IMG/VR virus record: IMGVR_UViG_3300006339_000002
Coordinates: 1-49,939 of that record
Origin: a virus
Strand: one strand, 5' to 3'
Length of the DNA: 49,939 bases
The notes beneath the pieces were generated by a model. It was given only the letters and a program-made list of their open reading frames with translations, was not told the origin of the DNA and searched no databases. Made by a program: the position numbers and the translations under genes. Below, one piece after another: positions 1 to 49,939 of the stretch (the stretch's first letter is position 1; each line of letters starts with the position of its first letter).

Positions 1-27
1 GGCTAAAATAAGGCGTGTGGCATTCTG

Positions 28-38
28 TAATTGTGTCA
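28..38 (-). promoter_or_regulatory. Inverted copy of the early-region CACAATT motif
   Basis: Read on the - strand this is TGACACAATTA, identical over 11 bases to the motif at 2522-2532 upstream of another early gene. Related copies sit at 1535 and 8142. A weaker half-match lies at 68-80. It is upstream of the first gene of the window and may be an operator or promoter element; the role is inference. Confidence 0.35.
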
Positions 39-89
39 AAACAAAGACAAATATTTATTTCTAAATGAACACAATTTCGACACATTTAT

Positions 90-323
90 ATGTTCTTTGA
101 GCTTATGCAAAAAAATAAAAAAAATTTTAATAAAGCTTGGCAGTCAACCAAATATTTCACATTGGTTGAACAATACAAATTAAGAGTTTTATTAAATCGT
201 GAACAGGACTTTAAAAATAATAAAAATTTTGAAAGTCCAAATTATAGACCTGCATCAAATTCGAGTACAATTGAACGTGGTGTACCAAATGACAAGTTAA
301 GAAATTCACTTGGTGGTAGATAA
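90..323 (+). CDS. Small hypothetical early protein (77 aa)
   Basis: I do not recognise this protein. It is lysine/asparagine-rich with no clear membrane segment or domain, and its C-terminal third is rich in Ser, Arg and Gly. An in-frame ATG at 105 (MQKNKK) is an alternative start; neither start has a good ribosome binding site, so the exact N-terminus is uncertain. It ends directly before a TAAG microsatellite that separates it from the peptidase gene. Being the first gene of the early + strand series, it may be expressed early in infection (inference). Confidence 0.55.
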   Translation: MFFELMQKNKKNFNKAWQSTKYFTLVEQYKLRVLLNREQDFKNNKNFESPNYRPASNSSTIERGVPNDKLRNSLGGR

Positions 324-363
324 TAAGTAAGTAAGTAAGCAAGCAAGTAAGTAAGTAAATAAA
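324..363 (+). repeat. Tetranucleotide microsatellite, ten TAAG-type units
   Basis: Ten uninterrupted 4-base units: TAAG x4, CAAG x2, TAAG x2, TAAA x2. It fills the whole gap between the stop of the 77-aa gene and the ribosome-binding-site hairpin of the peptidase gene. The TAA-containing units put stop codons in several frames. Slippage would change the spacing of the leader, not a reading frame. Confidence 0.9.
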
Positions 364-376
364 CAACTGGAGGTTG
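364..376 (+). promoter_or_regulatory. CAAC-SD-GTTG hairpin leader
   Basis: CAACTGGAGGTTG is an imperfect palindrome whose centre is the Shine-Dalgarno GGAGG, one base before the ATG at 378. The same 13-mer recurs exactly at 1988-2000 and, inside a gene, at 1062-1074; variants are at 2189-2201 and 8933-8945. Pairing CAAC with GTTG would put the ribosome binding site in a small loop or stem. Confidence 0.5.
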
Positions 377-377
377 A

Positions 378-773
378 ATGAGTAGAAAAGTAAAGACTAC
401 TAAAAGATTTATAAATTTCAAAATGAATGATGAAGTTTATAAAAATAGACGTAAAGTTTTAGACTTCATTTATGAATTAAAAAATGAAGGCTTTAAACTA
501 CCAAGAATAGATGTAAGAATTGGAACATCTAAAAAATGTAATGTACTTGGTAAAGCAAGGTTAAAAGACAATATAATATGGATAACACAAGAAGCTATAA
601 ACAATGGAAGTAATGAATTAAGAAGTGTAGTATATCACGAGTTGCTTCATGCAATCTATGGTTGCAATCATGTTAAGGGTTGCCCTATAATGAGTGCAGT
701 ACAACCTGACGTTGTAGCTAATAAAGTCAAATCAATTGAGATATTTAAGAAGTATTATAATAAATATAATTAA
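378..773 (+). CDS. Small metzincin-like zinc peptidase (131 aa)
   Basis: A probable zinc metallopeptidase. Residues 87-98 read HELLHAIYGCNH: a HExxH zinc motif with a third histidine (H98) after a glycine (G95), as in metzincins, but with one more residue between H91 and G95 than the canonical HExxHxxGxxH. The following GCPIMS (101-106) resembles the Met-turn. The N-terminal 80 residues are basic with a short hydrophobic strand near IIWIT, as expected for the sheet preceding the active-site helix. No signal peptide is seen, so it probably acts in the cytoplasm. Archaemetzincin or SprT-like families are the nearest kinds; the target is unknown. The start has a GGAGG site one base upstream. Confidence 0.65.
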   Translation: MSRKVKTTKRFINFKMNDEVYKNRRKVLDFIYELKNEGFKLPRIDVRIGTSKKCNVLGKARLKDNIIWITQEAINNGSNELRSVVYHELLHAIYGCNHVKGCPIMSAVQPDVVANKVKSIEIFKKYYNKYN

Positions 774-837
774 AAATAATACTTGACTTTGATTTAAAAG
801 TATGAGCATAAGATAAAATAAAATGGAGAATAAAAAA

Positions 838-996
838 ATGACTAATAAAGAAATACAAAAAAGACTTGTTAAGGATATGCAAAAAGACAAAGACTTGAAA
901 CAATATTCAAAAGATATTAAAGAGCTTAATCAAAGACAATTTAATATTCTTTTAAATGTTTTTAAAAAAGTAAATAAACAAATGGAGGTTAAATGA
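838..996 (+). CDS. Small hypothetical protein (52 aa)
   Basis: Unrecognised helical, Lys/Gln-rich protein. GGAG at 825-828 lies nine bases before the ATG at 838; an in-frame ATG at 823 is possible but would lack a site. Its stop overlaps the ATG of the next gene (ATGA at 993-996), so the two are probably translationally coupled. A loose promoter-like TTGACT (783) lies upstream but has no well-spaced -10. Confidence 0.6.
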   Translation: MTNKEIQKRLVKDMQKDKDLKQYSKDIKELNQRQFNILLNVFKKVNKQMEVK

Positions 997-1295
997 TACA
1001 AGCACAATTAAACTTGCCTAAATTTGATAACAAGGGCAAGTCAACGAGAAGAGCATTAAATCAACTGGAGGTTGAAACCTGTAAGAAATTTGGAGGGCTT
1101 ACAACCTATACTGGTAAGGGAAAATGGTTGAATAAAAATAAATTATATTATGATAACTTGAATATATATCAAATATATATTAAAAGAAATCAAACAAAAT
1201 TATTTATAAACCATGCAATTAAATTTGGCAAGTTAACTAAACAACTTGCAGTTGCAATAGTAATAAATAATAAACCTAGAATATTAGAAATATAA
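993..1295 (+). CDS. Hypothetical protein (100 aa)
   Basis: Unrecognised basic protein without visible membrane segment or catalytic motif. It is coupled to the preceding gene by a 4-base overlap and preceded by GGAGG. Residues near 24-28 (NQLEV) are encoded by an exact copy of the leader 13-mer CAACTGGAGGTTG (1062-1074), which elsewhere lies just before start codons; here no ATG follows, so it looks like coincidence or a relic of gene rearrangement. Confidence 0.6.
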   Translation: MIQAQLNLPKFDNKGKSTRRALNQLEVETCKKFGGLTTYTGKGKWLNKNKLYYDNLNIYQIYIKRNQTKLFINHAIKFGKLTKQLAVAIVINNKPRILEI

Positions 1296-1329
1296 AGGGA
1301 ATATTTTTAAAATTATTCGTTAAGCTAGT

Positions 1330-1494
1330 ATGAATAAAAATTATACATATAAAATAAATCAATACTTTAATGAATTAGATTTTGAATATGCTGAAAAATC
1401 AATTGAAACACTACATAATATATTTAGTGATGATATTGAAATAAAAGCAATATTAAAAGATTTAGAGCATCAAATTATTAGATATTACAAATAG
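1330..1494 (+). CDS. Small hypothetical protein (54 aa)
   Basis: Unrecognised, mainly helical by composition, rich in Asn, Tyr and Ile with acidic patches in the middle. It lacks a strong ribosome binding site (weak AAGCTAG before the ATG). Located between two better-supported early genes, in the same direction and with the same codon bias; that context is the main support. Confidence 0.5.
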   Translation: MNKNYTYKINQYFNELDFEYAEKSIETLHNIFSDDIEIKAILKDLEHQIIRYYK

Positions 1495-1512
1495 AATTAT
1501 ATTAAATAAATA

Positions 1513-1557
1513 ATATAATATGCCATAATATAGCCACAATTCTATGCTATGGTATAA
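1513..1557 (+). promoter_or_regulatory. Early-region regulatory motif (TATAAT then CACAATT)
   Basis: TATAAT at 1514-1519 is followed 15 bases later by CACAATT; the copy at 2504-2536 has the same two blocks with the same 15-base spacing and a shared TGCC in between. A dyad CCATA (1523-1527) / TATGG (1548-1552) encloses it. This looks like a promoter -10 plus operator serving the 132-aa gene at 1584, but no convincing -35 is seen. Confidence 0.45.
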
Positions 1558-1583
1558 AAATAATAATTGTAAAAGGTGGTTAT

Positions 1584-1982
1584 ATGAAAATATATAATAC
1601 AAAAAATATAACTGACTTTGAAGATACACTAAAAGAAATAAAATCAAGATTAAATATTGAAATTGATTTTAATTCTATATCTTCAAACTGTTATAGAGTT
1701 AAGCTAGTAAAGAAAAAAGAAAATAAAAACTATCAAAGAACTGGTTTTTATAATAATAAAAATGGTACACCTAGAAAAGTAAATGCAATTTGTTGGCATG
1801 GATTTAGAGATTTTTTTAAAGAACTCTATAAACATTACAGCACTTTAAGAGTAGTAACAGCTAATACAACCTATACGAGTATATTTGATTTCTATAAAAA
1901 TTATAATCAAACTGGGTATAAAAATATAGGTAGCATGATACAACCATTACAATATAACAAAGCTTGTTTATGTGATGAATAA
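1584..1982 (+). CDS. Conserved-looking phage protein with CWHG motif (132 aa)
   Basis: A soluble protein of unknown function. Its middle holds ICWHGFRDFF (about residues 73-82), which resembles a motif I recall from hypothetical proteins of other phages, usually also followed by a segment like TANTTY. The N-terminus looks like an alpha-beta unit and the C-terminus carries two cysteines (CLC). A good site AAAGGTGG lies before the ATG. No catalytic role can be assigned. Preceded by the CACAATT-type regulatory motif, so it may begin a transcript. Confidence 0.7.
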   Translation: MKIYNTKNITDFEDTLKEIKSRLNIEIDFNSISSNCYRVKLVKKKENKNYQRTGFYNNKNGTPRKVNAICWHGFRDFFKELYKHYSTLRVVTANTTYTSIFDFYKNYNQTGYKNIGSMIQPLQYNKACLCDE

Positions 1983-1987
1983 TAATA

Positions 1988-2000
1988 CAACTGGAGGTTG
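1988..2000 (+). promoter_or_regulatory. CAAC-SD-GTTG hairpin leader
   Basis: Exact second copy of CAACTGGAGGTTG, three bases before the ATG at 2004. Its GGAGG decides this start over a TTG at 1998. Confidence 0.5.
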
Positions 2001-2003
2001 AAT

Positions 2004-2183
2004 ATGGAACTTAAGTATAATATACTTGCTTCACAAATTGAAGCAGATACAACAGCTTCACTACCTTTATTATTAGAAGATGAAACATTTAAAAATCTTT
2101 TTAATAAAGAATTGAAGTCAACAAATAATATATTTGATAGCACAAAAAAGCTATCTAAATATGCTAACGACAACTTAATATAA
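2004..2183 (+). CDS. Small hypothetical protein (59 aa)
   Basis: Unrecognised acidic, helical protein beginning MELKYN. I place the start at the ATG at 2004, which has GGAGG at the right distance, rather than the in-frame TTG two codons upstream. No membrane segment or cysteines. It is followed after five bases by the next hairpin leader. Confidence 0.6.
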   Translation: MELKYNILASQIEADTTASLPLLLEDETFKNLFNKELKSTNNIFDSTKKLSKYANDNLI

Positions 2184-2188
2184 ACTAA

Positions 2189-2201
2189 CAACTAGGAGTT
2201 G
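2189..2201 (+). promoter_or_regulatory. CAACT-AGG-AGTTG hairpin leader (variant)
   Basis: CAACTAGGAGTTG forms five perfect base pairs around AGG, where the standard copies have a U-G pair at the fifth position. The change keeps the hairpin and keeps AGGAG before the ATG at 2205, which argues that the fold itself matters. Confidence 0.5.
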
Positions 2202-2204
2202 AAT

Positions 2205-2387
2205 ATGTTTAAAAAAGAACAAACTATTCATGAGTTTGCAGAAGAGCCATCAATAAAAGAATTAATTGATATGGGTTTTATGAAACTTGATAATAGTAAG
2301 TATGAGTACAATGAGAATTGCCATTGTAAAAGGTGTAAGATAAACACACAAGCAAGGCAAGAACTACAAGCAACGAGAGGATGGTAA
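2205..2387 (+). CDS. Small protein with CHCKRC zinc-binding-like motif (60 aa)
   Basis: Unknown small protein. The C-terminal half contains CHCKRC (about residues 39-44) followed by a helix rich in Gln and Arg; only one half of a zinc site is visible, so metal binding would need a dimer or a partner. The start follows AGGAG in the hairpin leader; an in-frame TTG at 2199 lacks a site. Confidence 0.6.
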   Translation: MFKKEQTIHEFAEEPSIKELIDMGFMKLDNSKYEYNENCHCKRCKINTQARQELQATRGW

Positions 2388-2389
2388 AT

Positions 2390-2500
2390 ATGGAATACAT
2401 ATTTTTAGGAGTAGGAATTCTTATCATAGCTTTGTTAAGCTATTTAGGAATAAAGGGAGTTGATGAGGCGATTGACTTTCAGAATAGTAAAAGAAAATAA
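2390..2500 (+). CDS. One-helix membrane peptide (36 aa)
   Basis: A hydrophobic segment of about 20 residues starting IFLGVGIL (residues 4-23) is followed by a charged tail ending NSKRK, consistent with a single inner-membrane helix with cytoplasmic C-terminus. GAGG nine bases upstream favours the ATG at 2390 over 2381. Function unknown; such peptides can alter the host membrane or block secondary infection, but nothing here shows that. Confidence 0.55.
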   Translation: MEYIFLGVGILIIALLSYLGIKGVDEAIDFQNSKRK

Positions 2501-2503
2501 ATA

Positions 2504-2542
2504 TATAATGTGCCTTAATTCTGACACAATTATATGATAGGA
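2504..2542 (+). promoter_or_regulatory. Early-region regulatory motif (second full copy)
   Basis: TATAAT at 2504-2509, TGCC at 2511-2514 and CACAATT at 2525-2531, with TAATT (2516-2520) and AATTA (2528-2532) forming a short dyad. Spacing matches the copy at 1513-1557. The ATG of the 55-aa gene follows at 2550. Confidence 0.5.
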
Positions 2543-2549
2543 GTAAAAT

Positions 2550-2717
2550 ATGGCTGATGAATATTTTAAAAATAATTATGTTAAAAATCTCTCAAAATAT
2601 AATGAGTGGTTTGAAGAGATTAAACATGATGAAGATGAAGACTTTGATATTAAGCATACCATAGATACACATGGTAAGATTGGTATTGAAGAAATTAAAT
2701 ATGGTAAGGAGGACTAA
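2550..2717 (+). CDS. Small acidic hypothetical protein (55 aa)
   Basis: Unrecognised; the central part is strongly acidic (HDEDEDF about residues 26-32). TAGGAG lies nine bases before the ATG. Its stop overlaps the ATG of the next gene in a TAATG arrangement, so the pair is probably coupled. Strong acidity can indicate DNA mimicry or partner binding, but the protein is too short to say. Confidence 0.6.
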   Translation: MADEYFKNNYVKNLSKYNEWFEEIKHDEDEDFDIKHTIDTHGKIGIEEIKYGKED

Positions 2718-2932
2718 TGGCTAAAGAGTTAGAGTTTGGAGTAGACGTTGGTAAAGATTATGACATAATTAAATTTTTAGATTTACGTCATAAGATAGAA
2801 CGAGTACTAGAAAAAAACATTAAAGGTTTGAAAGTAACTGATGGTGGTACTGGTTTTGGTGGAGTTGATTTAGCATTTGAATATGATAAGTGTAGATTTG
2901 ATGTTCAAATAAAAACAATAAAGGAGGACTAA
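2717..2932 (+). CDS. Hypothetical protein (71 aa)
   Basis: Unrecognised soluble protein with an apparent alpha-beta-beta pattern: a helix near 17-35, then LKVTDGGTGFGGVDLAFEY and a final strand FDVQIKTI. AAGGAGG precedes the start. Both ends overlap neighbouring genes by one base (TAATG), placing it in the middle of a tightly coupled run. Confidence 0.65.
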   Translation: MAKELEFGVDVGKDYDIIKFLDLRHKIERVLEKNIKGLKVTDGGTGFGGVDLAFEYDKCRFDVQIKTIKED

Positions 2933-3045
2933 TGACAAAAAGAATAGTATATTTTTTCTATAATTTTTTTAATAAGTTTATAGAAAAATATGAACATCAA
3001 GATAGGGTTGATGCTTTATCTAGAAGAGATAAACTAAATGGATAA
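2932..3045 (+). CDS. Small hypothetical peptide (37 aa)
   Basis: Unrecognised peptide with an aromatic, amphipathic N-terminus (about residues 5-17, rich in Phe, Tyr and Asn) and a charged C-terminus. AAGGAGG lies before the ATG, which overlaps the previous stop. Could associate with the membrane face. Confidence 0.55.
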   Translation: MTKRIVYFFYNFFNKFIEKYEHQDRVDALSRRDKLNG

Positions 3046-3133
3046 TATCTTTTTATTTACACCAAGTCCAACACTAGATTATTTAATATTGTTTGTTGTT
3101 GGTTTAATAATAATAGCATGGAGTAGCAGATGA
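3038..3133 (+). CDS. One-helix membrane peptide (31 aa)
   Basis: Residues 13-28 form one hydrophobic helix (YLILFVVGLIIIAW). It overlaps the previous gene by eight bases and the next by four (ATGA), suggesting coupled translation. Function unknown. Confidence 0.55.
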   Translation: MDNIFLFTPSPTLDYLILFVVGLIIIAWSSR

Positions 3134-3294
3134 GTTGGAGTAAGAAATATTATAAAGGGTTGACCAATACTCAACATAAGATTAATGATGATTGGTTTAA
3201 AGATATGTTGACTTTTTTAAAAGAGAATGGTATACTTCATGTACCAAATTTAGAAAAATCTTTTAATAAAAAAGGAGAGGAAGTACATGAGTAA
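3130..3294 (+). CDS. Small hypothetical protein (54 aa)
   Basis: Unrecognised soluble basic protein beginning MSWSKKYYKG. Coupled to the membrane peptide upstream by ATGA and overlapping the next gene by eight bases. A strong-looking promoter sequence is embedded in its second half (3208-3236). Confidence 0.55.
   Translation: MSWSKKYYKGLTNTQHKINDDWFKDMLTFLKENGILHVPNLEKSFNKKGEEVHE
3208..3236 (+). promoter_or_regulatory. Candidate sigma70 promoter inside a small gene
   Basis: TTGACT (3208-3213), a 17-base spacer and TATACT (3231-3236) with an extended TG one base upstream of the -10. It would start transcripts near 3243, just before the gene at 3287. Chance matches occur in AT-rich coding DNA, so this is only a candidate. 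Confidence 0.4.
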
Positions 3295-3496
3295 GAAAAG
3301 AATATATAAGTTTAAATTAGAGGATGGAAACTTTGAAGAGATTGAAAGTCTTGGCTATAAAAAAGCAGTTAAATCTTTTCAATCAAAGCATCCTAATTTA
3401 AAAGTGGTACTTGTCCATCACATAAATAAAAAGGGCGAGTGGTTAATTACTAAACAAGACTTACCAATGGGTAGGAAGAAAAAACTAGGAGGATAA
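3287..3496 (+). CDS. Hypothetical protein (69 aa)
   Basis: Unrecognised basic protein with an alternating strand-helix-strand pattern, ending GRKKKLGG. It reads like one compact alpha-beta domain. AGGAGAGG precedes the start; a candidate promoter lies 50 bases upstream. Its stop directly abuts the next start. Confidence 0.6.
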   Translation: MSKKRIYKFKLEDGNFEEIESLGYKKAVKSFQSKHPNLKVVLVHHINKKGEWLITKQDLPMGRKKKLGG

Positions 3497-3859
3497 ATGC
3501 AAGTAGAAGACATAACAAAAGCAGTTGAGTATAAGCAAGGACATTTTAATATGGTACAATATATATTAAAAGAAAAACCAGAGTGGAGTATAAGTGTCTA
3601 TGCTAAAGAAACTGGAGAATTTCCAGTTGAATATTCAAAAGACTATGAAGACATAAGAAAAGCAATTAAAGATTATGAAACTGAAATCATAGTGTATCAA
3701 AAAGATGAGAGACAAATAGGTTGGGCTTGGTTTATACCTTATAATGATACAGATGAGGATATAGTTGCTGACTATTCAAACACATTAACTCTAAACAAAT
3801 GGGCAAAACAATTTGAAGAGTTGCATAAACAGTTGGAGGATACAAGAACAACCACATGA
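3497..3859 (+). CDS. Hypothetical protein (120 aa)
   Basis: Unrecognised soluble acidic protein; there is a conspicuous RQIGWAWFIPY segment in the middle, followed by an acidic loop (DTDED) and a C-terminal helix. No cysteines or catalytic triad pattern. AGGAGG lies seven bases before the ATG. Overlaps the next gene by four bases. Confidence 0.65.
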   Translation: MQVEDITKAVEYKQGHFNMVQYILKEKPEWSISVYAKETGEFPVEYSKDYEDIRKAIKDYETEIIVYQKDERQIGWAWFIPYNDTDEDIVADYSNTLTLNKWAKQFEELHKQLEDTRTTT

Positions 3860-4065
3860 ACACACAAAGAAAAATAAAAAGTTATAATAAATTAAAACTT
3901 AAATTAAAAAAAATTGATGAGATTATTTTTAGATTAAAAAAGAAATCATTAACAAAAGAAAAAATAATCTTTGAAGACTTAACAGATTTATCTAACAGGG
4001 TAGATACTTTGTTGGATATAGTTATACATGATACCAAACCAAAAGATGATGTGGTTGTATTATGA
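3856..4065 (+). CDS. Small helical/coiled-coil protein (69 aa)
   Basis: Lys/Leu/Ile-rich with heptad-like spacing through residues 8-50, so probably a coiled coil. Coupled to the previous gene by an ATGA overlap. Function unknown. Confidence 0.55.
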   Translation: MNTQRKIKSYNKLKLKLKKIDEIIFRLKKKSLTKEKIIFEDLTDLSNRVDTLLDIVIHDTKPKDDVVVL

Positions 4066-4092
4066 GAACAATAAGAGAACAATGGAGGTACA

Positions 4093-4284
4093 ATGAGTGA
4101 ACATCAAGTAAAGATAGTGGTTGATAAGAGAACAAAACATGGACAAGATTTCTTTTATCCAATGTGTGAAATGTCAGAAACTTTAGTGAAACTTAAAGGA
4201 CATACAAAGAAAGTTTTAACGAGAAGTGATATGTTTCTTTTAAGTAAATTATTTGATATCGAGTTGACACCACAGAAAATATAA
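4093..4284 (+). CDS. Hypothetical protein (63 aa)
   Basis: Unrecognised; an N-terminal strand with basic residues (VKIVVDKRTKHG), a middle MCEMSETLVKL and a C-terminal helix. ATGGAGGTACA gives a good site before the ATG. Its stop overlaps the next start (TAATG). Confidence 0.6.
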   Translation: MSEHQVKIVVDKRTKHGQDFFYPMCEMSETLVKLKGHTKKVLTRSDMFLLSKLFDIELTPQKI

Positions 4285-4445
4285 TGTATATAATTTTAAT
4301 AAAAGATAATCATAGATTTAGAATATATACTAATGAAATCTTTTCTTTATATAAAGATGCATTGGATTATGCACAGAGGAGTAAGTTTAAAAAGAATGTT
4401 AACTGGAAGATTGAAGAGTTTGATTACAAATACTTTAAGAGATAG
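4284..4445 (+). CDS. Small hypothetical protein (53 aa)
   Basis: Unrecognised basic aromatic protein (many Tyr and Phe) that starts in a TAATG overlap with the previous gene. A TTGACA (4264-4269) and TATAAT (4289-4294) with a 19-base spacer straddle this start, a weak candidate promoter. Confidence 0.5.
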   Translation: MYIILIKDNHRFRIYTNEIFSLYKDALDYAQRSKFKKNVNWKIEEFDYKYFKR

Positions 4446-4468
4446 TATATATATTGTTAGGTATTGTA

Positions 4469-4669
4469 ATGATGATAGTATTAATAATTCTAATGACGTA
4501 TATATATTTATATAGAGGAATTTTTATGAAGTCAATGAAACATTATAAGAACATTATAAGGTGTGTCAATAGGTCGCACTTGTTAATACAGAATTATTTT
4601 GGTTATCTTAAAATGAACAAGAGATTGCCTTATAATTGCCACATGATAGTGGTATCAACAAAGGAGTAA
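4469..4669 (+). CDS. Small membrane protein with basic tail (66 aa, start uncertain)
   Basis: From the ATG at 4469 the protein starts with a hydrophobic helix (MMIVLIILMTYIYLY) followed by a basic, Cys- and His-containing tail. An AGAGGA before the ATG at 4526 would give a 47-residue soluble version instead, and a TTG at 4454 a longer one. The membrane-like N-terminus in frame makes the longer form plausible. Function unknown. Confidence 0.45.
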   Translation: MMIVLIILMTYIYLYRGIFMKSMKHYKNIIRCVNRSHLLIQNYFGYLKMNKRLPYNCHMIVVSTKE

Positions 4670-4670
4670 T

Positions 4671-4862
4671 ATGAAAACAGTAACTCAAATCAAACAACAC
4701 TTTAGTGATGAGGAAATAAAATTACTTATTGAAATCATTAAGGGTAAGTTAGAATTTTCTGTCATGGAAGATAGCATAAGAGATTTTTATGAGGAAGATT
4801 ATAATGAGGAAGAGTTAAAAGAAAAGTTGGAGTTTGATTTTGAATATGGAGGGTTGATATGA
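4671..4862 (+). CDS. Acidic helical protein (63 aa)
   Basis: Unrecognised, strongly acidic in its C-terminal half (EEDYNEEELKEKLEFDFEYG). AAAGGAG lies five bases before the ATG. Its stop overlaps the next start by four bases (ATGA). Confidence 0.6.
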   Translation: MKTVTQIKQHFSDEEIKLLIEIIKGKLEFSVMEDSIRDFYEEDYNEEELKEKLEFDFEYGGLI

Positions 4863-5011
4863 ACAAGACAATAAGAGAGTTAATAAAAGATAAACATTGG
4901 AGTGTTCAAGGGTTAGCAAAATCATTGAGACTAACAATAGAAAAGGAGGTGAAATGGGAAAAGTCAAACAAGCCCTACAAGAAGTCGAAGAAGAAGTCGT
5001 ATCTTTGGTAA
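4859..5011 (+). CDS. Possible small helix-turn-helix protein (50 aa)
   Basis: Starts in an ATGA overlap. Residues 5-25 (IRELIKDKHWSVQGLAKSL) have the length and spacing of a helix-turn-helix, followed by a very basic tail (KPYKKSKKKS). The last 58 bases are shared in another frame with the next gene, which has the stronger ribosome binding site, so this small gene may be real with an overlapping end or may stop being constrained there. Confidence 0.4.
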   Translation: MNKTIRELIKDKHWSVQGLAKSLRLTIEKEVKWEKSNKPYKKSKKKSYLW

Positions 5012-5160
5012 AGACAAACACTTCATTAAAAGATATATATGCTTGTCTTGGAGGAGTGAGTGGAAACAATCCATACTTACTTGATAAAGAATTGATTAAG
5101 AAACTTTTTAACAAGGCAGTATGGGAGAGAGATAACGAGGAGGAGTACCCACATGATTAA
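4954..5160 (+). CDS. Hypothetical protein (68 aa)
   Basis: Unrecognised, acidic helix first (QEVEEEVVSLV) and then a loop with CLGGVSGN. The start at 4954 is fixed by AAAGGAGGTG; a longer in-frame form from 4897 lacks a site. Overlaps the next gene by eight bases. Confidence 0.6.
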   Translation: MGKVKQALQEVEEEVVSLVKTNTSLKDIYACLGGVSGNNPYLLDKELIKKLFNKAVWERDNEEEYPHD

Positions 5161-5416
5161 GTTTACTTTGTTTATGCAAGTATGCTCATTAGTAGTAGGA
5201 TTATGCAACGAACCTCAACAACATAATATTACTTTTGATAACTACTATGATTGTGTTCTTACAGGCACTCTTATTACTGCAAAAACTTTTGAAAATCTTG
5301 GTGAAGATTATGTTAATAGAACAAATGCAATCGTCAAGAGTTGGTGTGGTAAAGAAATAATTAAAGAAGATAAACCACAGAAAAAGAAAATAAAACTAAA
5401 AGGAAATCCAGTATGA
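5153..5416 (+). CDS. Secreted two-cysteine protein, early paralogue (87 aa)
   Basis: Begins MIKFTLFMQVCSLVVGLC, a signal-peptide-like hydrophobic N-terminus, so the rest is probably periplasmic. It shares a pattern with the protein at 18206-18451 on the other strand: MIK start, cysteine pair near 11 and 18, YDC or RDC near 33, a V..T..I.K..WC/YC block near 55-65, and a C-terminal LKG-x-P-(V/I) ending. The two are clearly paralogues, one in the early block and one at the end of the late operon. The conserved C33 and C65 could form a disulfide. Function unknown; envelope modification or superinfection exclusion are possible. GAGGAG precedes the start. Confidence 0.6.
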   Translation: MIKFTLFMQVCSLVVGLCNEPQQHNITFDNYYDCVLTGTLITAKTFENLGEDYVNRTNAIVKSWCGKEIIKEDKPQKKKIKLKGNPV

Positions 5417-5601
5417 ACAAGAATAAAGAATACATATACATAACAAAAACTATGAAGTTAAATATACCAGCTTTAATTTGTCAAGATGCAGTTGATAAAA
5501 TATTGAGTATGAAAAAACAGGACTTGATACCAAAAGAAATAGGCACGTTATATACAAGATGCAAGGTAAAAGAGAGAGGCAAGAATGCCTATAGATTATA
5601 G
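5413..5601 (+). CDS. Hypothetical protein (62 aa)
   Basis: Unrecognised basic protein with two cysteines (about residues 23 and 50). Couples to the preceding gene by ATGA and overlaps the next by 17 bases. No membrane segment. Confidence 0.55.
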   Translation: MNKNKEYIYITKTMKLNIPALICQDAVDKILSMKKQDLIPKEIGTLYTRCKVKERGKNAYRL

Positions 5602-5884
5602 AAATTTAGTATACCCTTTTAAAGACATGGCTGATACACCATATAGTGTTGTCAGACTTTTAAATGAATGCTATAATGATTATGCAGATGGGAACTTGGG
5701 TGATGGTGAACATATGGCAAGTGGTAAGCAAGTAAGAGGAGAATTTTTAAAACGTATAGCACAGATGGGTTATGATGAGTTAAAGTATAAAGATATAGCT
5801 GATACTTTAGAGGAAGATGTGAGTGAGAATAATCAACACCTTTATCATAAACATTATGAACCAAGTGAACAGGAGGATGAATGA
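5585..5884 (+). CDS. Hypothetical protein (99 aa)
   Basis: Unrecognised soluble protein, with a central YADGNLGDGEHMASGKQVRGEF stretch split here as YADGNLGDG and EHMASGKQVRGEF, an amphipathic helix and an acidic C-terminus. GAGAGAGGC precedes the ATG, which lies inside the end of the previous gene. Confidence 0.6.
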   Translation: MPIDYRNLVYPFKDMADTPYSVVRLLNECYNDYADGNLGDGEHMASGKQVRGEFLKRIAQMGYDELKYKDIADTLEEDVSENNQHLYHKHYEPSEQEDE

Positions 5885-6039
5885 AATATTTAACTGAACA
5901 TGAATTAAGAAAGAGATTAGATAATGAATTTACTGATGTTGATTTAACAATTCATAAATGTGCAACTAAAGGTGTTGTTGCAACAGTTTATTTTTATGAA
6001 AAGAAATTAGACTGGGTACAGGAATGGGAGGATAAATGA
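5881..6039 (+). CDS. Small hypothetical protein (52 aa)
   Basis: Unrecognised; N-terminal helix, then a strand pair around CATKGVVATVYFY, and a Trp-containing acidic C-terminus. AGGAGG just before the ATG; ATGA overlaps with both neighbours indicate coupled translation. Confidence 0.6.
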   Translation: MKYLTEHELRKRLDNEFTDVDLTIHKCATKGVVATVYFYEKKLDWVQEWEDK

Positions 6040-6197
6040 TTGATAAAAGAGTATTAGATTATACAAATCTAACAGATAAAGATGCATTTTATTTATGGAT
6101 GAATGAGTGTCCAGTAAAGGAGGAGTTTACAGATGCGTTTGAAGATGAGAATGATAGATGTGAATTCTATTTTTTTAGAATACCAAAAGATGAATAG
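6036..6197 (+). CDS. Small acidic hypothetical protein (53 aa)
   Basis: Unrecognised acidic protein beginning MIDKRVLDYTNL, with two cysteines and an aromatic cluster (FYFF) near the end. GGGAGG precedes the start. A longer reading frame on the same strand beginning at 6133 overlaps its second half but has no ribosome binding site. Confidence 0.6.
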   Translation: MIDKRVLDYTNLTDKDAFYLWMNECPVKEEFTDAFEDENDRCEFYFFRIPKDE

Positions 6198-6354
6198 AAA
6201 AGAATATAATAAACTATACCATCAAAGACCTGATGTGATAGAAAAGAAAAAGAAATACTTTAAAGAGTATAATACTAGACCTGAAGTTAAACTAGCAAGA
6301 CATGAATGGTATATACAAAAATTAATTAAGGAGTGTACAAATGCCGAGATATAA
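6190..6354 (+). CDS. Small basic hypothetical protein (54 aa)
   Basis: Very basic, Tyr/Lys/Arg-rich (NRKEYNKLYHQRP), a candidate nucleic-acid binder. I start it at 6190, where its ATG overlaps the previous stop by eight bases (ATGAATAG), rather than at 6133. Overlaps the next gene by 14 bases. Confidence 0.55.
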   Translation: MNRKEYNKLYHQRPDVIEKKKKYFKEYNTRPEVKLARHEWYIQKLIKECTNAEI

Positions 6355-6574
6355 AATAACAGAACATCAAACAGGTTGGCAAACATTAGAGAACTTTATT
6401 GATGCTAAAGATAAGGAGGATGCTTACGAAAAACATAATGAGGGTGAGTATGTTAATAAAGAATGGAAGATTATAGATGAAGAGTATAGAAATGTGGATA
6501 CAGATGTAACTGAAGATAGTGAGACGTGGTTAGAGGGACATAAGAAATGGAGAGAGAAGAATGAAAAAGTATAG
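6341..6574 (+). CDS. DpnD/PcfM-like small protein, copy 1 (77 aa)
   Basis: The N-terminal 45 residues follow the pattern of a strand (YKITEHQTG), a second strand ending in IDAKDKEDAYEK and a helix, as in small DpnD/PcfM-like proteins (xYxVxE ... v.A.s.eeA...a). The C-terminus is acidic and Trp-rich. The next gene has the same pattern, so the two look like tandem paralogues. Function unknown. AAGGAG lies before the ATG. Confidence 0.5.
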   Translation: MPRYKITEHQTGWQTLENFIDAKDKEDAYEKHNEGEYVNKEWKIIDEEYRNVDTDVTEDSETWLEGHKKWREKNEKV

Positions 6575-6746
6575 AGTGTGGGGGTATGAAACTCAAGGGT
6601 ATCACATAGACCTTGAGGCAAACAACAAACAGGATGCCCATGATAAAGCTATGGATATTGATAGAGAAGACTGGCAGATAGGTAATGATGGAATGAATAC
6701 TTGCTTTGATATTAATAAAAAGAATATAGAGAGGATAGATAAATGA
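6561..6746 (+). CDS. DpnD/PcfM-like small protein, copy 2 (61 aa)
   Basis: KYRVWGYETQGYHIDLEAN then KQDAHDKA repeats the strand-strand-helix pattern of the preceding gene (YKI ... IDAKDKEDAYEK). The family assignment rests on pattern only. It overlaps its neighbours by 14 and 4 bases. Confidence 0.5.
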   Translation: MKKYRVWGYETQGYHIDLEANNKQDAHDKAMDIDREDWQIGNDGMNTCFDINKKNIERIDK

Positions 6747-6949
6747 GTAATGAATTATATTATAGCAAGAGCAAAGATAAATATATTAAGATAGCAGAGA
6801 TGCCTGATGTTCATGTTAGGAGAGCATTCATTAAGATGAATAGTGAGAAAATGAATAGCTATGATATTGAAAGTACATTAATAAAAATTAGAGATGATAT
6901 ACAAAATTTGCTAGATGAAATATTTGAAGCAAGGAAAGTAGATGAATAA
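6743..6949 (+). CDS. Hypothetical helical protein (68 aa)
   Basis: Unrecognised. N-terminal basic part followed by a likely coiled-coil helix (IRDDIQNLLDEIFEARK) at the C-terminus. Coupled by ATGA to the previous gene. Confidence 0.6.
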   Translation: MSNELYYSKSKDKYIKIAEMPDVHVRRAFIKMNSEKMNSYDIESTLIKIRDDIQNLLDEIFEARKVDE

Positions 6950-7250
6950 AAAGAAAAAGTTTAAAATAAAAAAAGCTATCTATGGTAAGAAAGAATTTAT
7001 CAGTATGATAGAATTAGATTACTACAAGAGGTATGAAATGTTAAAGTTAGATAAAGAATTGATTGATGATGTTCATGTAGCAATAGGCAAAGCAGAGGGC
7101 TATATACCATGCAAGACTTTACATGAAGAGATAATTGCATGGCAATACCTGATAGATACAGGGATAGCGTGGAAATTACAGGGGTGGTTTGGAAGACAAG
7201 CCATGTTTTTAATAGACCAAGGTTTATGTACAAAAAGAGTTGTACATTAA
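6942..7250 (+). CDS. Conserved-looking phage protein (102 aa)
   Basis: Highly basic N-terminus, then HVAIGKAEGYIPCKTLHEEIIAWQYL split as HVAIGKAEGYIPC and KTLHEEIIAWQYL, followed by LQGWFGRQAMFLIDQGLC. The QGWFGR segment resembles proteins of unknown function I recall in other phages. Soluble; no catalytic motif. Overlaps the previous gene by eight bases. A short untranslated gap follows. Confidence 0.65.
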   Translation: MNKKKKFKIKKAIYGKKEFISMIELDYYKRYEMLKLDKELIDDVHVAIGKAEGYIPCKTLHEEIIAWQYLIDTGIAWKLQGWFGRQAMFLIDQGLCTKRVVH

Positions 7251-7273
7251 CTTTAAATATGATATAAGAAAGT

Positions 7274-7417
7274 ATGACACTTAGAGTAAGAAAATTAATA
7301 GTTAGGTTGCGTATGTGGTACGCTAGAATAAGAGGACATAAAGAACATAGGTGGGATTATGAACCTAGTGAATGGTATATGGGTAAACATAACAAAAAAA
7401 ATAAGGAGAAAAAATAA
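7274..7417 (+). CDS. Small Arg/Trp-rich basic protein (47 aa)
   Basis: Unrecognised peptide with a basic amphipathic N-terminus (RVRKLIVRLRMWYARIRG) and a Lys-rich tail. Charge suggests nucleic acid or membrane-surface binding. Its stop directly abuts the next start. Confidence 0.5.
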   Translation: MTLRVRKLIVRLRMWYARIRGHKEHRWDYEPSEWYMGKHNKKNKEKK

Positions 7418-7639
7418 ATGTTTGGAATAGATAAAAAAGAAGAAGTTAAAAAATATATAGTGATGAGAAAGTATAAGGGTGCAGATTATTTTTATACTGA
7501 ACGAGGATTTGCTGATAAAAAATTTGCAGATGCGTATGCTGAATTAATGCTAACTCAAGAACCTGAATATAAATACTTTCTGTTTGAACAAAGCAAAGCA
7601 TATGGGAATGGCGAAGATAAAGGTGAAGATAAAAAATGA
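7418..7639 (+). CDS. Hypothetical protein (73 aa)
   Basis: Unrecognised; YIVMRKYKGADYFYTERGF gives an N-terminal strand pair, followed by a helix and a C-terminal acidic/lysine tail repeating GEDK. AAGGAG lies before the ATG. Confidence 0.6.
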   Translation: MFGIDKKEEVKKYIVMRKYKGADYFYTERGFADKKFADAYAELMLTQEPEYKYFLFEQSKAYGNGEDKGEDKK

Positions 7640-7896
7640 ATGACCCATATCTTGTACAAATAGAAAAAGAAAAAAAACTTTCTCAAGAAATTGTTCATTT
7701 AAGAGAAGAGGTAAAGAACTTACAAGCAGAGGTTAAGTATGAAAGAGAGTTAAGAATAAAGGGTACAGAATATCATCCTACTGATTATCATAGTAGATTA
7801 AGACGGATGATTGAAGTAGTTACAAATGAAAAGAAACTAACTGATTTGTTTGAGATAGTTGATGAGGCACAAACAAGATTAAAGATTGAAAAATGA
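7636..7896 (+). CDS. Coiled-coil protein (86 aa)
   Basis: Residues 8-45 have heptad spacing (KEKKLSQEIVHLREEVKNL), so a coiled coil is likely; the rest is a second helix. The next gene is also coiled coil and is coupled by ATGA, so they may form a complex. Function unknown. Confidence 0.6.
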   Translation: MNDPYLVQIEKEKKLSQEIVHLREEVKNLQAEVKYERELRIKGTEYHPTDYHSRLRRMIEVVTNEKKLTDLFEIVDEAQTRLKIEK

Positions 7897-8135
7897 GTGA
7901 TAAATATTATTGGATGTGGCGTGAAGAAAAAAAGAAACGTGAAGAGGCAGAGGGAGAGACGACTATTGTTAAGGGAATAGGTATGAACTCTCCTGAAATG
8001 AAAGCATTACAGAAGCGTGTTAAGGAATTAGAAAACTCTTTATCTATTGCTCTTGATATTAATGACCAATATCAAAGAGATATGAAAATTAAAGATGAAG
8101 AGATTGGTAGATTATATAATAAAATAAGAACATAA
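7893..8135 (+). CDS. Coiled-coil protein (80 aa)
   Basis: Basic N-terminal helix followed by a leucine-spaced segment (LQKRVKELENSLSIAL) typical of a coiled coil. Coupled to the preceding coiled-coil gene. Its end runs into the CACAATT regulatory motif. Confidence 0.6.
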   Translation: MSDKYYWMWREEKKKREEAEGETTIVKGIGMNSPEMKALQKRVKELENSLSIALDINDQYQRDMKIKDEEIGRLYNKIRT

Positions 8136-8164
8136 TTCTGCCACAATTATATGGTATAAGGAGA
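8131..8164 (+). promoter_or_regulatory. Early-region regulatory motif (third copy) before membrane peptide
   Basis: CATAATTCTGCCACAATTAT (8131-8150) repeats the 2517-2532 motif almost base for base, then TGGTATAAG, which could serve as an extended -10, and a GGAG site for the ATG at 8166. A TATAAT at 8115-8120 lies further upstream. Probably a promoter/operator for the LexA-like gene cluster (inference). Confidence 0.5.
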
Positions 8165-8165
8165 T

Positions 8166-8252
8166 ATGAATAAAGAATTTTTATTATTAATATTATTTTA
8201 TATAATATTTTTTATTGGTGTGTTTAGTATATTAACAATGATACCTAAATAA
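8166..8252 (+). CDS. One-helix membrane peptide (28 aa)
   Basis: Nearly all hydrophobic after MNKE (residues 5-25), one membrane helix. AAGGAGAT gives a good site. It immediately precedes the LexA-like gene and could be co-expressed with it. Function unknown. Confidence 0.55.
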   Translation: MNKEFLLLILFYIIFFIGVFSILTMIPK

Positions 8253-8253
8253 T

Positions 8254-8469
8254 ATGTTAACAAAAAAACAATTAAAGTTATATAAGTATTTAAAGAATTA
8301 CTTTAAAGAGAATGAAGTGATGCCTAGCTTTGAGGAGATGAAAGATTATATGAATGTTAAATCAAAATCTTCTGTCTTTAATATGTTAGGTTATATGGAA
8401 TGGAAGGGATATATAAAAAGATGTCCTGCCCATGCTAGAGCAATACAAATACTAAAGGAGGTAGCTTAA
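8254..8469 (+). CDS. LexA-like winged-helix DNA-binding protein (71 aa)
   Basis: Matches the N-terminal DNA-binding domain of LexA: LTKKQLKLYKYLKNYF, then MPSFEEMKDYMNVKSKSSVF for the recognition helix region, and a wing ending GYIKRCPAHARAIQIL. The peptidase half of LexA is absent, so it would not self-cleave. It likely regulates phage or host transcription; LexA-type SOS sites or the CACAATT motifs just upstream are possible targets (inference). It overlaps the next gene by one base. Confidence 0.7.
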   Translation: MLTKKQLKLYKYLKNYFKENEVMPSFEEMKDYMNVKSKSSVFNMLGYMEWKGYIKRCPAHARAIQILKEVA

Positions 8470-8930
8470 TGCATAAGTATAGTAAAGAGACTACTAAATA
8501 TAAAGATATATCTAATGAGGATAAAGTGTTTACATCCCTAGATAAATATGATAGTAATGAAACTGATAAACTTGGTATGTTATTGGCTCATTTAAGTATG
8601 CCACAGATGTGTGCTAGTTGGGTGAGTGAAGATGATTTTAATTCCTTATTGGAGAAATATAAAATAGATATTACTCCTTATGTTAAGGATGATACAAGAG
8701 TAACTACATCTATTAAAGGTGAAATACAAAGTGAACTATTTCATTTAATAGATAAAGATAAATATAAGAAAAGAAACCTGATAAAAGCATTAAGAAATGA
8801 ATTTCCTGATGTAAATTCAGGAGTGATATGTAGGATGATTAAGAAATTATTATCTTTAAGAGTACTTGAGATAGACAGAACATACAAAACTAAGCCCTTT
8901 GTTATTAAAGGAAAGTACTATATTAATTAA
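8469..8930 (+). CDS. Hypothetical protein, possible winged-helix C-terminus (153 aa)
   Basis: Unrecognised. The first 50 residues are polar; residues 85-153 look helical with a final strand pair (RVLEIDRTY ... VIKGKYYIN), the shape of a winged helix that could sense or bind DNA. It is cotranscribed with the LexA-like gene (TAATG overlap, AAGGAGG site), which supports a regulatory role. Low certainty on function. Confidence 0.65.
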   Translation: MHKYSKETTKYKDISNEDKVFTSLDKYDSNETDKLGMLLAHLSMPQMCASWVSEDDFNSLLEKYKIDITPYVKDDTRVTTSIKGEIQSELFHLIDKDKYKKRNLIKALRNEFPDVNSGVICRMIKKLLSLRVLEIDRTYKTKPFVIKGKYYIN

Positions 8931-9102
8931 TACAACTTATAGTTGAAAGGAGTATGTAAGTCATTGATTTTATTGAAGAATTTTTATTTTACAGAGCCGT
9001 TCTCAAGGGGTGTTATGGACAGTATAATAGTAGTACTCCCAATAAAAAATAGATGGGAGAAATCCGTTTATTATACTAAATAACATTTTGTGGAATAGGA
9101 CT
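8931..9102 (+). other. Longest early gap: hairpin, start-stop and short frames
   Basis: It begins with a hairpin CAACTTATAGTTG (8933-8945) and a strong AAAGGAG (8946-8952), followed by ATG TAA at 8954-8959, a start codon directly followed by a stop. A frame starting at TTG 8964 or ATG 9015 (the latter with AAGGGG upstream) runs to 9083 and would give 39 or 22 residues. CTCCC/GGGAG can pair around 9036-9059. No recognisable protein. Confidence 0.4.
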
Positions 9103-9366
9103 ATGGCAAATAAATTCTTTATGAAAAAATCTTGGGTAAATGTAGATATGTGCATTGAAGATTATTATAATTCAGGTACAGATTATTACAAGGCGAAAGA
9201 GAATTTAAACTGGAGTCCCTATTCAAGTATAGTTGGTAAAGAAGTGAAATGGGAAAGAAATACTGTGGAAGAAATTGATGAAGAAACCTACAAAAATAAA
9301 ATCAAGAAATCCAATAGCAAAAGTATTGATGACAAGAAAGTTTCACTCAAAGATTGTAAGGAATAA
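9103..9366 (+). CDS. Hypothetical protein (87 aa)
   Basis: Unrecognised. N-terminal MANKFFMKKSWVNVDMC, then a Tyr-rich middle and a Lys/Ser-rich acidic-basic tail. AGGA before the ATG at 9103 favours it over an in-frame TTG at 9088. Leads into the DNA-metabolism block. Confidence 0.55.
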   Translation: MANKFFMKKSWVNVDMCIEDYYNSGTDYYKAKENLNWSPYSSIVGKEVKWERNTVEEIDEETYKNKIKKSNSKSIDDKKVSLKDCKE

Positions 9367-9410
9367 AAAACCTGAACTCATTACCAAGTACTATGACAAC
9401 AAAATGAAAT

Positions 9411-9764
9411 ATGATACTTAATAAAAATATTCCTACGAGTTGGAATTCAGGAATGGGAGAAGGCAGAGCTATAACTCCTCATGCTCTTTTATGGAGGAGT
9501 GTTATAGTAAGAGCTGTCATGGATGCCCTTGATATAGATATTCATGCATGGGGTAGACAAAGAAAAAGAATAGTCCAAGATGCAACGTCTTGGTTTAATG
9601 TTAATGACCCACACTTCTGTGAGGTTTGCGACCACTCAAATTTTGAACCATCCTTTATTGTTAAGATTTTTAAAAAATTAGTTAAAGCTAATACTAAAAA
9701 ATTATTTGAACATAAAAATCTAAATAAATTTTTAACTCAATATCTTTGTACGTTTCATCATTAA
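9411..9764 (+). CDS. Phage protein of unknown function (117 aa)
   Basis: Segment IVQDATSWFNVNDPHFCEVC split as IVQDATSWFNVND and PHFCEVC, followed by FEPSFIVKIF, recalls small proteins of phages and alphaproteobacterial prophages. The order aromatic-Trp helix, D-P-x-F-x-x-V-C, then helix suggests a compact helical DNA-associated domain, but no function is known to me. No good ribosome binding site; the start is by default. Confidence 0.65.
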   Translation: MILNKNIPTSWNSGMGEGRAITPHALLWRSVIVRAVMDALDIDIHAWGRQRKRIVQDATSWFNVNDPHFCEVCDHSNFEPSFIVKIFKKLVKANTKKLFEHKNLNKFLTQYLCTFHH

Positions 9765-9767
9765 TAT

Positions 9768-10157
9768 ATGGGAGATTTAAATAAAACATCTACATTTGAT
9801 ATTGATTTAAAGTATGGACAGATAAGAGAAAAAAGAGTAGCTGATTTATTTAAAGGTGGTAAGGTAGAAGTTAAGACTGAACGTAGTTGGTGGAGAAAGA
9901 CAGGGAATATTGCTATTGAGTATGAGTTTAGAGGTAAGCCAAGTGGTATAGATAAGACTGAAGCTAAGTGGTGGTTTCAAGTATTAGAACTTAATGGTAA
10001 AGAATATTGTATGATAGTTTTTAGAGTATCAAGATTAAAAAAAATAGTAGCTAAGTATAAGAAGACACATACAAAAGATATAGGAGATTACAGAGCATCT
10101 AAGTGTGTAGTCATACCTATTAAAGAATTATATACAGAGAAATGTTATGAACTTTAA
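9768..10157 (+). CDS. PD-(D/E)XK endonuclease, resolvase-like (129 aa)
   Basis: A small nuclease of the PD-(D/E)XK fold, size and context matching the junction-resolving endonuclease I (gp3) position of T7-type phages. Visible residues: acidic E21 in the first helix, the core E34-V-K36 strand (VEVKTERSWW), and TGN (46-48) followed by EYEFRGKPSGI, a stretch I recall in phage and bacterial proteins of this type. D13 or E21 probably completes the metal site. It would cleave branched DNA during replication and packaging or degrade host DNA. Lies just before the replication genes. Confidence 0.7.
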   Translation: MGDLNKTSTFDIDLKYGQIREKRVADLFKGGKVEVKTERSWWRKTGNIAIEYEFRGKPSGIDKTEAKWWFQVLELNGKEYCMIVFRVSRLKKIVAKYKKTHTKDIGDYRASKCVVIPIKELYTEKCYEL

Positions 10158-10167
10158 GGGAGGAACA

Positions 10168-10254
10168 ATGGATAAAATATATACAGGTGCAGGAGTGGTG
10201 AGTATTATAACAGTAATGAGTGTAGTAGTTTATATTATAATTGCAGGAATATAA
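10168..10254 (+). CDS. One-helix membrane peptide (28 aa)
   Basis: Residues 7-28 are a continuous hydrophobic helix (GAGVVSIITVMSVVVYIII). GGGAGGA gives a strong site six bases before the ATG. Function unknown; one of several membrane peptides in this window. Confidence 0.6.
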   Translation: MDKIYTGAGVVSIITVMSVVVYIIIAGI

Positions 10255-10256
10255 TT

Positions 10257-10454
10257 ATGGGAATGATGGATGGTGGTCATAACTTTAAAGATAATTGTAG
10301 GACTTGTAATAAAGATGAAAATGGTGGTACTATGAGAAGGTATGTTCACGAAAGAAATACAAAGATATGTTTAAATTGTTTTGAAAAATTAGATGTTGTT
10401 AAACGACAAGAATATGTTTTTGCTAGTCAATTAAATAGAAATAGATTATTATAA
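10257..10454 (+). CDS. Zinc-ribbon-like small protein (65 aa)
   Basis: Two CxxC knuckles, CRTC (about residues 14-17) and CLNC (38-41), separated by about 20 residues that include RRYVHERNTK, as in a zinc ribbon. Basic tail. Probably binds nucleic acid or a protein partner. Alternative starts at the third or fourth codon exist. Confidence 0.65.
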   Translation: MGMMDGGHNFKDNCRTCNKDENGGTMRRYVHERNTKICLNCFEKLDVVKRQEYVFASQLNRNRLL

Positions 10455-10888
10455 TGAAAAAATATTTAGCAATAATACTTGGATTATTATTAACTGGATG
10501 TAATCAGTTGGCTATGCTATCAGTAGTGGGAAGTACTGCAAGTTTAGTTGCAAATAATAATGCTTTAGTTAAAACTTATAGTGGCTTAGATGTTGCAACC
10601 TTTATGTCAACTGATAAAGATATTAAAACTCATGCATATGAAATAGTAACAAGTGTGAAAAAAGTTGCGAATGAAACTTTTATATTAGAAACACCTATCA
10701 CATTGGAAAGTGAGAAAAGAGTTTTGGTTGCTCTTCCAATTATTGAAGTTAAAATTTCTGAAGTATTAACAGTTGATGATGGATTTTATGTTGTAAAAAA
10801 CTTTGAAAATTATAGAAGTAAAGAAGATATAGAATGGGAAATAGAATCTGAAGGATGGAAAAAGATATACTCAAAATATTATGAATAA
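10454..10888 (+). CDS. Lipoprotein (144 aa)
   Basis: Signal peptide with a lipobox: MKKYLAIILGLLLTGC, cysteine at 16, then the mature protein anchored in an envelope membrane. The mature N-terminus is small-residue-rich (GSTASLVANNNALVKTYSGLD) and followed by a mixed alpha-beta domain. It resembles phage lipoproteins I recall of unknown role. Early-expressed lipoproteins often block superinfection, which is an inference here. Starts in a TAATG overlap with the zinc-ribbon gene. Confidence 0.75.
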   Translation: MKKYLAIILGLLLTGCNQLAMLSVVGSTASLVANNNALVKTYSGLDVATFMSTDKDIKTHAYEIVTSVKKVANETFILETPITLESEKRVLVALPIIEVKISEVLTVDDGFYVVKNFENYRSKEDIEWEIESEGWKKIYSKYYE

Positions 10889-11009
10889 ACCTAGATGTAA
10901 AAATTGTAATTGTCTTTGTCATTGTAATGTGCTAGAGCATTCTGATATGCTTGGAGTGTGTCCATGTACTAATTGTGATTGCATAGAAGTGTGTGAGGCG
11001 TGTCAATAA
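10881..11009 (+). CDS. Cysteine-rich mini-protein (42 aa, 11 Cys)
   Basis: Eleven of 42 residues are cysteines, at 6, 9, 11, 13, 15, 27, 29, 32, 34, 38 and 41, in two clusters (CKNCNCLCHC and CPCTNCDC). This looks like a metallothionein-type or double zinc-binding peptide. It starts inside the last codons of the lipoprotein gene (eight-base overlap), with no ribosome binding site of its own, so translation probably depends on coupling. Such composition is far from random in AT-rich DNA (Cys codons TGT/TGC are uncommon here), which supports it being real. Confidence 0.6.
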   Translation: MNKPRCKNCNCLCHCNVLEHSDMLGVCPCTNCDCIEVCEACQ

Positions 11010-11012
11010 AAT

Positions 11013-11294
11013 ATGAGTGAACGAGATTTAATTAGAGAATATAAAAATACTATTGCAGATTTAACTAAAGAAAAAGATGATGCAATTCAATTAGTTTCTC
11101 AAAAAGATTCTAAAATAAAACAATTACTTATTCAGGTTGAACAAGCTAATGCAGATGTTCACACTATGGGAAAAAAAATTAAGGACTTAGACGAAAAAGC
11201 TAGGAAAAACGCCACTTTTAAGAGGATAATCCATGCTAAGATAGACCAAGTTTTAGAAAAAAAAGATGAGGATGACGTTGACAAGGAAGAATAA
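11013..11294 (+). CDS. Coiled-coil protein (93 aa)
   Basis: Mostly one long helix with heptad spacing (IADLTKEKDDAIQLVSQ ...), acidic-basic alternation and an acidic tail DEDDVDKEE. Located directly before the ssDNA-binding protein; the acidic tail is reminiscent of proteins that dock onto replication partners, but no function can be given. Confidence 0.6.
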   Translation: MSERDLIREYKNTIADLTKEKDDAIQLVSQKDSKIKQLLIQVEQANADVHTMGKKIKDLDEKARKNATFKRIIHAKIDQVLEKKDEDDVDKEE

Positions 11295-11339
11295 TTATGA
11301 TACAAGATAATAAACAATTAATAAAAAGGAAAAAAACAT

Positions 11340-11789
11340 ATGGCAATAATTGAAGGTACAGCTTACTGGGCTTCTCTAATAAGACCAAACGAAAAGTTTG
11401 AACCTATGTGGAGAATTGATTTGGCAGTAGATGATACAACTGCACAAGATTTTAAAACTAAAGGTTTCTCAGTTGGTGAAACTAAAGCTGATGATAAAGT
11501 AGTAAATAATATTATCAGATTTAAACGAAAAGTTTCAAAAGCAAATGGAGACAAAAATCAACAACCACAATTAGTGGATGGTGAAAAGAATCCTATTGAA
11601 AAAATAGTTGGTAATGGCAGTAAAGTAAAAGTAATGTATAAATCTTATGACTGGAATTTTAAAGGTAAGAAGGGCAAAGGTTTAGATTTACAAGCTGTAC
11701 AGGTACTCGACTTAGTGGAATATACTCCTAGGGAAGATTTTAATATAGAAAAATCTTCTAATGGTGTTGACATCAAAGAAGATTTTTGA
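11340..11789 (+). CDS. Single-stranded DNA-binding protein, T7 gp2.5-like (149 aa)
   Basis: A replication ssDNA-binding protein. Evidence: small size, an OB-fold-like run of strands (IIEGTAYWASLIRPNEKF, WRIDLAVDD, IIRFKRKV, KVKVMYKSYDWNFKGKKGKG, LDLQAVQVLDLVEY), and an acidic C-terminal tail ending D-F, the hallmark by which gp2.5 contacts the polymerase and primase-helicase. It is shorter than T7 gp2.5 (232 residues). It is immediately upstream of primase-helicase and polymerase. AAAAGG precedes the start. A promoter-like sequence lies in its last codons. Confidence 0.8.
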   Translation: MAIIEGTAYWASLIRPNEKFEPMWRIDLAVDDTTAQDFKTKGFSVGETKADDKVVNNIIRFKRKVSKANGDKNQQPQLVDGEKNPIEKIVGNGSKVKVMYKSYDWNFKGKKGKGLDLQAVQVLDLVEYTPREDFNIEKSSNGVDIKEDF

Positions 11790-11795
11790 TACAAC
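11767..11795 (+). promoter_or_regulatory. Candidate promoter for primase-helicase leader
   Basis: TTGACA (11767-11772), 17-base spacer, TACAAC (11790-11795) with TG in extended position. It overlaps the end of the ssDNA-binding gene. Transcription would begin near 11802, exactly at the first hairpin of the leader. Confidence 0.4.
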
Positions 11796-11801
11796 ATTAA
11801 T

Positions 11802-11878
11802 AGTCATAGTAGATGACTCCTATTTTCTACCTCCTAGAGGAGAGTTGGCTTGTGGTAAGTCAGCTCTCCTTTTTTTTT
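11802..11878 (+). terminator. Attenuator-like leader with strong rho-independent terminator
   Basis: Three hairpins in order: AGTCAT/ATGACT (11802-11818), CTCC/GGAG (11831-11842), and a 13-pair stem 11839-11851 with 11857-11869 (two G-U pairs) followed by nine T (11870-11878). The second hairpin uses bases of the terminator's 5' arm, so the two cannot form together. The terminator separates the ssDNA-binding gene from primase-helicase only 24 bases downstream. Confidence 0.8.
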
Positions 11879-11901
11879 GAAAACTAATTATGAGGGCGAC
11901 C

Positions 11902-13533
11902 ATGGAACAAACTAAAACTGGCTTTGTAAAGTATCACTTACCTTGTCCATTATGTAAGAGTAGTGATGCAGTATCTGTTAATGCAGATAGTTCGGCTTAT
12001 TGTTTTTCGTGTATGCAATTTATAAAAGAATATGATATGGAAACACAACCGATAACAAATGGTAAACAAAAATATAAAATGAATACTTCTACAACTCAAT
12101 CAGATTTTGTAGAAATAGTAGACAGAAATCTTTCAGAAAATACTTGTAGAAAATATGGGGTTACTGTTAAGTTAGATAGTATGGGTAGTATAATAAACCA
12201 TTATTATCCTTATCACGATAGACAAGGTGCAAAAATTGCAACCAAGACAAGGTATACAAAATTAAAAGAATTTAGTTTAGATGGTAATACAAGTCAAGCA
12301 GGATTATTTGGTGAACATTTATTCTCTAAAAATAAATTTATAATAATAACTGAAGGTGAGTTAGATTGTTTATCAGCATATCAAATGTTTGATAAAGGTA
12401 AGTACACTACTCCAGTTGTAAGTATTAAACATGGTGTAGCTTCTGCAGTTAAAGATATTAAGAGTAGTCTTGAATACTTAGAACAATTTGAAAATATTAT
12501 AATTAATTTTGATAATGATGAGCAAGGTAAAGAGGGTGCGTTTAGAGTAGCTGAATTATTTTCTCCTGGGAAATGTAAAATTATGTCTCTCCCTGAAGAA
12601 TTTAAAGATGCTTCGGATTGTTTAATTAAAAATAAGATACAGATTTATACTAAAGCATTTTGGGATGCAAAACGATTTGCTCCTGATGGTATTATTAATG
12701 CCAATACTTTATTTGATGAGATAAGTAAACCTGCTGTACAATCATTTGTTCAGTATCCTTTTGAAGGATTAAATAAAATGACTTATGGTTTACGAACTTC
12801 TGAATTAGTTACCTTTACTGCAGGTAGTGGGTTAGGTAAGACTCAAGTAGTTAGAGAATTAATCCATCATTTATTAAAACAAACAGAAGAGAAACTTGGT
12901 TTATTAATGTTGGAAGAAACTCCAGTAATAACTTCTAAAGGGATAATGAGTATTGAAGCAAATCAAAGATTACATTTACCTGATGTTCATATTGGTAAAG
13001 AAGAATTAAGAAAATATTTTGATGCTACTGTGGGTACTGGTAGGATATTTATGTTTGACCATTTTGGTTCAAACTCTATTGATAATATAATTTCTAGAGT
13101 TAGGTATTTAGCAAAAGGTTTAGATTGTAAATATATTATTATAGACCATGTTAGTATAATAGTATCAGACCAGTCTCATGGAGATGAGAGAAGAGCATTG
13201 GATGAAATCATGACTAGACTTAGAACTCTTGTACAAGAGACTGGAGTTGGTATGATAGTAGTATCACATTTAAGGAGACCTGATGGCAAGGGACATGAGG
13301 AAGGTGCCTCTACGTCTCTCTCACAGCTAAGAGGGAGTGCTTCTATAGGTCAGTTAAGTGATATGGTTATTGGACTTGAGAGAGATGCACAGAATGATGA
13401 CCCTGAAATCCGACATACTACAAGGGTTAGAGTATTAAAGAATAGATTCTCAGGTATTACTGGACCATGTTGTGATTTAAAATATGATATGGATACTGGT
13501 AGATTAGCAGAGGTAACATCAAGTGATTTTTGA
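11902..13533 (+). CDS. DNA primase-helicase, T7 gp4-like
   Basis: Bifunctional replication enzyme that makes RNA primers and unwinds DNA as a hexamer. Numbering from the first in-frame ATG at 11890: zinc-binding domain with C19, C22, C38, C41; TOPRIM primase with ITEGELDC (E155) and FDNDEQG (D208, D210); linker; RecA-like helicase with Walker A AGSGLGKT (311-318), Walker B YIIIDH, and the SHLRRP and QLRGSASIGQ motifs typical of gp4/DnaB. I place the start at 11902, six bases after GAGGG; 11890 has no site. Length about 543 residues, close to T7 gp4 (566). Preceded by a terminator, so expression needs the upstream promoter, read-through or antitermination. Confidence 0.93.
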   Translation: MEQTKTGFVKYHLPCPLCKSSDAVSVNADSSAYCFSCMQFIKEYDMETQPITNGKQKYKMNTSTTQSDFVEIVDRNLSENTCRKYGVTVKLDSMGSIINHYYPYHDRQGAKIATKTRYTKLKEFSLDGNTSQAGLFGEHLFSKNKFIIITEGELDCLSAYQMFDKGKYTTPVVSIKHGVASAVKDIKSSLEYLEQFENIIINFDNDEQGKEGAFRVAELFSPGKCKIMSLPEEFKDASDCLIKNKIQIYTKAFWDAKRFAPDGIINANTLFDEISKPAVQSFVQYPFEGLNKMTYGLRTSELVTFTAGSGLGKTQVVRELIHHLLKQTEEKLGLLMLEETPVITSKGIMSIEANQRLHLPDVHIGKEELRKYFDATVGTGRIFMFDHFGSNSIDNIISRVRYLAKGLDCKYIIIDHVSIIVSDQSHGDERRALDEIMTRLRTLVQETGVGMIVVSHLRRPDGKGHEEGASTSLSQLRGSASIGQLSDMVIGLERDAQNDDPEIRHTTRVRVLKNRFSGITGPCCDLKYDMDTGRLAEVTSSDF

Positions 13534-15205
13534 TAAAGTAATATTTGATATTGAAACAACTATTACTGCCGATAAAATTTGGTGCATCATTTGTAAACAT
13601 AATAATACTTATTATCAATTTAAAGAAGATAGACTAAATAGGTTTGAAGAGTTTATAAAAAAAACTAAAGAAATTATAGGACATAATATAATTGGATTTG
13701 ATATTCCAGTTTTAAATAAATACTTTGGTTATGATTTATTTAAAAATTGTAAAGTAACTGATACATTAGTTTTATCTAGACTACTTAATCCTATGATAGA
13801 AGGTGGTCATTCATTAAAAAATTGGGGTGAAAAACTCTATCATAAAAAAACAGAGTTTGATATCTTTGATAAATTTAGTGAAGAGATGTTAAAGTATTGT
13901 AGGAATGATGTTAATTTAACAGAAAAATTATATAACTTTCTTTGTAAAAAAATGACAGACTTTGGAGAGTCTATTCCATTGGAGCATGAGGTTGCAAAGA
14001 TTATACAACGACAACATCAAAAAGGATTTTTAATAGATGTTGTAGGTGCTCATATGTTACAGGCAAAGTTTCAGGAAGATATGAATAACCTACAATTAAT
14101 TGTAAGAAAAACTTTTCCTCCATTAAAAGTAGAAACAGAATTTATTCCTAAGTCTAATAATAAAACGAGAGGATATGTAAAGGGAGTTCCTTTTACAAAG
14201 GTTAAATATAAAGAATTTAATTTAGGTTCACGTCAACAAATAGCTGAACGATTAGTATTACTGGGATGGAAACCTAAAAAGAAAACAGATAAAGGACATA
14301 CAATAGTTGATGAAAAAGTTTTATCAGAGATTAAAACTATTCCTGAAGCTGAACTTATAAAAAAATTTCTCATGCTTCAAAAAAGAATTGCTCAAGTCAG
14401 TTCTTGGATTGAAGCTATCAGAGAAGATGGTAGAGTACATGGCAAAGTAATTACCAATGGTACAGTTACAGGAAGAATGAGCCATCAATCGCCCAATATG
14501 GCACAGGTTCCTGCTGTGTACTCACCTTATGGAAAAGAATGTAGGGCATTATGGATAGTAAATAAAGGTTATAAATTAGTAGGTGTTGATGCTTCAGGAC
14601 TTGAGTTGAGGATGTTAGCACATTACATGAACGATAAAGGATATACAAATGAAATCATTAATGGAGATATACACACAACAAATCAAATTAATGCTGGTTT
14701 GGGGTCAAGAGATGAGGCGAAGACATTTATTTACGCACTCATCTATGGAGCAGGTTCAAAAAAAATCGGAAGTATCATCAAAAGGTCTGAAGGAGATGGA
14801 GAAAGAGTTAAAGAAAAATTTCTTAGAGCTACACCAAGTTTTAAACGACTACGAGAAAGAGTGGATGGAGTGGCTAAAAAAAGATGGCTCAGAGGTCTCG
14901 ACCAAAGAAAAATCCTCATAAGACACCCTCACGCTGCATTAAACACGCTATTACAGGGTGCTGGTGCGTGTGTTATGAAGAAAGCGTTGACAAGGGTAGA
15001 GGATTATGTTATAAAGAATCAAATAAAAGCATTTCCAATTGTAAATGTACATGATGAATTCCAATATGAAGTGGAAGAAAGCCGAGCCGAAGAATTTGGA
15101 AAGCTTGGAGTACAGGCAATTATAGATGCAGGAAAGGAATTAAAAATAAGGTGTCCGTTAGATGGAAAATATAAAATCGGAAACAACTGGGCAGAAACGC
15201 ATTGA
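13523..15205 (+). CDS. Family A DNA polymerase, T7-like (560 aa)
   Basis: Replicative polymerase with proofreading. N-terminal 3'-5' exonuclease: FDIETT (D9, E11), GHNIIGFD (N55, D60) and YCRNDVNLT. Polymerase: motif A GVDASGLELRML, motif B RDEAKTFIYALIYGAG, motif C VNVHDEFQ. At 560 residues it is much shorter than T7 gp5 (704), and no long thioredoxin-binding insertion is apparent. It starts with GTG inside the end of primase-helicase (11-base overlap), with AGAGG ten bases upstream, so the two are coupled. The exonuclease gene begins within its last 44 bases. Confidence 0.93.
   Translation: MIFDKVIFDIETTITADKIWCIICKHNNTYYQFKEDRLNRFEEFIKKTKEIIGHNIIGFDIPVLNKYFGYDLFKNCKVTDTLVLSRLLNPMIEGGHSLKNWGEKLYHKKTEFDIFDKFSEEMLKYCRNDVNLTEKLYNFLCKKMTDFGESIPLEHEVAKIIQRQHQKGFLIDVVGAHMLQAKFQEDMNNLQLIVRKTFPPLKVETEFIPKSNNKTRGYVKGVPFTKVKYKEFNLGSRQQIAERLVLLGWKPKKKTDKGHTIVDEKVLSEIKTIPEAELIKKFLMLQKRIAQVSSWIEAIREDGRVHGKVITNGTVTGRMSHQSPNMAQVPAVYSPYGKECRALWIVNKGYKLVGVDASGLELRMLAHYMNDKGYTNEIINGDIHTTNQINAGLGSRDEAKTFIYALIYGAGSKKIGSIIKRSEGDGERVKEKFLRATPSFKRLRERVDGVAKKRWLRGLDQRKILIRHPHAALNTLLQGAGACVMKKALTRVEDYVIKNQIKAFPIVNVHDEFQYEVEESRAEEFGKLGVQAIIDAGKELKIRCPLDGKYKIGNNWAETH
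14987..15015 (+). promoter_or_regulatory. Candidate promoter inside DNA polymerase
   Basis: TTGACA (14987-14992), 17-base spacer, TATAAA (15010-15015) with TG in extended position. It could give extra transcription of the exonuclease gene at 15162. It lies in conserved coding sequence, so chance is a real possibility. Confidence 0.3.
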
Positions 15206-16091
15206 TACAATAGCAACTGATATTAAAAAATTAGTAGCTGGTATATCAAATGGTAAACCTGCTAACGTAACAGAAGAGAACATGGATAAGTTCCTTAGTA
15301 ATATTAAGGAAGCTTTTAATTCATGGAACAATCCTATTAGAGAAAAAGATGGGAAGTTAAGAATGTCTGTGCTAGGTAAACCACCTAGACAATTATGGTA
15401 TGATAGATTTAGTCCAAAGAAAACTAAAGATTATGATGCTAGTTTAAATATTAAATTTTTATATGGACATATATTAGAACATTTATTATTATATCTAGCA
15501 GAATTAACTGGACATAAAGTAGCAGACCAACAAAAGAAAGTAGAGATAGATAATATTAAAGGACATATAGATGCGACAGTAGATGGTGAAGTATGTGATG
15601 TTAAGTCAGCTTCAACATTTAGTTTTAAGAAATTTAAAACAGGTGAGTTAGTTGGAGATGACCCATTTGGTTATCATGCCCAGCTATCAGGATATGAAAC
15701 AGGTATGAAGACTAACAAAGGTGGCTTCTTGGTTATGGATAAATCAACTGGAGATGTTTGTTTCTATAAACCTGATGAGTTAGCTAAACCTAATGTTCCA
15801 ACTTTAATTAAAACTTTACAAGATACATTAAAAAGAAATTCACCACCTGATAGGTGTTATCAATTATCTGAAACTAAAGGTGGAAATAAATCTTTACCTA
15901 TTGGTTGTCAGTTTTGTGCACATAAATGGGAATGTTATAAAGATGCTAATGATGGAAAAGGATTAAGAGTATTTAAATATTCTAATAGATATGTTTATTT
16001 AGCTGAAGTAAATAGACAACCGAATGTTGAAGAGATAACTCCAAACTTTTCAGAGGAATTAAAAACTTATGGAAAAAGAAAAGCTGTATAA
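15162..16091 (+). CDS. PD-(D/E)XK exonuclease with Cys cluster (309 aa)
   Basis: A RecB/Cas4-type nuclease in the position where T7-type phages encode their 5'-3' exonuclease. Visible active-site residues: E106 in the first helix, D137 (KGHIDATVDG), D146-V-K148, and HAQLSGYETG with Q174 and Y178 (the QxxxY motif). After the nuclease core there is C249-x2-C252-x5-C258, the spacing of the Cas4/AddB iron-sulfur staple, with C232 (or C145) as possible fourth ligand. It would process DNA ends for recombination and degrade host DNA. Overlaps polymerase by 44 bases and the SET gene by 23. Confidence 0.8.
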   Translation: MENIKSETTGQKRIDTIATDIKKLVAGISNGKPANVTEENMDKFLSNIKEAFNSWNNPIREKDGKLRMSVLGKPPRQLWYDRFSPKKTKDYDASLNIKFLYGHILEHLLLYLAELTGHKVADQQKKVEIDNIKGHIDATVDGEVCDVKSASTFSFKKFKTGELVGDDPFGYHAQLSGYETGMKTNKGGFLVMDKSTGDVCFYKPDELAKPNVPTLIKTLQDTLKRNSPPDRCYQLSETKGGNKSLPIGCQFCAHKWECYKDANDGKGLRVFKYSNRYVYLAEVNRQPNVEEITPNFSEELKTYGKRKAV

Positions 16092-16461
16092 ACCATTACC
16101 TGAAGGACTTAGAATTGAGAAGAGTAAGATACAGGGATTTGGTTTGTCTACTTTATTGTTTCTAAAACAGGGTACAAATCTTGGAACATCTCATATTAAG
16201 ATAAAGGATGAATTAATTCGTACACCTTTAGGTGGATTTGTAAATCATTCAGATGACCCTAATTGTGTTAAAACAAAATTACATACTGATAATTATATTA
16301 AATATAATTTAGTTACTATAAAAGATATTGCAGGAGGAGAAGAACTAACTGTTAAATATACTTTTTATAATATGAGTAGTAATGGTTCTCAAACAATATC
16401 TGAAAAATTACAGGATGAATTAGAACCTATTGTTAATGCTCCTATGATGGATACAGAATAA
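16069..16461 (+). CDS. SET-domain protein, putative lysine methyltransferase (130 aa)
   Basis: A compact SET domain: IQGFGLST (the G-x-G S-adenosylmethionine motif, 21-28), GGFVNHSDDPNC (NHS at 59-61), KDIAGGEELTVKY with Y97 and Y100 for the lysine channel. It lacks the cysteine post-SET region. It likely methylates a lysine of a host or phage protein; the substrate is unknown. SET proteins are mainly eukaryotic but also occur in bacteria and phages. Placed within the replication operon, it might modify a replication or chromosome-associated protein (inference). Confidence 0.75.
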   Translation: MEKEKLYKPLPEGLRIEKSKIQGFGLSTLLFLKQGTNLGTSHIKIKDELIRTPLGGFVNHSDDPNCVKTKLHTDNYIKYNLVTIKDIAGGEELTVKYTFYNMSSNGSQTISEKLQDELEPIVNAPMMDTE

Positions 16462-16772
16462 TGAATACAAAACAAATGAGTAGGATAAGAAACAAAGCTA
16501 AACATATTATGGTTGAATGGCTTAAAGGTTTATTAAATCCTGAAGAACAAAAGAAAGTTAATATTAAAAATGTATTTGAATTATTACCTAATCAAACACA
16601 TTATTGGCAAGGAACTACTCTACGTTTACAACCTTGGTCTTATAAATGGATTGTTAAAAAATTAAAAAAGAATCCTCATTGGACTATAGATGATTTGAAT
16701 AATAGTTTAGAACCTACAGAAAGAGACAAGAGAAGAGCAAGGATGGCTGAAGAAGGTCCTCTTGCTATGTAA
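16461..16772 (+). CDS. Hypothetical basic protein (103 aa)
   Basis: Unrecognised, rich in Lys, Trp and Asn, with HYWQGTTLRLQPWSYKWIVK in the middle and a helical ending with RDKRRARMAEEG. The basic character and the location between SET and DUF3310 genes suggest a DNA-associated role. Begins in TAATG overlap with the SET gene. Confidence 0.65.
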   Translation: MNTKQMSRIRNKAKHIMVEWLKGLLNPEEQKKVNIKNVFELLPNQTHYWQGTTLRLQPWSYKWIVKKLKKNPHWTIDDLNNSLEPTERDKRRARMAEEGPLAM

Positions 16773-16774
16773 TT

Positions 16775-16839
16775 AAGTGGGAGTGTTAATTAATTATGAA
16801 AGGAAAATTGTTAATAAACTATATGTATGTCTCCCACTT
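16775..16839 (+). other. Long-range 9-base inverted repeat between genes
   Basis: AAGTGGGAG (16775-16783) and CTCCCACTT (16831-16839) are perfectly complementary across 47 bases that include a TTAATTAATTA stretch. It lacks a T-run on the 3' side, so it is not a standard terminator; it may be an RNA processing or stabilising structure. It fills the gap before the DUF3310 gene. Confidence 0.55.
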
Positions 16840-16859
16840 GTTTCATTTAGGAATAAGTT

Positions 16860-17102
16860 ATGACAAGTAAAGATATGTTTAAAGGTACTACCTATACTTC
16901 ATTAAGTAAACAAGTGGATGGGTCTCATTATAGTCATATGAAGATTCAACCTGCAGAATTTATTAATGAAAATAATTTAGAGTTTGCAGAAGGTAATGCT
17001 ATTAAATATATTTGTAGACATCAAAGAAAAGGAAAGAGGAAGGATATAGAAAAAGCTATACATTATTTAGAAATGATATTGGAAAGGGATTATGACGATT
17101 AA
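16860..17102 (+). CDS. DUF3310 family protein (80 aa)
   Basis: The pattern QVDGSHYSHMKIQPAEFI, then EGNAIKYICRH and KDIEKAIHYLEMIL is that of DUF3310 proteins, widespread in phages and sometimes annotated as nucleotide kinases without evidence of activity. The fold resembles MazG-like helical proteins by pattern only. It overlaps the next gene by 11 bases. Confidence 0.8.
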   Translation: MTSKDMFKGTTYTSLSKQVDGSHYSHMKIQPAEFINENNLEFAEGNAIKYICRHQRKGKRKDIEKAIHYLEMILERDYDD

Positions 17103-17442
17103 TGAAGCACAAATAACTCAATTAGAAAAAAGAGCTAGAGGATTTAGAAGAATTATTTCAGCTCTTAATGATTTACCTATGTATGGAATTAATCCATCTA
17201 TAGATAAAATTTTGTATGTAAGAATAGGTGAATTAAAAAACCATCTAAAAAAGAAGATAACTAGAAATAATGAAAAGTTAAATGAACTAAATACAACAAG
17301 TATAGATACTTTAATAGATGATGATGGACAAAGTGGTGCTATCGGTGAGGTTAATACTGAACCAAGTTTTGTTAGTAAAGATTATTTTGCAGAAAAAATT
17401 AAGCAAATAGAAGTTGATAATACAGAGGCTGTAGATGAATGA
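17092..17442 (+). CDS. Hypothetical helical protein (116 aa)
   Basis: Unrecognised. Residues 5-65 are helical and basic, the rest is polar and acidic and probably unstructured. Overlaps neighbours on both sides by 11 and 8 bases. No motif. Confidence 0.6.
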   Translation: MTINEAQITQLEKRARGFRRIISALNDLPMYGINPSIDKILYVRIGELKNHLKKKITRNNEKLNELNTTSIDTLIDDDGQSGAIGEVNTEPSFVSKDYFAEKIKQIEVDNTEAVDE

Positions 17443-17638
17443 AGAACAAGATAGGGCTACAGCATCTACTTATGAAGATGAAGTTACTTCACAAAGAACT
17501 GTAACAATTCCATTAAGAGAGTATGATAAGTTAAAAGAAGAACAATCTTTTATAAAAGATAAATCTTTAATTTCTATTATAGATAAAGTTGAAGAACTTA
17601 TAAGGGCTTTACGAAAACGTATTATAAGAGAGAAGTAG
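17435..17638 (+). CDS. Small coiled-coil protein (67 aa)
   Basis: Polar N-terminus, then a helix with heptad spacing (LREYDKLKEEQSFI ... IDKVEELIRALRKRI). Starts within the previous gene and its stop is directly followed by the next ATG. Function unknown. Confidence 0.6.
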   Translation: MNEEQDRATASTYEDEVTSQRTVTIPLREYDKLKEEQSFIKDKSLISIIDKVEELIRALRKRIIREK

Positions 17639-17977
17639 ATGGAAGAAAACGGCAAAGTTTTTTCCATTAAGGGAGAACCTATTAAGCAAGGTAAATCTCC
17701 TATCTATCATATGAGATTATGTTTAGTAGGTTCGGATGATATAGATTTAGAAAATATTCAAACCTTTGGTATAGCAGATGATGGCTTTTTTATGGTAAAA
17801 AGTTTTAATAATTTACGACTACCAATTTTTATGACAAATCCTATGAGAATTAAAAGTGTAGAAATTTATAAGAAGGGCGACAAACCTTTAACTAAATTAA
17901 AAAAAGAAAAAGCTGATGATGATTTCTTGGTTGATTTATTAAGAAAGAATAATGTTGCCCAGTCGAAAATTAAATAA
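17639..17977 (+). CDS. Hypothetical protein (112 aa)
   Basis: Unrecognised alpha-beta protein with GIADDGFFMVKSFNNLRLP in the middle and a basic helical tail. No membrane segment. Overlaps the last + strand gene by 26 bases. Confidence 0.6.
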   Translation: MEENGKVFSIKGEPIKQGKSPIYHMRLCLVGSDDIDLENIQTFGIADDGFFMVKSFNNLRLPIFMTNPMRIKSVEIYKKGDKPLTKLKKEKADDDFLVDLLRKNNVAQSKIK

Positions 17978-18209
17978 ATCCAAAAGAGTTAAAAGAAAAG
18001 AAGCCGACTTGATGGGCTTCAAATTAATTATTAATAATCAAGGTCAGTTTATTACTGAACTTAAAACTTATCCTTCAGATAAAATTCCTTTACATTTTAA
18101 AAAAGAAAATGCAGGAGTTATAGTTGCTATGTTGAGAGAATGTAAAACTAATTTTACAGATTTACATGACTATTTAGAAAAAATAGCAAGAGATGTTTAC
18201 CACTCCTAG
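17952..18209 (+). CDS. Last + strand gene, hypothetical (85 aa)
   Basis: Unrecognised; very basic N-terminal 20 residues, then a domain starting GFKLIINNQGQFITEL. An internal ATG at codon 21 (18012) is an alternative start that would remove the overlap with the previous gene. Its stop lies in the convergent terminator hairpin and overlaps the stop of the converging - strand gene by four bases. Confidence 0.55.
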   Translation: MLPSRKLNKSKRVKRKEADLMGFKLIINNQGQFITELKTYPSDKIPLHFKKENAGVIVAMLRECKTNFTDLHDYLEKIARDVYHS

Positions 18210-18224
18210 ATAGGAGTTCCTTTT
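18202..18224 (+). terminator. Convergence hairpin 1
   Basis: ACTCCT (18202-18207), loop AGAT, AGGAGT (18212-18217), then TTCCTTTT. It includes the stop codons of both converging genes and could stop both directions, though on the - strand no T-run follows directly. Confidence 0.6.
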
Positions 18225-18451
18225 AAAATAGGAGCTACTTCAGTCTCCTTTTTTATACAATAAAATTTTATAATTGTTTGTGTTGATTCTACTTGAGCTG
18301 GAGGCATAGATAATATAATCTCATGTGATTTTGTATATCCTTCTAAAGCACAATCACGAAAATTATCATAAAGATTATTACTTTCTAATCCTGGTCCACA
18401 GAATTGTGCTACTGCGTAGCATATCTTTATTACTAACAAGTACTTTATCAT
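18206..18451 (-). CDS. Secreted two-cysteine protein, late paralogue (81 aa)
   Basis: Paralogue of the protein at 5153-5416: MIKYLLVIKICYAVAQFC (signal-like start with the same Cys spacing), FRDC, STQTIIKFYC and a C-terminal ILKGTPI. Probably exported. It is the last gene of the late operon and ends in the terminator, while its relative is expressed from the early block on the other strand. Coupled by ATGA to the gene before it. Function unknown. Confidence 0.65.
   Translation of the reverse strand: MIKYLLVIKICYAVAQFCGPGLESNNLYDNFRDCALEGYTKSHEIILSMPPAQVESTQTIIKFYCIKKETEVAPILKGTPI
18230..18254 (+). terminator. Convergence hairpin 2
   Basis: AGGAG (18230-18234) pairs with CTCCT (18245-18249) and is followed by a T-run (18249-18254). 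Backup terminator for the + strand operon, inside the 3' end of the - strand gene. Confidence 0.6.
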
Positions 18452-18567
18452 TTCTTTTTCTTTTTTCTAGGTGTGTTCCAGTCATATTCATCAACAGGTT
18501 CTGTTCTTTTTTTTGTTCTACTATACCATCTTCTTTTTTTAAGAAAATAAGCATAATGCTTTTTCAC
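18448..18567 (-). CDS. Small basic protein, GTG start (39 aa)
   Basis: Fifteen of 39 residues are Lys or Arg, with aromatic residues in the first half (MKKHYAYFLKKRRWYSR) and a final run of five lysines. The GTG start overlaps the previous stop as TAGTG, and the stop overlaps the next ATG as ATGA, so translation is coupled on both sides. GGAG lies ten bases upstream. Function unknown; the same TAGTG arrangement occurs at 20436. Confidence 0.55.
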   Translation of the reverse strand: MKKHYAYFLKKRRWYSRTKKRTEPVDEYDWNTPRKKKKK

Positions 18568-18908
18568 TAATCTCCTAAGACTTCACGTTGTAAATCTTTA
18601 ATATCATATTGTTGTTCTCTAACAGAGTCAGTTGTCTTTCTTAAAATTTCTTCTAATGCTCTATAGTAAGCAGTACCTTCAGTTACTCTAGCATTAACCT
18701 CAAACATTTCTCTTGTAAATTCTTCTTTGTCTTGTGCATACTTATCAAAGATTTGATTAATGTCTTTGTTTAATATAAGAACTGCTGTTTCATTTTTATT
18801 AATAGTATCAGTTAAATTAAGAATATATTTAACAGACCCAAAGGTTGCAGCTACAAGAGAAATAACTACTGGAATAATTACAAAAATATTAAATTTACTT
18901 TTCTCCAC
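18567..18908 (-). CDS. Membrane-anchored coiled-coil protein (113 aa)
   Basis: One N-terminal membrane helix (residues 7-29, IFVIIPVVISLVAATFGSVK) and then a long helix with heptad spacing to the C-terminus. Topology resembles inner-membrane spanin subunits or anchored lysis regulators, but there is no proof. It overlaps the secreted protein gene upstream by 14 bases. Confidence 0.6.
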   Translation of the reverse strand: MEKSKFNIFVIIPVVISLVAATFGSVKYILNLTDTINKNETAVLILNKDINQIFDKYAQDKEEFTREMFEVNARVTEGTAYYRALEEILRKTTDSVREQQYDIKDLQREVLGD

Positions 18909-19380
18909 TATCTTTTAATTCCATTTGTTTTTTCTTTTCTATCTTTAGTATCTCATCAAATAGATTATCTTGGTCAGGTCTATTCTTTTCTATTTTCTTA
19001 TACTTAATATCTCTACATTTTTTAGCAACGAGTTCTAACTCAGGACCCATCTCTGCAGTCTTATATTTTCTACAGATTTTAAGAAGTTCTATTTGTTGGT
19101 GTAGTTCGTATCGTTCTTCTTGCTTTTTTTTGAATTCTTTATCGCAGGTATTTCCAAGTTTGAATCTAAATCTAAATCCATATCTTAATTCATCATCATC
19201 ATGGGAGCTGTCATTATCAAAATAATCAACATCTCGTTCACTCTTTTCTACATAAGGTTCAAAGGTTCCTGAATCACAATTACGCCAATTGTCTCCAAGA
19301 TATTCATTCTTACCTTGAGCTTGAGCACACCACCCTAATAAAAATAGACAGACGAACAGAAGCGTAGTAAAATAACGCAT
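18895..19380 (-). CDS. Exported charged protein (161 aa)
   Basis: From the ATG at 19380 the protein begins MRYFTTLLFVCLFLLGWC followed by AQAQG, a signal peptide with a good AQA cleavage site; I therefore prefer this start to one 25 codons upstream, whose extra Arg-rich residues overlap the previous gene in another frame. The mature protein has acidic then basic parts, four cysteines and a helical C-terminal half. It is probably periplasmic and may pair with the neighbouring anchored coiled-coil proteins as a lysis or envelope complex (inference). Confidence 0.6.
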   Translation of the reverse strand: MRYFTTLLFVCLFLLGWCAQAQGKNEYLGDNWRNCDSGTFEPYVEKSERDVDYFDNDSSHDDDELRYGFRFRFKLGNTCDKEFKKKQEERYELHQQIELLKICRKYKTAEMGPELELVAKKCRDIKYKKIEKNRPDQDNLFDEILKIEKKKQMELKDSGEK

Positions 19381-19384
19381 CCAT

Positions 19385-19585
19385 CTAGCCTGTCTTTTCC
19401 TTATTCTTCTTTCGATTCTTCTTCTTCTGAAGTTTCTTAAAGTGTTGTAATTCATGCTCTATATTTCCAACCTTTTCTTTAATTAGAACCATGTCTTGCG
19501 ACAGAGTAAAAGTTCGCTGGAGATTCCATCCTCCGAGTGCTAATAATATAGCGAGTAGTACTGTTATTAATTTATCGTTAATCAT
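19385..19585 (-). CDS. Small membrane protein with Lys-rich tail (66 aa)
   Basis: N-terminal membrane helix (LITVLLAILLALGGW), a short amphipathic stretch and a very basic tail (KKLQKKKNRKKNKEK). Shape fits an inner-membrane protein with a soluble basic end. Coupled to the 24-residue membrane peptide upstream by ATGA, and four bases before the exported protein gene. Function unknown. Confidence 0.6.
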   Translation of the reverse strand: MINDKLITVLLAILLALGGWNLQRTFTLSQDMVLIKEKVGNIEHELQHFKKLQKKKNRKKNKEKTG

Positions 19586-19656
19586 TTTCTTTTTAAATCA
19601 TGGACAACATATATTATAAAACATACGACTATAATTATAAATATGCTCTCCATCAT
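19582..19656 (-). CDS. One-helix membrane peptide (24 aa)
   Basis: MMESIFIIIVVCFIIYVVHD is nearly all hydrophobic, followed by LKRK. A single membrane helix. It overlaps the next gene by four bases (ATGA). It starts two bases after the stop of the lysine-rich peptide gene region. Too short for homology; support is hydrophobicity, coupling and coding context. Confidence 0.45.
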   Translation of the reverse strand: MMESIFIIIVVCFIIYVVHDLKRK

Positions 19657-19660
19657 TTAG

Positions 19661-19729
19661 TTATTTCTTTTTCTTTTTATTCTTTTTCTTTTTTTTATCT
19701 TTTTTATTTTTCTTTTTCTTTTTAGCCAT
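19661..19729 (-). CDS. Poly-lysine mini-protein (22 aa, 17 Lys)
   Basis: After MA the peptide is seventeen lysines broken by N, D and N. A strong AAAGGAG lies six bases before the ATG, so it is likely translated. Its coding strand is almost pure A, which is also prone to polymerase and ribosome slippage. The net charge is about +17; it could bind DNA, RNA, or acidic membrane lipids. It sits among the lysis-region membrane proteins. Alternatively the A-tract is a nonprotein signal. Confidence 0.5.
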   Translation of the reverse strand: MAKKKKKNKKDKKKKKNKKKKK

Positions 19730-19742
19730 TGTTTCTCCTTTC

Positions 19743-19958
19743 TTATTTTGTCTTTATTATTTTAAGTATCTTTTTTCCACCCATATATATTTCAGTTTTA
19801 GCTTCAACAATTTTACAGCTAAAAATTACAGACTCAGGATTTACTTCTCTCTGAGCAATCCTCTTGGACTTTAAGCATGAGCTTAAATTATCTTTAAAGG
19901 TATGTTCAATAACATTTCCATTTAATATAAGTAGTAAAGCTACAACAGTTTCTATCAT
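19743..19958 (-). CDS. Secreted small protein with two cysteines (71 aa)
   Basis: Hydrophobic N-terminus (MIETVVALLLILNG) and then a segment with LSSC and VIFSC cysteines (about residues 27 and 47), ending in a basic strand. The cysteine spacing loosely recalls the paralogue pair at 5153 and 18206, though similarity is weak. I recall similar small proteins in marine phages. Probably exported or membrane-anchored; function unknown. Overlaps the previous gene by four bases. Confidence 0.6.
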   Translation of the reverse strand: MIETVVALLLILNGNVIEHTFKDNLSSCLKSKRIAQREVNPESVIFSCKIVEAKTEIYMGGKKILKIIKTK

Positions 19959-20344
19959 TGTTTTATTCCATTACCATTTCTAATTAATTTTTCAACATCA
20001 TCACCTAATTTTTTAACTCGTTCTTTTAAAAAATCTATGTTCACTTTATTATTTCTCATGCCTTTAATTTCGTTATTTAAATCTTCTAAAAGAGAACTCA
20101 TGTGTTCCACAAGCATGAAAAGTTCTGCTTCTCCTGAAGATTGTCCTAACTCTCCCCTAGGATATTTAATTCTGAATTCACTATTAGCTTCTAAATCTTT
20201 AGACATTAACTCTAAAGTTGTGCTATGTTTATTAAGGGTCTCTTGAATCCCAAAGAATGCCCACACCCCTACAGAAACTGCTGTTACAATCCCTATAAGA
20301 TTTCTCATAGGCATACTTATAGCAGTCTTGTCGGATATTTTCAT
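19955..20344 (-). CDS. Membrane-anchored helical protein (129 aa)
   Basis: One membrane helix near residues 14-32 (RNLIGIVTAVSVGVWAFFGI) and then a helical soluble domain with a motif KYPRGELGQSSGEAELF between helices. Topology: N-terminus in, C-terminus in the periplasm or the reverse. Part of the late membrane cluster; a holin accessory or envelope protein is plausible. Coupled by ATGA to the peptide upstream. Confidence 0.6.
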   Translation of the reverse strand: MKISDKTAISMPMRNLIGIVTAVSVGVWAFFGIQETLNKHSTTLELMSKDLEANSEFRIKYPRGELGQSSGEAELFMLVEHMSSLLEDLNNEIKGMRNNKVNIDFLKERVKKLGDDVEKLIRNGNGIKQ

Positions 20345-20436
20345 TTTTTAAAATAATCTTTAATAAACCAAATAGCCATTCCAATAACTAAACTTATAAA
20401 GACTAGCATTAATAATGCATAGGCTATTGTTATCAC
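20341..20436 (-). CDS. One-helix membrane peptide, GTG start (31 aa)
   Basis: A single hydrophobic helix through most of its length (IAYALLMLVFISLVIGMAIW) and a basic tail DYFKK. The GTG start overlaps the holin-like gene stop as TAGTG, and its stop overlaps the next ATG as ATGA. A candidate small holin or antiholin partner (inference). Confidence 0.5.
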   Translation of the reverse strand: MITIAYALLMLVFISLVIGMAIWFIKDYFKK

Positions 20437-20801
20437 TATTTTTTTCTATTTTTTATTAAACTTGTAACAGAGATTCCATAGTTTCCACCTACTACTATAA
20501 ACACTAAGTAAAGGTAGACTTCAGGAATTTCTTTCAGTCTGTTGAAATAAAATTCAGTTCTCTCTAATATTAATGCATCACCCAAATAAGAACCATAAGC
20601 AAGAATGCCTAATGGTGCTAATATAAATGCTCCTAATATTAAATCTAAAAATAAAGAACCATTTCTTTTAGCTCGTTCATTTCCAGTAGACATTTCTTGA
20701 AGGGCTATAGCGTGTGCCCTGTCTGATTTTTCTTTCCGTCTATTCATAAAAGAACCGACAGCTTTAGAACCAAGTTTAAATAATATATTGTATGGTATCA
20801 T
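20436..20801 (-). CDS. Holin-like membrane protein (121 aa)
   Basis: Basic, soluble first 50 residues (MIPYNILFKLGSKAVGSFMN then RRKEKSDRAHAIALQEM), followed by two membrane helices, about 50-74 (LFLDLILGAFILAPLGILAY) and 92-113 (EVYLYLVFIVVGGNYG). Size and plan resemble the three-helix holins of phages and gene transfer agents. It would make pores that release the lysozyme activity at lysis. Preceded by a structured RNA element instead of an obvious ribosome binding site. Holin is an inference from topology and place. Confidence 0.55.
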   Translation of the reverse strand: MIPYNILFKLGSKAVGSFMNRRKEKSDRAHAIALQEMSTGNERAKRNGSLFLDLILGAFILAPLGILAYGSYLGDALILERTEFYFNRLKEIPEVYLYLVFIVVGGNYGISVTSLIKNRKK

Positions 20802-20810
20802 AATTTTTTA

Positions 20811-20858
20811 ATGGTGGCAGAGCAGTTTCACTCGCATGAGTCCTACTGGTACCACCAT
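20811..20858 (-). other. Structured RNA element before the holin-like gene
   Basis: On the - strand transcript three nested stems form: ATGGTGG/CCACCAT (7 pairs), AGTAG/CTGCT (5 pairs with a G-U), and ACTC/GAGT around ATGC. The middle stem pairs properly only in the - strand RNA, because the same position is a C-A mismatch on the + strand; this points to an RNA function. It lies between hsp20 and the holin-like start at 20801, where no Shine-Dalgarno is visible. Confidence 0.6.
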
Positions 20859-20870
20859 GACAGTAAAGAT

Positions 20871-21287
20871 TTATTTAATCTTTATTGTTCTCGGTTTTTT
20901 CTCTTCAGGTAAATCTTGATAGAGTTTGATTTTAAGCATTCCATCTTTAAAATCAGCATCTTCTACCATCATATATTCCGAAAGAGTAAACTTCCTTAGA
21001 ACACTTCTTGAAGCAATCCCTTGATGAATCAAGTTATCACTTTCTTTTTCTTTCTTCGCTTCAACTGTAAGTATCCCATCTTGCAACTCACACTTGATAT
21101 CAGATTTAGAGAACCCAGCTAATGCCATCTCTACCTGATACTTCCCATCCTTTATCTTTCTAATGTTATATGGTGGAAAGTTTGAAGTATTTATCTTAGA
21201 GACCTCATTCAATGAATCAAACATTCTATCGAAACCGATAGAGAAGTTCTTAAATGGGTCAAAGTTTATTAAATCGTATGTTGTCAT
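20871..21287 (-). CDS. Hsp20 / IbpA-type small heat-shock protein (138 aa)
   Basis: An ATP-independent chaperone that holds unfolded proteins. It has the IbpA layout: N-terminal DPFKNFSIGFDRMFD, the alpha-crystallin core from PPYNIRKIKDGKYQVEMALA through GILTVEAKKE and SVLRKFTLSE to FKDGMLKIKL, and a C-terminal I-x-I motif (TIKIK) for oligomerisation. Phage-borne Hsp20 genes are known from marine phages, where a role in virion assembly or stress is suspected. It has its own near-consensus promoter with a 5' hairpin and AAAGGA before the ATG, so expression may be strong and separate from the virion operon. Confidence 0.92.
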   Translation of the reverse strand: MTTYDLINFDPFKNFSIGFDRMFDSLNEVSKINTSNFPPYNIRKIKDGKYQVEMALAGFSKSDIKCELQDGILTVEAKKEKESDNLIHQGIASRSVLRKFTLSEYMMVEDADFKDGMLKIKLYQDLPEEKKPRTIKIK

Positions 21288-21316
21288 GTTAATCCTTTCA
21301 TTAAGCGATTTAAATT

Positions 21317-21342
21317 GAGTAACTCCACAATGGACATTACTC
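21317..21342 (-). other. 5' leader hairpin of hsp20 mRNA
   Basis: GAGTAA/TTACTC (6 pairs) with an inner TCCA/TGGA stem and a 3-base loop. It starts about five bases after the predicted transcription start, which is where 5'-end stabilising hairpins sit. Confidence 0.5.
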
Positions 21343-21353
21343 TTTCATACTAT

Positions 21354-21382
21354 ATTATAGTAAGAAATCTGTTAGTTGTCAA
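21354..21382 (-). promoter_or_regulatory. Consensus sigma70 promoter for hsp20
   Basis: On the - strand: TTGACA (21382-21377), 17-base spacer, TATAAT (21359-21354), a perfect consensus. The -10 lies inside a perfect 15-base palindrome TACTATATTATAGTA (21348-21362), which may be an operator or a by-product of the AT-rich -10. Confidence 0.8.
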
Positions 21383-21385
21383 CAA

Positions 21386-24300
21386 TTAAACAGCAACTAA
21401 TTGTTTATTTTTTAATTCTTTTAATTTTTGAATATCTTTATCAAGTTTATCGTGCATACTTGAATCATCAGTCATCATTTTTTGAGCTTCTTTTTGGTCA
21501 ATCATTTTATCTATCTCATTAGGAACCTGACTTATCGCTGACTCATCAGTTGATTTATCTAAATCTAATTTAGCAATATCACTATATCTAACTGAAGGGT
21601 CTCCACCAACTCTTAATTTTTTTCTTTCAGAGAAAAAGTAATTAAAAAATTCTTTATTCCTATTGGTTAATTTTTTAAACTCACCTTCTTCATTGGTAAA
21701 TCCTCTTTCATATTCTTCTTTCATTTTGTTTATATCATTAGAAAAAAGACCTTCTTTAAAATTTTTAAATTTCTTTACTCCACCACTACCCATATTATAT
21801 TGAAAATCAATAAGCATTTGTTTTCTTTTCTTATCTAACTTATTATATTTTTCTCCATAATCTTCTTGTAGTTGTTCATCTGCTTTTTGCAAATCTAATA
21901 GTAGTATATGTTTTGCATTTTTCTCTGTTAATTCATTAAGATTATAACCATAAACTTTATTATCTTTTATTTCTTTATCTGTAAGTTTATGCCCAAACGC
22001 TATTGTATCATTACCACCTTCTGCAGATTTATGTATCATTCCATATTTAAGATTAGGATTTTCAACTTGTTCTATATAATCTACAAAAGCTCCTTCAGCA
22101 TAAAGAGGTTTTTCTTCAGGTAATATTTGTTCTTCTACTATAGAAGGAGGGAGTATATTATTTTCTGCAGCTTTATTTATATCTGCATTCACTCCTGTTG
22201 TAGCTATTGTTGCTGCAGCAGCTACATTTGCTAAATCTTTTATATTCATATCTTCCTGTTTGTTTAAATTTATATCTTCCATAGCAGCAGCTTCTACTGC
22301 ATCTCCTTTTTTAAATCTTTTTCTAAGAACTAAACCACCTAAATTCCATTCTAATTTACTACCCATAGTAGTTCCTTTTATTTTTAAAGGTTGAGGTCCA
22401 GACGTAAATAATTGCCAAAGTCTTCGTCTCCAATTAGGTAAAGGAAAAAATTTTTCATTAAGAGTTACTAATGCTTTATCAGTATCTCCATCCCAAAATT
22501 GTTTTGCTGCTCTTCCTGGTGCTCCTATAATTGTAAAAGCAGGTGCAAATAAATACCATGGTTCTCTTGCTCCTGGTCCAATAAATCTATTAGCAATTAG
22601 TTCTGGTAAAAAACCAAACATACCTGATAGTCTTGCACCTTCTGCCCACCATCTATTATTATTTGCATCATAATCAGTTATAATTTCTCCATATTTTGCT
22701 ATCTCTCTTAATGATTGAACTCCACTATAAACTGGTAATACTGCTAAAGTTTTAATTAATGTTTTAGCACTACCATTTTCTATTCTCATTAGAATTTTAT
22801 TTGTTTGTGCAGATTTTGCTTGTGCCCATGATAAAAACTGACCCATTAATCTAACCCATTGATTATTACTTTGAGTAAATAACAATCTATTATCTGCTTG
22901 AGGAATTAATGCATCTCTATTAGCAGCTTTAACTCCTGCATCATTAATAGCTTTTTTATTTAATTTATTAAGGATTGCATCATCAAAATTTTTAGCTGAA
23001 CCTAGTTGTAAAGCTTGTCTAGTAGTTATTTCATAATTATTATTTAAAAAAAATTTAATTCTTTTTGCTTTACCAGAATTTTCTAATCCTCTAGCAGTTA
23101 ATTTCTTTAAAGTTTTAGATAAATAATAAGCATCAGATACACCTACATTATAAGCAAATCTTCTAGCATAACCAGTCAACCATTGTAATCCTAATGCTTT
23201 AAACATTATATTATTAACTGTTTCTGTAGGAGTTTTACCCATCCAACTATTATTTAATAATAGATTTTTACCTTCAAAACCAGCCGACCTTTGAAGTCCT
23301 TGTTGAATTGAATTAGATATATCTAAACCTAATTCTCTAGCTGGTCCAGTTTCTTTTGCTTGTCTTATAGCAGTTCTTCTAAAGCCATTAAGAATAACTG
23401 TCCAATTACTAGAGTTTTGTAAAGGTTGAATTATATCACCTAAAGATGATATAGTAACTCTACCTAGCATATTTGCATTTCCTAAAGTTGCAATAATTCC
23501 TGCTGACGATTTAGCTGCACCAGTCATGGCAACACCATATCTATCAAAGTATGCATCAATACTATTAACTACTAACTTCATTTCTTGATTTGCAGCAGTC
23601 AAAGCTTTTTCAGTTGTTAATCCTGATTTTAAATATTTATCTTTAATTCTTTGAAAGAAAGGTTGTAGTAATTCTCCATGAGTTCCAAATTGTCTAGCAA
23701 ATGCAATAGATTTAACTGAATCATTTGCAATTCTAGTTAAAATATTTTTACCATCATTTACTAAATATCCTTTTTTTTCTAAAACTTCTTCAACTAATTT
23801 ATAAGGACCTTGTAAAGCTCTTTGATGAATAATATGCTCACTAACTGGAGCATAAATAAATTTCTTACCAGATTTTGAAACACCTGATGTAGATTTTTCA
23901 AACATCTCTTTCAATACTTGAGCATTAAATACACTATCACCAGAAGTTTTGTGCCCAGCATAATAACTTTCGGCTGCAACTTCAGACCTTAATCTACCTT
24001 TATTTGGTCCAGAAGCTACTTTACCTTTCATACCTAGGCTTTCATAAATTCCTTGAACTGTTTTTAAAAAAGCTTTTTCATCTTTCTTAATTGCATCCCA
24101 ATCTAAAACTCTAGGGAAATAATCATCAATTTCTTTTTTAGGAAAGAATCCTGCTCCTTCAGATAAATTTTTAAATTCATCTATATAATTTTTAACTTGA
24201 ATAGATAACTCTTCTACTCTTTTTGGTGTTTCTTTTGTTAATTGTTTACCTCTATTAATAGATATAGCCCAAGCTATTTCATCATTATTATAAGGTTTAA

Positions 24301-25957
24301 AAATTTTATCAACTTTTCTAAAGAAATGTCTTTGCATTTGGTCAGCGATAGCGATTGCAGATTTTTGAGAAACAGGAGAATCTACTTCTCTAAATAACAT
24401 CTTGCCAATTTCCCTAGTTGCACCACCATAAGAATCTAATTTGGTAGCACTTGTTGCTGACATTAAATCTCTAACTTTTTGTAAAGTTAATTGAGTTAAC
24501 TCTCTATCAATAACTCCTAAAATTTTTCCTTTCTCTAATTTAGTTCCAAACTTAGCACTTCTCGCTATCATTTTTTGCATTTGACCTGCAACAGCACCAG
24601 CAGTAGCCCAATACATTAAATCTGTTTCTTCATCACCAAATAAAATACCACCAACAGTACCCATTCCAGCACCTACTAATGGTCTTACAGCAACTGAAAA
24701 TAAACTTCTAGCTGCCCAGTCAATTGTTGTTTCATTTTTTCTTAATTGTTCTAGAATTTTTACATTTCTATTAGAAATTAATTCAGCCCAGTTCTCTAAT
24801 TTACCTTGTTGTTTTGTTATTAAATTCTTTTTAACAGCTTCAGATGCTTTTTTAGCATCAATAATTTGTTGTCTAATATTAATGATTTGTTTACCAGGAG
24901 ATTCTTGTGTCAACATACCAGATAATTTACCTGGTATAGGTTTCTTTTTACCTTTTAATTTTCTAATCTTGATTAATAGATTTCTTTTTTCTAATAATGT
25001 TTTTTCTAAAGCTCTAAACTTTTTAGTTTCTGCTGTAATAGGATGAACAAAATTTCTAGTCCATTTAATTAATTCATTATCAGCAGCTTTTACTTGTGCT
25101 GATTTAGAAACATTTTGAATTTTCTTTAATTGAGATATAGAAATATTATTAGATTTAGCAAGTTTTCTATCTATAAAATCAGCAACTAATTTAACTTCTG
25201 ATTCAATAAATTTAGGAGCATATTTTTTAATAATATTTCCACCAATAGGAATTACTGCTCCGATTGCTCCAGCAGTTGCTCCACTTAAAGCAACACTTCC
25301 CCAATCTACTTCACCAGTTTTTGCTAAATTATCTATGATAACATCACCTGATATTAATAAAGCATTTAATGTACCTGCACTAACAGGATTTGTCATAGCT
25401 TTTAAACTAACAGGATTTAAATATCCAGCTAAATAATAAGGGTCTAAAATCATTGAAGCGATAGAACCAACTGTTGTTATTCCACCTTCATCTTCACGAC
25501 CACGAAATTTCCAATGTTCTTTATCTAGAGCTTCTAATCTTTTCTTTTCATTTTCTAAAATATAATCTTTAAAAGATTTATCATCATCAAATAAATCTTG
25601 TACTTTAGCTTTACCTATTCTAAATACATTTCCTAGAACCATGGTTTCTTTATCCCAACCATATTCTAATCTTTCTAAATTTGTAGGTTCAGTATATTCC
25701 TCACCAGTTATGACATTTTCGCCACCAACTAATTTGGATTTGTCTATTATAGAGTCTGTTGTGAAAGTTATTTGGGTAGGTTCTTCAACTTTTTCGCCAC
25801 CAACTAATTTTGATTTATCAATTAATGTTTCTGAAATTACTTCTGTTTCTTTTTCTTTATTTTTTTCTTCTTCTTGAGATTCAAGAATTTGTTCGTTGAT
25901 GACTTCCCCACCAACTAATTTGGATTTGTCTATGATTGTTGAGATTTGTTCTGCCAT
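21386..25957 (-). CDS. Giant internal virion protein with C-terminal lysozyme domain (1523 aa)
   Basis: Probably an ejection protein carried in the capsid and released into the cell envelope. The N-terminus has three copies of IDKSKLVGGE (residues 9-18, 46-55, 71-80). The middle is long, helical, with hydrophobic Gly/Ala-rich stretches (for example VALSGATAGAIGAVIPIGG). The C-terminal part, roughly 1280-1440, is a GH24/T4-lysozyme-like domain: VEN supplies the catalytic Glu, DTIAFGHKLT matches the TIG-x-GH motif, and QMLIDFQYNMGSGG the helix after it; the spacing from Glu to Thr is a few residues longer than in T4 lysozyme. It would cut peptidoglycan for DNA entry. The last gene of the internal protein operon. 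Confidence 0.82.
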   Translation of the reverse strand: MAEQISTIIDKSKLVGGEVINEQILESQEEEKNKEKETEVISETLIDKSKLVGGEKVEEPTQITFTTDSIIDKSKLVGGENVITGEEYTEPTNLERLEYGWDKETMVLGNVFRIGKAKVQDLFDDDKSFKDYILENEKKRLEALDKEHWKFRGREDEGGITTVGSIASMILDPYYLAGYLNPVSLKAMTNPVSAGTLNALLISGDVIIDNLAKTGEVDWGSVALSGATAGAIGAVIPIGGNIIKKYAPKFIESEVKLVADFIDRKLAKSNNISISQLKKIQNVSKSAQVKAADNELIKWTRNFVHPITAETKKFRALEKTLLEKRNLLIKIRKLKGKKKPIPGKLSGMLTQESPGKQIINIRQQIIDAKKASEAVKKNLITKQQGKLENWAELISNRNVKILEQLRKNETTIDWAARSLFSVAVRPLVGAGMGTVGGILFGDEETDLMYWATAGAVAGQMQKMIARSAKFGTKLEKGKILGVIDRELTQLTLQKVRDLMSATSATKLDSYGGATREIGKMLFREVDSPVSQKSAIAIADQMQRHFFRKVDKIFKPYNNDEIAWAISINRGKQLTKETPKRVEELSIQVKNYIDEFKNLSEGAGFFPKKEIDDYFPRVLDWDAIKKDEKAFLKTVQGIYESLGMKGKVASGPNKGRLRSEVAAESYYAGHKTSGDSVFNAQVLKEMFEKSTSGVSKSGKKFIYAPVSEHIIHQRALQGPYKLVEEVLEKKGYLVNDGKNILTRIANDSVKSIAFARQFGTHGELLQPFFQRIKDKYLKSGLTTEKALTAANQEMKLVVNSIDAYFDRYGVAMTGAAKSSAGIIATLGNANMLGRVTISSLGDIIQPLQNSSNWTVILNGFRRTAIRQAKETGPARELGLDISNSIQQGLQRSAGFEGKNLLLNNSWMGKTPTETVNNIMFKALGLQWLTGYARRFAYNVGVSDAYYLSKTLKKLTARGLENSGKAKRIKFFLNNNYEITTRQALQLGSAKNFDDAILNKLNKKAINDAGVKAANRDALIPQADNRLLFTQSNNQWVRLMGQFLSWAQAKSAQTNKILMRIENGSAKTLIKTLAVLPVYSGVQSLREIAKYGEIITDYDANNNRWWAEGARLSGMFGFLPELIANRFIGPGAREPWYLFAPAFTIIGAPGRAAKQFWDGDTDKALVTLNEKFFPLPNWRRRLWQLFTSGPQPLKIKGTTMGSKLEWNLGGLVLRKRFKKGDAVEAAAMEDINLNKQEDMNIKDLANVAAAATIATTGVNADINKAAENNILPPSIVEEQILPEEKPLYAEGAFVDYIEQVENPNLKYGMIHKSAEGGNDTIAFGHKLTDKEIKDNKVYGYNLNELTEKNAKHILLLDLQKADEQLQEDYGEKYNKLDKKRKQMLIDFQYNMGSGGVKKFKNFKEGLFSNDINKMKEEYERGFTNEEGEFKKLTNRNKEFFNYFFSERKKLRVGGDPSVRYSDIAKLDLDKSTDESAISQVPNEIDKMIDQKEAQKMMTDDSSMHDKLDKDIQKLKELKNKQLVAV
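25715..25937 (-). repeat. Three DNA/protein repeats encoding IDKSKLVGGE
   Basis: Three copies of a 30-base unit (around 25722-25748, 25800-25826 and 25907-25935) encode the same ten residues, separated by unlike acidic linkers. Codon differences between copies show that the peptide, not just the DNA, is kept. Confidence 0.85.
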
Positions 25958-25970
25958 AAGTCATAGCTCA

Positions 25971-27743
25971 CTATCTAATTTTTCTTTTTGGAATAACTGG
26001 TTTTACATTAGACGCTACTATAGCTTTGTTCATATCTTGTAGTTTTTGCCATTCAGGATTTATTTTTTTAACGCCTCTTTTTCCTTTTTGGTCTAAATAT
26101 TTTTTTGGAGTACCAACTATAGGTGCTTTCTCCATGTCTGTTTCAAATTTTATTGCTTCAGAAATTGCTTTTTGTAAGTCCTCATCAGGTATTGATTTTA
26201 AATAATCGAGATTATCTTTAATTTTAAAAGCTTCACCATCTACTTCTACTGCTGCACTACCATCTTTAGTTGTACTAATTTTAAATTTAGGAGGTGTATC
26301 TACACCTTCTGTTGTAGTAACTTCTGTGCTAGTTTCATCAGTAGTTTTCTTTTCTGTATCTTCTTCTTTTAATTTTTTTTCATAACTAGCTTTTAAATCT
26401 TTATTATTATCTAACATATATTCATTAAAAGAATTTAACATAGCTGCATCTTGATTTTTATATAACTTACGATAAACTCCAACAGCTTTACCTTCTGCAT
26501 CTATATCTTTTCTTGGATTAAGTTTAACTTGTGCGATAATAAAATCATTCAATAAACCATTAATTGTTCCCATTTGAGCTTCATTTAAACCACCAACTGT
26601 AGTACCTTTAATAATTAAATTACCTTGAGCATCAGCCACATTTAAAGGAACAAATGTTGTTAATCTAATATCACCACCCCATCCAATTTTAATATCTTCT
26701 TTAATATTTCCTGACCTATTTTGGTCTAAGATAGAAGTCATTTCACTTAAAACTTTATCAGTATTTAAAACACTACCAACTTGTTCAAAATTATCTGGAC
26801 CAGTTATAGCTCCAACAACTCCTACAGTTTTTGAATCTTTAACTTGATTAAACATATGTTTCATAAAACCTATATTAGCCATAGAATTAGCATTATGTCC
26901 TGCAATTTCACTATCTGTTTTATTAAATTTTAAACTTAATTCATCATTACCACCATGAACTCCTAATGTATTTAAGTAAGAAATAACTTGAGTATTTTTC
27001 ATATCATACTTAGTATTTCCAAAAGCATCTTTATATGCACTTCTCCAATCTTTAGAAGGACTAAATGCTTTAATAGTTTCAGTTAATTGTATAGAAGTTC
27101 CATCTGTTTTATCAGGATTTTCTGCATTATCAATTTTAGTAACAATCTCAGAAGCTTTAACATCTGCATTAACTGCCTTTTCTAAATCTGCTGACGAACT
27201 AACTGTTGTCTTTTTTCCTAATATTTTATTAATTAAGAAACTATCATCTTTAGCATTTTTTAATTGACTTGCATAATTAGAAAGAATAATATCTTCTTCT
27301 TTACTTTGTAATGCTGCTAATTTATCAGGGTCTTTTGTTTGCATTTGATAATTAGCACCAGATTTACTAAACCCTTTAATCATAGTATCTCTTTCAGTTT
27401 TATCTAAATCCTTAAATCCATCTACAGTTGCTAATAAATATCTAGTTGCATATAATTTTTGGTCATAAGTAATCTCATCTCCAGCAGTATTTAATTTACC
27501 TTTATTAGCTTCATTGAAAGCTGCAGCTTCAGAATTTAAAGAATTAATTTTATCCATAGTGCCTTTTTCTTTATAATAGGATTTAATTTCTGCATCATAT
27601 TTTTTATTCTTTCTTTGAATAAGAGCATTTCTTTTCGCTGCTAATTCATCAGCACGAATTTTTAAATTCTCAGCAGTATGTTCTCTATCTCTTTCAATAG
27701 CTCCTGTTGCAACAGCTCCAATATCCCAAAGATTAATTCCCAT
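25971..27743 (-). CDS. Internal virion / structural protein (590 aa)
   Basis: No recognised domain. The start MGINLWDIGAVATGAIERD is followed by a long charged helix, then mixed helical domains; around 480-500 there is a Thr-rich linker (TTDETSTEVTTTEG). Position between the 184-aa gene and the lysozyme-bearing giant protein, and its helical composition, fit an ejection protein like T7 gp15. AAGGAG precedes the start. Overlaps the previous stop by one base. Confidence 0.6.
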   Translation of the reverse strand: MGINLWDIGAVATGAIERDREHTAENLKIRADELAAKRNALIQRKNKKYDAEIKSYYKEKGTMDKINSLNSEAAAFNEANKGKLNTAGDEITYDQKLYATRYLLATVDGFKDLDKTERDTMIKGFSKSGANYQMQTKDPDKLAALQSKEEDIILSNYASQLKNAKDDSFLINKILGKKTTVSSSADLEKAVNADVKASEIVTKIDNAENPDKTDGTSIQLTETIKAFSPSKDWRSAYKDAFGNTKYDMKNTQVISYLNTLGVHGGNDELSLKFNKTDSEIAGHNANSMANIGFMKHMFNQVKDSKTVGVVGAITGPDNFEQVGSVLNTDKVLSEMTSILDQNRSGNIKEDIKIGWGGDIRLTTFVPLNVADAQGNLIIKGTTVGGLNEAQMGTINGLLNDFIIAQVKLNPRKDIDAEGKAVGVYRKLYKNQDAAMLNSFNEYMLDNNKDLKASYEKKLKEEDTEKKTTDETSTEVTTTEGVDTPPKFKISTTKDGSAAVEVDGEAFKIKDNLDYLKSIPDEDLQKAISEAIKFETDMEKAPIVGTPKKYLDQKGKRGVKKINPEWQKLQDMNKAIVASNVKPVIPKRKIR

Positions 27744-28297
27744 TATTCTTTCTCCTTAATTTCTGCAACCTTTTCAGGTAATTCGGATTCTACTTTTGCT
27801 AAAAGACTTTCACCCAAACTTTCTTTTTTAGGTTTAGGTTTTATTTCTTCTTCTTCTTCATCCCATTCAACAGGTTCAACATCATCACCATGAATTTCAG
27901 CTTCAGGGTCTGTATCTTCACCATCATATAAAACATAATCTTTTATATCAGCATAATCAGCAATAGCAATTAATAGATATAAAGTAGGTTCAATTAATAA
28001 TAACATTAAATCAGGACTAAACAATCCTTCTGAATAACCTTTATATAAAATAACTTGAGCTATGTCATCTAAAGGAGTTCCTTCATTTATTATATCTACT
28101 AATTTCTCTAAATTATCTGGAGAAGTTAATTCCATATATACAGCTTCCATAGCTTTGTCTTGCTCTGTATATCTTGAAGGAGTTTCCCAAGGTTGCTGTG
28201 TAGCTGGAGACGCAGTTAGCGATTCACCAGGTACAGGAGCATTAAAGGGATTAACACCTGCTTTTTCAAATTTATTTTGTTGTACTCTTTCAGCCAT
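27743..28297 (-). CDS. Virion-associated protein (184 aa)
   Basis: Unrecognised; it has a Pro/Gln-rich N-terminus, a central hydrophobic region GLFSPDLMLLLIEPTLYLLI followed by AIADYADI, and a very acidic tail (DDVEPVEWDEEEEE). The hydrophobic centre suggests membrane insertion during DNA ejection or a packed helical pair. Its first codon overlaps the stop of the gene before it (TAATG). Sits in the internal protein operon. Confidence 0.6.
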   Translation of the reverse strand: MAERVQQNKFEKAGVNPFNAPVPGESLTASPATQQPWETPSRYTEQDKAMEAVYMELTSPDNLEKLVDIINEGTPLDDIAQVILYKGYSEGLFSPDLMLLLIEPTLYLLIAIADYADIKDYVLYDGEDTDPEAEIHGDDVEPVEWDEEEEEIKPKPKKESLGESLLAKVESELPEKVAEIKEKE

Positions 28298-28461
28298 TAT
28301 TTTTTCTTCTTAGGTTTCTTACTAGGGGTTACTATCATTATTGATATGCAACCACCTTTCTCTTTTTTAATTCTGCTACTATATCTTTGAGTCCAATCTT
28401 TTGCAACTTTGGGTTCATTAGCCCATAAAAATTTACGTTGCTTCTCGGACTTAAAAGGCAT
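28297..28461 (-). CDS. Small conserved-looking basic protein MPFKSEKQRKF (54 aa)
   Basis: Begins MPFKSEKQRKFLWANEPKVA, a sequence of a kind I recall at the start of many short phage proteins (PFKS-x-x-QR-x-(Y/F)L-x-A-x-x-P-x-x-A). The tail is Lys-rich (KKPKKKK). Function unknown; placed with internal virion genes, so possibly packaged. Start overlaps the previous stop and its own stop overlaps the next ATG, both TAATG-like. Confidence 0.65.
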   Translation of the reverse strand: MPFKSEKQRKFLWANEPKVAKDWTQRYSSRIKKEKGGCISIMIVTPSKKPKKKK

Positions 28462-28616
28462 TATTTTTTGCCGAATCCGTATGAACCTTTAGGTTTTCTT
28501 GTAGCTTTAGCTACTTTTCTACGACCAGCCATAGACATCTTTTTACCAGATTGTTTGCCTCTAGTCATTCCTAGTTGTTCGTCTTTTCTTGCATTGTATC
28601 CTTGTTTCTTTGCCAT
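28461..28616 (-). CDS. Small basic protein (51 aa)
   Basis: Begins MAKKQGYNARKDEQLGMTRG, very basic with a Gly-containing C-terminus (KGSYGFGKK). Short basic proteins of this look occur in virion operons of marine phages. The charge suggests DNA binding inside the capsid. AAGGA precedes the ATG. Confidence 0.65.
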   Translation of the reverse strand: MAKKQGYNARKDEQLGMTRGKQSGKKMSMAGRRKVAKATRKPKGSYGFGKK

Positions 28617-28644
28617 TGTATTTTCCTTTTATTAATTATTGTTA

Positions 28645-29952
28645 TTATTGACTTCCTATAATATTCATATTTTTATAAAAACTCATAATTCTTTCTCTTT
28701 GATTATCGTCAAATGCACCATGTAATAAACTTCCACCCCATGCACCTTCTATATCAGTTCCACCATATCCACCAGTAGTTGCTTGAGTCATATCTGCAGT
28801 AGAAGCATACATAACATTAGGATGTTGAAGACCAGTTTTTGCTGGAGTTAATAAACTTTTACTTAAAGTACCTGCAGCATATTTTAAATTTTTTGAAATC
28901 TTACTCTTCTTAGCTTTATTAATTGATGATTTACCTACAGGATTATTATAAGTTTTTTCACCAGTAAATGTATATGAATTAGGTTCATTTGGATTTATTA
29001 ATTTATAATCTCCTGTCATACCTAAATCTGAATTATAAGCACCATCAAAATCTGTTATACCATTATAATTTGTTCCTGTATTATTTACTACTGTATCAAA
29101 AGCTTCTGAATTATTTACATAACTTCCCATTTCTTTTTGATGAGTAACTAAATCATTAAAATATTTTTGTGAATTACCTTGTAACATATTAACATTTGAT
29201 TCCATAGCATTATTAATTGTTTGAGTTACTAATTTATCTGCTTCAGAACTTCCTGCTTTAGTAAACCATCCTTCAGGACTTCCTAATACTTGACCAGTAA
29301 GATTAGCAGGGTCCATAGCACCACCTTGTATTAAACTTCCAGCTTGTTCGGCTGTCATAGTAGTATATTTTGCACCCCAAGGTGTTTCACCTAATACATT
29401 TACTTTACCTGCTTGACCTGCTCTAAATTTTGGTGTATATTGTTTTATTGTACTTCTTGCTTTAGTAAATAAATTTTTTGCACCATTCGAAATTCTAGTC
29501 CATATATTTCCTGAACCTGTTTGAAATTTTTGAAAACCATTTCCAATAGATTTAGTAATACTTTGCCATGTATTTCCAACACTTGTTCTTATAGCACCAG
29601 TTGAAGCTGTATAACCTGTTCTTATAGCATTACCAACTTGTCCAATACTTTTTAAAAATACATTTGATGAATTTAACCATCCTGTACTCATCATTTGTCC
29701 ATGTGGTCCCATCATAGTTCTACCTATCAGTCCACCAGTTGCACCTCCACCTAATGCTGATAAAGCATAAGGCATAGCAATAGCTAAACCAATCATACCT
29801 ATTGGTCCTAATTTTTTAGTTATTCTGCCAACACCTTTCATTACTGATTTTCCTACTTTAGCAATACCTCTAGCAATACCTCTAGTTATTTTCTTAATAG
29901 GTTTCTTAATTACTCTAGCTGCTTTTTTTACTACTTTTGCTACACTTCCCAT
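28645..29952 (-). CDS. Lysine-rich internal virion protein (435 aa)
   Basis: The first 48 residues are an amphipathic basic segment (AKVVKKAARVIKKPIKKITR and onwards) with about 14 lysines, followed by a hydrophobic helix (IGMIGLAIAMPYALSAL, about 51-67) and a Gly-rich, later Ser/Asn/Thr-rich body. This combination suggests membrane insertion during DNA ejection. It lies directly downstream of a HlyC-like lysine acyltransferase gene, so its lysines are an obvious possible target (inference). No catalytic motif. Confidence 0.65.
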   Translation of the reverse strand: MGSVAKVVKKAARVIKKPIKKITRGIARGIAKVGKSVMKGVGRITKKLGPIGMIGLAIAMPYALSALGGGATGGLIGRTMMGPHGQMMSTGWLNSSNVFLKSIGQVGNAIRTGYTASTGAIRTSVGNTWQSITKSIGNGFQKFQTGSGNIWTRISNGAKNLFTKARSTIKQYTPKFRAGQAGKVNVLGETPWGAKYTTMTAEQAGSLIQGGAMDPANLTGQVLGSPEGWFTKAGSSEADKLVTQTINNAMESNVNMLQGNSQKYFNDLVTHQKEMGSYVNNSEAFDTVVNNTGTNYNGITDFDGAYNSDLGMTGDYKLINPNEPNSYTFTGEKTYNNPVGKSSINKAKKSKISKNLKYAAGTLSKSLLTPAKTGLQHPNVMYASTADMTQATTGGYGGTDIEGAWGGSLLHGAFDDNQRERIMSFYKNMNIIGSQ

Positions 29953-29956
29953 ATTA

Positions 29957-30409
29957 TTATTCCTTTAAAAATTTCCTTTTTCCATTTGATGCTTTAATTC
30001 TATTTACTCTTTTTACGTTCTGTCCTTCTTTATCTAATCTTAACCAATTAAAATATTCATCATCAGTTAAAAGTTTTGAAAAATAACTTGCAGTCCAGTT
30101 ATAAATTTCTGTTAATTTATTATAAGCAGTATTAACTGTGTCTATATGCCAACAATTTTTACCACTATCCCAATCAAACTTATCTAATACTCCTGTTAAT
30201 TTATATCTATTTTGTGTTTCATTATTTAAAAATGCCCAGTTAGTAAATGCATAAGCAACCCCTGTATTATCATATCTAAATACTTTATATTGATTTAAAG
30301 CTACAGAAGGTATAATATGTTGAGCTACATCATCTTTTGATAAATTATCATAAACATTATGACTTTTATATAAACGTATTGTATCTTGTATATCTTGACT
30401 TTTATTCAT
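29957..30409 (-). CDS. HlyC-like lysine acyltransferase (150 aa)
   Basis: HlyC/RtxC enzymes transfer a fatty acyl group from acyl carrier protein to internal lysines of RTX toxins. This protein keeps the family pattern: H17 in SHNVY as probable catalytic His, IIPSVALNQYKVFRYDN (NQ at 39-40), VAYAFTNWAFL (W58), FDWDSGKNCWHID (W80, S82-G83, W87, D90). Length is that of the core enzyme. In HlyC the stretch reads SPLHRNW; here about three residues are inserted after the His. No RTX toxin is visible, so the substrate is probably a phage protein, such as the lysine-rich neighbour. It starts within the last base of the 700-aa gene. Confidence 0.72.
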   Translation of the reverse strand: MNKSQDIQDTIRLYKSHNVYDNLSKDDVAQHIIPSVALNQYKVFRYDNTGVAYAFTNWAFLNNETQNRYKLTGVLDKFDWDSGKNCWHIDTVNTAYNKLTEIYNWTASYFSKLLTDDEYFNWLRLDKEGQNVKRVNRIKASNGKRKFLKE

Positions 30410-32511
30410 TATGGTGCGTCTTTACCTCTCCAAATATCTAAAGCAAATCCACCTAAAGTTTTTAAAATATCTGCCTTACCTGCATCAGATGCAGCTTCAT
30501 TTCCTAAAGCAGCTATTGTAATATTAGCTTGTCTTTCTTCATAATTTTGTGCTGATTCATATTCCCATTTAGCAGCATCTCTCATTTCTTGCCATAAGAA
30601 AGATAAACCCTGATTACTCATATTAAATGAGTTCATAGCATTAGCTTGATTTACTGCATTCTGTCCTGCAGTATTTGCAGTATTCAATTGTCTTCGCCAT
30701 TGTACATTTGCTTGTTCAACTAAGTTTGCATTCTGTGTATTAAATTTATTTCGTTCATTATCTAGTTGAGAATTAAATTGTGCAATTTGTGTATTTAAAG
30801 TATTCTCTAATCTATCAGCTTCTAAAGTATTATTCTGATTTAAAGCTGCAACTCTATCTGCTTCCGTTACATTAAACTGACCCATAGCATCATCTCTTGC
30901 AGCATTCTGTGAATTAATTGTAGCTGATAAATTATTTATAAACTGATTCATTTGGTTTGTACTTGATGCATTAAACTGAGCAGCAGCATTTGTAGCAGCT
31001 TGGTCAGTTAACATACCTTGTTGTCTATTTTGTGTATTAACAACTTCTAATTGTTGAGCATTTGACAAGTTAGCCATATCCATTTGTAAAAAAGCTTGAG
31101 CATTAACTACAGCTTTTTGTTGAGCATTGGATAAATTAGCCATATCCATAGTTGCTAATTGAACAGCATTCTGCATAGTAGCTTGTTGAGTATTATTTAA
31201 ATTAGATATTTCAAAAGTTCTAAATAAATTAGAATTTGATATTGCAGTTTGTTGTGCATTATTTAAATTTAAAACATCAAACCCTGCAGTTGTTTGTGCA
31301 TTTGCTAAAGCTGTTTGTTGATTTGTACTTAAATTAGCTAAAGCCATTTGCTGAGTTAACTGAGCACCTGTTAATCCAGCTTGTTGTATGTTAGCTAAGT
31401 TTGCTAATCTTACTTCTTGTTGATGAGAAGCACCAGCTAATATAGCTTGTTGCTCACTCATAGCATTAAGCTTAGTAATTTCTTGAGCAAACTGCCCAGT
31501 CATCATCTGAGCTTTCATATCATTCTCAGCATTAACTAACTGAGTTTGAAAACTCTGTTGTGCTGATAATACAGAAGCTTGTTGTTCGTTTGTTAAATTC
31601 TGTGAAGCTCTTTGTTGTAATGCAGTTGCATTTGATTGAGCTATAGGTAATGCTGATTGTATAATTGCATTAACTAATGCATCTCTACCAATAGTAGATT
31701 TGCTTAAACCTCTTTGAGCTAAATTCTTTTCAACATTTTCTACAGCACCTCTTGCCCATGTAGGTATTGTACCTGTATCTATTCCAGCTAATAAAGAAGT
31801 TAATTGAGTAGATACTAAAGCATCTGTAGGTAATGATGCAATTTGTGCTTGTACATCAGTTGGTTGAGCAACAATTACTTTAGTTACAGAAGCAGGATTA
31901 GTTGCAATTGCTGCCTGAATATTTCCAGGTAGAGTTGCAGTTTGTCCAGCTACTGTAGCTGCAGTTCCACTTAATACTTGAGCTAAAGCTCCAGAAGATA
32001 ATTGTCCTGAAGCAGCTTGAGCTACTGCAGAAGTTGTAGGAGTTGCTGTTGCACCTGTAACAGTCCCAGTTAAAGCTCCAGTTACTGCACCAATTTGAGC
32101 TGTAGTTCCAACTGTACCTGCTTGAGCAGTTCCTGTTTTTGCAGTTCCTAAACCAGCAGTCATTGTTGTAGTTGTTGGACCTGTTGGTGTAGCTGCTTGA
32201 GCTGCTGTTAAAGAAGTTGGTGTTGCAATTGTTTGTCCAGTTATTGTAGTTGTACCAACATCAGTTGGAGCTGCTAATTGTGCACCACCTATTAGTTCAT
32301 CTGTTTGAACAGCTTGAGTTGTATAATCTTGTTTTGCAGCATCAGCTAGTTCAGGAGATTTAATTTGAGTTTTAGCGTATCTATCTAAATACTCATCTCT
32401 TGTTCCAACTTTTTGCTGAACAGGTTGAGAAGCTGTAGGGATATTTGCAAATGTCCTAGCTTCATCTCCTGCTGCATATTTCTTTCTAATTCTTTTTACT
32501 TTTGTTAGCAT
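30409..32511 (-). CDS. Ala/Gln/Thr-rich structural protein with 22-residue repeats (700 aa)
   Basis: A long fibrous or internal virion protein. Residues 1-75 are basic-polar, 80-240 are low-complexity Ala/Thr/Gly/Val, 240-300 hold GTIPTWARGAVENVEKNL then AQRGLSKSTIGRDALV, a segment I recall from similar phage proteins, 305-502 are nine in-register repeats of 22 residues starting N-(L/A) with QQ at positions 6-7, and 503-700 is a Gln/Asn-rich coiled coil ending in KTLGGFALDIWRGK. A 22-residue period equals two hendecads, so a right-handed or straight coiled coil is expected. It precedes the acyltransferase and lysine-rich internal protein. Confidence 0.65.
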   Translation of the reverse strand: MLTKVKRIRKKYAAGDEARTFANIPTASQPVQQKVGTRDEYLDRYAKTQIKSPELADAAKQDYTTQAVQTDELIGGAQLAAPTDVGTTTITGQTIATPTSLTAAQAATPTGPTTTTMTAGLGTAKTGTAQAGTVGTTAQIGAVTGALTGTVTGATATPTTSAVAQAASGQLSSGALAQVLSGTAATVAGQTATLPGNIQAAIATNPASVTKVIVAQPTDVQAQIASLPTDALVSTQLTSLLAGIDTGTIPTWARGAVENVEKNLAQRGLSKSTIGRDALVNAIIQSALPIAQSNATALQQRASQNLTNEQQASVLSAQQSFQTQLVNAENDMKAQMMTGQFAQEITKLNAMSEQQAILAGASHQQEVRLANLANIQQAGLTGAQLTQQMALANLSTNQQTALANAQTTAGFDVLNLNNAQQTAISNSNLFRTFEISNLNNTQQATMQNAVQLATMDMANLSNAQQKAVVNAQAFLQMDMANLSNAQQLEVVNTQNRQQGMLTDQAATNAAAQFNASSTNQMNQFINNLSATINSQNAARDDAMGQFNVTEADRVAALNQNNTLEADRLENTLNTQIAQFNSQLDNERNKFNTQNANLVEQANVQWRRQLNTANTAGQNAVNQANAMNSFNMSNQGLSFLWQEMRDAAKWEYESAQNYEERQANITIAALGNEAASDAGKADILKTLGGFALDIWRGKDAP
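31006..31599 (-). repeat. Nine 22-residue (66-base) repeats
   Basis: Residues 305-502 of the 700-aa protein fall into nine units without gaps. Clear units begin NLTNEQQ, NAMSEQQ, NLANIQQ, NLSTNQQ, NLNNAQQ, NLNNTQQ, NLSNAQQ and NLSNAQQ; the second is degenerate. Confidence 0.8.
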
Positions 32512-32720
32512 TAGCCTATCATCATTGTTTTAATAACATGAATTAAATTCGCAGCGACTCCTGCAAATACAATCCATAATATTTTTTGTATTTGTGAAAT
32601 TTTATAATCGAGGTGAGATAAATGATTTTCTTTTATATTCTTAATTTCTTGTTTAATGAGTTTTAACTCACCATAAATTTCTATAATCTCTTCTCTATTG
32701 CTTTGAACTTTATCATCCAT
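32511..32720 (-). CDS. Membrane-anchored coiled-coil protein (69 aa)
   Basis: A coiled coil (residues 7-45, REEIIEIYGELKLIKQEIKN) followed by a C-terminal membrane helix (ILWIVFAGVAANLIHVI). Tail-anchored layout. I start it at 32720, two bases past the previous stop; an in-frame ATG at 32741 would overlap that gene. It shares its last stop base with the next gene's start. Possibly a holin-like or ejection partner. Confidence 0.6.
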   Translation of the reverse strand: MDDKVQSNREEIIEIYGELKLIKQEIKNIKENHLSHLDYKISQIQKILWIVFAGVAANLIHVIKTMMIG

Positions 32721-32721
32721 T

Positions 32722-32868
32722 TTAAGGTTTTCCTTGTCCACGATATTTTTTAAAACTTCTTCGTTTAGACTTGTTCATTGTTGAGGTTATTGGTCTCCTT
32801 CCAAGACTTGTTCCTTTGTGAATAGGTACATGAGGTTCCTTATTATATAATCCTTTAGCTTTTGACAT
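32722..32868 (-). CDS. Small basic protein ending KKYRGQGKP (48 aa)
   Basis: The stretch STMNKSKRRSFKKYRGQGK is of a type I recall in tiny proteins of marine phage virion operons. Very basic, no membrane helix; perhaps DNA- or capsid-associated. Two bases separate it from the anchored coiled-coil gene. Confidence 0.65.
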   Translation of the reverse strand: MSKAKGLYNKEPHVPIHKGTSLGRRPITSTMNKSKRRSFKKYRGQGKP

Positions 32869-32877
32869 CTCATAAAA

Positions 32878-34722
32878 TTAATACATTAATGAAGCACCAT
32901 AAATATGTGCTGTTTTAGCTGCATCTTGATTAGCGAATGAAATTCGATATTGAATACTTGTTCCTGCTGTAACTACTATATCATTTGCTACTGCTTGTAA
33001 AATTCCTGTTGAAAAAGTTCCACCTGCTGTAAGTACTGCAGTAGTATAATTAGTTCCTCCATTTGCAGAAACTTCTAAAACAATGTCAGTATTTAAAGTA
33101 TTTGTACCTGCAAAATTTTTATAAGTTATTACTGCTCCCATAGTAGAAACTGAAGCATTAGCTGTCGTTGCTGTTGAAACATAATTTCCTGAAGCGTTTA
33201 CTGAACCAGCAGAATAAGCTGCAGTTTCAGGTGTGAAAACTTGTGTACCAGTAGCTGCTGTTGCAGCATATCTTGATATATTAGAAATTCTAAACTCATC
33301 TATATATCCTCTAAAGTGTTCGGCAGATGAAGCTGACCTTGCTGCTACAAATACATTGTCATCATTTTGCATTAAACTAACACCATCTAAAAAATCTTGA
33401 CCTGAACCACTATTATCCCAATAAATTTTACCATTAAAATAACCATACAAATTTCCACTTGTTCTTTGCATAGCCCAATGATTCCAAACACCATTGTCTG
33501 TAAAATCTGATTCTCCTGCTGGGCTGTTACTTCCAAAATCACTATGAAAATTCATATCATTTGGACTACCAGCACTTATTCCCATACAAATTACAGGTTG
33601 ACCACCACCTGTGCCACCATCATTTCCTATTGAGAACAGTCTATTGGAAGTTTCATGAGTAGAGTGATACGCCCAGAAATCTACTGTAAAATCTCCTGTT
33701 GTTGGAAATGCTCTTGTTAATCCTGAAGATAAATTTCCTGTAAGAATATAATCAGCAGTAGCTTGTTCGGTATGTAACGCATAAGTACCAAATTTCTTTT
33801 GTGTTGCGTCTGTTGCAGCACTTCCACTTTTGGTTATTGTAATATCACCACTATTATCAGAACTATCTACAATCGTAGCTGCAGGTGCTGTTTCAAAGTG
33901 CAACATCATTACAGTATTTTCATCAATTCCTTCAGCAGCTTCAACAGAAGCTACATATTCTCCTGCAGCATTTCTTGAACAAGTAGTAAAACTAGCTATT
34001 CCTGCTGAGTCCTCATACTGGTCAACATTAGTATTAACTAAATTATATTTAGCAGCATTAGCATTTGTAGCTTGGTGTAATGCTAAAGTTGCTATATCAT
34101 TTCTTATTGCATCATCATCATATTCTGAAAGTGCTTTATAACTTTGGTCTCCAGCTAAATAAGTTGAAGCTGAAGCTGTACCTGTTCCTAGATTAACTAC
34201 TGGAACTAAACCTGATAATTTTGAAGAAGCTAAACCTGTAATTTTAGCATCTGTAATTGAACCTGCTAATTGAGCATTTGTAATTCCTGTTCCTAATCCA
34301 CCAACACTTGCTGGTAATGTAACTGTATTACCTGATACATCTAATGTTGTTGGTAGTTTAGCAACAGTAACATTGTTATCTAAAATCTTTGCTGTTGTTA
34401 CTGCATCATCTACAATCTTTACAGAACTAACTGTTCCATCTCCAGGGGTTGTAATTAATCCAGTTGCTAAATGAAGAAATGAATTCATTACAGAAGATGA
34501 AGCCATAGAGACTCCAAATGTAATGGTTGAACCAGTTGTAGTATAACTAGCAGATGCTTGAATTATACCATCTACTTCTATTAATAAATTTTGAGTTGCT
34601 GAAGGAATAAATGCTACACCACCTTTAAGTATATTATAAGGTCCTGCAGAATCAGTAAAAGTTATTACATCTAATACTTCAATATTACTAAGATTATCTA
34701 TTCCTCTTCCTATATAAGCCAT
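32878..34722 (-). CDS. Appendage protein with lectin-like (LamG) domain (614 aa)
   Basis: Probably part of the host-recognition apparatus. N-terminal 120 residues carry strands typical of fibre attachment domains (IDNLSNIEVLDVITF), residues about 120-210 show fibre repeats of the type AVTTAKILDNNVTVAKLP, and 265-475 form a concanavalin-like/LamG domain (MMLHFE, FTVDFWAYHS, WNHWAMQR, GYIDEFRISNISRY). The C-terminus is Thr/Ala-rich beta. LamG domains bind sugars or proteins. Follows the duplicated cassette and may be a third, diverged receptor-binding protein. Confidence 0.7.
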   Translation of the reverse strand: MAYIGRGIDNLSNIEVLDVITFTDSAGPYNILKGGVAFIPSATQNLLIEVDGIIQASASYTTTGSTITFGVSMASSSVMNSFLHLATGLITTPGDGTVSSVKIVDDAVTTAKILDNNVTVAKLPTTLDVSGNTVTLPASVGGLGTGITNAQLAGSITDAKITGLASSKLSGLVPVVNLGTGTASASTYLAGDQSYKALSEYDDDAIRNDIATLALHQATNANAAKYNLVNTNVDQYEDSAGIASFTTCSRNAAGEYVASVEAAEGIDENTVMMLHFETAPAATIVDSSDNSGDITITKSGSAATDATQKKFGTYALHTEQATADYILTGNLSSGLTRAFPTTGDFTVDFWAYHSTHETSNRLFSIGNDGGTGGGQPVICMGISAGSPNDMNFHSDFGSNSPAGESDFTDNGVWNHWAMQRTSGNLYGYFNGKIYWDNSGSGQDFLDGVSLMQNDDNVFVAARSASSAEHFRGYIDEFRISNISRYAATAATGTQVFTPETAAYSAGSVNASGNYVSTATTANASVSTMGAVITYKNFAGTNTLNTDIVLEVSANGGTNYTTAVLTAGGTFSTGILQAVANDIVVTAGTSIQYRISFANQDAAKTAHIYGASLMY

Positions 34723-34728
34723 AATTTT

Positions 34729-35787
34729 TTACCTTGCTAATCCTGGGATATCATTACTTGAAACTATAGGAAATTCTGCAAATGCAGAATACATGAATGT
34801 ATTAGCATTATTATTTGCTCCTGCAGTTCTCCATTTAAATCCGTTTGAAACTAAATCTATTCTATCGGTAGTACCTTCTGCATCTGTTGCATTAGCAAAT
34901 AGGGAATTATTATCAACATTATATCCTAGTCTCTTATTGTCAAAAACATACCAATCACTTGTACCATCAATCATTTTGGTTATGATAAATGCTGGTCGAA
35001 ATCCTGTATAGACAAATTGTCCATTAGCATTTGCAGTTCCTTTATAACTTCCCATTTTACTATACCCAGGTACATCACACCAAACATAAGCCATATAAGT
35101 TCCTGTTGAATTATTAACATCACCATCAGTTCCTAAAGAAAATACTGTATCTGTAGGAGTTGTATCATTCCATAGACTTGTGGCTGTATTGAATTGTCCA
35201 GTAGAATTGAGAGTACCATAGTAAGTAGCTCCTGCACCTACGTGTTGAACAGCCCAAGATGTTGCACTATCAGTTCTTTTAACCAATATGAATTTTGGAA
35301 CTTTTCCAAGTCCATGAGCTATAGTAGCTCCTGCTACTTGATTTCCAGGATATTTATACATTCCAAAACCTGCTGTAGTATCAATTAAATATGAACTAGG
35401 TGTTATAGTTCCACCTGATACTCCAGTTGATGTTGCTGCCTTCCAGTTATAACTTACATAATTGGTACCTGAAGTATTGGTAAATTGTGGTGTTCCACCA
35501 CTTCCTCCTTTAGCAACAGTAAATCCATCTGCTCCAAAAACAGATATTTGTCCATAACTGTATGCATCAGGTCCACCTATAGGATTAGTTGCATTCCAAG
35601 AAAGCTCTGTATTATCTCCAGCTCCATTCATTGTATCCCAATTAACCCATTGCCAAGCAACTCTACTTTTTATATTCGTTAAGTTAGGTGTAAATCCAAC
35701 ACCAGTAATAGCTTGAGTAGTACCATTCCCAGTATAAAGTAAAGGAGTAAAAAAGTCTGTTGGTTGAAAAGAAATATATTCTGCCAT
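34729..35787 (-). CDS. Appendage protein, cassette copy 2, third gene (352 aa)
   Basis: Paralogue of 37927-39027. Both begin with a motif like ISFQPTD/ISYQPSD, have (L)YTGNGT / KYTGDGT near residue 18, contain AHGLGKVPKFILVKR or AHGLGAIPHTIFVK, and end AEFP-x-VSSNDIPG-x-AR. The repeated 'HGLG-x-x-P' strands are typical of marine phage appendage proteins (DUF7483-like by pattern). Likely a trimeric beta fibre or receptor-binding part. Copies are about a third identical by eye. Confidence 0.7.
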   Translation of the reverse strand: MAEYISFQPTDFFTPLLYTGNGTTQAITGVGFTPNLTNIKSRVAWQWVNWDTMNGAGDNTELSWNATNPIGGPDAYSYGQISVFGADGFTVAKGGSGGTPQFTNTSGTNYVSYNWKAATSTGVSGGTITPSSYLIDTTAGFGMYKYPGNQVAGATIAHGLGKVPKFILVKRTDSATSWAVQHVGAGATYYGTLNSTGQFNTATSLWNDTTPTDTVFSLGTDGDVNNSTGTYMAYVWCDVPGYSKMGSYKGTANANGQFVYTGFRPAFIITKMIDGTSDWYVFDNKRLGYNVDNNSLFANATDAEGTTDRIDLVSNGFKWRTAGANNNANTFMYSAFAEFPIVSSNDIPGLAR

Positions 35788-35789
35788 GA

Positions 35790-37166
35790 TTAAGCACCTC
35801 CTTGAGATTTAATATTTTTTGTACAGAGAGCATAATAACCTGTCGGAACTGGGTATTTAAAATATCCTATATCTCCAGCACCTTGATTTGATGTTCCTAC
35901 AGTTGTTGTTCCTAGATAACCACCCCCAGCATTAAGCTTATAAGTAGATGTGTAAACATTATCATTATAAGAGGCACAAGGAATATATGTTCCTCCAGTT
36001 GTTGCAGAAGGAGCTGATATTGTAATCGCACCTACTGCTGCATCAAAAGTTGAACTATCCCATGAACCTGAACCATCTGCCCAGGCACCATTATTACTAA
36101 AATATAATTTATTATTAACTAAATCCACAGCCATGCCTATAATATCCCCTGCTACAGGAGCTGCAGCATAAGTAGTTGCTGTACCATTATTTCTTTTTCC
36201 ACCATCATATTCATAAAGACACCATGAATCTGCGTCAGTTCCAGGTTGTAGAGTAGTCGAAGTAGTTGAATGAGTTGCAATTCCTATATACCCATAATTA
36301 TTACCATCTGGATTAGTCCAAGAGGTATGTTCAATTTCCATATAATATTTTCCTCCAATCATTCCCTGAGTTCCTGTGAGATAGGTAGATTGACTTGCAC
36401 TTGTTGGAAGGACAAAAGTATTAGCACCATTACTAAAAGTACATCCTTGCCAATAATTATCCAAAGGATTCCAAGTACAAAAATTATTAGCAGGATTATC
36501 TTTTGTCGCTGTTAAAGTTCCTGATGTAGTCATTGTAAGTGCATTACCAGAACTGTCTAAATCCATATTCGAACTATCTTCCATTTTTAAATAAAATCCA
36601 TTGGTTCCATATGAAGAAACAACAGGTTGTTTATATTTCCAAATTCCACTTGTTGCATCTGTTTCACCAAAGTCTGTTGGTGCTAATGCTAAACCATCTA
36701 CATATAGATAATGAGATAGCAAAACACTTGAATAAGTATCTTCTGATGGAGCATATCCAATAAATTGTCTATAACCAGTTTTACCTGTATACCATTCGGT
36801 ACCTGTCATAGCAGTTTGTGTAGAATAGTTTGTTTCCTCAACTCCATTAATATACATTATACATCTATCTGTTCCTGTTTCAGTCATATCTAATTTAATT
36901 ACAATATGCATCCAGGCAGTTGGGTCTCTAAAGACTCTAGTTGTTTTATAATCTATAGTAGTACCAGGTGATGCTCCTACTATTTTTATGGTGTCATCAG
37001 TATGAAATTTCATATAAAAACTATAAGAGGAATAATCACCAGTCTTACCACCAAAGAAACAATATTGCGAAGTACCTTGTCCACATTTTTTAACCCAAAA
37101 AGATATTGTTGCTTTTTGAACTGCTACTGCTGAAGTTGCGTCTCTATAAATATATGTATCTGCCAT
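35790..37166 (-). CDS. LamG-type appendage protein, cassette copy 2, second gene (458 aa)
   Basis: Paralogue of 39027-40412. The N-terminal 190 residues form a concanavalin-like fold: ATISFWVKKCG, DTIKIVGAS, TTRVFRDPTAWMHIVIKLD and an internal YINGVEETNY. The C-terminal half has WNPLDNYWQGCTFSNG and a SPRY-like run with KYYMEIEHTS and GYIGIA. It ends LCTKNIKSQGGA, matching ICTKNIKLYGAP in the other copy. Probably binds cell-surface glycan. Spacing to the gene before it (nine bases) equals that in copy 1. Confidence 0.75.
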   Translation of the reverse strand: MADTYIYRDATSAVAVQKATISFWVKKCGQGTSQYCFFGGKTGDYSSYSFYMKFHTDDTIKIVGASPGTTIDYKTTRVFRDPTAWMHIVIKLDMTETGTDRCIMYINGVEETNYSTQTAMTGTEWYTGKTGYRQFIGYAPSEDTYSSVLLSHYLYVDGLALAPTDFGETDATSGIWKYKQPVVSSYGTNGFYLKMEDSSNMDLDSSGNALTMTTSGTLTATKDNPANNFCTWNPLDNYWQGCTFSNGANTFVLPTSASQSTYLTGTQGMIGGKYYMEIEHTSWTNPDGNNYGYIGIATHSTTSTTLQPGTDADSWCLYEYDGGKRNNGTATTYAAAPVAGDIIGMAVDLVNNKLYFSNNGAWADGSGSWDSSTFDAAVGAITISAPSATTGGTYIPCASYNDNVYTSTYKLNAGGGYLGTTTVGTSNQGAGDIGYFKYPVPTGYYALCTKNIKSQGGA

Positions 37167-37175
37167 AATTATTTC

Positions 37176-37925
37176 CTAATTAAATTGTCCTCCACCTGAA
37201 GCTCCAAATGACCAAGTCATTGTAAATGCTCTATCGGCTGTTTGTGCTTCTGCGTCTGTTGCAGTAACTGTAAACGAATCGGTTGCTGCTGAACTATGTT
37301 GAGTCTGTGTACCTGTAATAGTACAACTTCCAACTCCAGTTGTAAATGTTAAGCCTGTTGCAATTGCTCCAGTTGTTATAGCGAATGAGGTTGCATCTGT
37401 ACAAGTTAAAGTTTGTGTAGCAATAGCTGAAGCTCCAGCAAAAGTTCCTAAACTTCCTGCTGCTGTAACCCATACAGGTGCATCAGAAACTGTAAGTATT
37501 GCTGTAGTACTTCTTACTGCATTACCATCAGGATTCTCAACTCTTAAAAAATATGTTCCATCTACTGCTAAAGTAAATGTTGCAGTAATAGATGTTCCTG
37601 AAGTATATGTAACACTATCTGCTACAACAATTGCTCCTGAAGAATTAATTGCATCCACATAAGGAACACTTACAAAATTTTCACCTGTAATAACTACTGC
37701 TGTTGAAGTATTTTCAATAGCACTTGGAGCAATAGATGTAATAGTAGGTTTTGTTTCTCCTACGTTTGTTAAATTAACTCCTGATATTGCAGGTAATGTT
37801 GCTGGAAATCTAGCATCAGGTAAAGTTCCTGCTGCTAATTTATCAGCAGATATATCAGTTCCTAATTTAGCATTAGAAATTGAACTATCTGTTATACCTG
37901 GAGTTGTTACTTTTGTTTGTGCCAT
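37176..37925 (-). CDS. Ig-like (IPT) fibre protein, cassette copy 2, first gene (249 aa)
   Basis: Paralogue of 40422-41378. N-terminal 55 residues carry fibre sequence (GITDSSISNAKLGTDISADK), then an IPT/TIG-like Ig domain (KPTITSIAPSAIENTSTAVV ... GENF ... FLRVENPDGNAVRSTTAIL), then a second beta domain (APVWVTAAGSLGTFAG ... DAEAQTADRAFTMTW), and a Gly-rich end GGGQFN. Likely a structural adaptor or decoration of the fibre. Lacks about 60 N-terminal residues present in copy 1. Confidence 0.75.
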   Translation of the reverse strand: MAQTKVTTPGITDSSISNAKLGTDISADKLAAGTLPDARFPATLPAISGVNLTNVGETKPTITSIAPSAIENTSTAVVITGENFVSVPYVDAINSSGAIVVADSVTYTSGTSITATFTLAVDGTYFLRVENPDGNAVRSTTAILTVSDAPVWVTAAGSLGTFAGASAIATQTLTCTDATSFAITTGAIATGLTFTTGVGSCTITGTQTQHSSAATDSFTVTATDAEAQTADRAFTMTWSFGASGGGQFN

Positions 37926-37926
37926 A

Positions 37927-39027
37927 TTATCTAGCTACTCCTGGGATATCATTTGACGAAACCATAGGGAACTCAGCCCATGCCCAATAATTAAAAGTTT
38001 GATTTGTATAATTAAGACCATTAATAGTACTTCTTATTTTAAATCCATTACTGCAAAAATCTATTGCGTAAGTAGCAGCAGTTACTCCACCAGAAGTTCC
38101 TGAAGGTTGAAAATATGTGGTACATGGATTATAAGTATTACCTTCAATATTTTGAGATATCCATATGTCTCCACCTTCATTATTTTTAATTATCAAATAA
38201 TTAGGTCTAAAACCTGTAGGGCAAAACGCACCATCTGCATTTAAAGCATGACCTCTGTAAGCACCGAAATGAGAAAATCCAGGTTTACTTGTAAAACAAT
38301 AGGCTATATAATCAACTCCTGAACTATTAACTTCTCCTCCAGTACCTAGTGTAATATTAACACTATCAGGTTTAGTATCATTCCAACCACTTGTACTATC
38401 TACTTTTGCACTATCACTATTTAAAACTAGATGATAATTCTGTGGATTAGTAGAACCCCATCCATTAAAATTACTTCTATGATAAACAAACCATGAATTT
38501 GTACTATCTAAACATTTAACAAATATAGTATGAGGAATAGCTCCTAATCCATGAGCTAATTTTGCACCTGCTGTTACGTTTCCTGTATACTTAATAATAG
38601 ATATTCCAGTAGTTTGATTAAATGAATAAGCTGATGGTGTAATAGTTGTACTTCCATTTGTTGCTATTCCTGATGTTGTCCCAGCTTTCCATCCCCATCC
38701 ATAATAATCATAAGCAGCATCATTAACATAATTATCATTGGTAGCACCTGTCGTTACTGCATAAGTTGTTGAAGCGAAAGCACTTAGATAACCATATAAA
38801 TTAGCATCCTTTGCTCCCATAGCTACACTAGAATCAGGATTAAGTTCTGTGTCTGCTCCACTTCCAGTAACACTATTCCATACTAAATTGGGATTACTAG
38901 TAGTATTTTTAGTCCAAAGCAAATCAGATTGAAATCCTGTTGTTATACTTCTTGGTGAAGTACCATCACCAGTATATTTAACAGTCGTAAAATTATCGCT
39001 TGGTTGATATGAAATAAATGCTGCCAT
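37927..39027 (-). CDS. Appendage protein, cassette copy 1, third gene (366 aa)
   Basis: Partner of 34729-35787 (see shared motifs there). Notable features: TTGFQSDLLWTK near the N-terminus, TPSAYSFNQTTGISIIKYTG and a C-terminal WAWAEFPMVSSNDIPGVAR. All-beta, no signal peptide. Its ATG overlaps the previous gene's stop by one base. Its end and the next gene are one base apart. Confidence 0.7.
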   Translation of the reverse strand: MAAFISYQPSDNFTTVKYTGDGTSPRSITTGFQSDLLWTKNTTSNPNLVWNSVTGSGADTELNPDSSVAMGAKDANLYGYLSAFASTTYAVTTGATNDNYVNDAAYDYYGWGWKAGTTSGIATNGSTTITPSAYSFNQTTGISIIKYTGNVTAGAKLAHGLGAIPHTIFVKCLDSTNSWFVYHRSNFNGWGSTNPQNYHLVLNSDSAKVDSTSGWNDTKPDSVNITLGTGGEVNSSGVDYIAYCFTSKPGFSHFGAYRGHALNADGAFCPTGFRPNYLIIKNNEGGDIWISQNIEGNTYNPCTTYFQPSGTSGGVTAATYAIDFCSNGFKIRSTINGLNYTNQTFNYWAWAEFPMVSSNDIPGVAR

Positions 39028-40412
39028 TATGGTGCTCCATATAGTTTAATATTTTTTGTACAAATTGCTCTAAAATTTTTAGCTGCACCATCAAATGATG
39101 ACGCACCTCCTGCACTTGGGTCATACTTAAATGCTCCTATTCCACCTTCATCTGCTGATGGAGAACCAATCAAAGTTGTTCCAAAATAACCATTTCCAAA
39201 ATTAATTGAATAAGTAGCACCACTTCCATATTGAGACATGGCTGGAAGCCAATATCCAAAAGGTGTGTCTGCTATTGCAGTAAGAGCAACTCCTGTACCT
39301 GAATTTTGTATAACACCATCTTTAGACCAATAGATTTTTTCTGCATTCAAATCTATATAGGTTCCAATATAATTTCCGTCTCCATAAGAATCTCCATAAG
39401 AAGTAACACTCCCACCTCTTCTATAACCTCCACCATATCCATAATAACCTAAATCCTGAAGGAATGCAGAGTTAGTTCCTAATTCTGCGTTTGCTGCATT
39501 TGCTGTATAAGGTGCAGCTCCTATTAATAAATAATCATCTGTATGAACTGATACATCAACATATGTTTCAAAATACCATAGTCCAGCAAATAGAGGCATT
39601 GTTCCACTAGTCCATGCATAATTACTGGTACTCATAACAGTATAAAGATTACCTTTTGAAAAAGTTGCACCTTGAAAATAATTATCTAACGGATTCATTG
39701 TGCAAAAATTGTTTGAAGGATTATCGTAAGTCGCTGTTCCAGTTCCTGATGTAGTCATTGTAAAAGCATTAGTTCCACTATCTAAATCTAAATTTGTTCT
39801 GTCCTCCATCTTTAAGAAAAAGCCATTAGTTCCATAGGTAACTGTTGGGCTTGTTTTAATTTTCCATATTCCTGAAGTCGCATCTGTTTCACCAAATGTA
39901 CTAGCTTGATAAGCTGTGCCATCGATAAAGTGAAAATGTGATAAACAACCATCCCAATAATTATTGGCTGAAAGATATGTTGCACCACTATTTCCTACTC
40001 CTACTGCATTAGCAGCAGTAGTATCATTTATTATCATAGTATTATCTTCTGTAGGATAATTTGAGGTAGCAAAATCTGTTTCTTTAACTCCATTAACATA
40101 AAATTTTAGTCTATCGGCTTCTACACTTTCTGTTGAATCAAAAGTGATACAAATATGCATCCATGCTGTAGTATCCCTAAAAAGTCTAGTTGTCTTTAAA
40201 TCAAAAGTTTCAGGTCCACCTTTATAACCAAGAAACTCCATTTGGTCTGAACTGTTAAATCTTAACCAAGTATAATCACTACCACCTTTATGAGATATAA
40301 ATGGTGTTTGATTACCAAAAGAAAGTCTACCTCTTTTCATCCAAAAACTTATTGTAAAAGTAGTGCCACTTCCACCTGAAGATGGGGTTCTATGTATATA
40401 TGTACTTGCCAT
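39027..40412 (-). CDS. LamG-type appendage protein, cassette copy 1, second gene (461 aa)
   Basis: Concanavalin-like N-terminal half (FTISFWMKRGRLS, TTRLFRDTTAWMHICITFD, FYVNGVKETDF, SHFHFIDGTAYQASTFGETD) and a SPRY-like C-terminal half (MNPLDNYFQGATFSKG, WYFETYVDV). Nearly every landmark has an equivalent in 35790-37166, including TFGETDATSGIWK and FFLKMEDRTNLDLDSG. Likely a carbohydrate-binding appendage. Both copies are intact, so both are probably made. Confidence 0.75.
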   Translation of the reverse strand: MASTYIHRTPSSGGSGTTFTISFWMKRGRLSFGNQTPFISHKGGSDYTWLRFNSSDQMEFLGYKGGPETFDLKTTRLFRDTTAWMHICITFDSTESVEADRLKFYVNGVKETDFATSNYPTEDNTMIINDTTAANAVGVGNSGATYLSANNYWDGCLSHFHFIDGTAYQASTFGETDATSGIWKIKTSPTVTYGTNGFFLKMEDRTNLDLDSGTNAFTMTTSGTGTATYDNPSNNFCTMNPLDNYFQGATFSKGNLYTVMSTSNYAWTSGTMPLFAGLWYFETYVDVSVHTDDYLLIGAAPYTANAANAELGTNSAFLQDLGYYGYGGGYRRGGSVTSYGDSYGDGNYIGTYIDLNAEKIYWSKDGVIQNSGTGVALTAIADTPFGYWLPAMSQYGSGATYSINFGNGYFGTTLIGSPSADEGGIGAFKYDPSAGGASSFDGAAKNFRAICTKNIKLYGAP

Positions 40413-40421
40413 AATAAAATC

Positions 40422-41378
40422 CTAGTTAAATTGCATTCCTCCAGTTCCACCATGAGAAATTGTCATTGTAAATTCTCTTGCTGCTCCAACTTGAGCTTCT
40501 GCATCTGTTGGAGTTATATCAAAAGTATAAGTAGTTGTTGATGAACTTCCAGTTTCTGTTCCACTTATAATTCCTGTTGCAGTTGCTAATGTAACACCAC
40601 CAGGAAAAGTTCCTGAAGTTTTTGCATAAGTAACTGCACTATCTGAAGTAGCTACAACTGTTTCTGATATAGCTGCTAATGCTGCAAAAGTTCCTAAAGA
40701 ACCTGAAGCAGTTGTCCATGTAGGAGATGAGCTTGATTGTAAAATTGCGTTAGTTGACATTCCAGCATTACCATCTGGATTCTCAACTCTAACTCGGTAA
40801 TCTCCAAGGGGTAAATTGAAGGTTGCCGAGATAGAGGTTGCACTTGCCCAAGAAACTACTGAAGCTCTTGTATATGCATTTGTTGCACTTACTGCTTCTA
40901 CAATTGGTACATGAGTAGAATCCGTTGCAAAATTTGTTCCTGTAATTGTAACACTTGTTGCTATACTTGGAGGAATAATTGCACTTACTGCAGTTACAGT
41001 AGGTTTGTCTTCTACTGCATCTACCCAAGTTAATTGATTTGAAGTTGTTCCATCTGTTGCTAAAACTTGTCCATCTGTTCCAACTCCTGTAGGAAGTGTT
41101 AAAGTATATGTTGCTGCTGCAGAATGAGCAGGACTTGCAATATGTACTGCATGAGTATTTTGTTCACAATTTAAAGTTAACTTACCTGCTGCAGAAGCTC
41201 CATCACCTTTGATTTCTAATCCAGGTGTAAATTCTGTTTTAACATTTGTAATATTATCAGCTTTAACTTTAGCAGTTTCAACTGCATCTGTAGCTATTTT
41301 ACCAGCAGTTATTACACCATCTGTAATATCATCTGAAGTTAAGACTTTTCGTGCAGGAGTTGCACCAACATATGCCAT
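40422..41378 (-). CDS. Ig-like (IPT) fibre protein, cassette copy 1, first gene (318 aa)
   Basis: N-terminal region with fibre-type sequence (ARKVLTSDDITDGVITAGKI, then GQVLATDGTTSNQLTWVD), then an IPT-like Ig domain (KPTVTAVSAIIPPSIATSVT ... TGTNF ... YRVRVENPDGNAGMSTNAIL), a second beta domain (SPTWTTASGSLGTFA ... DAEAQVGAAREFTMTI) and GGTGGMQFN. The longer N-terminus than copy 2 may be the attachment part to the tail. First gene of the duplicated cassette. Confidence 0.75.
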   Translation of the reverse strand: MAYVGATPARKVLTSDDITDGVITAGKIATDAVETAKVKADNITNVKTEFTPGLEIKGDGASAAGKLTLNCEQNTHAVHIASPAHSAAATYTLTLPTGVGTDGQVLATDGTTSNQLTWVDAVEDKPTVTAVSAIIPPSIATSVTITGTNFATDSTHVPIVEAVSATNAYTRASVVSWASATSISATFNLPLGDYRVRVENPDGNAGMSTNAILQSSSSPTWTTASGSLGTFAALAAISETVVATSDSAVTYAKTSGTFPGGVTLATATGIISGTETGSSSTTTYTFDITPTDAEAQVGAAREFTMTISHGGTGGMQFN

Positions 41379-41395
41379 CTATATTATCCTTAATA

Positions 41396-41731
41396 TTATG
41401 TACTAATTGAATCAACAACACTTAAAATAATATCAACTGAAGTAGCTGCTGAAGCATAAGCTTCAACTGAATCTCCAGTTTGTAATACAACTTTTGAACC
41501 ACCATCAATTAATTCCAAACTTCCACCTGTAGGGATGGGAGCTGCTTTAATAATAAAATAGTTTGTTGAAGTATTTTTTACATAGACAGAAACGTCAACA
41601 GATGCACCAGAAGTATTAGTACATCTAACACCTATAATTGCATCATTTGTTGTAGTAGCTGCTCTTAGTTCTGTAGGAGAACCAGAGAGAGTGATATTTC
41701 TTTTTAATGTTCTTTGAAAATTTTGAGCCAT
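41396..41731 (-). CDS. Small beta-rich tail or decoration protein (111 aa)
   Basis: All-beta sequence with NITLSGSPTELRAATTTNDA, IIGVRCTNTSGASVDVSVYV and a final GDSVEAYASAATSVDIILSV, the look of small collar, fibre-cap or capsid decoration proteins in marine phages. Its promoter lies just upstream, with so short a leader that the mRNA may be leaderless; AGGA lies before the ATG but may precede the transcription start. First gene of the appendage transcription unit. Confidence 0.65.
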   Translation of the reverse strand: MAQNFQRTLKRNITLSGSPTELRAATTTNDAIIGVRCTNTSGASVDVSVYVKNTSTNYFIIKAAPIPTGGSLELIDGGSKVVLQTGDSVEAYASAATSVDIILSVVDSIST

Positions 41732-41742
41732 TTATTATCCTA

Positions 41743-41771
41743 ATTATACCATTTTTTTGCCATATTGTCAA
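41743..41771 (-). promoter_or_regulatory. Consensus sigma70 promoter for the appendage unit
   Basis: On the - strand: TTGACA (41771-41766), 17-base spacer ending TGG, TATAAT (41748-41743): consensus -35 and -10 with an extended TG. It starts six bases after the tail fibre stop. Start of transcription would be near 41736, about five bases before the ATG at 41731. Confidence 0.8.
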
Positions 41772-41776
41772 CTAGA

Positions 41777-43699
41777 CTATAAGGCAATTGCCATAGCCAC
41801 AGCAAAACCTGCTGTCGCTTTCGTATCTATTTGAGTCTGTGCATTAGAACTCAAAGTGTTAATATACTGGAATTCTGCATTTGTAACAGTTCCATCTGCT
41901 ATTTTTGTAGCATCTATTAAAGCAGATAAAGTTGTTACTCCTAAATTATCAGAAGTTATTGCACCACTTATCGCTTTATTTTTCCAAACACTTGCAGCAT
42001 TATCATACATTAAATAATTAGCATCTGCAATACCTGCAATAGTTACATCATTTAATTCTGATAATTCATTTTCTGTAGCAACTTGACCATCAACATAAGC
42101 TGTTGTTGCAAGTTTAGTTGAGTTATCACTTGCTGATTGTGTAGGAGCTGTAGGATTTCCAGTTAAATCTGGAGAAGCTAAAGCTGCTTTTAAATCTAAT
42201 TGTGTTTGAATATCTGAAGTTAGTCCATCTAATCTTTGAAATTCTGTATCACTTACTGAACCATCTGCAATCTTTGTTGCATCAATAGCTGCTGCAGCTT
42301 TAATATCTGCATTAACTATATTTGTAATAGTATTATCATCAGAATCAATTGATTTATTTGTAAATGTAGTTGTACTACTTGGAGTAACAGAGTGAGCTTG
42401 AGAATCTACATAAGCTTTAATAGATTGTTGAGATGCAACTGCTATAGCAGAATCATCTGCTAAAGTATCGTCATCTAAAAATGCTGTACCACTAAGTGTT
42501 CCATTTAAAACTGGGCTAGTTAATGTTTTAGCTGATAAAGCTTGAGTTCCAGTTAATGTAACAACACTACTATCAATTGCAATATCATCTGCATTTGCAG
42601 TAATACCTGTTCCACCAATAACATTTAAAGTAACATCACCTGATGTTCCTCCACCTGTTAAACCACTTCCTGCAACAACTGAAGTAATATCTCCAACTGG
42701 TATAGTTGCTACTTGAGTATCAACATATGTTTTAATAGATTGTTGTGAAGATACAGCAGTTGCAGAATTAGAAGACATAGTATCTTCATCTTTAAAAGCT
42801 GTTCCACTAATAGTTGTATTAAGAACTGGACTTGTTAATGTTTTATTTGTAAGAGTATCTGTAGTATCTTTACCAACTAATGTATCTGTTGAAGTAGGTA
42901 AAGTTATTGTTCCAGTATTTGAAATACTAGAAATAATTGGAGTTGTAAGAGTTTTATTTGTTAAAGTTTGTGTTCCAGTTATAGTTACAACATCACCTGT
43001 TGGTGTGTTAATAACTGGACTTGTAAGAATTTTATTTGTAAGAGTTTGAGAACCAGTTAATGTAGTAACTGTAGCATCAATTGCTATATCGTCTGCGTTA
43101 GCAGTTATACCAGTTCCACCAATTACATTTAAAGTTGGTATTGGTCCTGATAAAGATGTTCCAGTTAAACCAGTTCCTGCTACAATAGCAGTAAGGTCTC
43201 CGACAGGTACTGAATCTACATAAGTTTTAATTGCTTTAGCAGAAGCTAAAGTATCATCACTTGATGAAGCAGAAGTTAAATCTGTATCAACAGATGTTAC
43301 ACCAGTTGAAGTACCAATAACTAAAGTATCTAAATTTACAGTACCATCAAAAAATGCATCTTTAAATTCTAAAAGATTTGTACCTACATCTATATCATTA
43401 TCTAAAATTGGAACGATTGCTCCATCTTGAATTCTTAATTGTTGAACTGCAGCACTAGAAACATCTACATAAAATTCTAAATGATTACTAGCAGTATCAA
43501 CTAAAATTTTATTTAAAGGAGTAACTACTCCACTATCTCCAAGTACAGAAATAACAGGACCTTCGGCTGCTGTACCATCATGTTTATGTCCAGTTGTATT
43601 TACAAATGCTGCTAATAATTGATTATATTCATTATTAAAATCTGCAACTTCAATTGTATTACCAGTTGTAAATGTGGTTTGTCGTGTATAACCTGCCAT
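41777..43699 (-). CDS. Tail fibre protein with internal repeats (640 aa)
   Basis: N-terminal tail-attachment part (YTRQTTFTTGNTIEVADFNN, then GHKHDGTAAEGP, a motif often seen in phage fibres) and a repeat-rich shaft: (L)TGTQTLTNKTLTSPV-type units about five times, IKTYVDS-x-VPVGD-(L/I)T-(A/S)-(I/V)VAG-x-GLTG twice with a partial third, IGGTGITANADDIAID twice, and IDATKIADG(S/T)V near the end. The shaft is beta-rich, presumably trimeric. The short tip AGFAVAMAIAL has no binding domain of its own, so receptor binding may rest with the LamG/Ig proteins downstream. Confidence 0.8.
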   Translation of the reverse strand: MAGYTRQTTFTTGNTIEVADFNNEYNQLLAAFVNTTGHKHDGTAAEGPVISVLGDSGVVTPLNKILVDTASNHLEFYVDVSSAAVQQLRIQDGAIVPILDNDIDVGTNLLEFKDAFFDGTVNLDTLVIGTSTGVTSVDTDLTSASSSDDTLASAKAIKTYVDSVPVGDLTAIVAGTGLTGTSLSGPIPTLNVIGGTGITANADDIAIDATVTTLTGSQTLTNKILTSPVINTPTGDVVTITGTQTLTNKTLTTPIISSISNTGTITLPTSTDTLVGKDTTDTLTNKTLTSPVLNTTISGTAFKDEDTMSSNSATAVSSQQSIKTYVDTQVATIPVGDITSVVAGSGLTGGGTSGDVTLNVIGGTGITANADDIAIDSSVVTLTGTQALSAKTLTSPVLNGTLSGTAFLDDDTLADDSAIAVASQQSIKAYVDSQAHSVTPSSTTTFTNKSIDSDDNTITNIVNADIKAAAAIDATKIADGSVSDTEFQRLDGLTSDIQTQLDLKAALASPDLTGNPTAPTQSASDNSTKLATTAYVDGQVATENELSELNDVTIAGIADANYLMYDNAASVWKNKAISGAITSDNLGVTTLSALIDATKIADGTVTNAEFQYINTLSSNAQTQIDTKATAGFAVAMAIAL

Positions 43700-43700
43700 A

Positions 43701-45506
43701 TTATCTTCTTCCTCCTGCTATAAATGATACGAATAATCCATTAACTGAATAAGCTGCATTTGTATCATCACTAAAAAATCTAAAACTATTTGAAAATCCA
43801 CTTCCTACTACTAACATTCTTTTACTTGGTAAAACTACTGCACCATATGTTCCACTTCCATATGCAGCAGTTCCATATAAAGATGCTCGATTTAAAGTAC
43901 CAACACTAAATTCTCCAGGTTGGGGTACATCTGTAGATTCAAAATCATATCTAATTCTTAATTTTAAATCGTCTTGTGTTCCTTCTGGATTAATATTTGC
44001 TTTAACTGCGTAAAGACTTTTTCTTAAACCATTATCACCATAGTCCATATCTGGTGTTTGAAATCTTGCATCAATATTGGAACCATTAAAATTGTTTCCA
44101 GTATCATGTGAGTAAACAAAACCAGTTTCATCTGCACTAAATTTAACTTCTTCATTAGAAGTATTTAAATCTGAAGTACAAGTTTTAACTACCAATCCTT
44201 TTGATTCACTCCATTCAAAAGCAGGAATTCCTTGTTCATCAAATTTAAATGTTCCTATGATTCCACTCTGACTTGAATTAGCTTGACCTGATTGAAAGTA
44301 AAATAATCTGTATTGACTTCTTTCTCGAATAACCATACTAGAAAGAGTATAGTCAGCAATATTATCTAATATTTCATTTATTCTTGGTAAAATTTTTCTA
44401 CTAATAGAACCAATTTCAATATCACCAATTCTAGCTGTTCCAGCAACTGTTCTTAAACCATCAGGTGCTAGAAAAATTAAATCTCCACCTATTTCCTGAA
44501 TTGTATTTCCATCTATACAACCTATATTTTTGGTTATAGATTTAAGTATAGGGTCAGAATCAAGGCTTGTCAACTCAAATATACTATTTTTACAAAAAAT
44601 AATAAGAGTATTTCTGAAGACTTTAATACCTACAATAATATCTCCAACATCAATTGTTCCTGAACCAGTAGCTTCAAAATCATAAGGTTTTAAACGACCA
44701 CTATAAGCAACAGTACTTGTTGATACAGATTGTCCTGCTACTACTAATCGTTCTGAAAAAATAGTAGCTCTTGAAGGATTAACTGGAGCTGACCTATCTA
44801 ATTCTTCAAAATAATAACTATATACAGCACCTGATTTAGTAATTTGAAATTCAGCTACTTTATTAACATCATCAACAATATATAAGGTTCCATAAGCACC
44901 TTTTGATTCATATTTAGCAAACTGATTATTAGTTTGATTAGTTCTTACAATTGCTGTAGCACCTGATAATTCACTAGCTATCATTCCACTTCTATAAATA
45001 GATTGACTACTAGCAGTAGATACTACCTCAATATCTAATGTTAAATTTGTATTATCTGTAATAGATAAAACTCTATATTTAATACTATTAATTTTTACTC
45101 TATCATCTACAGCTAATTCAGTTGTAAAAGATGTTCCAGTTCCAACAACTGCTGCTGAACTTGCAGTTACTGCAACTGTACCTGTAAGAGCTTTATAAGT
45201 ATCTTTATTTATTTGAGTCCAACTTATACCATCTAGACTCCAATAAATATTATTAGCTTGACAAGCAATAACTCCATCAGCATATGGAACTAATCCTGTT
45301 ATATCATCTGTTGCAAGACCAGTTGGAACTGTTGCACTTGCTCCACCCCATTTCGCAAATCCATTTATTCTTCGATAGCCACCAGTAGTAGCTGATTCAA
45401 AGTTTTGTAAAATAGTTGCTGCTCCAGGGGTTCTAAATAATGCGTGAGCACTTGAAACTAAATCTAAACCTCCTGCAACTGTAATGGAAGCTCCTTGAGT
45501 TGGCAT
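43701..45506 (-). CDS. Tail tubular/nozzle-type protein (601 aa)
   Basis: Position after the adaptor and before the fibre equals that of T7 gp12. The start (GASITVAGGLDLVSSAHALF, then NFESATTGGYRRINGF) resembles the beginning of tail stabilisation or nozzle proteins in short-tailed phages. Mostly beta with a RYDFESTDVPQPGEFS segment near the end. It would seal the tail tip. Spaced one base from the fibre gene. Confidence 0.7.
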   Translation of the reverse strand: MPTQGASITVAGGLDLVSSAHALFRTPGAATILQNFESATTGGYRRINGFAKWGGASATVPTGLATDDITGLVPYADGVIACQANNIYWSLDGISWTQINKDTYKALTGTVAVTASSAAVVGTGTSFTTELAVDDRVKINSIKYRVLSITDNTNLTLDIEVVSTASSQSIYRSGMIASELSGATAIVRTNQTNNQFAKYESKGAYGTLYIVDDVNKVAEFQITKSGAVYSYYFEELDRSAPVNPSRATIFSERLVVAGQSVSTSTVAYSGRLKPYDFEATGSGTIDVGDIIVGIKVFRNTLIIFCKNSIFELTSLDSDPILKSITKNIGCIDGNTIQEIGGDLIFLAPDGLRTVAGTARIGDIEIGSISRKILPRINEILDNIADYTLSSMVIRERSQYRLFYFQSGQANSSQSGIIGTFKFDEQGIPAFEWSESKGLVVKTCTSDLNTSNEEVKFSADETGFVYSHDTGNNFNGSNIDARFQTPDMDYGDNGLRKSLYAVKANINPEGTQDDLKLRIRYDFESTDVPQPGEFSVGTLNRASLYGTAAYGSGTYGAVVLPSKRMLVVGSGFSNSFRFFSDDTNAAYSVNGLFVSFIAGGRR

Positions 45507-45519
45507 AAATTTTTAATCC

Positions 45520-46266
45520 TTATGGTAACAAATAAGTAAATCTTACATCCGACATATATTGTGGTTGTGGTGAATTTAAATTATCAGCCATAGATTGTAA
45601 ACCTTTTTTGTATTCGTCTAATGCTAATTGTGCTTGAGCTATATTATCTTTAAATTGATAAATATAATATCTAGCTCTTGCTAATAAAACTGTTTTGTAT
45701 TGTTCTGGAAAGGCAACTGTATCTGTATCTGCAGATAAAGCAGTTGGTCTATTATATGCAAAGAAATGTATATTATAAACTTTATCAGGTATTGGAGATA
45801 ATCCAAATCTTCTACCATCAGAACTTCTTATAACTCTTAATGGTACTGCATATTCAGAAGTTCTAGCAGAAGCTTCTTCTGATTTTGCATAATTAGTTCT
45901 CCAAACTGTTAAAGTTGTAAAAGCTAATTTATTAATTGTATAAGGTGAGGCAGTATCTACAAGAGTAAACATATCCCAATTTACTGAATCAAAATCTCCA
46001 TCTACATCTGGAGATAAAGCTTTTGCTAAATACCATCTTTGTCCAATAACTGTTTGAACAGTAGTATTACCATAATAAGGGTCATCAGGATTACCAGCAC
46101 TTAACCAAGACCAATCATCTACAGCATCTACTATATCAGAGTAAGCTCTATTTACACAATTAGAAACTTGTTTTTGTACTCCTACTCCATCAGCAACTGC
46201 TGTAAGTTCTGGTTCATTAAGTTCTACTAATAATTCATTAGTAAGTGCTAAATATGTTTTTGCCAT
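45520..46266 (-). CDS. Head-tail adaptor / tail tubular A-type protein (248 aa)
   Basis: Size and order fit T7 gp11-like or SU10-type adaptors. LTNELLVELNEPEL, CVNRAYSDIVDAVDDWSWL and LPLRVIRS-like strands, with a C-terminal helical part (YKTVLLARARYYIYQFKDN) typical of this fold. It would connect the portal to the nozzle. Two bases follow the small acidic gene. The identification rests on order and pattern. Confidence 0.65.
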   Translation of the reverse strand: MAKTYLALTNELLVELNEPELTAVADGVGVQKQVSNCVNRAYSDIVDAVDDWSWLSAGNPDDPYYGNTTVQTVIGQRWYLAKALSPDVDGDFDSVNWDMFTLVDTASPYTINKLAFTTLTVWRTNYAKSEEASARTSEYAVPLRVIRSSDGRRFGLSPIPDKVYNIHFFAYNRPTALSADTDTVAFPEQYKTVLLARARYYIYQFKDNIAQAQLALDEYKKGLQSMADNLNSPQPQYMSDVRFTYLLP

Positions 46267-46268
46267 TT

Positions 46269-46433
46269 TTAATCGTTAATTTTTAATGAATGAACAGGTG
46301 AACAATCAGAGTGGTCGCAATTTTCTAATTCCTCAATTGCTTCATCAATTTTTTCTAAAACCACTTCTTCTTTTTCTTCAAGTTTATCTAAATCGGCTTT
46401 GAGTTTTTTAAGCTTTTTTACAGCTTTATTCAT
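46269..46433 (-). CDS. Small coiled-coil protein with CxHSxC end (54 aa)
   Basis: Helical first 38 residues with heptad spacing (KLKKLKADLDKLEEKEEVVL), then NCDHSDCSPVHS, two cysteines and two histidines that could bind one zinc. Unknown function, between capsid and adaptor genes. Direct support is coding context and reading frame only. Confidence 0.55.
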   Translation of the reverse strand: MNKAVKKLKKLKADLDKLEEKEEVVLEKIDEAIEELENCDHSDCSPVHSLKIND

Positions 46434-46450
46434 TTAAATTCCTCTATAAA

Positions 46451-46552
46451 TTAATTAACAAGACTGTATATAACTACTACTACTACGACTGCAATAATAG
46501 AAATTTTTTTATTGGCTTTAACCCAAGCCCATGCTTTATTAATATGTTCCAT
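46451..46552 (-). CDS. One-helix membrane peptide next to the capsid gene (33 aa)
   Basis: MEHINKAWAWVKANKK, then a hydrophobic helix (ISIIAVVVVVVIYSLV). I recall similar peptides beside capsid genes in marine phages. It follows the capsid terminator, so its level is likely lower than capsid's. Function unknown. Confidence 0.6.
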   Translation of the reverse strand: MEHINKAWAWVKANKKISIIAVVVVVVIYSLVN

Positions 46553-46570
46553 ATAAATCCTTTGGTTGAT

Positions 46571-46605
46571 TTTAAAAGACAGGGGGTATATTTCAACCCC
46601 CTATC
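46571..46605 (-). terminator. Terminator after the major capsid gene
   Basis: On the - strand a 10-pair stem (GATAGGGGGT with ACCCCCTGTC, one G-U) around TGAAATAT, followed by TTTT. GC-rich for this genome. Probably partial, letting capsid be expressed above downstream tail genes. Confidence 0.75.
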
Positions 46606-46649
46606 TAGGTGTTAGGTTTAATACTAACAATAACGTAAAGACTAATAAA

Positions 46650-47609
46650 TTAGGCTATAACGTAAATTGTTCTTCCAACGCAATCAGTTCTAAGAACTTT
46701 TCTTCCGAAGACAAGTAATCCTCTTACTATGTCAGCGAAAGTAGTAGTACTTCTTAAACTTTCAACAATCTTCAATTGAGATGCACACGAAACTGCACTC
46801 ATTTGACCCCATGTCGCCACAGGAGCAGTTGCTGTCCCAGCAGGTGAAGCACCTGTTAGGTCATTTGTTGCTAGATTATTTGATTTATACATTTGGAAAC
46901 CTCTAACGAGACCACTTGCAACTAATCCATTTCTAAGACTACCTTTACCAGCGTTGTAATCAACTGATAATAGTTTAGAAGCTGTGTTAGCTAAAGATTC
47001 GTACCACTCAGGTGCTCCAACAAACCAACGACCCTCTTCAGGGCAATTTTGTCTGTCGAGAAAAAAAGCAGCTTGACTCATCTCATTTAAAGGGTCAACT
47101 TCACCAGTTCCAAAACCTATTGTGTCAGGTGTTGATGTACTTCCTTGTCTAGTAGCACCGATAGATGAAGCGTCAAGACCTAGATATGTAAAGACATTAC
47201 TGTCTAAAGCATCTCTTAGCTTGTATGCTGCATTATCTGATGCAACCGATTGGAAGTTGATATGTGAAAATCTCTTTTCAATATCATCTAGTGCGAATTG
47301 AAAGTATTTAGCTTGGTCTACTGTTAGAACAAGCTCTTCGTCTGTAATTGCTGTAGCAGAAGTCGCTAGACCTCTAGTATAATCACTTACAGTTATTTGT
47401 GGTTCTTTTACTATATTAACTGTGTCCCCAAAGTTTTTAATTTCACCCATATAGTCTGTGTTACAGATTGCTTCTGCAACAGATGCTTTACGAAGTGCTA
47501 TTTGAACTTTCTTTGAGTATATTTGAGGTACCCAAAAGGCGTTTTCCTGAGTTCCAGTTGGTGTTTGACCACCAAAGTTAGTAGTTGAACCACCTGCAAA
47601 ATTTGCCAT
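46650..47609 (-). CDS. Major capsid protein (319 aa)
   Basis: HK97-fold coat protein. Evidence: size near T7 gp10A, position between scaffold and adaptor, and family-like sequence: FWVPQIYSKKVQIALRKASV, ICNTDYMGEIKNFGDTVNIV, DYTRGL, then LDDIEKRFSHINF and a Gly-rich E-loop-like region, with EEGRWFVGAPEWYESLA further on. TATGGCAAATT start with AAAGGAG seven bases upstream. Followed by a GC-rich terminator, consistent with high expression. Confidence 0.85.
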   Translation of the reverse strand: MANFAGGSTTNFGGQTPTGTQENAFWVPQIYSKKVQIALRKASVAEAICNTDYMGEIKNFGDTVNIVKEPQITVSDYTRGLATSATAITDEELVLTVDQAKYFQFALDDIEKRFSHINFQSVASDNAAYKLRDALDSNVFTYLGLDASSIGATRQGSTSTPDTIGFGTGEVDPLNEMSQAAFFLDRQNCPEEGRWFVGAPEWYESLANTASKLLSVDYNAGKGSLRNGLVASGLVRGFQMYKSNNLATNDLTGASPAGTATAPVATWGQMSAVSCASQLKIVESLRSTTTFADIVRGLLVFGRKVLRTDCVGRTIYVIA

Positions 47610-47654
47610 ATTATGACTCCTTTTTGTTTGGTTGATAAAATGAAAGTATTATTA

Positions 47655-48599
47655 TTATTTATTAATAATTCTACCTTCTCTCTGAGCTATCAGAATTTCT
47701 TTCTCATTTCTTTCAAACTCAGCATCTGACATCTTTTCGAAATCAGAACTTTTAAAGATAACTTGATTATTCGTTGGTGGTTGAATTTGTTCGTTAGTTT
47801 TAACTAACAAGTCAGCACCTTGACTAACCTTATTACCTTCTGTGGCTTTTTTATCTAATCCAAGTCCTCGGTCTTTCTTATATAAGTCAACTGCTCTTGC
47901 AGCAAGTCTACCATTGGAGTTATTCTCATAAATCCATGATTTAATTTCCATGGGTTGTGAGTCTGCCCAGCTATGAAAATCATCTGATTCTTTAATTTGA
48001 TTAAAGTCTGGATGAAGTTTCGATAACTCTAATTGAGCTTCTCTTTGACTTAAAGCTGTATTAGCTTTTTTCAAAGAGCTAACTTCCTCTTGCAAACCTT
48101 TCATCTCAGTTTGAGACTGCAAGTGAGATACAGTTTCCACTACGCCATAAATGTCAGGATAATCTTTTTTAAAAGCACTAAGTTCTTCAGCACTTTTAGG
48201 TGGTGTATACTTAGGTCGGTTTGCTTGAAGCTGTGCTTTAAGGTCTCCTTCTTTTGTATTCCAATCACCAAGTTTCCTGTCATAATAACGCTTTAGGTCA
48301 TCATATCTTTTTTTATAGTCGACTTTAGTATAAGGTTTGGCTTCAACATTTAATGCTGATTCCTGTAAGACCTTATCCGAAGTGGCTGTTTCAGAAGTGG
48401 ATAAAACATTTGGGTTCGCACTATTTGTTGTAGTACTACTTGCGTAGCTAAATCCTGTCTTCTTCTCAGGGTCTGGTTGAGCTGGTCCACTATCTGCATC
48501 TGGTACTGATTTCGGCATCACATCTTCTGTGTGCCAATACTTTTTGCGATTGTATGGATTCGCCTCGACTTCATTAGTTGTTCCTTCGTCTTGTTTCAT
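47655..48599 (-). CDS. Scaffolding protein (314 aa)
   Basis: Located just before the capsid gene, polar throughout: a disordered N-terminal 100 residues, then helical coiled-coil segments (YKKRYDDLKRYYDRKLGDWN, LKKANTALSQREAQLELSKL) and a charged C-terminus (SDAEFERNEKEILIAQREGR). This is the usual composition of scaffolds that direct capsid assembly and leave before packaging. TAAAGGAGGACAT precedes the ATG, a strong site. Confidence 0.75.
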   Translation of the reverse strand: MKQDEGTTNEVEANPYNRKKYWHTEDVMPKSVPDADSGPAQPDPEKKTGFSYASSTTTNSANPNVLSTSETATSDKVLQESALNVEAKPYTKVDYKKRYDDLKRYYDRKLGDWNTKEGDLKAQLQANRPKYTPPKSAEELSAFKKDYPDIYGVVETVSHLQSQTEMKGLQEEVSSLKKANTALSQREAQLELSKLHPDFNQIKESDDFHSWADSQPMEIKSWIYENNSNGRLAARAVDLYKKDRGLGLDKKATEGNKVSQGADLLVKTNEQIQPPTNNQVIFKSSDFEKMSDAEFERNEKEILIAQREGRIINK

Positions 48600-48613
48600 A
48601 TGTCCTCCTTTAT

Positions 48614-48727
48614 AGGGCTTCTTTTAACTTTTGAAGGTAGCTAAAATTTGGGTTTATGTTTTAAACGAAGCTACAAGGGCTTCTATTGCTAGAAGGTAGC
48701 TTGTCTATTCTTAGAGTACCCCTCTAA
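48614..48727 (-). other. Structured intergenic region before scaffold
   Basis: Two direct repeats of AGGGCTTC ... GAAGGTAGCT (48614-48642 and 48676-48701). AAGCTAC (48668-48674) pairs with GTAGCTT (48696-48702) around an inner CTTCTA/TAGAAG stem, but AGCTAC (48669-48674) could instead pair with GTAGCT (48637-48642), so two alternative folds exist. A further hairpin TTAGAG/CTCTAA (48711-48727) follows the upstream gene. Possibly RNA processing or regulation of scaffold and capsid; no promoter seen. Confidence 0.55.
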
Positions 48728-48735
48728 AAATTCTG

Positions 48736-49884
48736 TTATACTATGGTTTCATCTACTGCAAGTTCTGCAGTTTCTTCTTGATTAACCATACCAGCATCAT
48801 AAGCTTCTTCAGCTTGTGCCATCATTTTTCTTAATTTATCAATGCCGATATTTTTAACAGCTTTTGCTGTAAATACAAATTCGCCATCTGACAATAATGC
48901 TGGGATTGAATCTGAAGTTCCTGTTCCAGGTCCTTCTACTAATTCATCTTCTGTAAATTCTGTTGCAACCATTTTTGGTAAAATGGCTTCTAATTCTGGA
49001 TACATTTCTATAGCAGCATCCACGACTACTTCTTCTTCTTCACTTAACATGGAAGTATCTAAAACACTTTCTGCATCTTCCATAGCTACATCTTCTTCCA
49101 TAGCTAAATCATCAGCAGCAATCTCATCTCCAATTAAAGGTTCTTCCATTCCTACTGGAGCCATTAAAGGTTCTTCAACAATTTCTTCTTCTACTAAATC
49201 ACCTTCTTGAAAAGCTCTATAGTCTCTTCGTCTATCATATTTTTCTTCAAGAGCTGTTCTTCCACCTATTGAATATTTTTGTCTAGATAAAGGTTCTTCT
49301 TCAGCAATTTGAAAGTTATCCATGTAACCACCAAGTGCTTTTTTATTTTTCTTTTGTTCTAATTTTTTTAATGTTTCGTTTTGTTTTTTAGTATTTAAAT
49401 CTAATTCTTTTCCTTTTTTTAAAGTCTTATATACTCTTTCTTCTGTCTTATTTAATTTAGCTATATCACCAGATTCAATATCATGTTCTTCTAAAATAGG
49501 AATCTCATCAGGGTCTAAAGGTATAATAGGCATAGGTTTAGATTTCTTAACATCTTCACCTTTTGAATATCTAGTTCTAGATTTAGATAAACTTCTTTGA
49601 GGTAAACCTGCTCTAGCAGATTCAGGAGTATTTACATCATAAGGTGTAATACCTTCATCTTCTTTATCTAAAGCTTTGATATAAGGTGGTAGAGACATTA
49701 ATCCACCTGTAGCCATGTTAATGGGTTTTTGCATTAACCCTCCTTTAGATTTTTTTAATCTATTTGGTTTTATTCCAAATTCATCTTCATATGCTGATTC
49801 ACTCCATGTTGGATATTCATCAGATAAATTCCAATCGTCTTCTGGTTCATTTGGATTAAAAATTTCAATACGTTTTTTACCCAT
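48736..49884 (-). CDS. Unidentified virion-region protein (382 aa)
   Basis: First gene of the late unit, right after a strong promoter. Rich in Lys, Glu and Met/Leu, largely disordered, with acidic central region (EEEPLSR ... EDVAMEDAE) and a C-terminal conserved-looking segment SIPALLSDGEFVFTAKAVKN, IGIDKLRKMMAQAEEA. That SDGEFV-x-x-AKAV pattern recurs near the ends of several phage structural proteins. It could be a portal-neighbour, protease-like or head assembly factor; the data do not decide. Confidence 0.65.
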   Translation of the reverse strand: MGKKRIEIFNPNEPEDDWNLSDEYPTWSESAYEDEFGIKPNRLKKSKGGLMQKPINMATGGLMSLPPYIKALDKEDEGITPYDVNTPESARAGLPQRSLSKSRTRYSKGEDVKKSKPMPIIPLDPDEIPILEEHDIESGDIAKLNKTEERVYKTLKKGKELDLNTKKQNETLKKLEQKKNKKALGGYMDNFQIAEEEPLSRQKYSIGGRTALEEKYDRRRDYRAFQEGDLVEEEIVEEPLMAPVGMEEPLIGDEIAADDLAMEEDVAMEDAESVLDTSMLSEEEEVVVDAAIEMYPELEAILPKMVATEFTEDELVEGPGTGTSDSIPALLSDGEFVFTAKAVKNIGIDKLRKMMAQAEEAYDAGMVNQEETAELAVDETIV

Positions 49885-49903
49885 ATTTCTATTCCTTAAT
49901 GTT

Positions 49904-49932
49904 ATTATAACGATTTAAATGTGTTTAGTCAA
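49904..49932 (-). promoter_or_regulatory. Consensus sigma70 promoter for the late head genes
   Basis: On the - strand: TTGACT (49932-49927), 17-base spacer, TATAAT (49909-49904). Start would be near 49897, about 12 bases before the ATG with AAGGA close to the 5' end. Lies at the edge of the window, so upstream portal or terminase genes beyond the edge may be read separately. Confidence 0.8.
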
Positions 49933-49939
49933 CACTATT

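Follow-up and report, generated by a model that had tools for sequence, protein, structure and literature searches.

A conserved RNA element at the SSB-primase junction of HTVC103P-type pelagiphages and its possible action as a translation-gated terminator

Introduction

Why would a phage place both a promoter and a strong intrinsic terminator between two genes of one replication operon? The question arises in a 49,939-base virus record (hereafter the window, meaning the whole stretch analysed), at the junction between the genes for a single-stranded DNA-binding protein (SSB) and a primase-helicase. A sequence-only reading of this junction had described a promoter at the end of the SSB gene, a 5' hairpin, and a small hairpin competing with a strong terminator, and had proposed that the arrangement controls replication gene expression, perhaps through SSB, host factors or translation state.

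The phage and its replication genes

Over 75% of 6 kb, the replication region of the window shares about 80% identity with Pelagibacter phages HTVC103P and HTVC104P, and by sequence the phage is an HTVC103P-type pelagiphage, whose host is the ocean bacterium SAR11. The gene order is SSB, primase-helicase, DNA polymerase and Cas4-domain exonuclease. The counterpart of the SSB gene in HTVC103P and HTVC104P is annotated as a (putative) ssDNA-binding protein; in the window its last codons, GVDIKEDF*, include the −35 box of the promoter, and its stop codon TGA occupies 11787-11789. The primase probably starts at ATG 11902, after AGGGCGACC, because ATG 11890 is absent from many relatives whereas AGGGYGA..ATG is retained; this start agrees with the distance of 24 bases between terminator and primase given in the sequence-only reading. 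The interval from the T run to the primase start, 11 to 23 nt, is too short to hold a whole separate promoter past 11878. Elsewhere in the window, a terminator-like hairpin (18202-18217) marks the meeting point of the rightward and leftward gene blocks, and a 1523-aa protein (21386-25957, minus strand) carries a phage lysozyme domain (PF00959) near its C-terminus.

Table 1. Features at the SSB-primase junction, in window coordinates.
Feature	Position	Strand	Basis
gp2.5-like ssDNA-binding protein (SSB) gene	11340-11789	+	PHROG phrog_112, E 8.6e-11
Predicted sigma70-type promoter, TTGACA-17-TACAAC	11767-11795	+	sequence; motif class above chance; synonymous sites in −35 box
5' hairpin 1, 6 pairs, AGTCAT/ATGACT	11802-11818	+	fold; predicted transcript start ~11802
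Short frame ATG..TAA, 24 aa, MTPIFYLLEESWLVVSQLSFFFEN	11813-11887	+	crosses terminator; no Shine-Dalgarno-like site
CU-rich unpaired linker, CUCC at 11831-11834	11819-11838	+	conservation
Small hairpin CTCC(TAGA)GGAG, proposed competitor	11831-11842	+	drawable on paper; 4 contiguous pairs
Intrinsic terminator (hairpin 2), 13-pair stem and nine T	11839-11878	+	sequence, fold, covariation
DNA primase-helicase gene	11902-13533 (mechanical ORF from 11890)	+	PHROG phrog_239, E 3.8e-182

A promoter within the SSB gene

The predicted promoter comprises a −35 box TTGACA (11767-11772), a 17-nt spacer and a −10-like TACAAC (11790-11795), which matches TATAAT at 4 of 6 positions and has TG one base 5' of it. 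A general promoter scan returned 117 sites against 120.8 expected, and it is uninformative on the site studied since its rule, T as the last −10 base, leaves that site out. TTGACA-17-TANAA, a pattern defined after the site was seen, occurs five times in the window against 0.62 expected, with 0 of 100 shuffles containing as many, and the site studied is one of the five. Given this excess and the positions of the sites ahead of genes, these phages seem as a group to have a recognisable class of promoter, and the count slightly strengthens the promoter reading. The four further sites are 11278-11305 (+), 14987-15014 (+), 21355-21382 (−) and 41744-41771 (−); the first directly precedes the SSB gene, and two others lie in gaps before leftward genes. 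Two near-perfect sigma70 matches, with TG before the −10, are also present in the early region, at 4569-4542 (−; 12/12) and 5649-5677 (+; 11/12).

That synonymous codon choice in the SSB tail holds the −35 box is supported by comparison of 72 distinct SSB genes with a VD-I/N tail. The synonymous positions within TTGACA read Val GTT in 72/72 and Asp GAC in 65/72, compared with 356/903 and 257/856 for the same codons in the bodies of those genes, while other Asp codons near the SSB end are GAC in 14/123 cases; because the sequences are related, we attach no probability to this bias. A clade with a different SSB tail, VDNIKEF, retains TTGACA-17-TATA. Judged by its sequence and by −35 codon choice, the promoter that the sequence-only reading placed at the end of the SSB gene is real and conserved. 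Host RNA polymerase likely transcribes the element, since PF00940 RNA polymerase has no match in the window, HTVC103P, HTVC104P or HTVC115P; HTVC019P, the positive control, matches.

Structure and conservation of the leader RNA

The terminator lies between the promoter and the first structural gene. Its arms, GGAGAGTTGGCTT and AAGTCAGCTCTCC, span 11839-11869 and are followed by nine T at 11870-11878, and it has the most pairs among the 12 terminator-like sites found on both strands of positions 1-20000, where 4.2 (sd 1.7) are expected from shuffles. On the plus strand the 96-nt leader has a folding energy of −29.9 kcal/mol (z −4.15), a value that 1 of 200 shuffles equals or undercuts; for the opposite strand z is −1.77, with 9 of 200 as low.

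Three primase-guided searches gave 80 loci of 141 relatives, 80 of 148, and 54. From the first we read 77 loci together with HTVC103P, HTVC104P and HTVC115P, omitting three whose DNA begins within the primase (L013, L014, L030); three more are cut inside the element (L009, L039, L070). The second contributed 44 new loci and the third 15 of its 54. A pattern scan returned 114 stretches, of which 45 were added as loci after filtering for TTGACA within 80 bases; by contig name, 21 of the 45 lie on contigs already in the set, and the remainder of the 114 look like chance matches. In total, the element is present in 167 of 169 upstream regions, on 146 records and as 77 distinct sequences. In the HTVC115P sister clade, the corresponding gap is ~20-30 nt and no element was found (15 loci by eye; 0/8 by model). 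A model of the element (R1) matches all 29 element-bearing loci outside its alignment from among the 44 new ones, the weakest (L214) at E 0.23. On this comparison of sequences, the segment is a conserved RNA element of HTVC103P-type pelagiphages.

Compensatory changes in related phages, which the sequence-only reading had named as a check, are found in the terminator stem: in the first set (27 of 33 distinct elements), 97.1% of its cells are paired and 10 of its 13 pairs have changed on both sides. Taking both helices together, 62 cells have changed on both sides, against 17.1 in shuffles (0/500 as many). The helix of hairpin 1 is paired in 80.9% of cells in this set (A1). In a distant set (A2; 29 further loci, 23 distinct), whose alignment was fitted to the model, the stem remains paired in 97.0% of cells and hairpin 1 in only 46.7%. 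RNAalifold recovers the terminator stem unaided and not hairpin 1, and single folds place a 5' hairpin in each of 33 distinct elements, at a position that varies. The 5' hairpin and strong terminator of the sequence-only reading are therefore present, by fold and covariation, and conserved. Three stem positions carry recurrent G.U pairs on the plus strand (U.G 22/27, G.U 25/27, U.G 15/27); since these would be A.C on the other strand, the molecule under selection is the plus-strand RNA.

Among distinct elements, 58 have both the promoter and the T run, 12 have neither, 6 have the T run only (one of them, L070, a contig-end artefact) and 1 has the promoter only. The 12 that have lost both TTGACA and the T run (L061, L207 and their kin) retain hairpin 2, which there cannot be an intrinsic terminator because the T run is gone. 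Termination is thus not the sole thing kept, because the hairpin and CUCC persist where promoter and T run are both absent. We also considered the joint loss of promoter and T run as a correlated trait and rejected it: on the primase tree (97 rows) each changes 4 times, which is too few, and there is no significance.

Many of these observations would also fit a simpler explanation, to which we give a modest chance: the hairpin merely lowers read-through and protects the 3' end of the SSB mRNA, and the internal promoter adds transcripts, with no sensing involved. The expected outcome, much SSB and less primase and polymerase, suits the general rule that SSB is required in larger amounts than primase. 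The covarying stem and the promoter box are compatible with it, and retention of the hairpin where the T run is lost is what a 3'-end protector would predict. It leaves unexplained, however, the conserved blocks of the linker and the short frame that runs through the terminator, described below.

The element appears to be single in these genomes, the best second match in the window or in HTVC103P 1-50000 having E 1.4 and lying beside the known site. A search of the host family, with stricter filters at which weak matches are lost, matched 2 of 197 genomes (L537, L538); both are antisense to a host gene start plus terminator and were judged chance rather than host copies. A search of bacterial genomes for primase relatives found none among 10 pattern matches. 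In the HTVC103P group, L001, L002, L071-L076 and others have an extra ~85-107 nt between terminator and primase, directly after the T run, containing a small frame that is hydrophobic by eye.

No conserved competing hairpin

The sequence-only reading proposed two exclusive folds, in which SSB or a comparable factor would stabilise the small CUCC/GGAG hairpin and so block the terminator. We regard this as very unlikely. A stem of at least 4 pairs can be drawn between CUCC and the 5' arm of the terminator in 35 of 41 distinct linker-arm pairs, but the other six give fewer than 4, and stems between a linker and its own arm average 4.00 pairs compared with 4.11 after swapping. The mean folding energy of swapped arms is as low as or lower than that of the native ones in 299 of 300 swaps; because swapping leaves the pairing equal or improves it, nothing indicates that pairing in the small hairpin is what maintains CUCC. 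CUCC is also retained where the small stem cannot form (L001, L071). Folding the alternative structures, as the sequence-only reading had suggested, gives −6.2 kcal/mol for the small hairpin segment of the window against −29.9 for the whole leader, and the hairpin is not co-conserved; as a conserved antiterminator, with no covariation and with the outcome of the swap test, it is not supported. A conserved, covarying alternative pairing was not found among the 41 linker-arm pairs. A linker-loop pseudoknot, CUAC/GUAG, was likewise rejected (own 4.30, swapped 4.48; 455 of 500 swaps as high or higher).

A short frame through the terminator

A feature absent from the sequence-only reading is a short frame whose start codon, ATG or GTG, lies within hairpin 1 or close to it and which, in the window, stops 14 nt before the primase ATG. 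An ATG/GTG frame passes through CUCC in 56 of 56 distinct elements, with 13-29 codons within the stretch examined and in three phases (25/20/11). ATG frames of at least 20 codons through CUCC occur in 47 of the 56; with shuffled upstream sequence the number is 13.5 on average and 23 at most. With ATG copies weighted over 15 linker clusters, 14.1 of 17.4 stay open until close to the element's end, compared with 38% of triplets in general, and ATG is the top-ranked triplet by number of clusters. This open-frame test was made after the data were seen, and its clusters are not independent of one another, being related. An ATG/GTG frame that stops >28 nt beyond the first base of CUCC is present in 164 of 166 loci. 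These stops precede the primase ATG by 8-39 nt, or by ~105-126 nt where the extra stretch is present, or else overlap it. A stricter rule considers only the first ATG following the SSB stop and requires its frame to extend beyond the hairpin; 62 of 73 distinct elements pass, 3 of them with the primase ATG itself, leaving 59. Of the eleven that fail, L023, L098 and L148 lack any ATG frame reaching beyond the hairpin, and L032, L034, L035, L051, L060, L226, L230 and L233 pass only if a later ATG or a GTG is taken as the start.

The idea that the frame encodes a functional small protein, with RNA structure secondary, is extremely improbable. Nearly all relatives examined have the open frame, often with a hydrophobic start, but its phase takes all three values across clades and shifts between close relatives, as between L078 and L263, whose RNA element is retained, and no peptide residues are conserved across clades by eye. 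The leader frame seems to be kept for its openness rather than for its peptide or phase. Before the first ATG, where this is not the primase's own, a Shine-Dalgarno-like site is found in 0 of 70 distinct elements, and in several clades the start ATG lies inside the stem of hairpin 1. Control by translation state, one of the options in the sequence-only reading, gains support from the short frame, which in nearly all of the relatives examined runs across the terminator; the lack of a Shine-Dalgarno-like site counts against a translated leader.

A possible translation-gated terminator

The pyrBI operon of E. coli has a U-rich pause site and a 44-residue leader frame (pyrL) that ends just before pyrB. 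In its attenuator, the ribosome translating a leader peptide passes over an intrinsic terminator, and its tight coupling to the polymerase prevents termination (PMC5021804, PMC4824070). The phage element is alike in having a leader frame that runs through an intrinsic terminator and ends near the next gene. It differs in having no Shine-Dalgarno site and a 24-aa frame instead of the 44-aa frame of pyrBI; no pyrimidine gene is involved, the element sits inside a replication operon, and no signal is known. Because its leader frame has no ribosome-binding site (0/70), we describe the element as possibly working like a pyrBI-type attenuator and do not count it as a member.

Since the short frame would reach the terminator, as coupled leader translation does in pyrBI, we tentatively favour the reading of this conserved control element as a translation-gated terminator with a pyrBI-like layout. 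While the parts of the element are well supported, the switching is a proposal; transcription, termination, translation, gating and the gating signal (coupling or nucleotide supply) we infer from the sequence. Host RNA polymerase would start at ~11802 or arrive from upstream genes and by default would stop at 11870-11878, yielding an RNA of ~77 nt. A ribosome on 11813-11887, close behind the polymerase, would prevent the terminator from folding, and transcription would then continue into the primase, polymerase and exonuclease genes. Hairpin 1 and the U-rich linker could serve as polymerase pause sites. Lacking a Shine-Dalgarno site, translation might start near the 5' end (~11 nt from the predicted transcript start) or be taken up by ribosomes finishing SSB 23 nt upstream; and because the stop of the short frame falls just short of the primase start or overlaps it, ribosomes finishing this frame may restart at the primase.

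In E. coli, a stop codon no more than ~27-30 nt upstream of the hairpin leads to suppression of the tR2 terminator (PMC4824070). In the window the SSB stop lies 46-49 nt before the terminator hairpin, beyond that distance, so SSB translation alone should not block the terminator. Two conserved linker blocks are left unexplained by translation gating.

The linker as a candidate small RNA

These blocks, UCAUU and CUCC, are the antisense of a Shine-Dalgarno sequence, spacer and AUG. They point to another explanation, in our view unlikely: a ~77-nt small RNA of the 3'-UTR type, with its own promoter in the SSB gene, whose linker UCAUU...CUCC blocks ribosome-binding sites of phage or host mRNAs. 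The promoter in the upstream gene and the T run are both present in 58 of 77 distinct elements, and in 12 of the 15 linker clusters a CAT is found 5-10 nt upstream of CUCC (2.1 clusters on average in shuffles; 0/1000), although the window's own linker is without the CAT block.

The best hybridising site is the same tail-fibre-like gene start in HTVC103P (gp71, −18.6 kcal/mol) and in the window (43699, minus strand, −19.4 kcal/mol), and the core linker of the window alone also puts it first. In HTVC103P, however, the core alone ranks this site 12th and the whole RNA 8th, and shuffles that keep CUCC rank it first in both phages in 4.3% of cases. Linkers swapped between HTVC103P and the window bind equally well (−18.7 and −20.1), so there is no specificity, and the letters of the target site are set by the gene upstream, whose end lies there. 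As a single target, the tail-fibre-like gene is weak under both controls and was rejected. Its ribosome-binding site AGGAGGAAGAAGATAA (window 43699, minus strand; HTVC103P 41357, minus strand), which doubles as the end of the upstream gene's frame, has identical letters in most of the related loci printed.

Hosts were scanned with two linkers at up to 2 mismatches in 197 genomes, with the reversed pattern as control. The first linker had 11 matches in 11 of the genomes (reversed, 10), 4 of the 11 at possible gene starts of four different proteins; the second had 19 matches in 17 genomes, an excess over the 5 of the reversed pattern, with 0 of 19 at a possible gene start. That no gene start recurs slightly weakens the idea of a host target. 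Hfq (PF17209) has no match in 60 of 60 Pelagibacteraceae genomes, whose completeness is unstated, and the E. coli and Caulobacter controls match. The small-RNA explanation is weakened by this result together with the failure to find a convincing target.

Known small RNAs offer partial parallels. As described in PMC9438474, MicX-type 3'-UTR small RNAs, with an ORF-internal promoter, resemble the phage element in having a promoter at the end of a coding gene; unlike them, the candidate RNA is known from sequence alone, with no Hfq match in the host family and no convincing target. The alphaproteobacterial anti-Shine-Dalgarno RNAs ar14/NfeR1 and AbcR share with it a conserved, CU-rich unpaired motif and variable stems (PMC10746234), but the phage motif is CUCC and not CCUCCUCCC, there is one motif rather than three, and no Rfam family matches. 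PreS and VpdS are, like it, phage-encoded short RNAs tied to phage replication, but in PMC12197685 they are described as Hfq-binding and belong to other hosts, and the comparison is by description only. Across the whole window, Rfam, including the ar14 and AbcR families, gave 0 matches at gathering scores; when E values up to 5 were allowed, the only match near the element was Ref1C (E 4.1), whose 20 bits compare with a gathering score of 90. No pelagiphage regulatory RNA was found in the open-access literature searched. The searched text of PMC8528129, which mentions HTVC103P, contains no mention of a promoter, terminator or noncoding RNA, and a term search of PMC2704228, on structured RNAs of the host, returned none of phage.

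The two roles could in principle be combined, in a dual-purpose 77-nt leader that acts in cis as a translation-gated terminator and in trans as an Hfq-independent RNA against ribosome-binding sites; we consider this improbable. If it were true, SSB, primase and polymerase output would be tied to ribosome-polymerase coupling via a phase-free leader frame, and an RNA switch would have been conserved throughout an entire group of SAR11 phages. Few biological systems in the sea are as abundant as SAR11 and its phages, and at this locus an ocean phage may adjust the expression of its replication genes to the host's translation state, with no involvement of Hfq. The linker also resembles what we take to be a SAR11 16S rRNA probe site.
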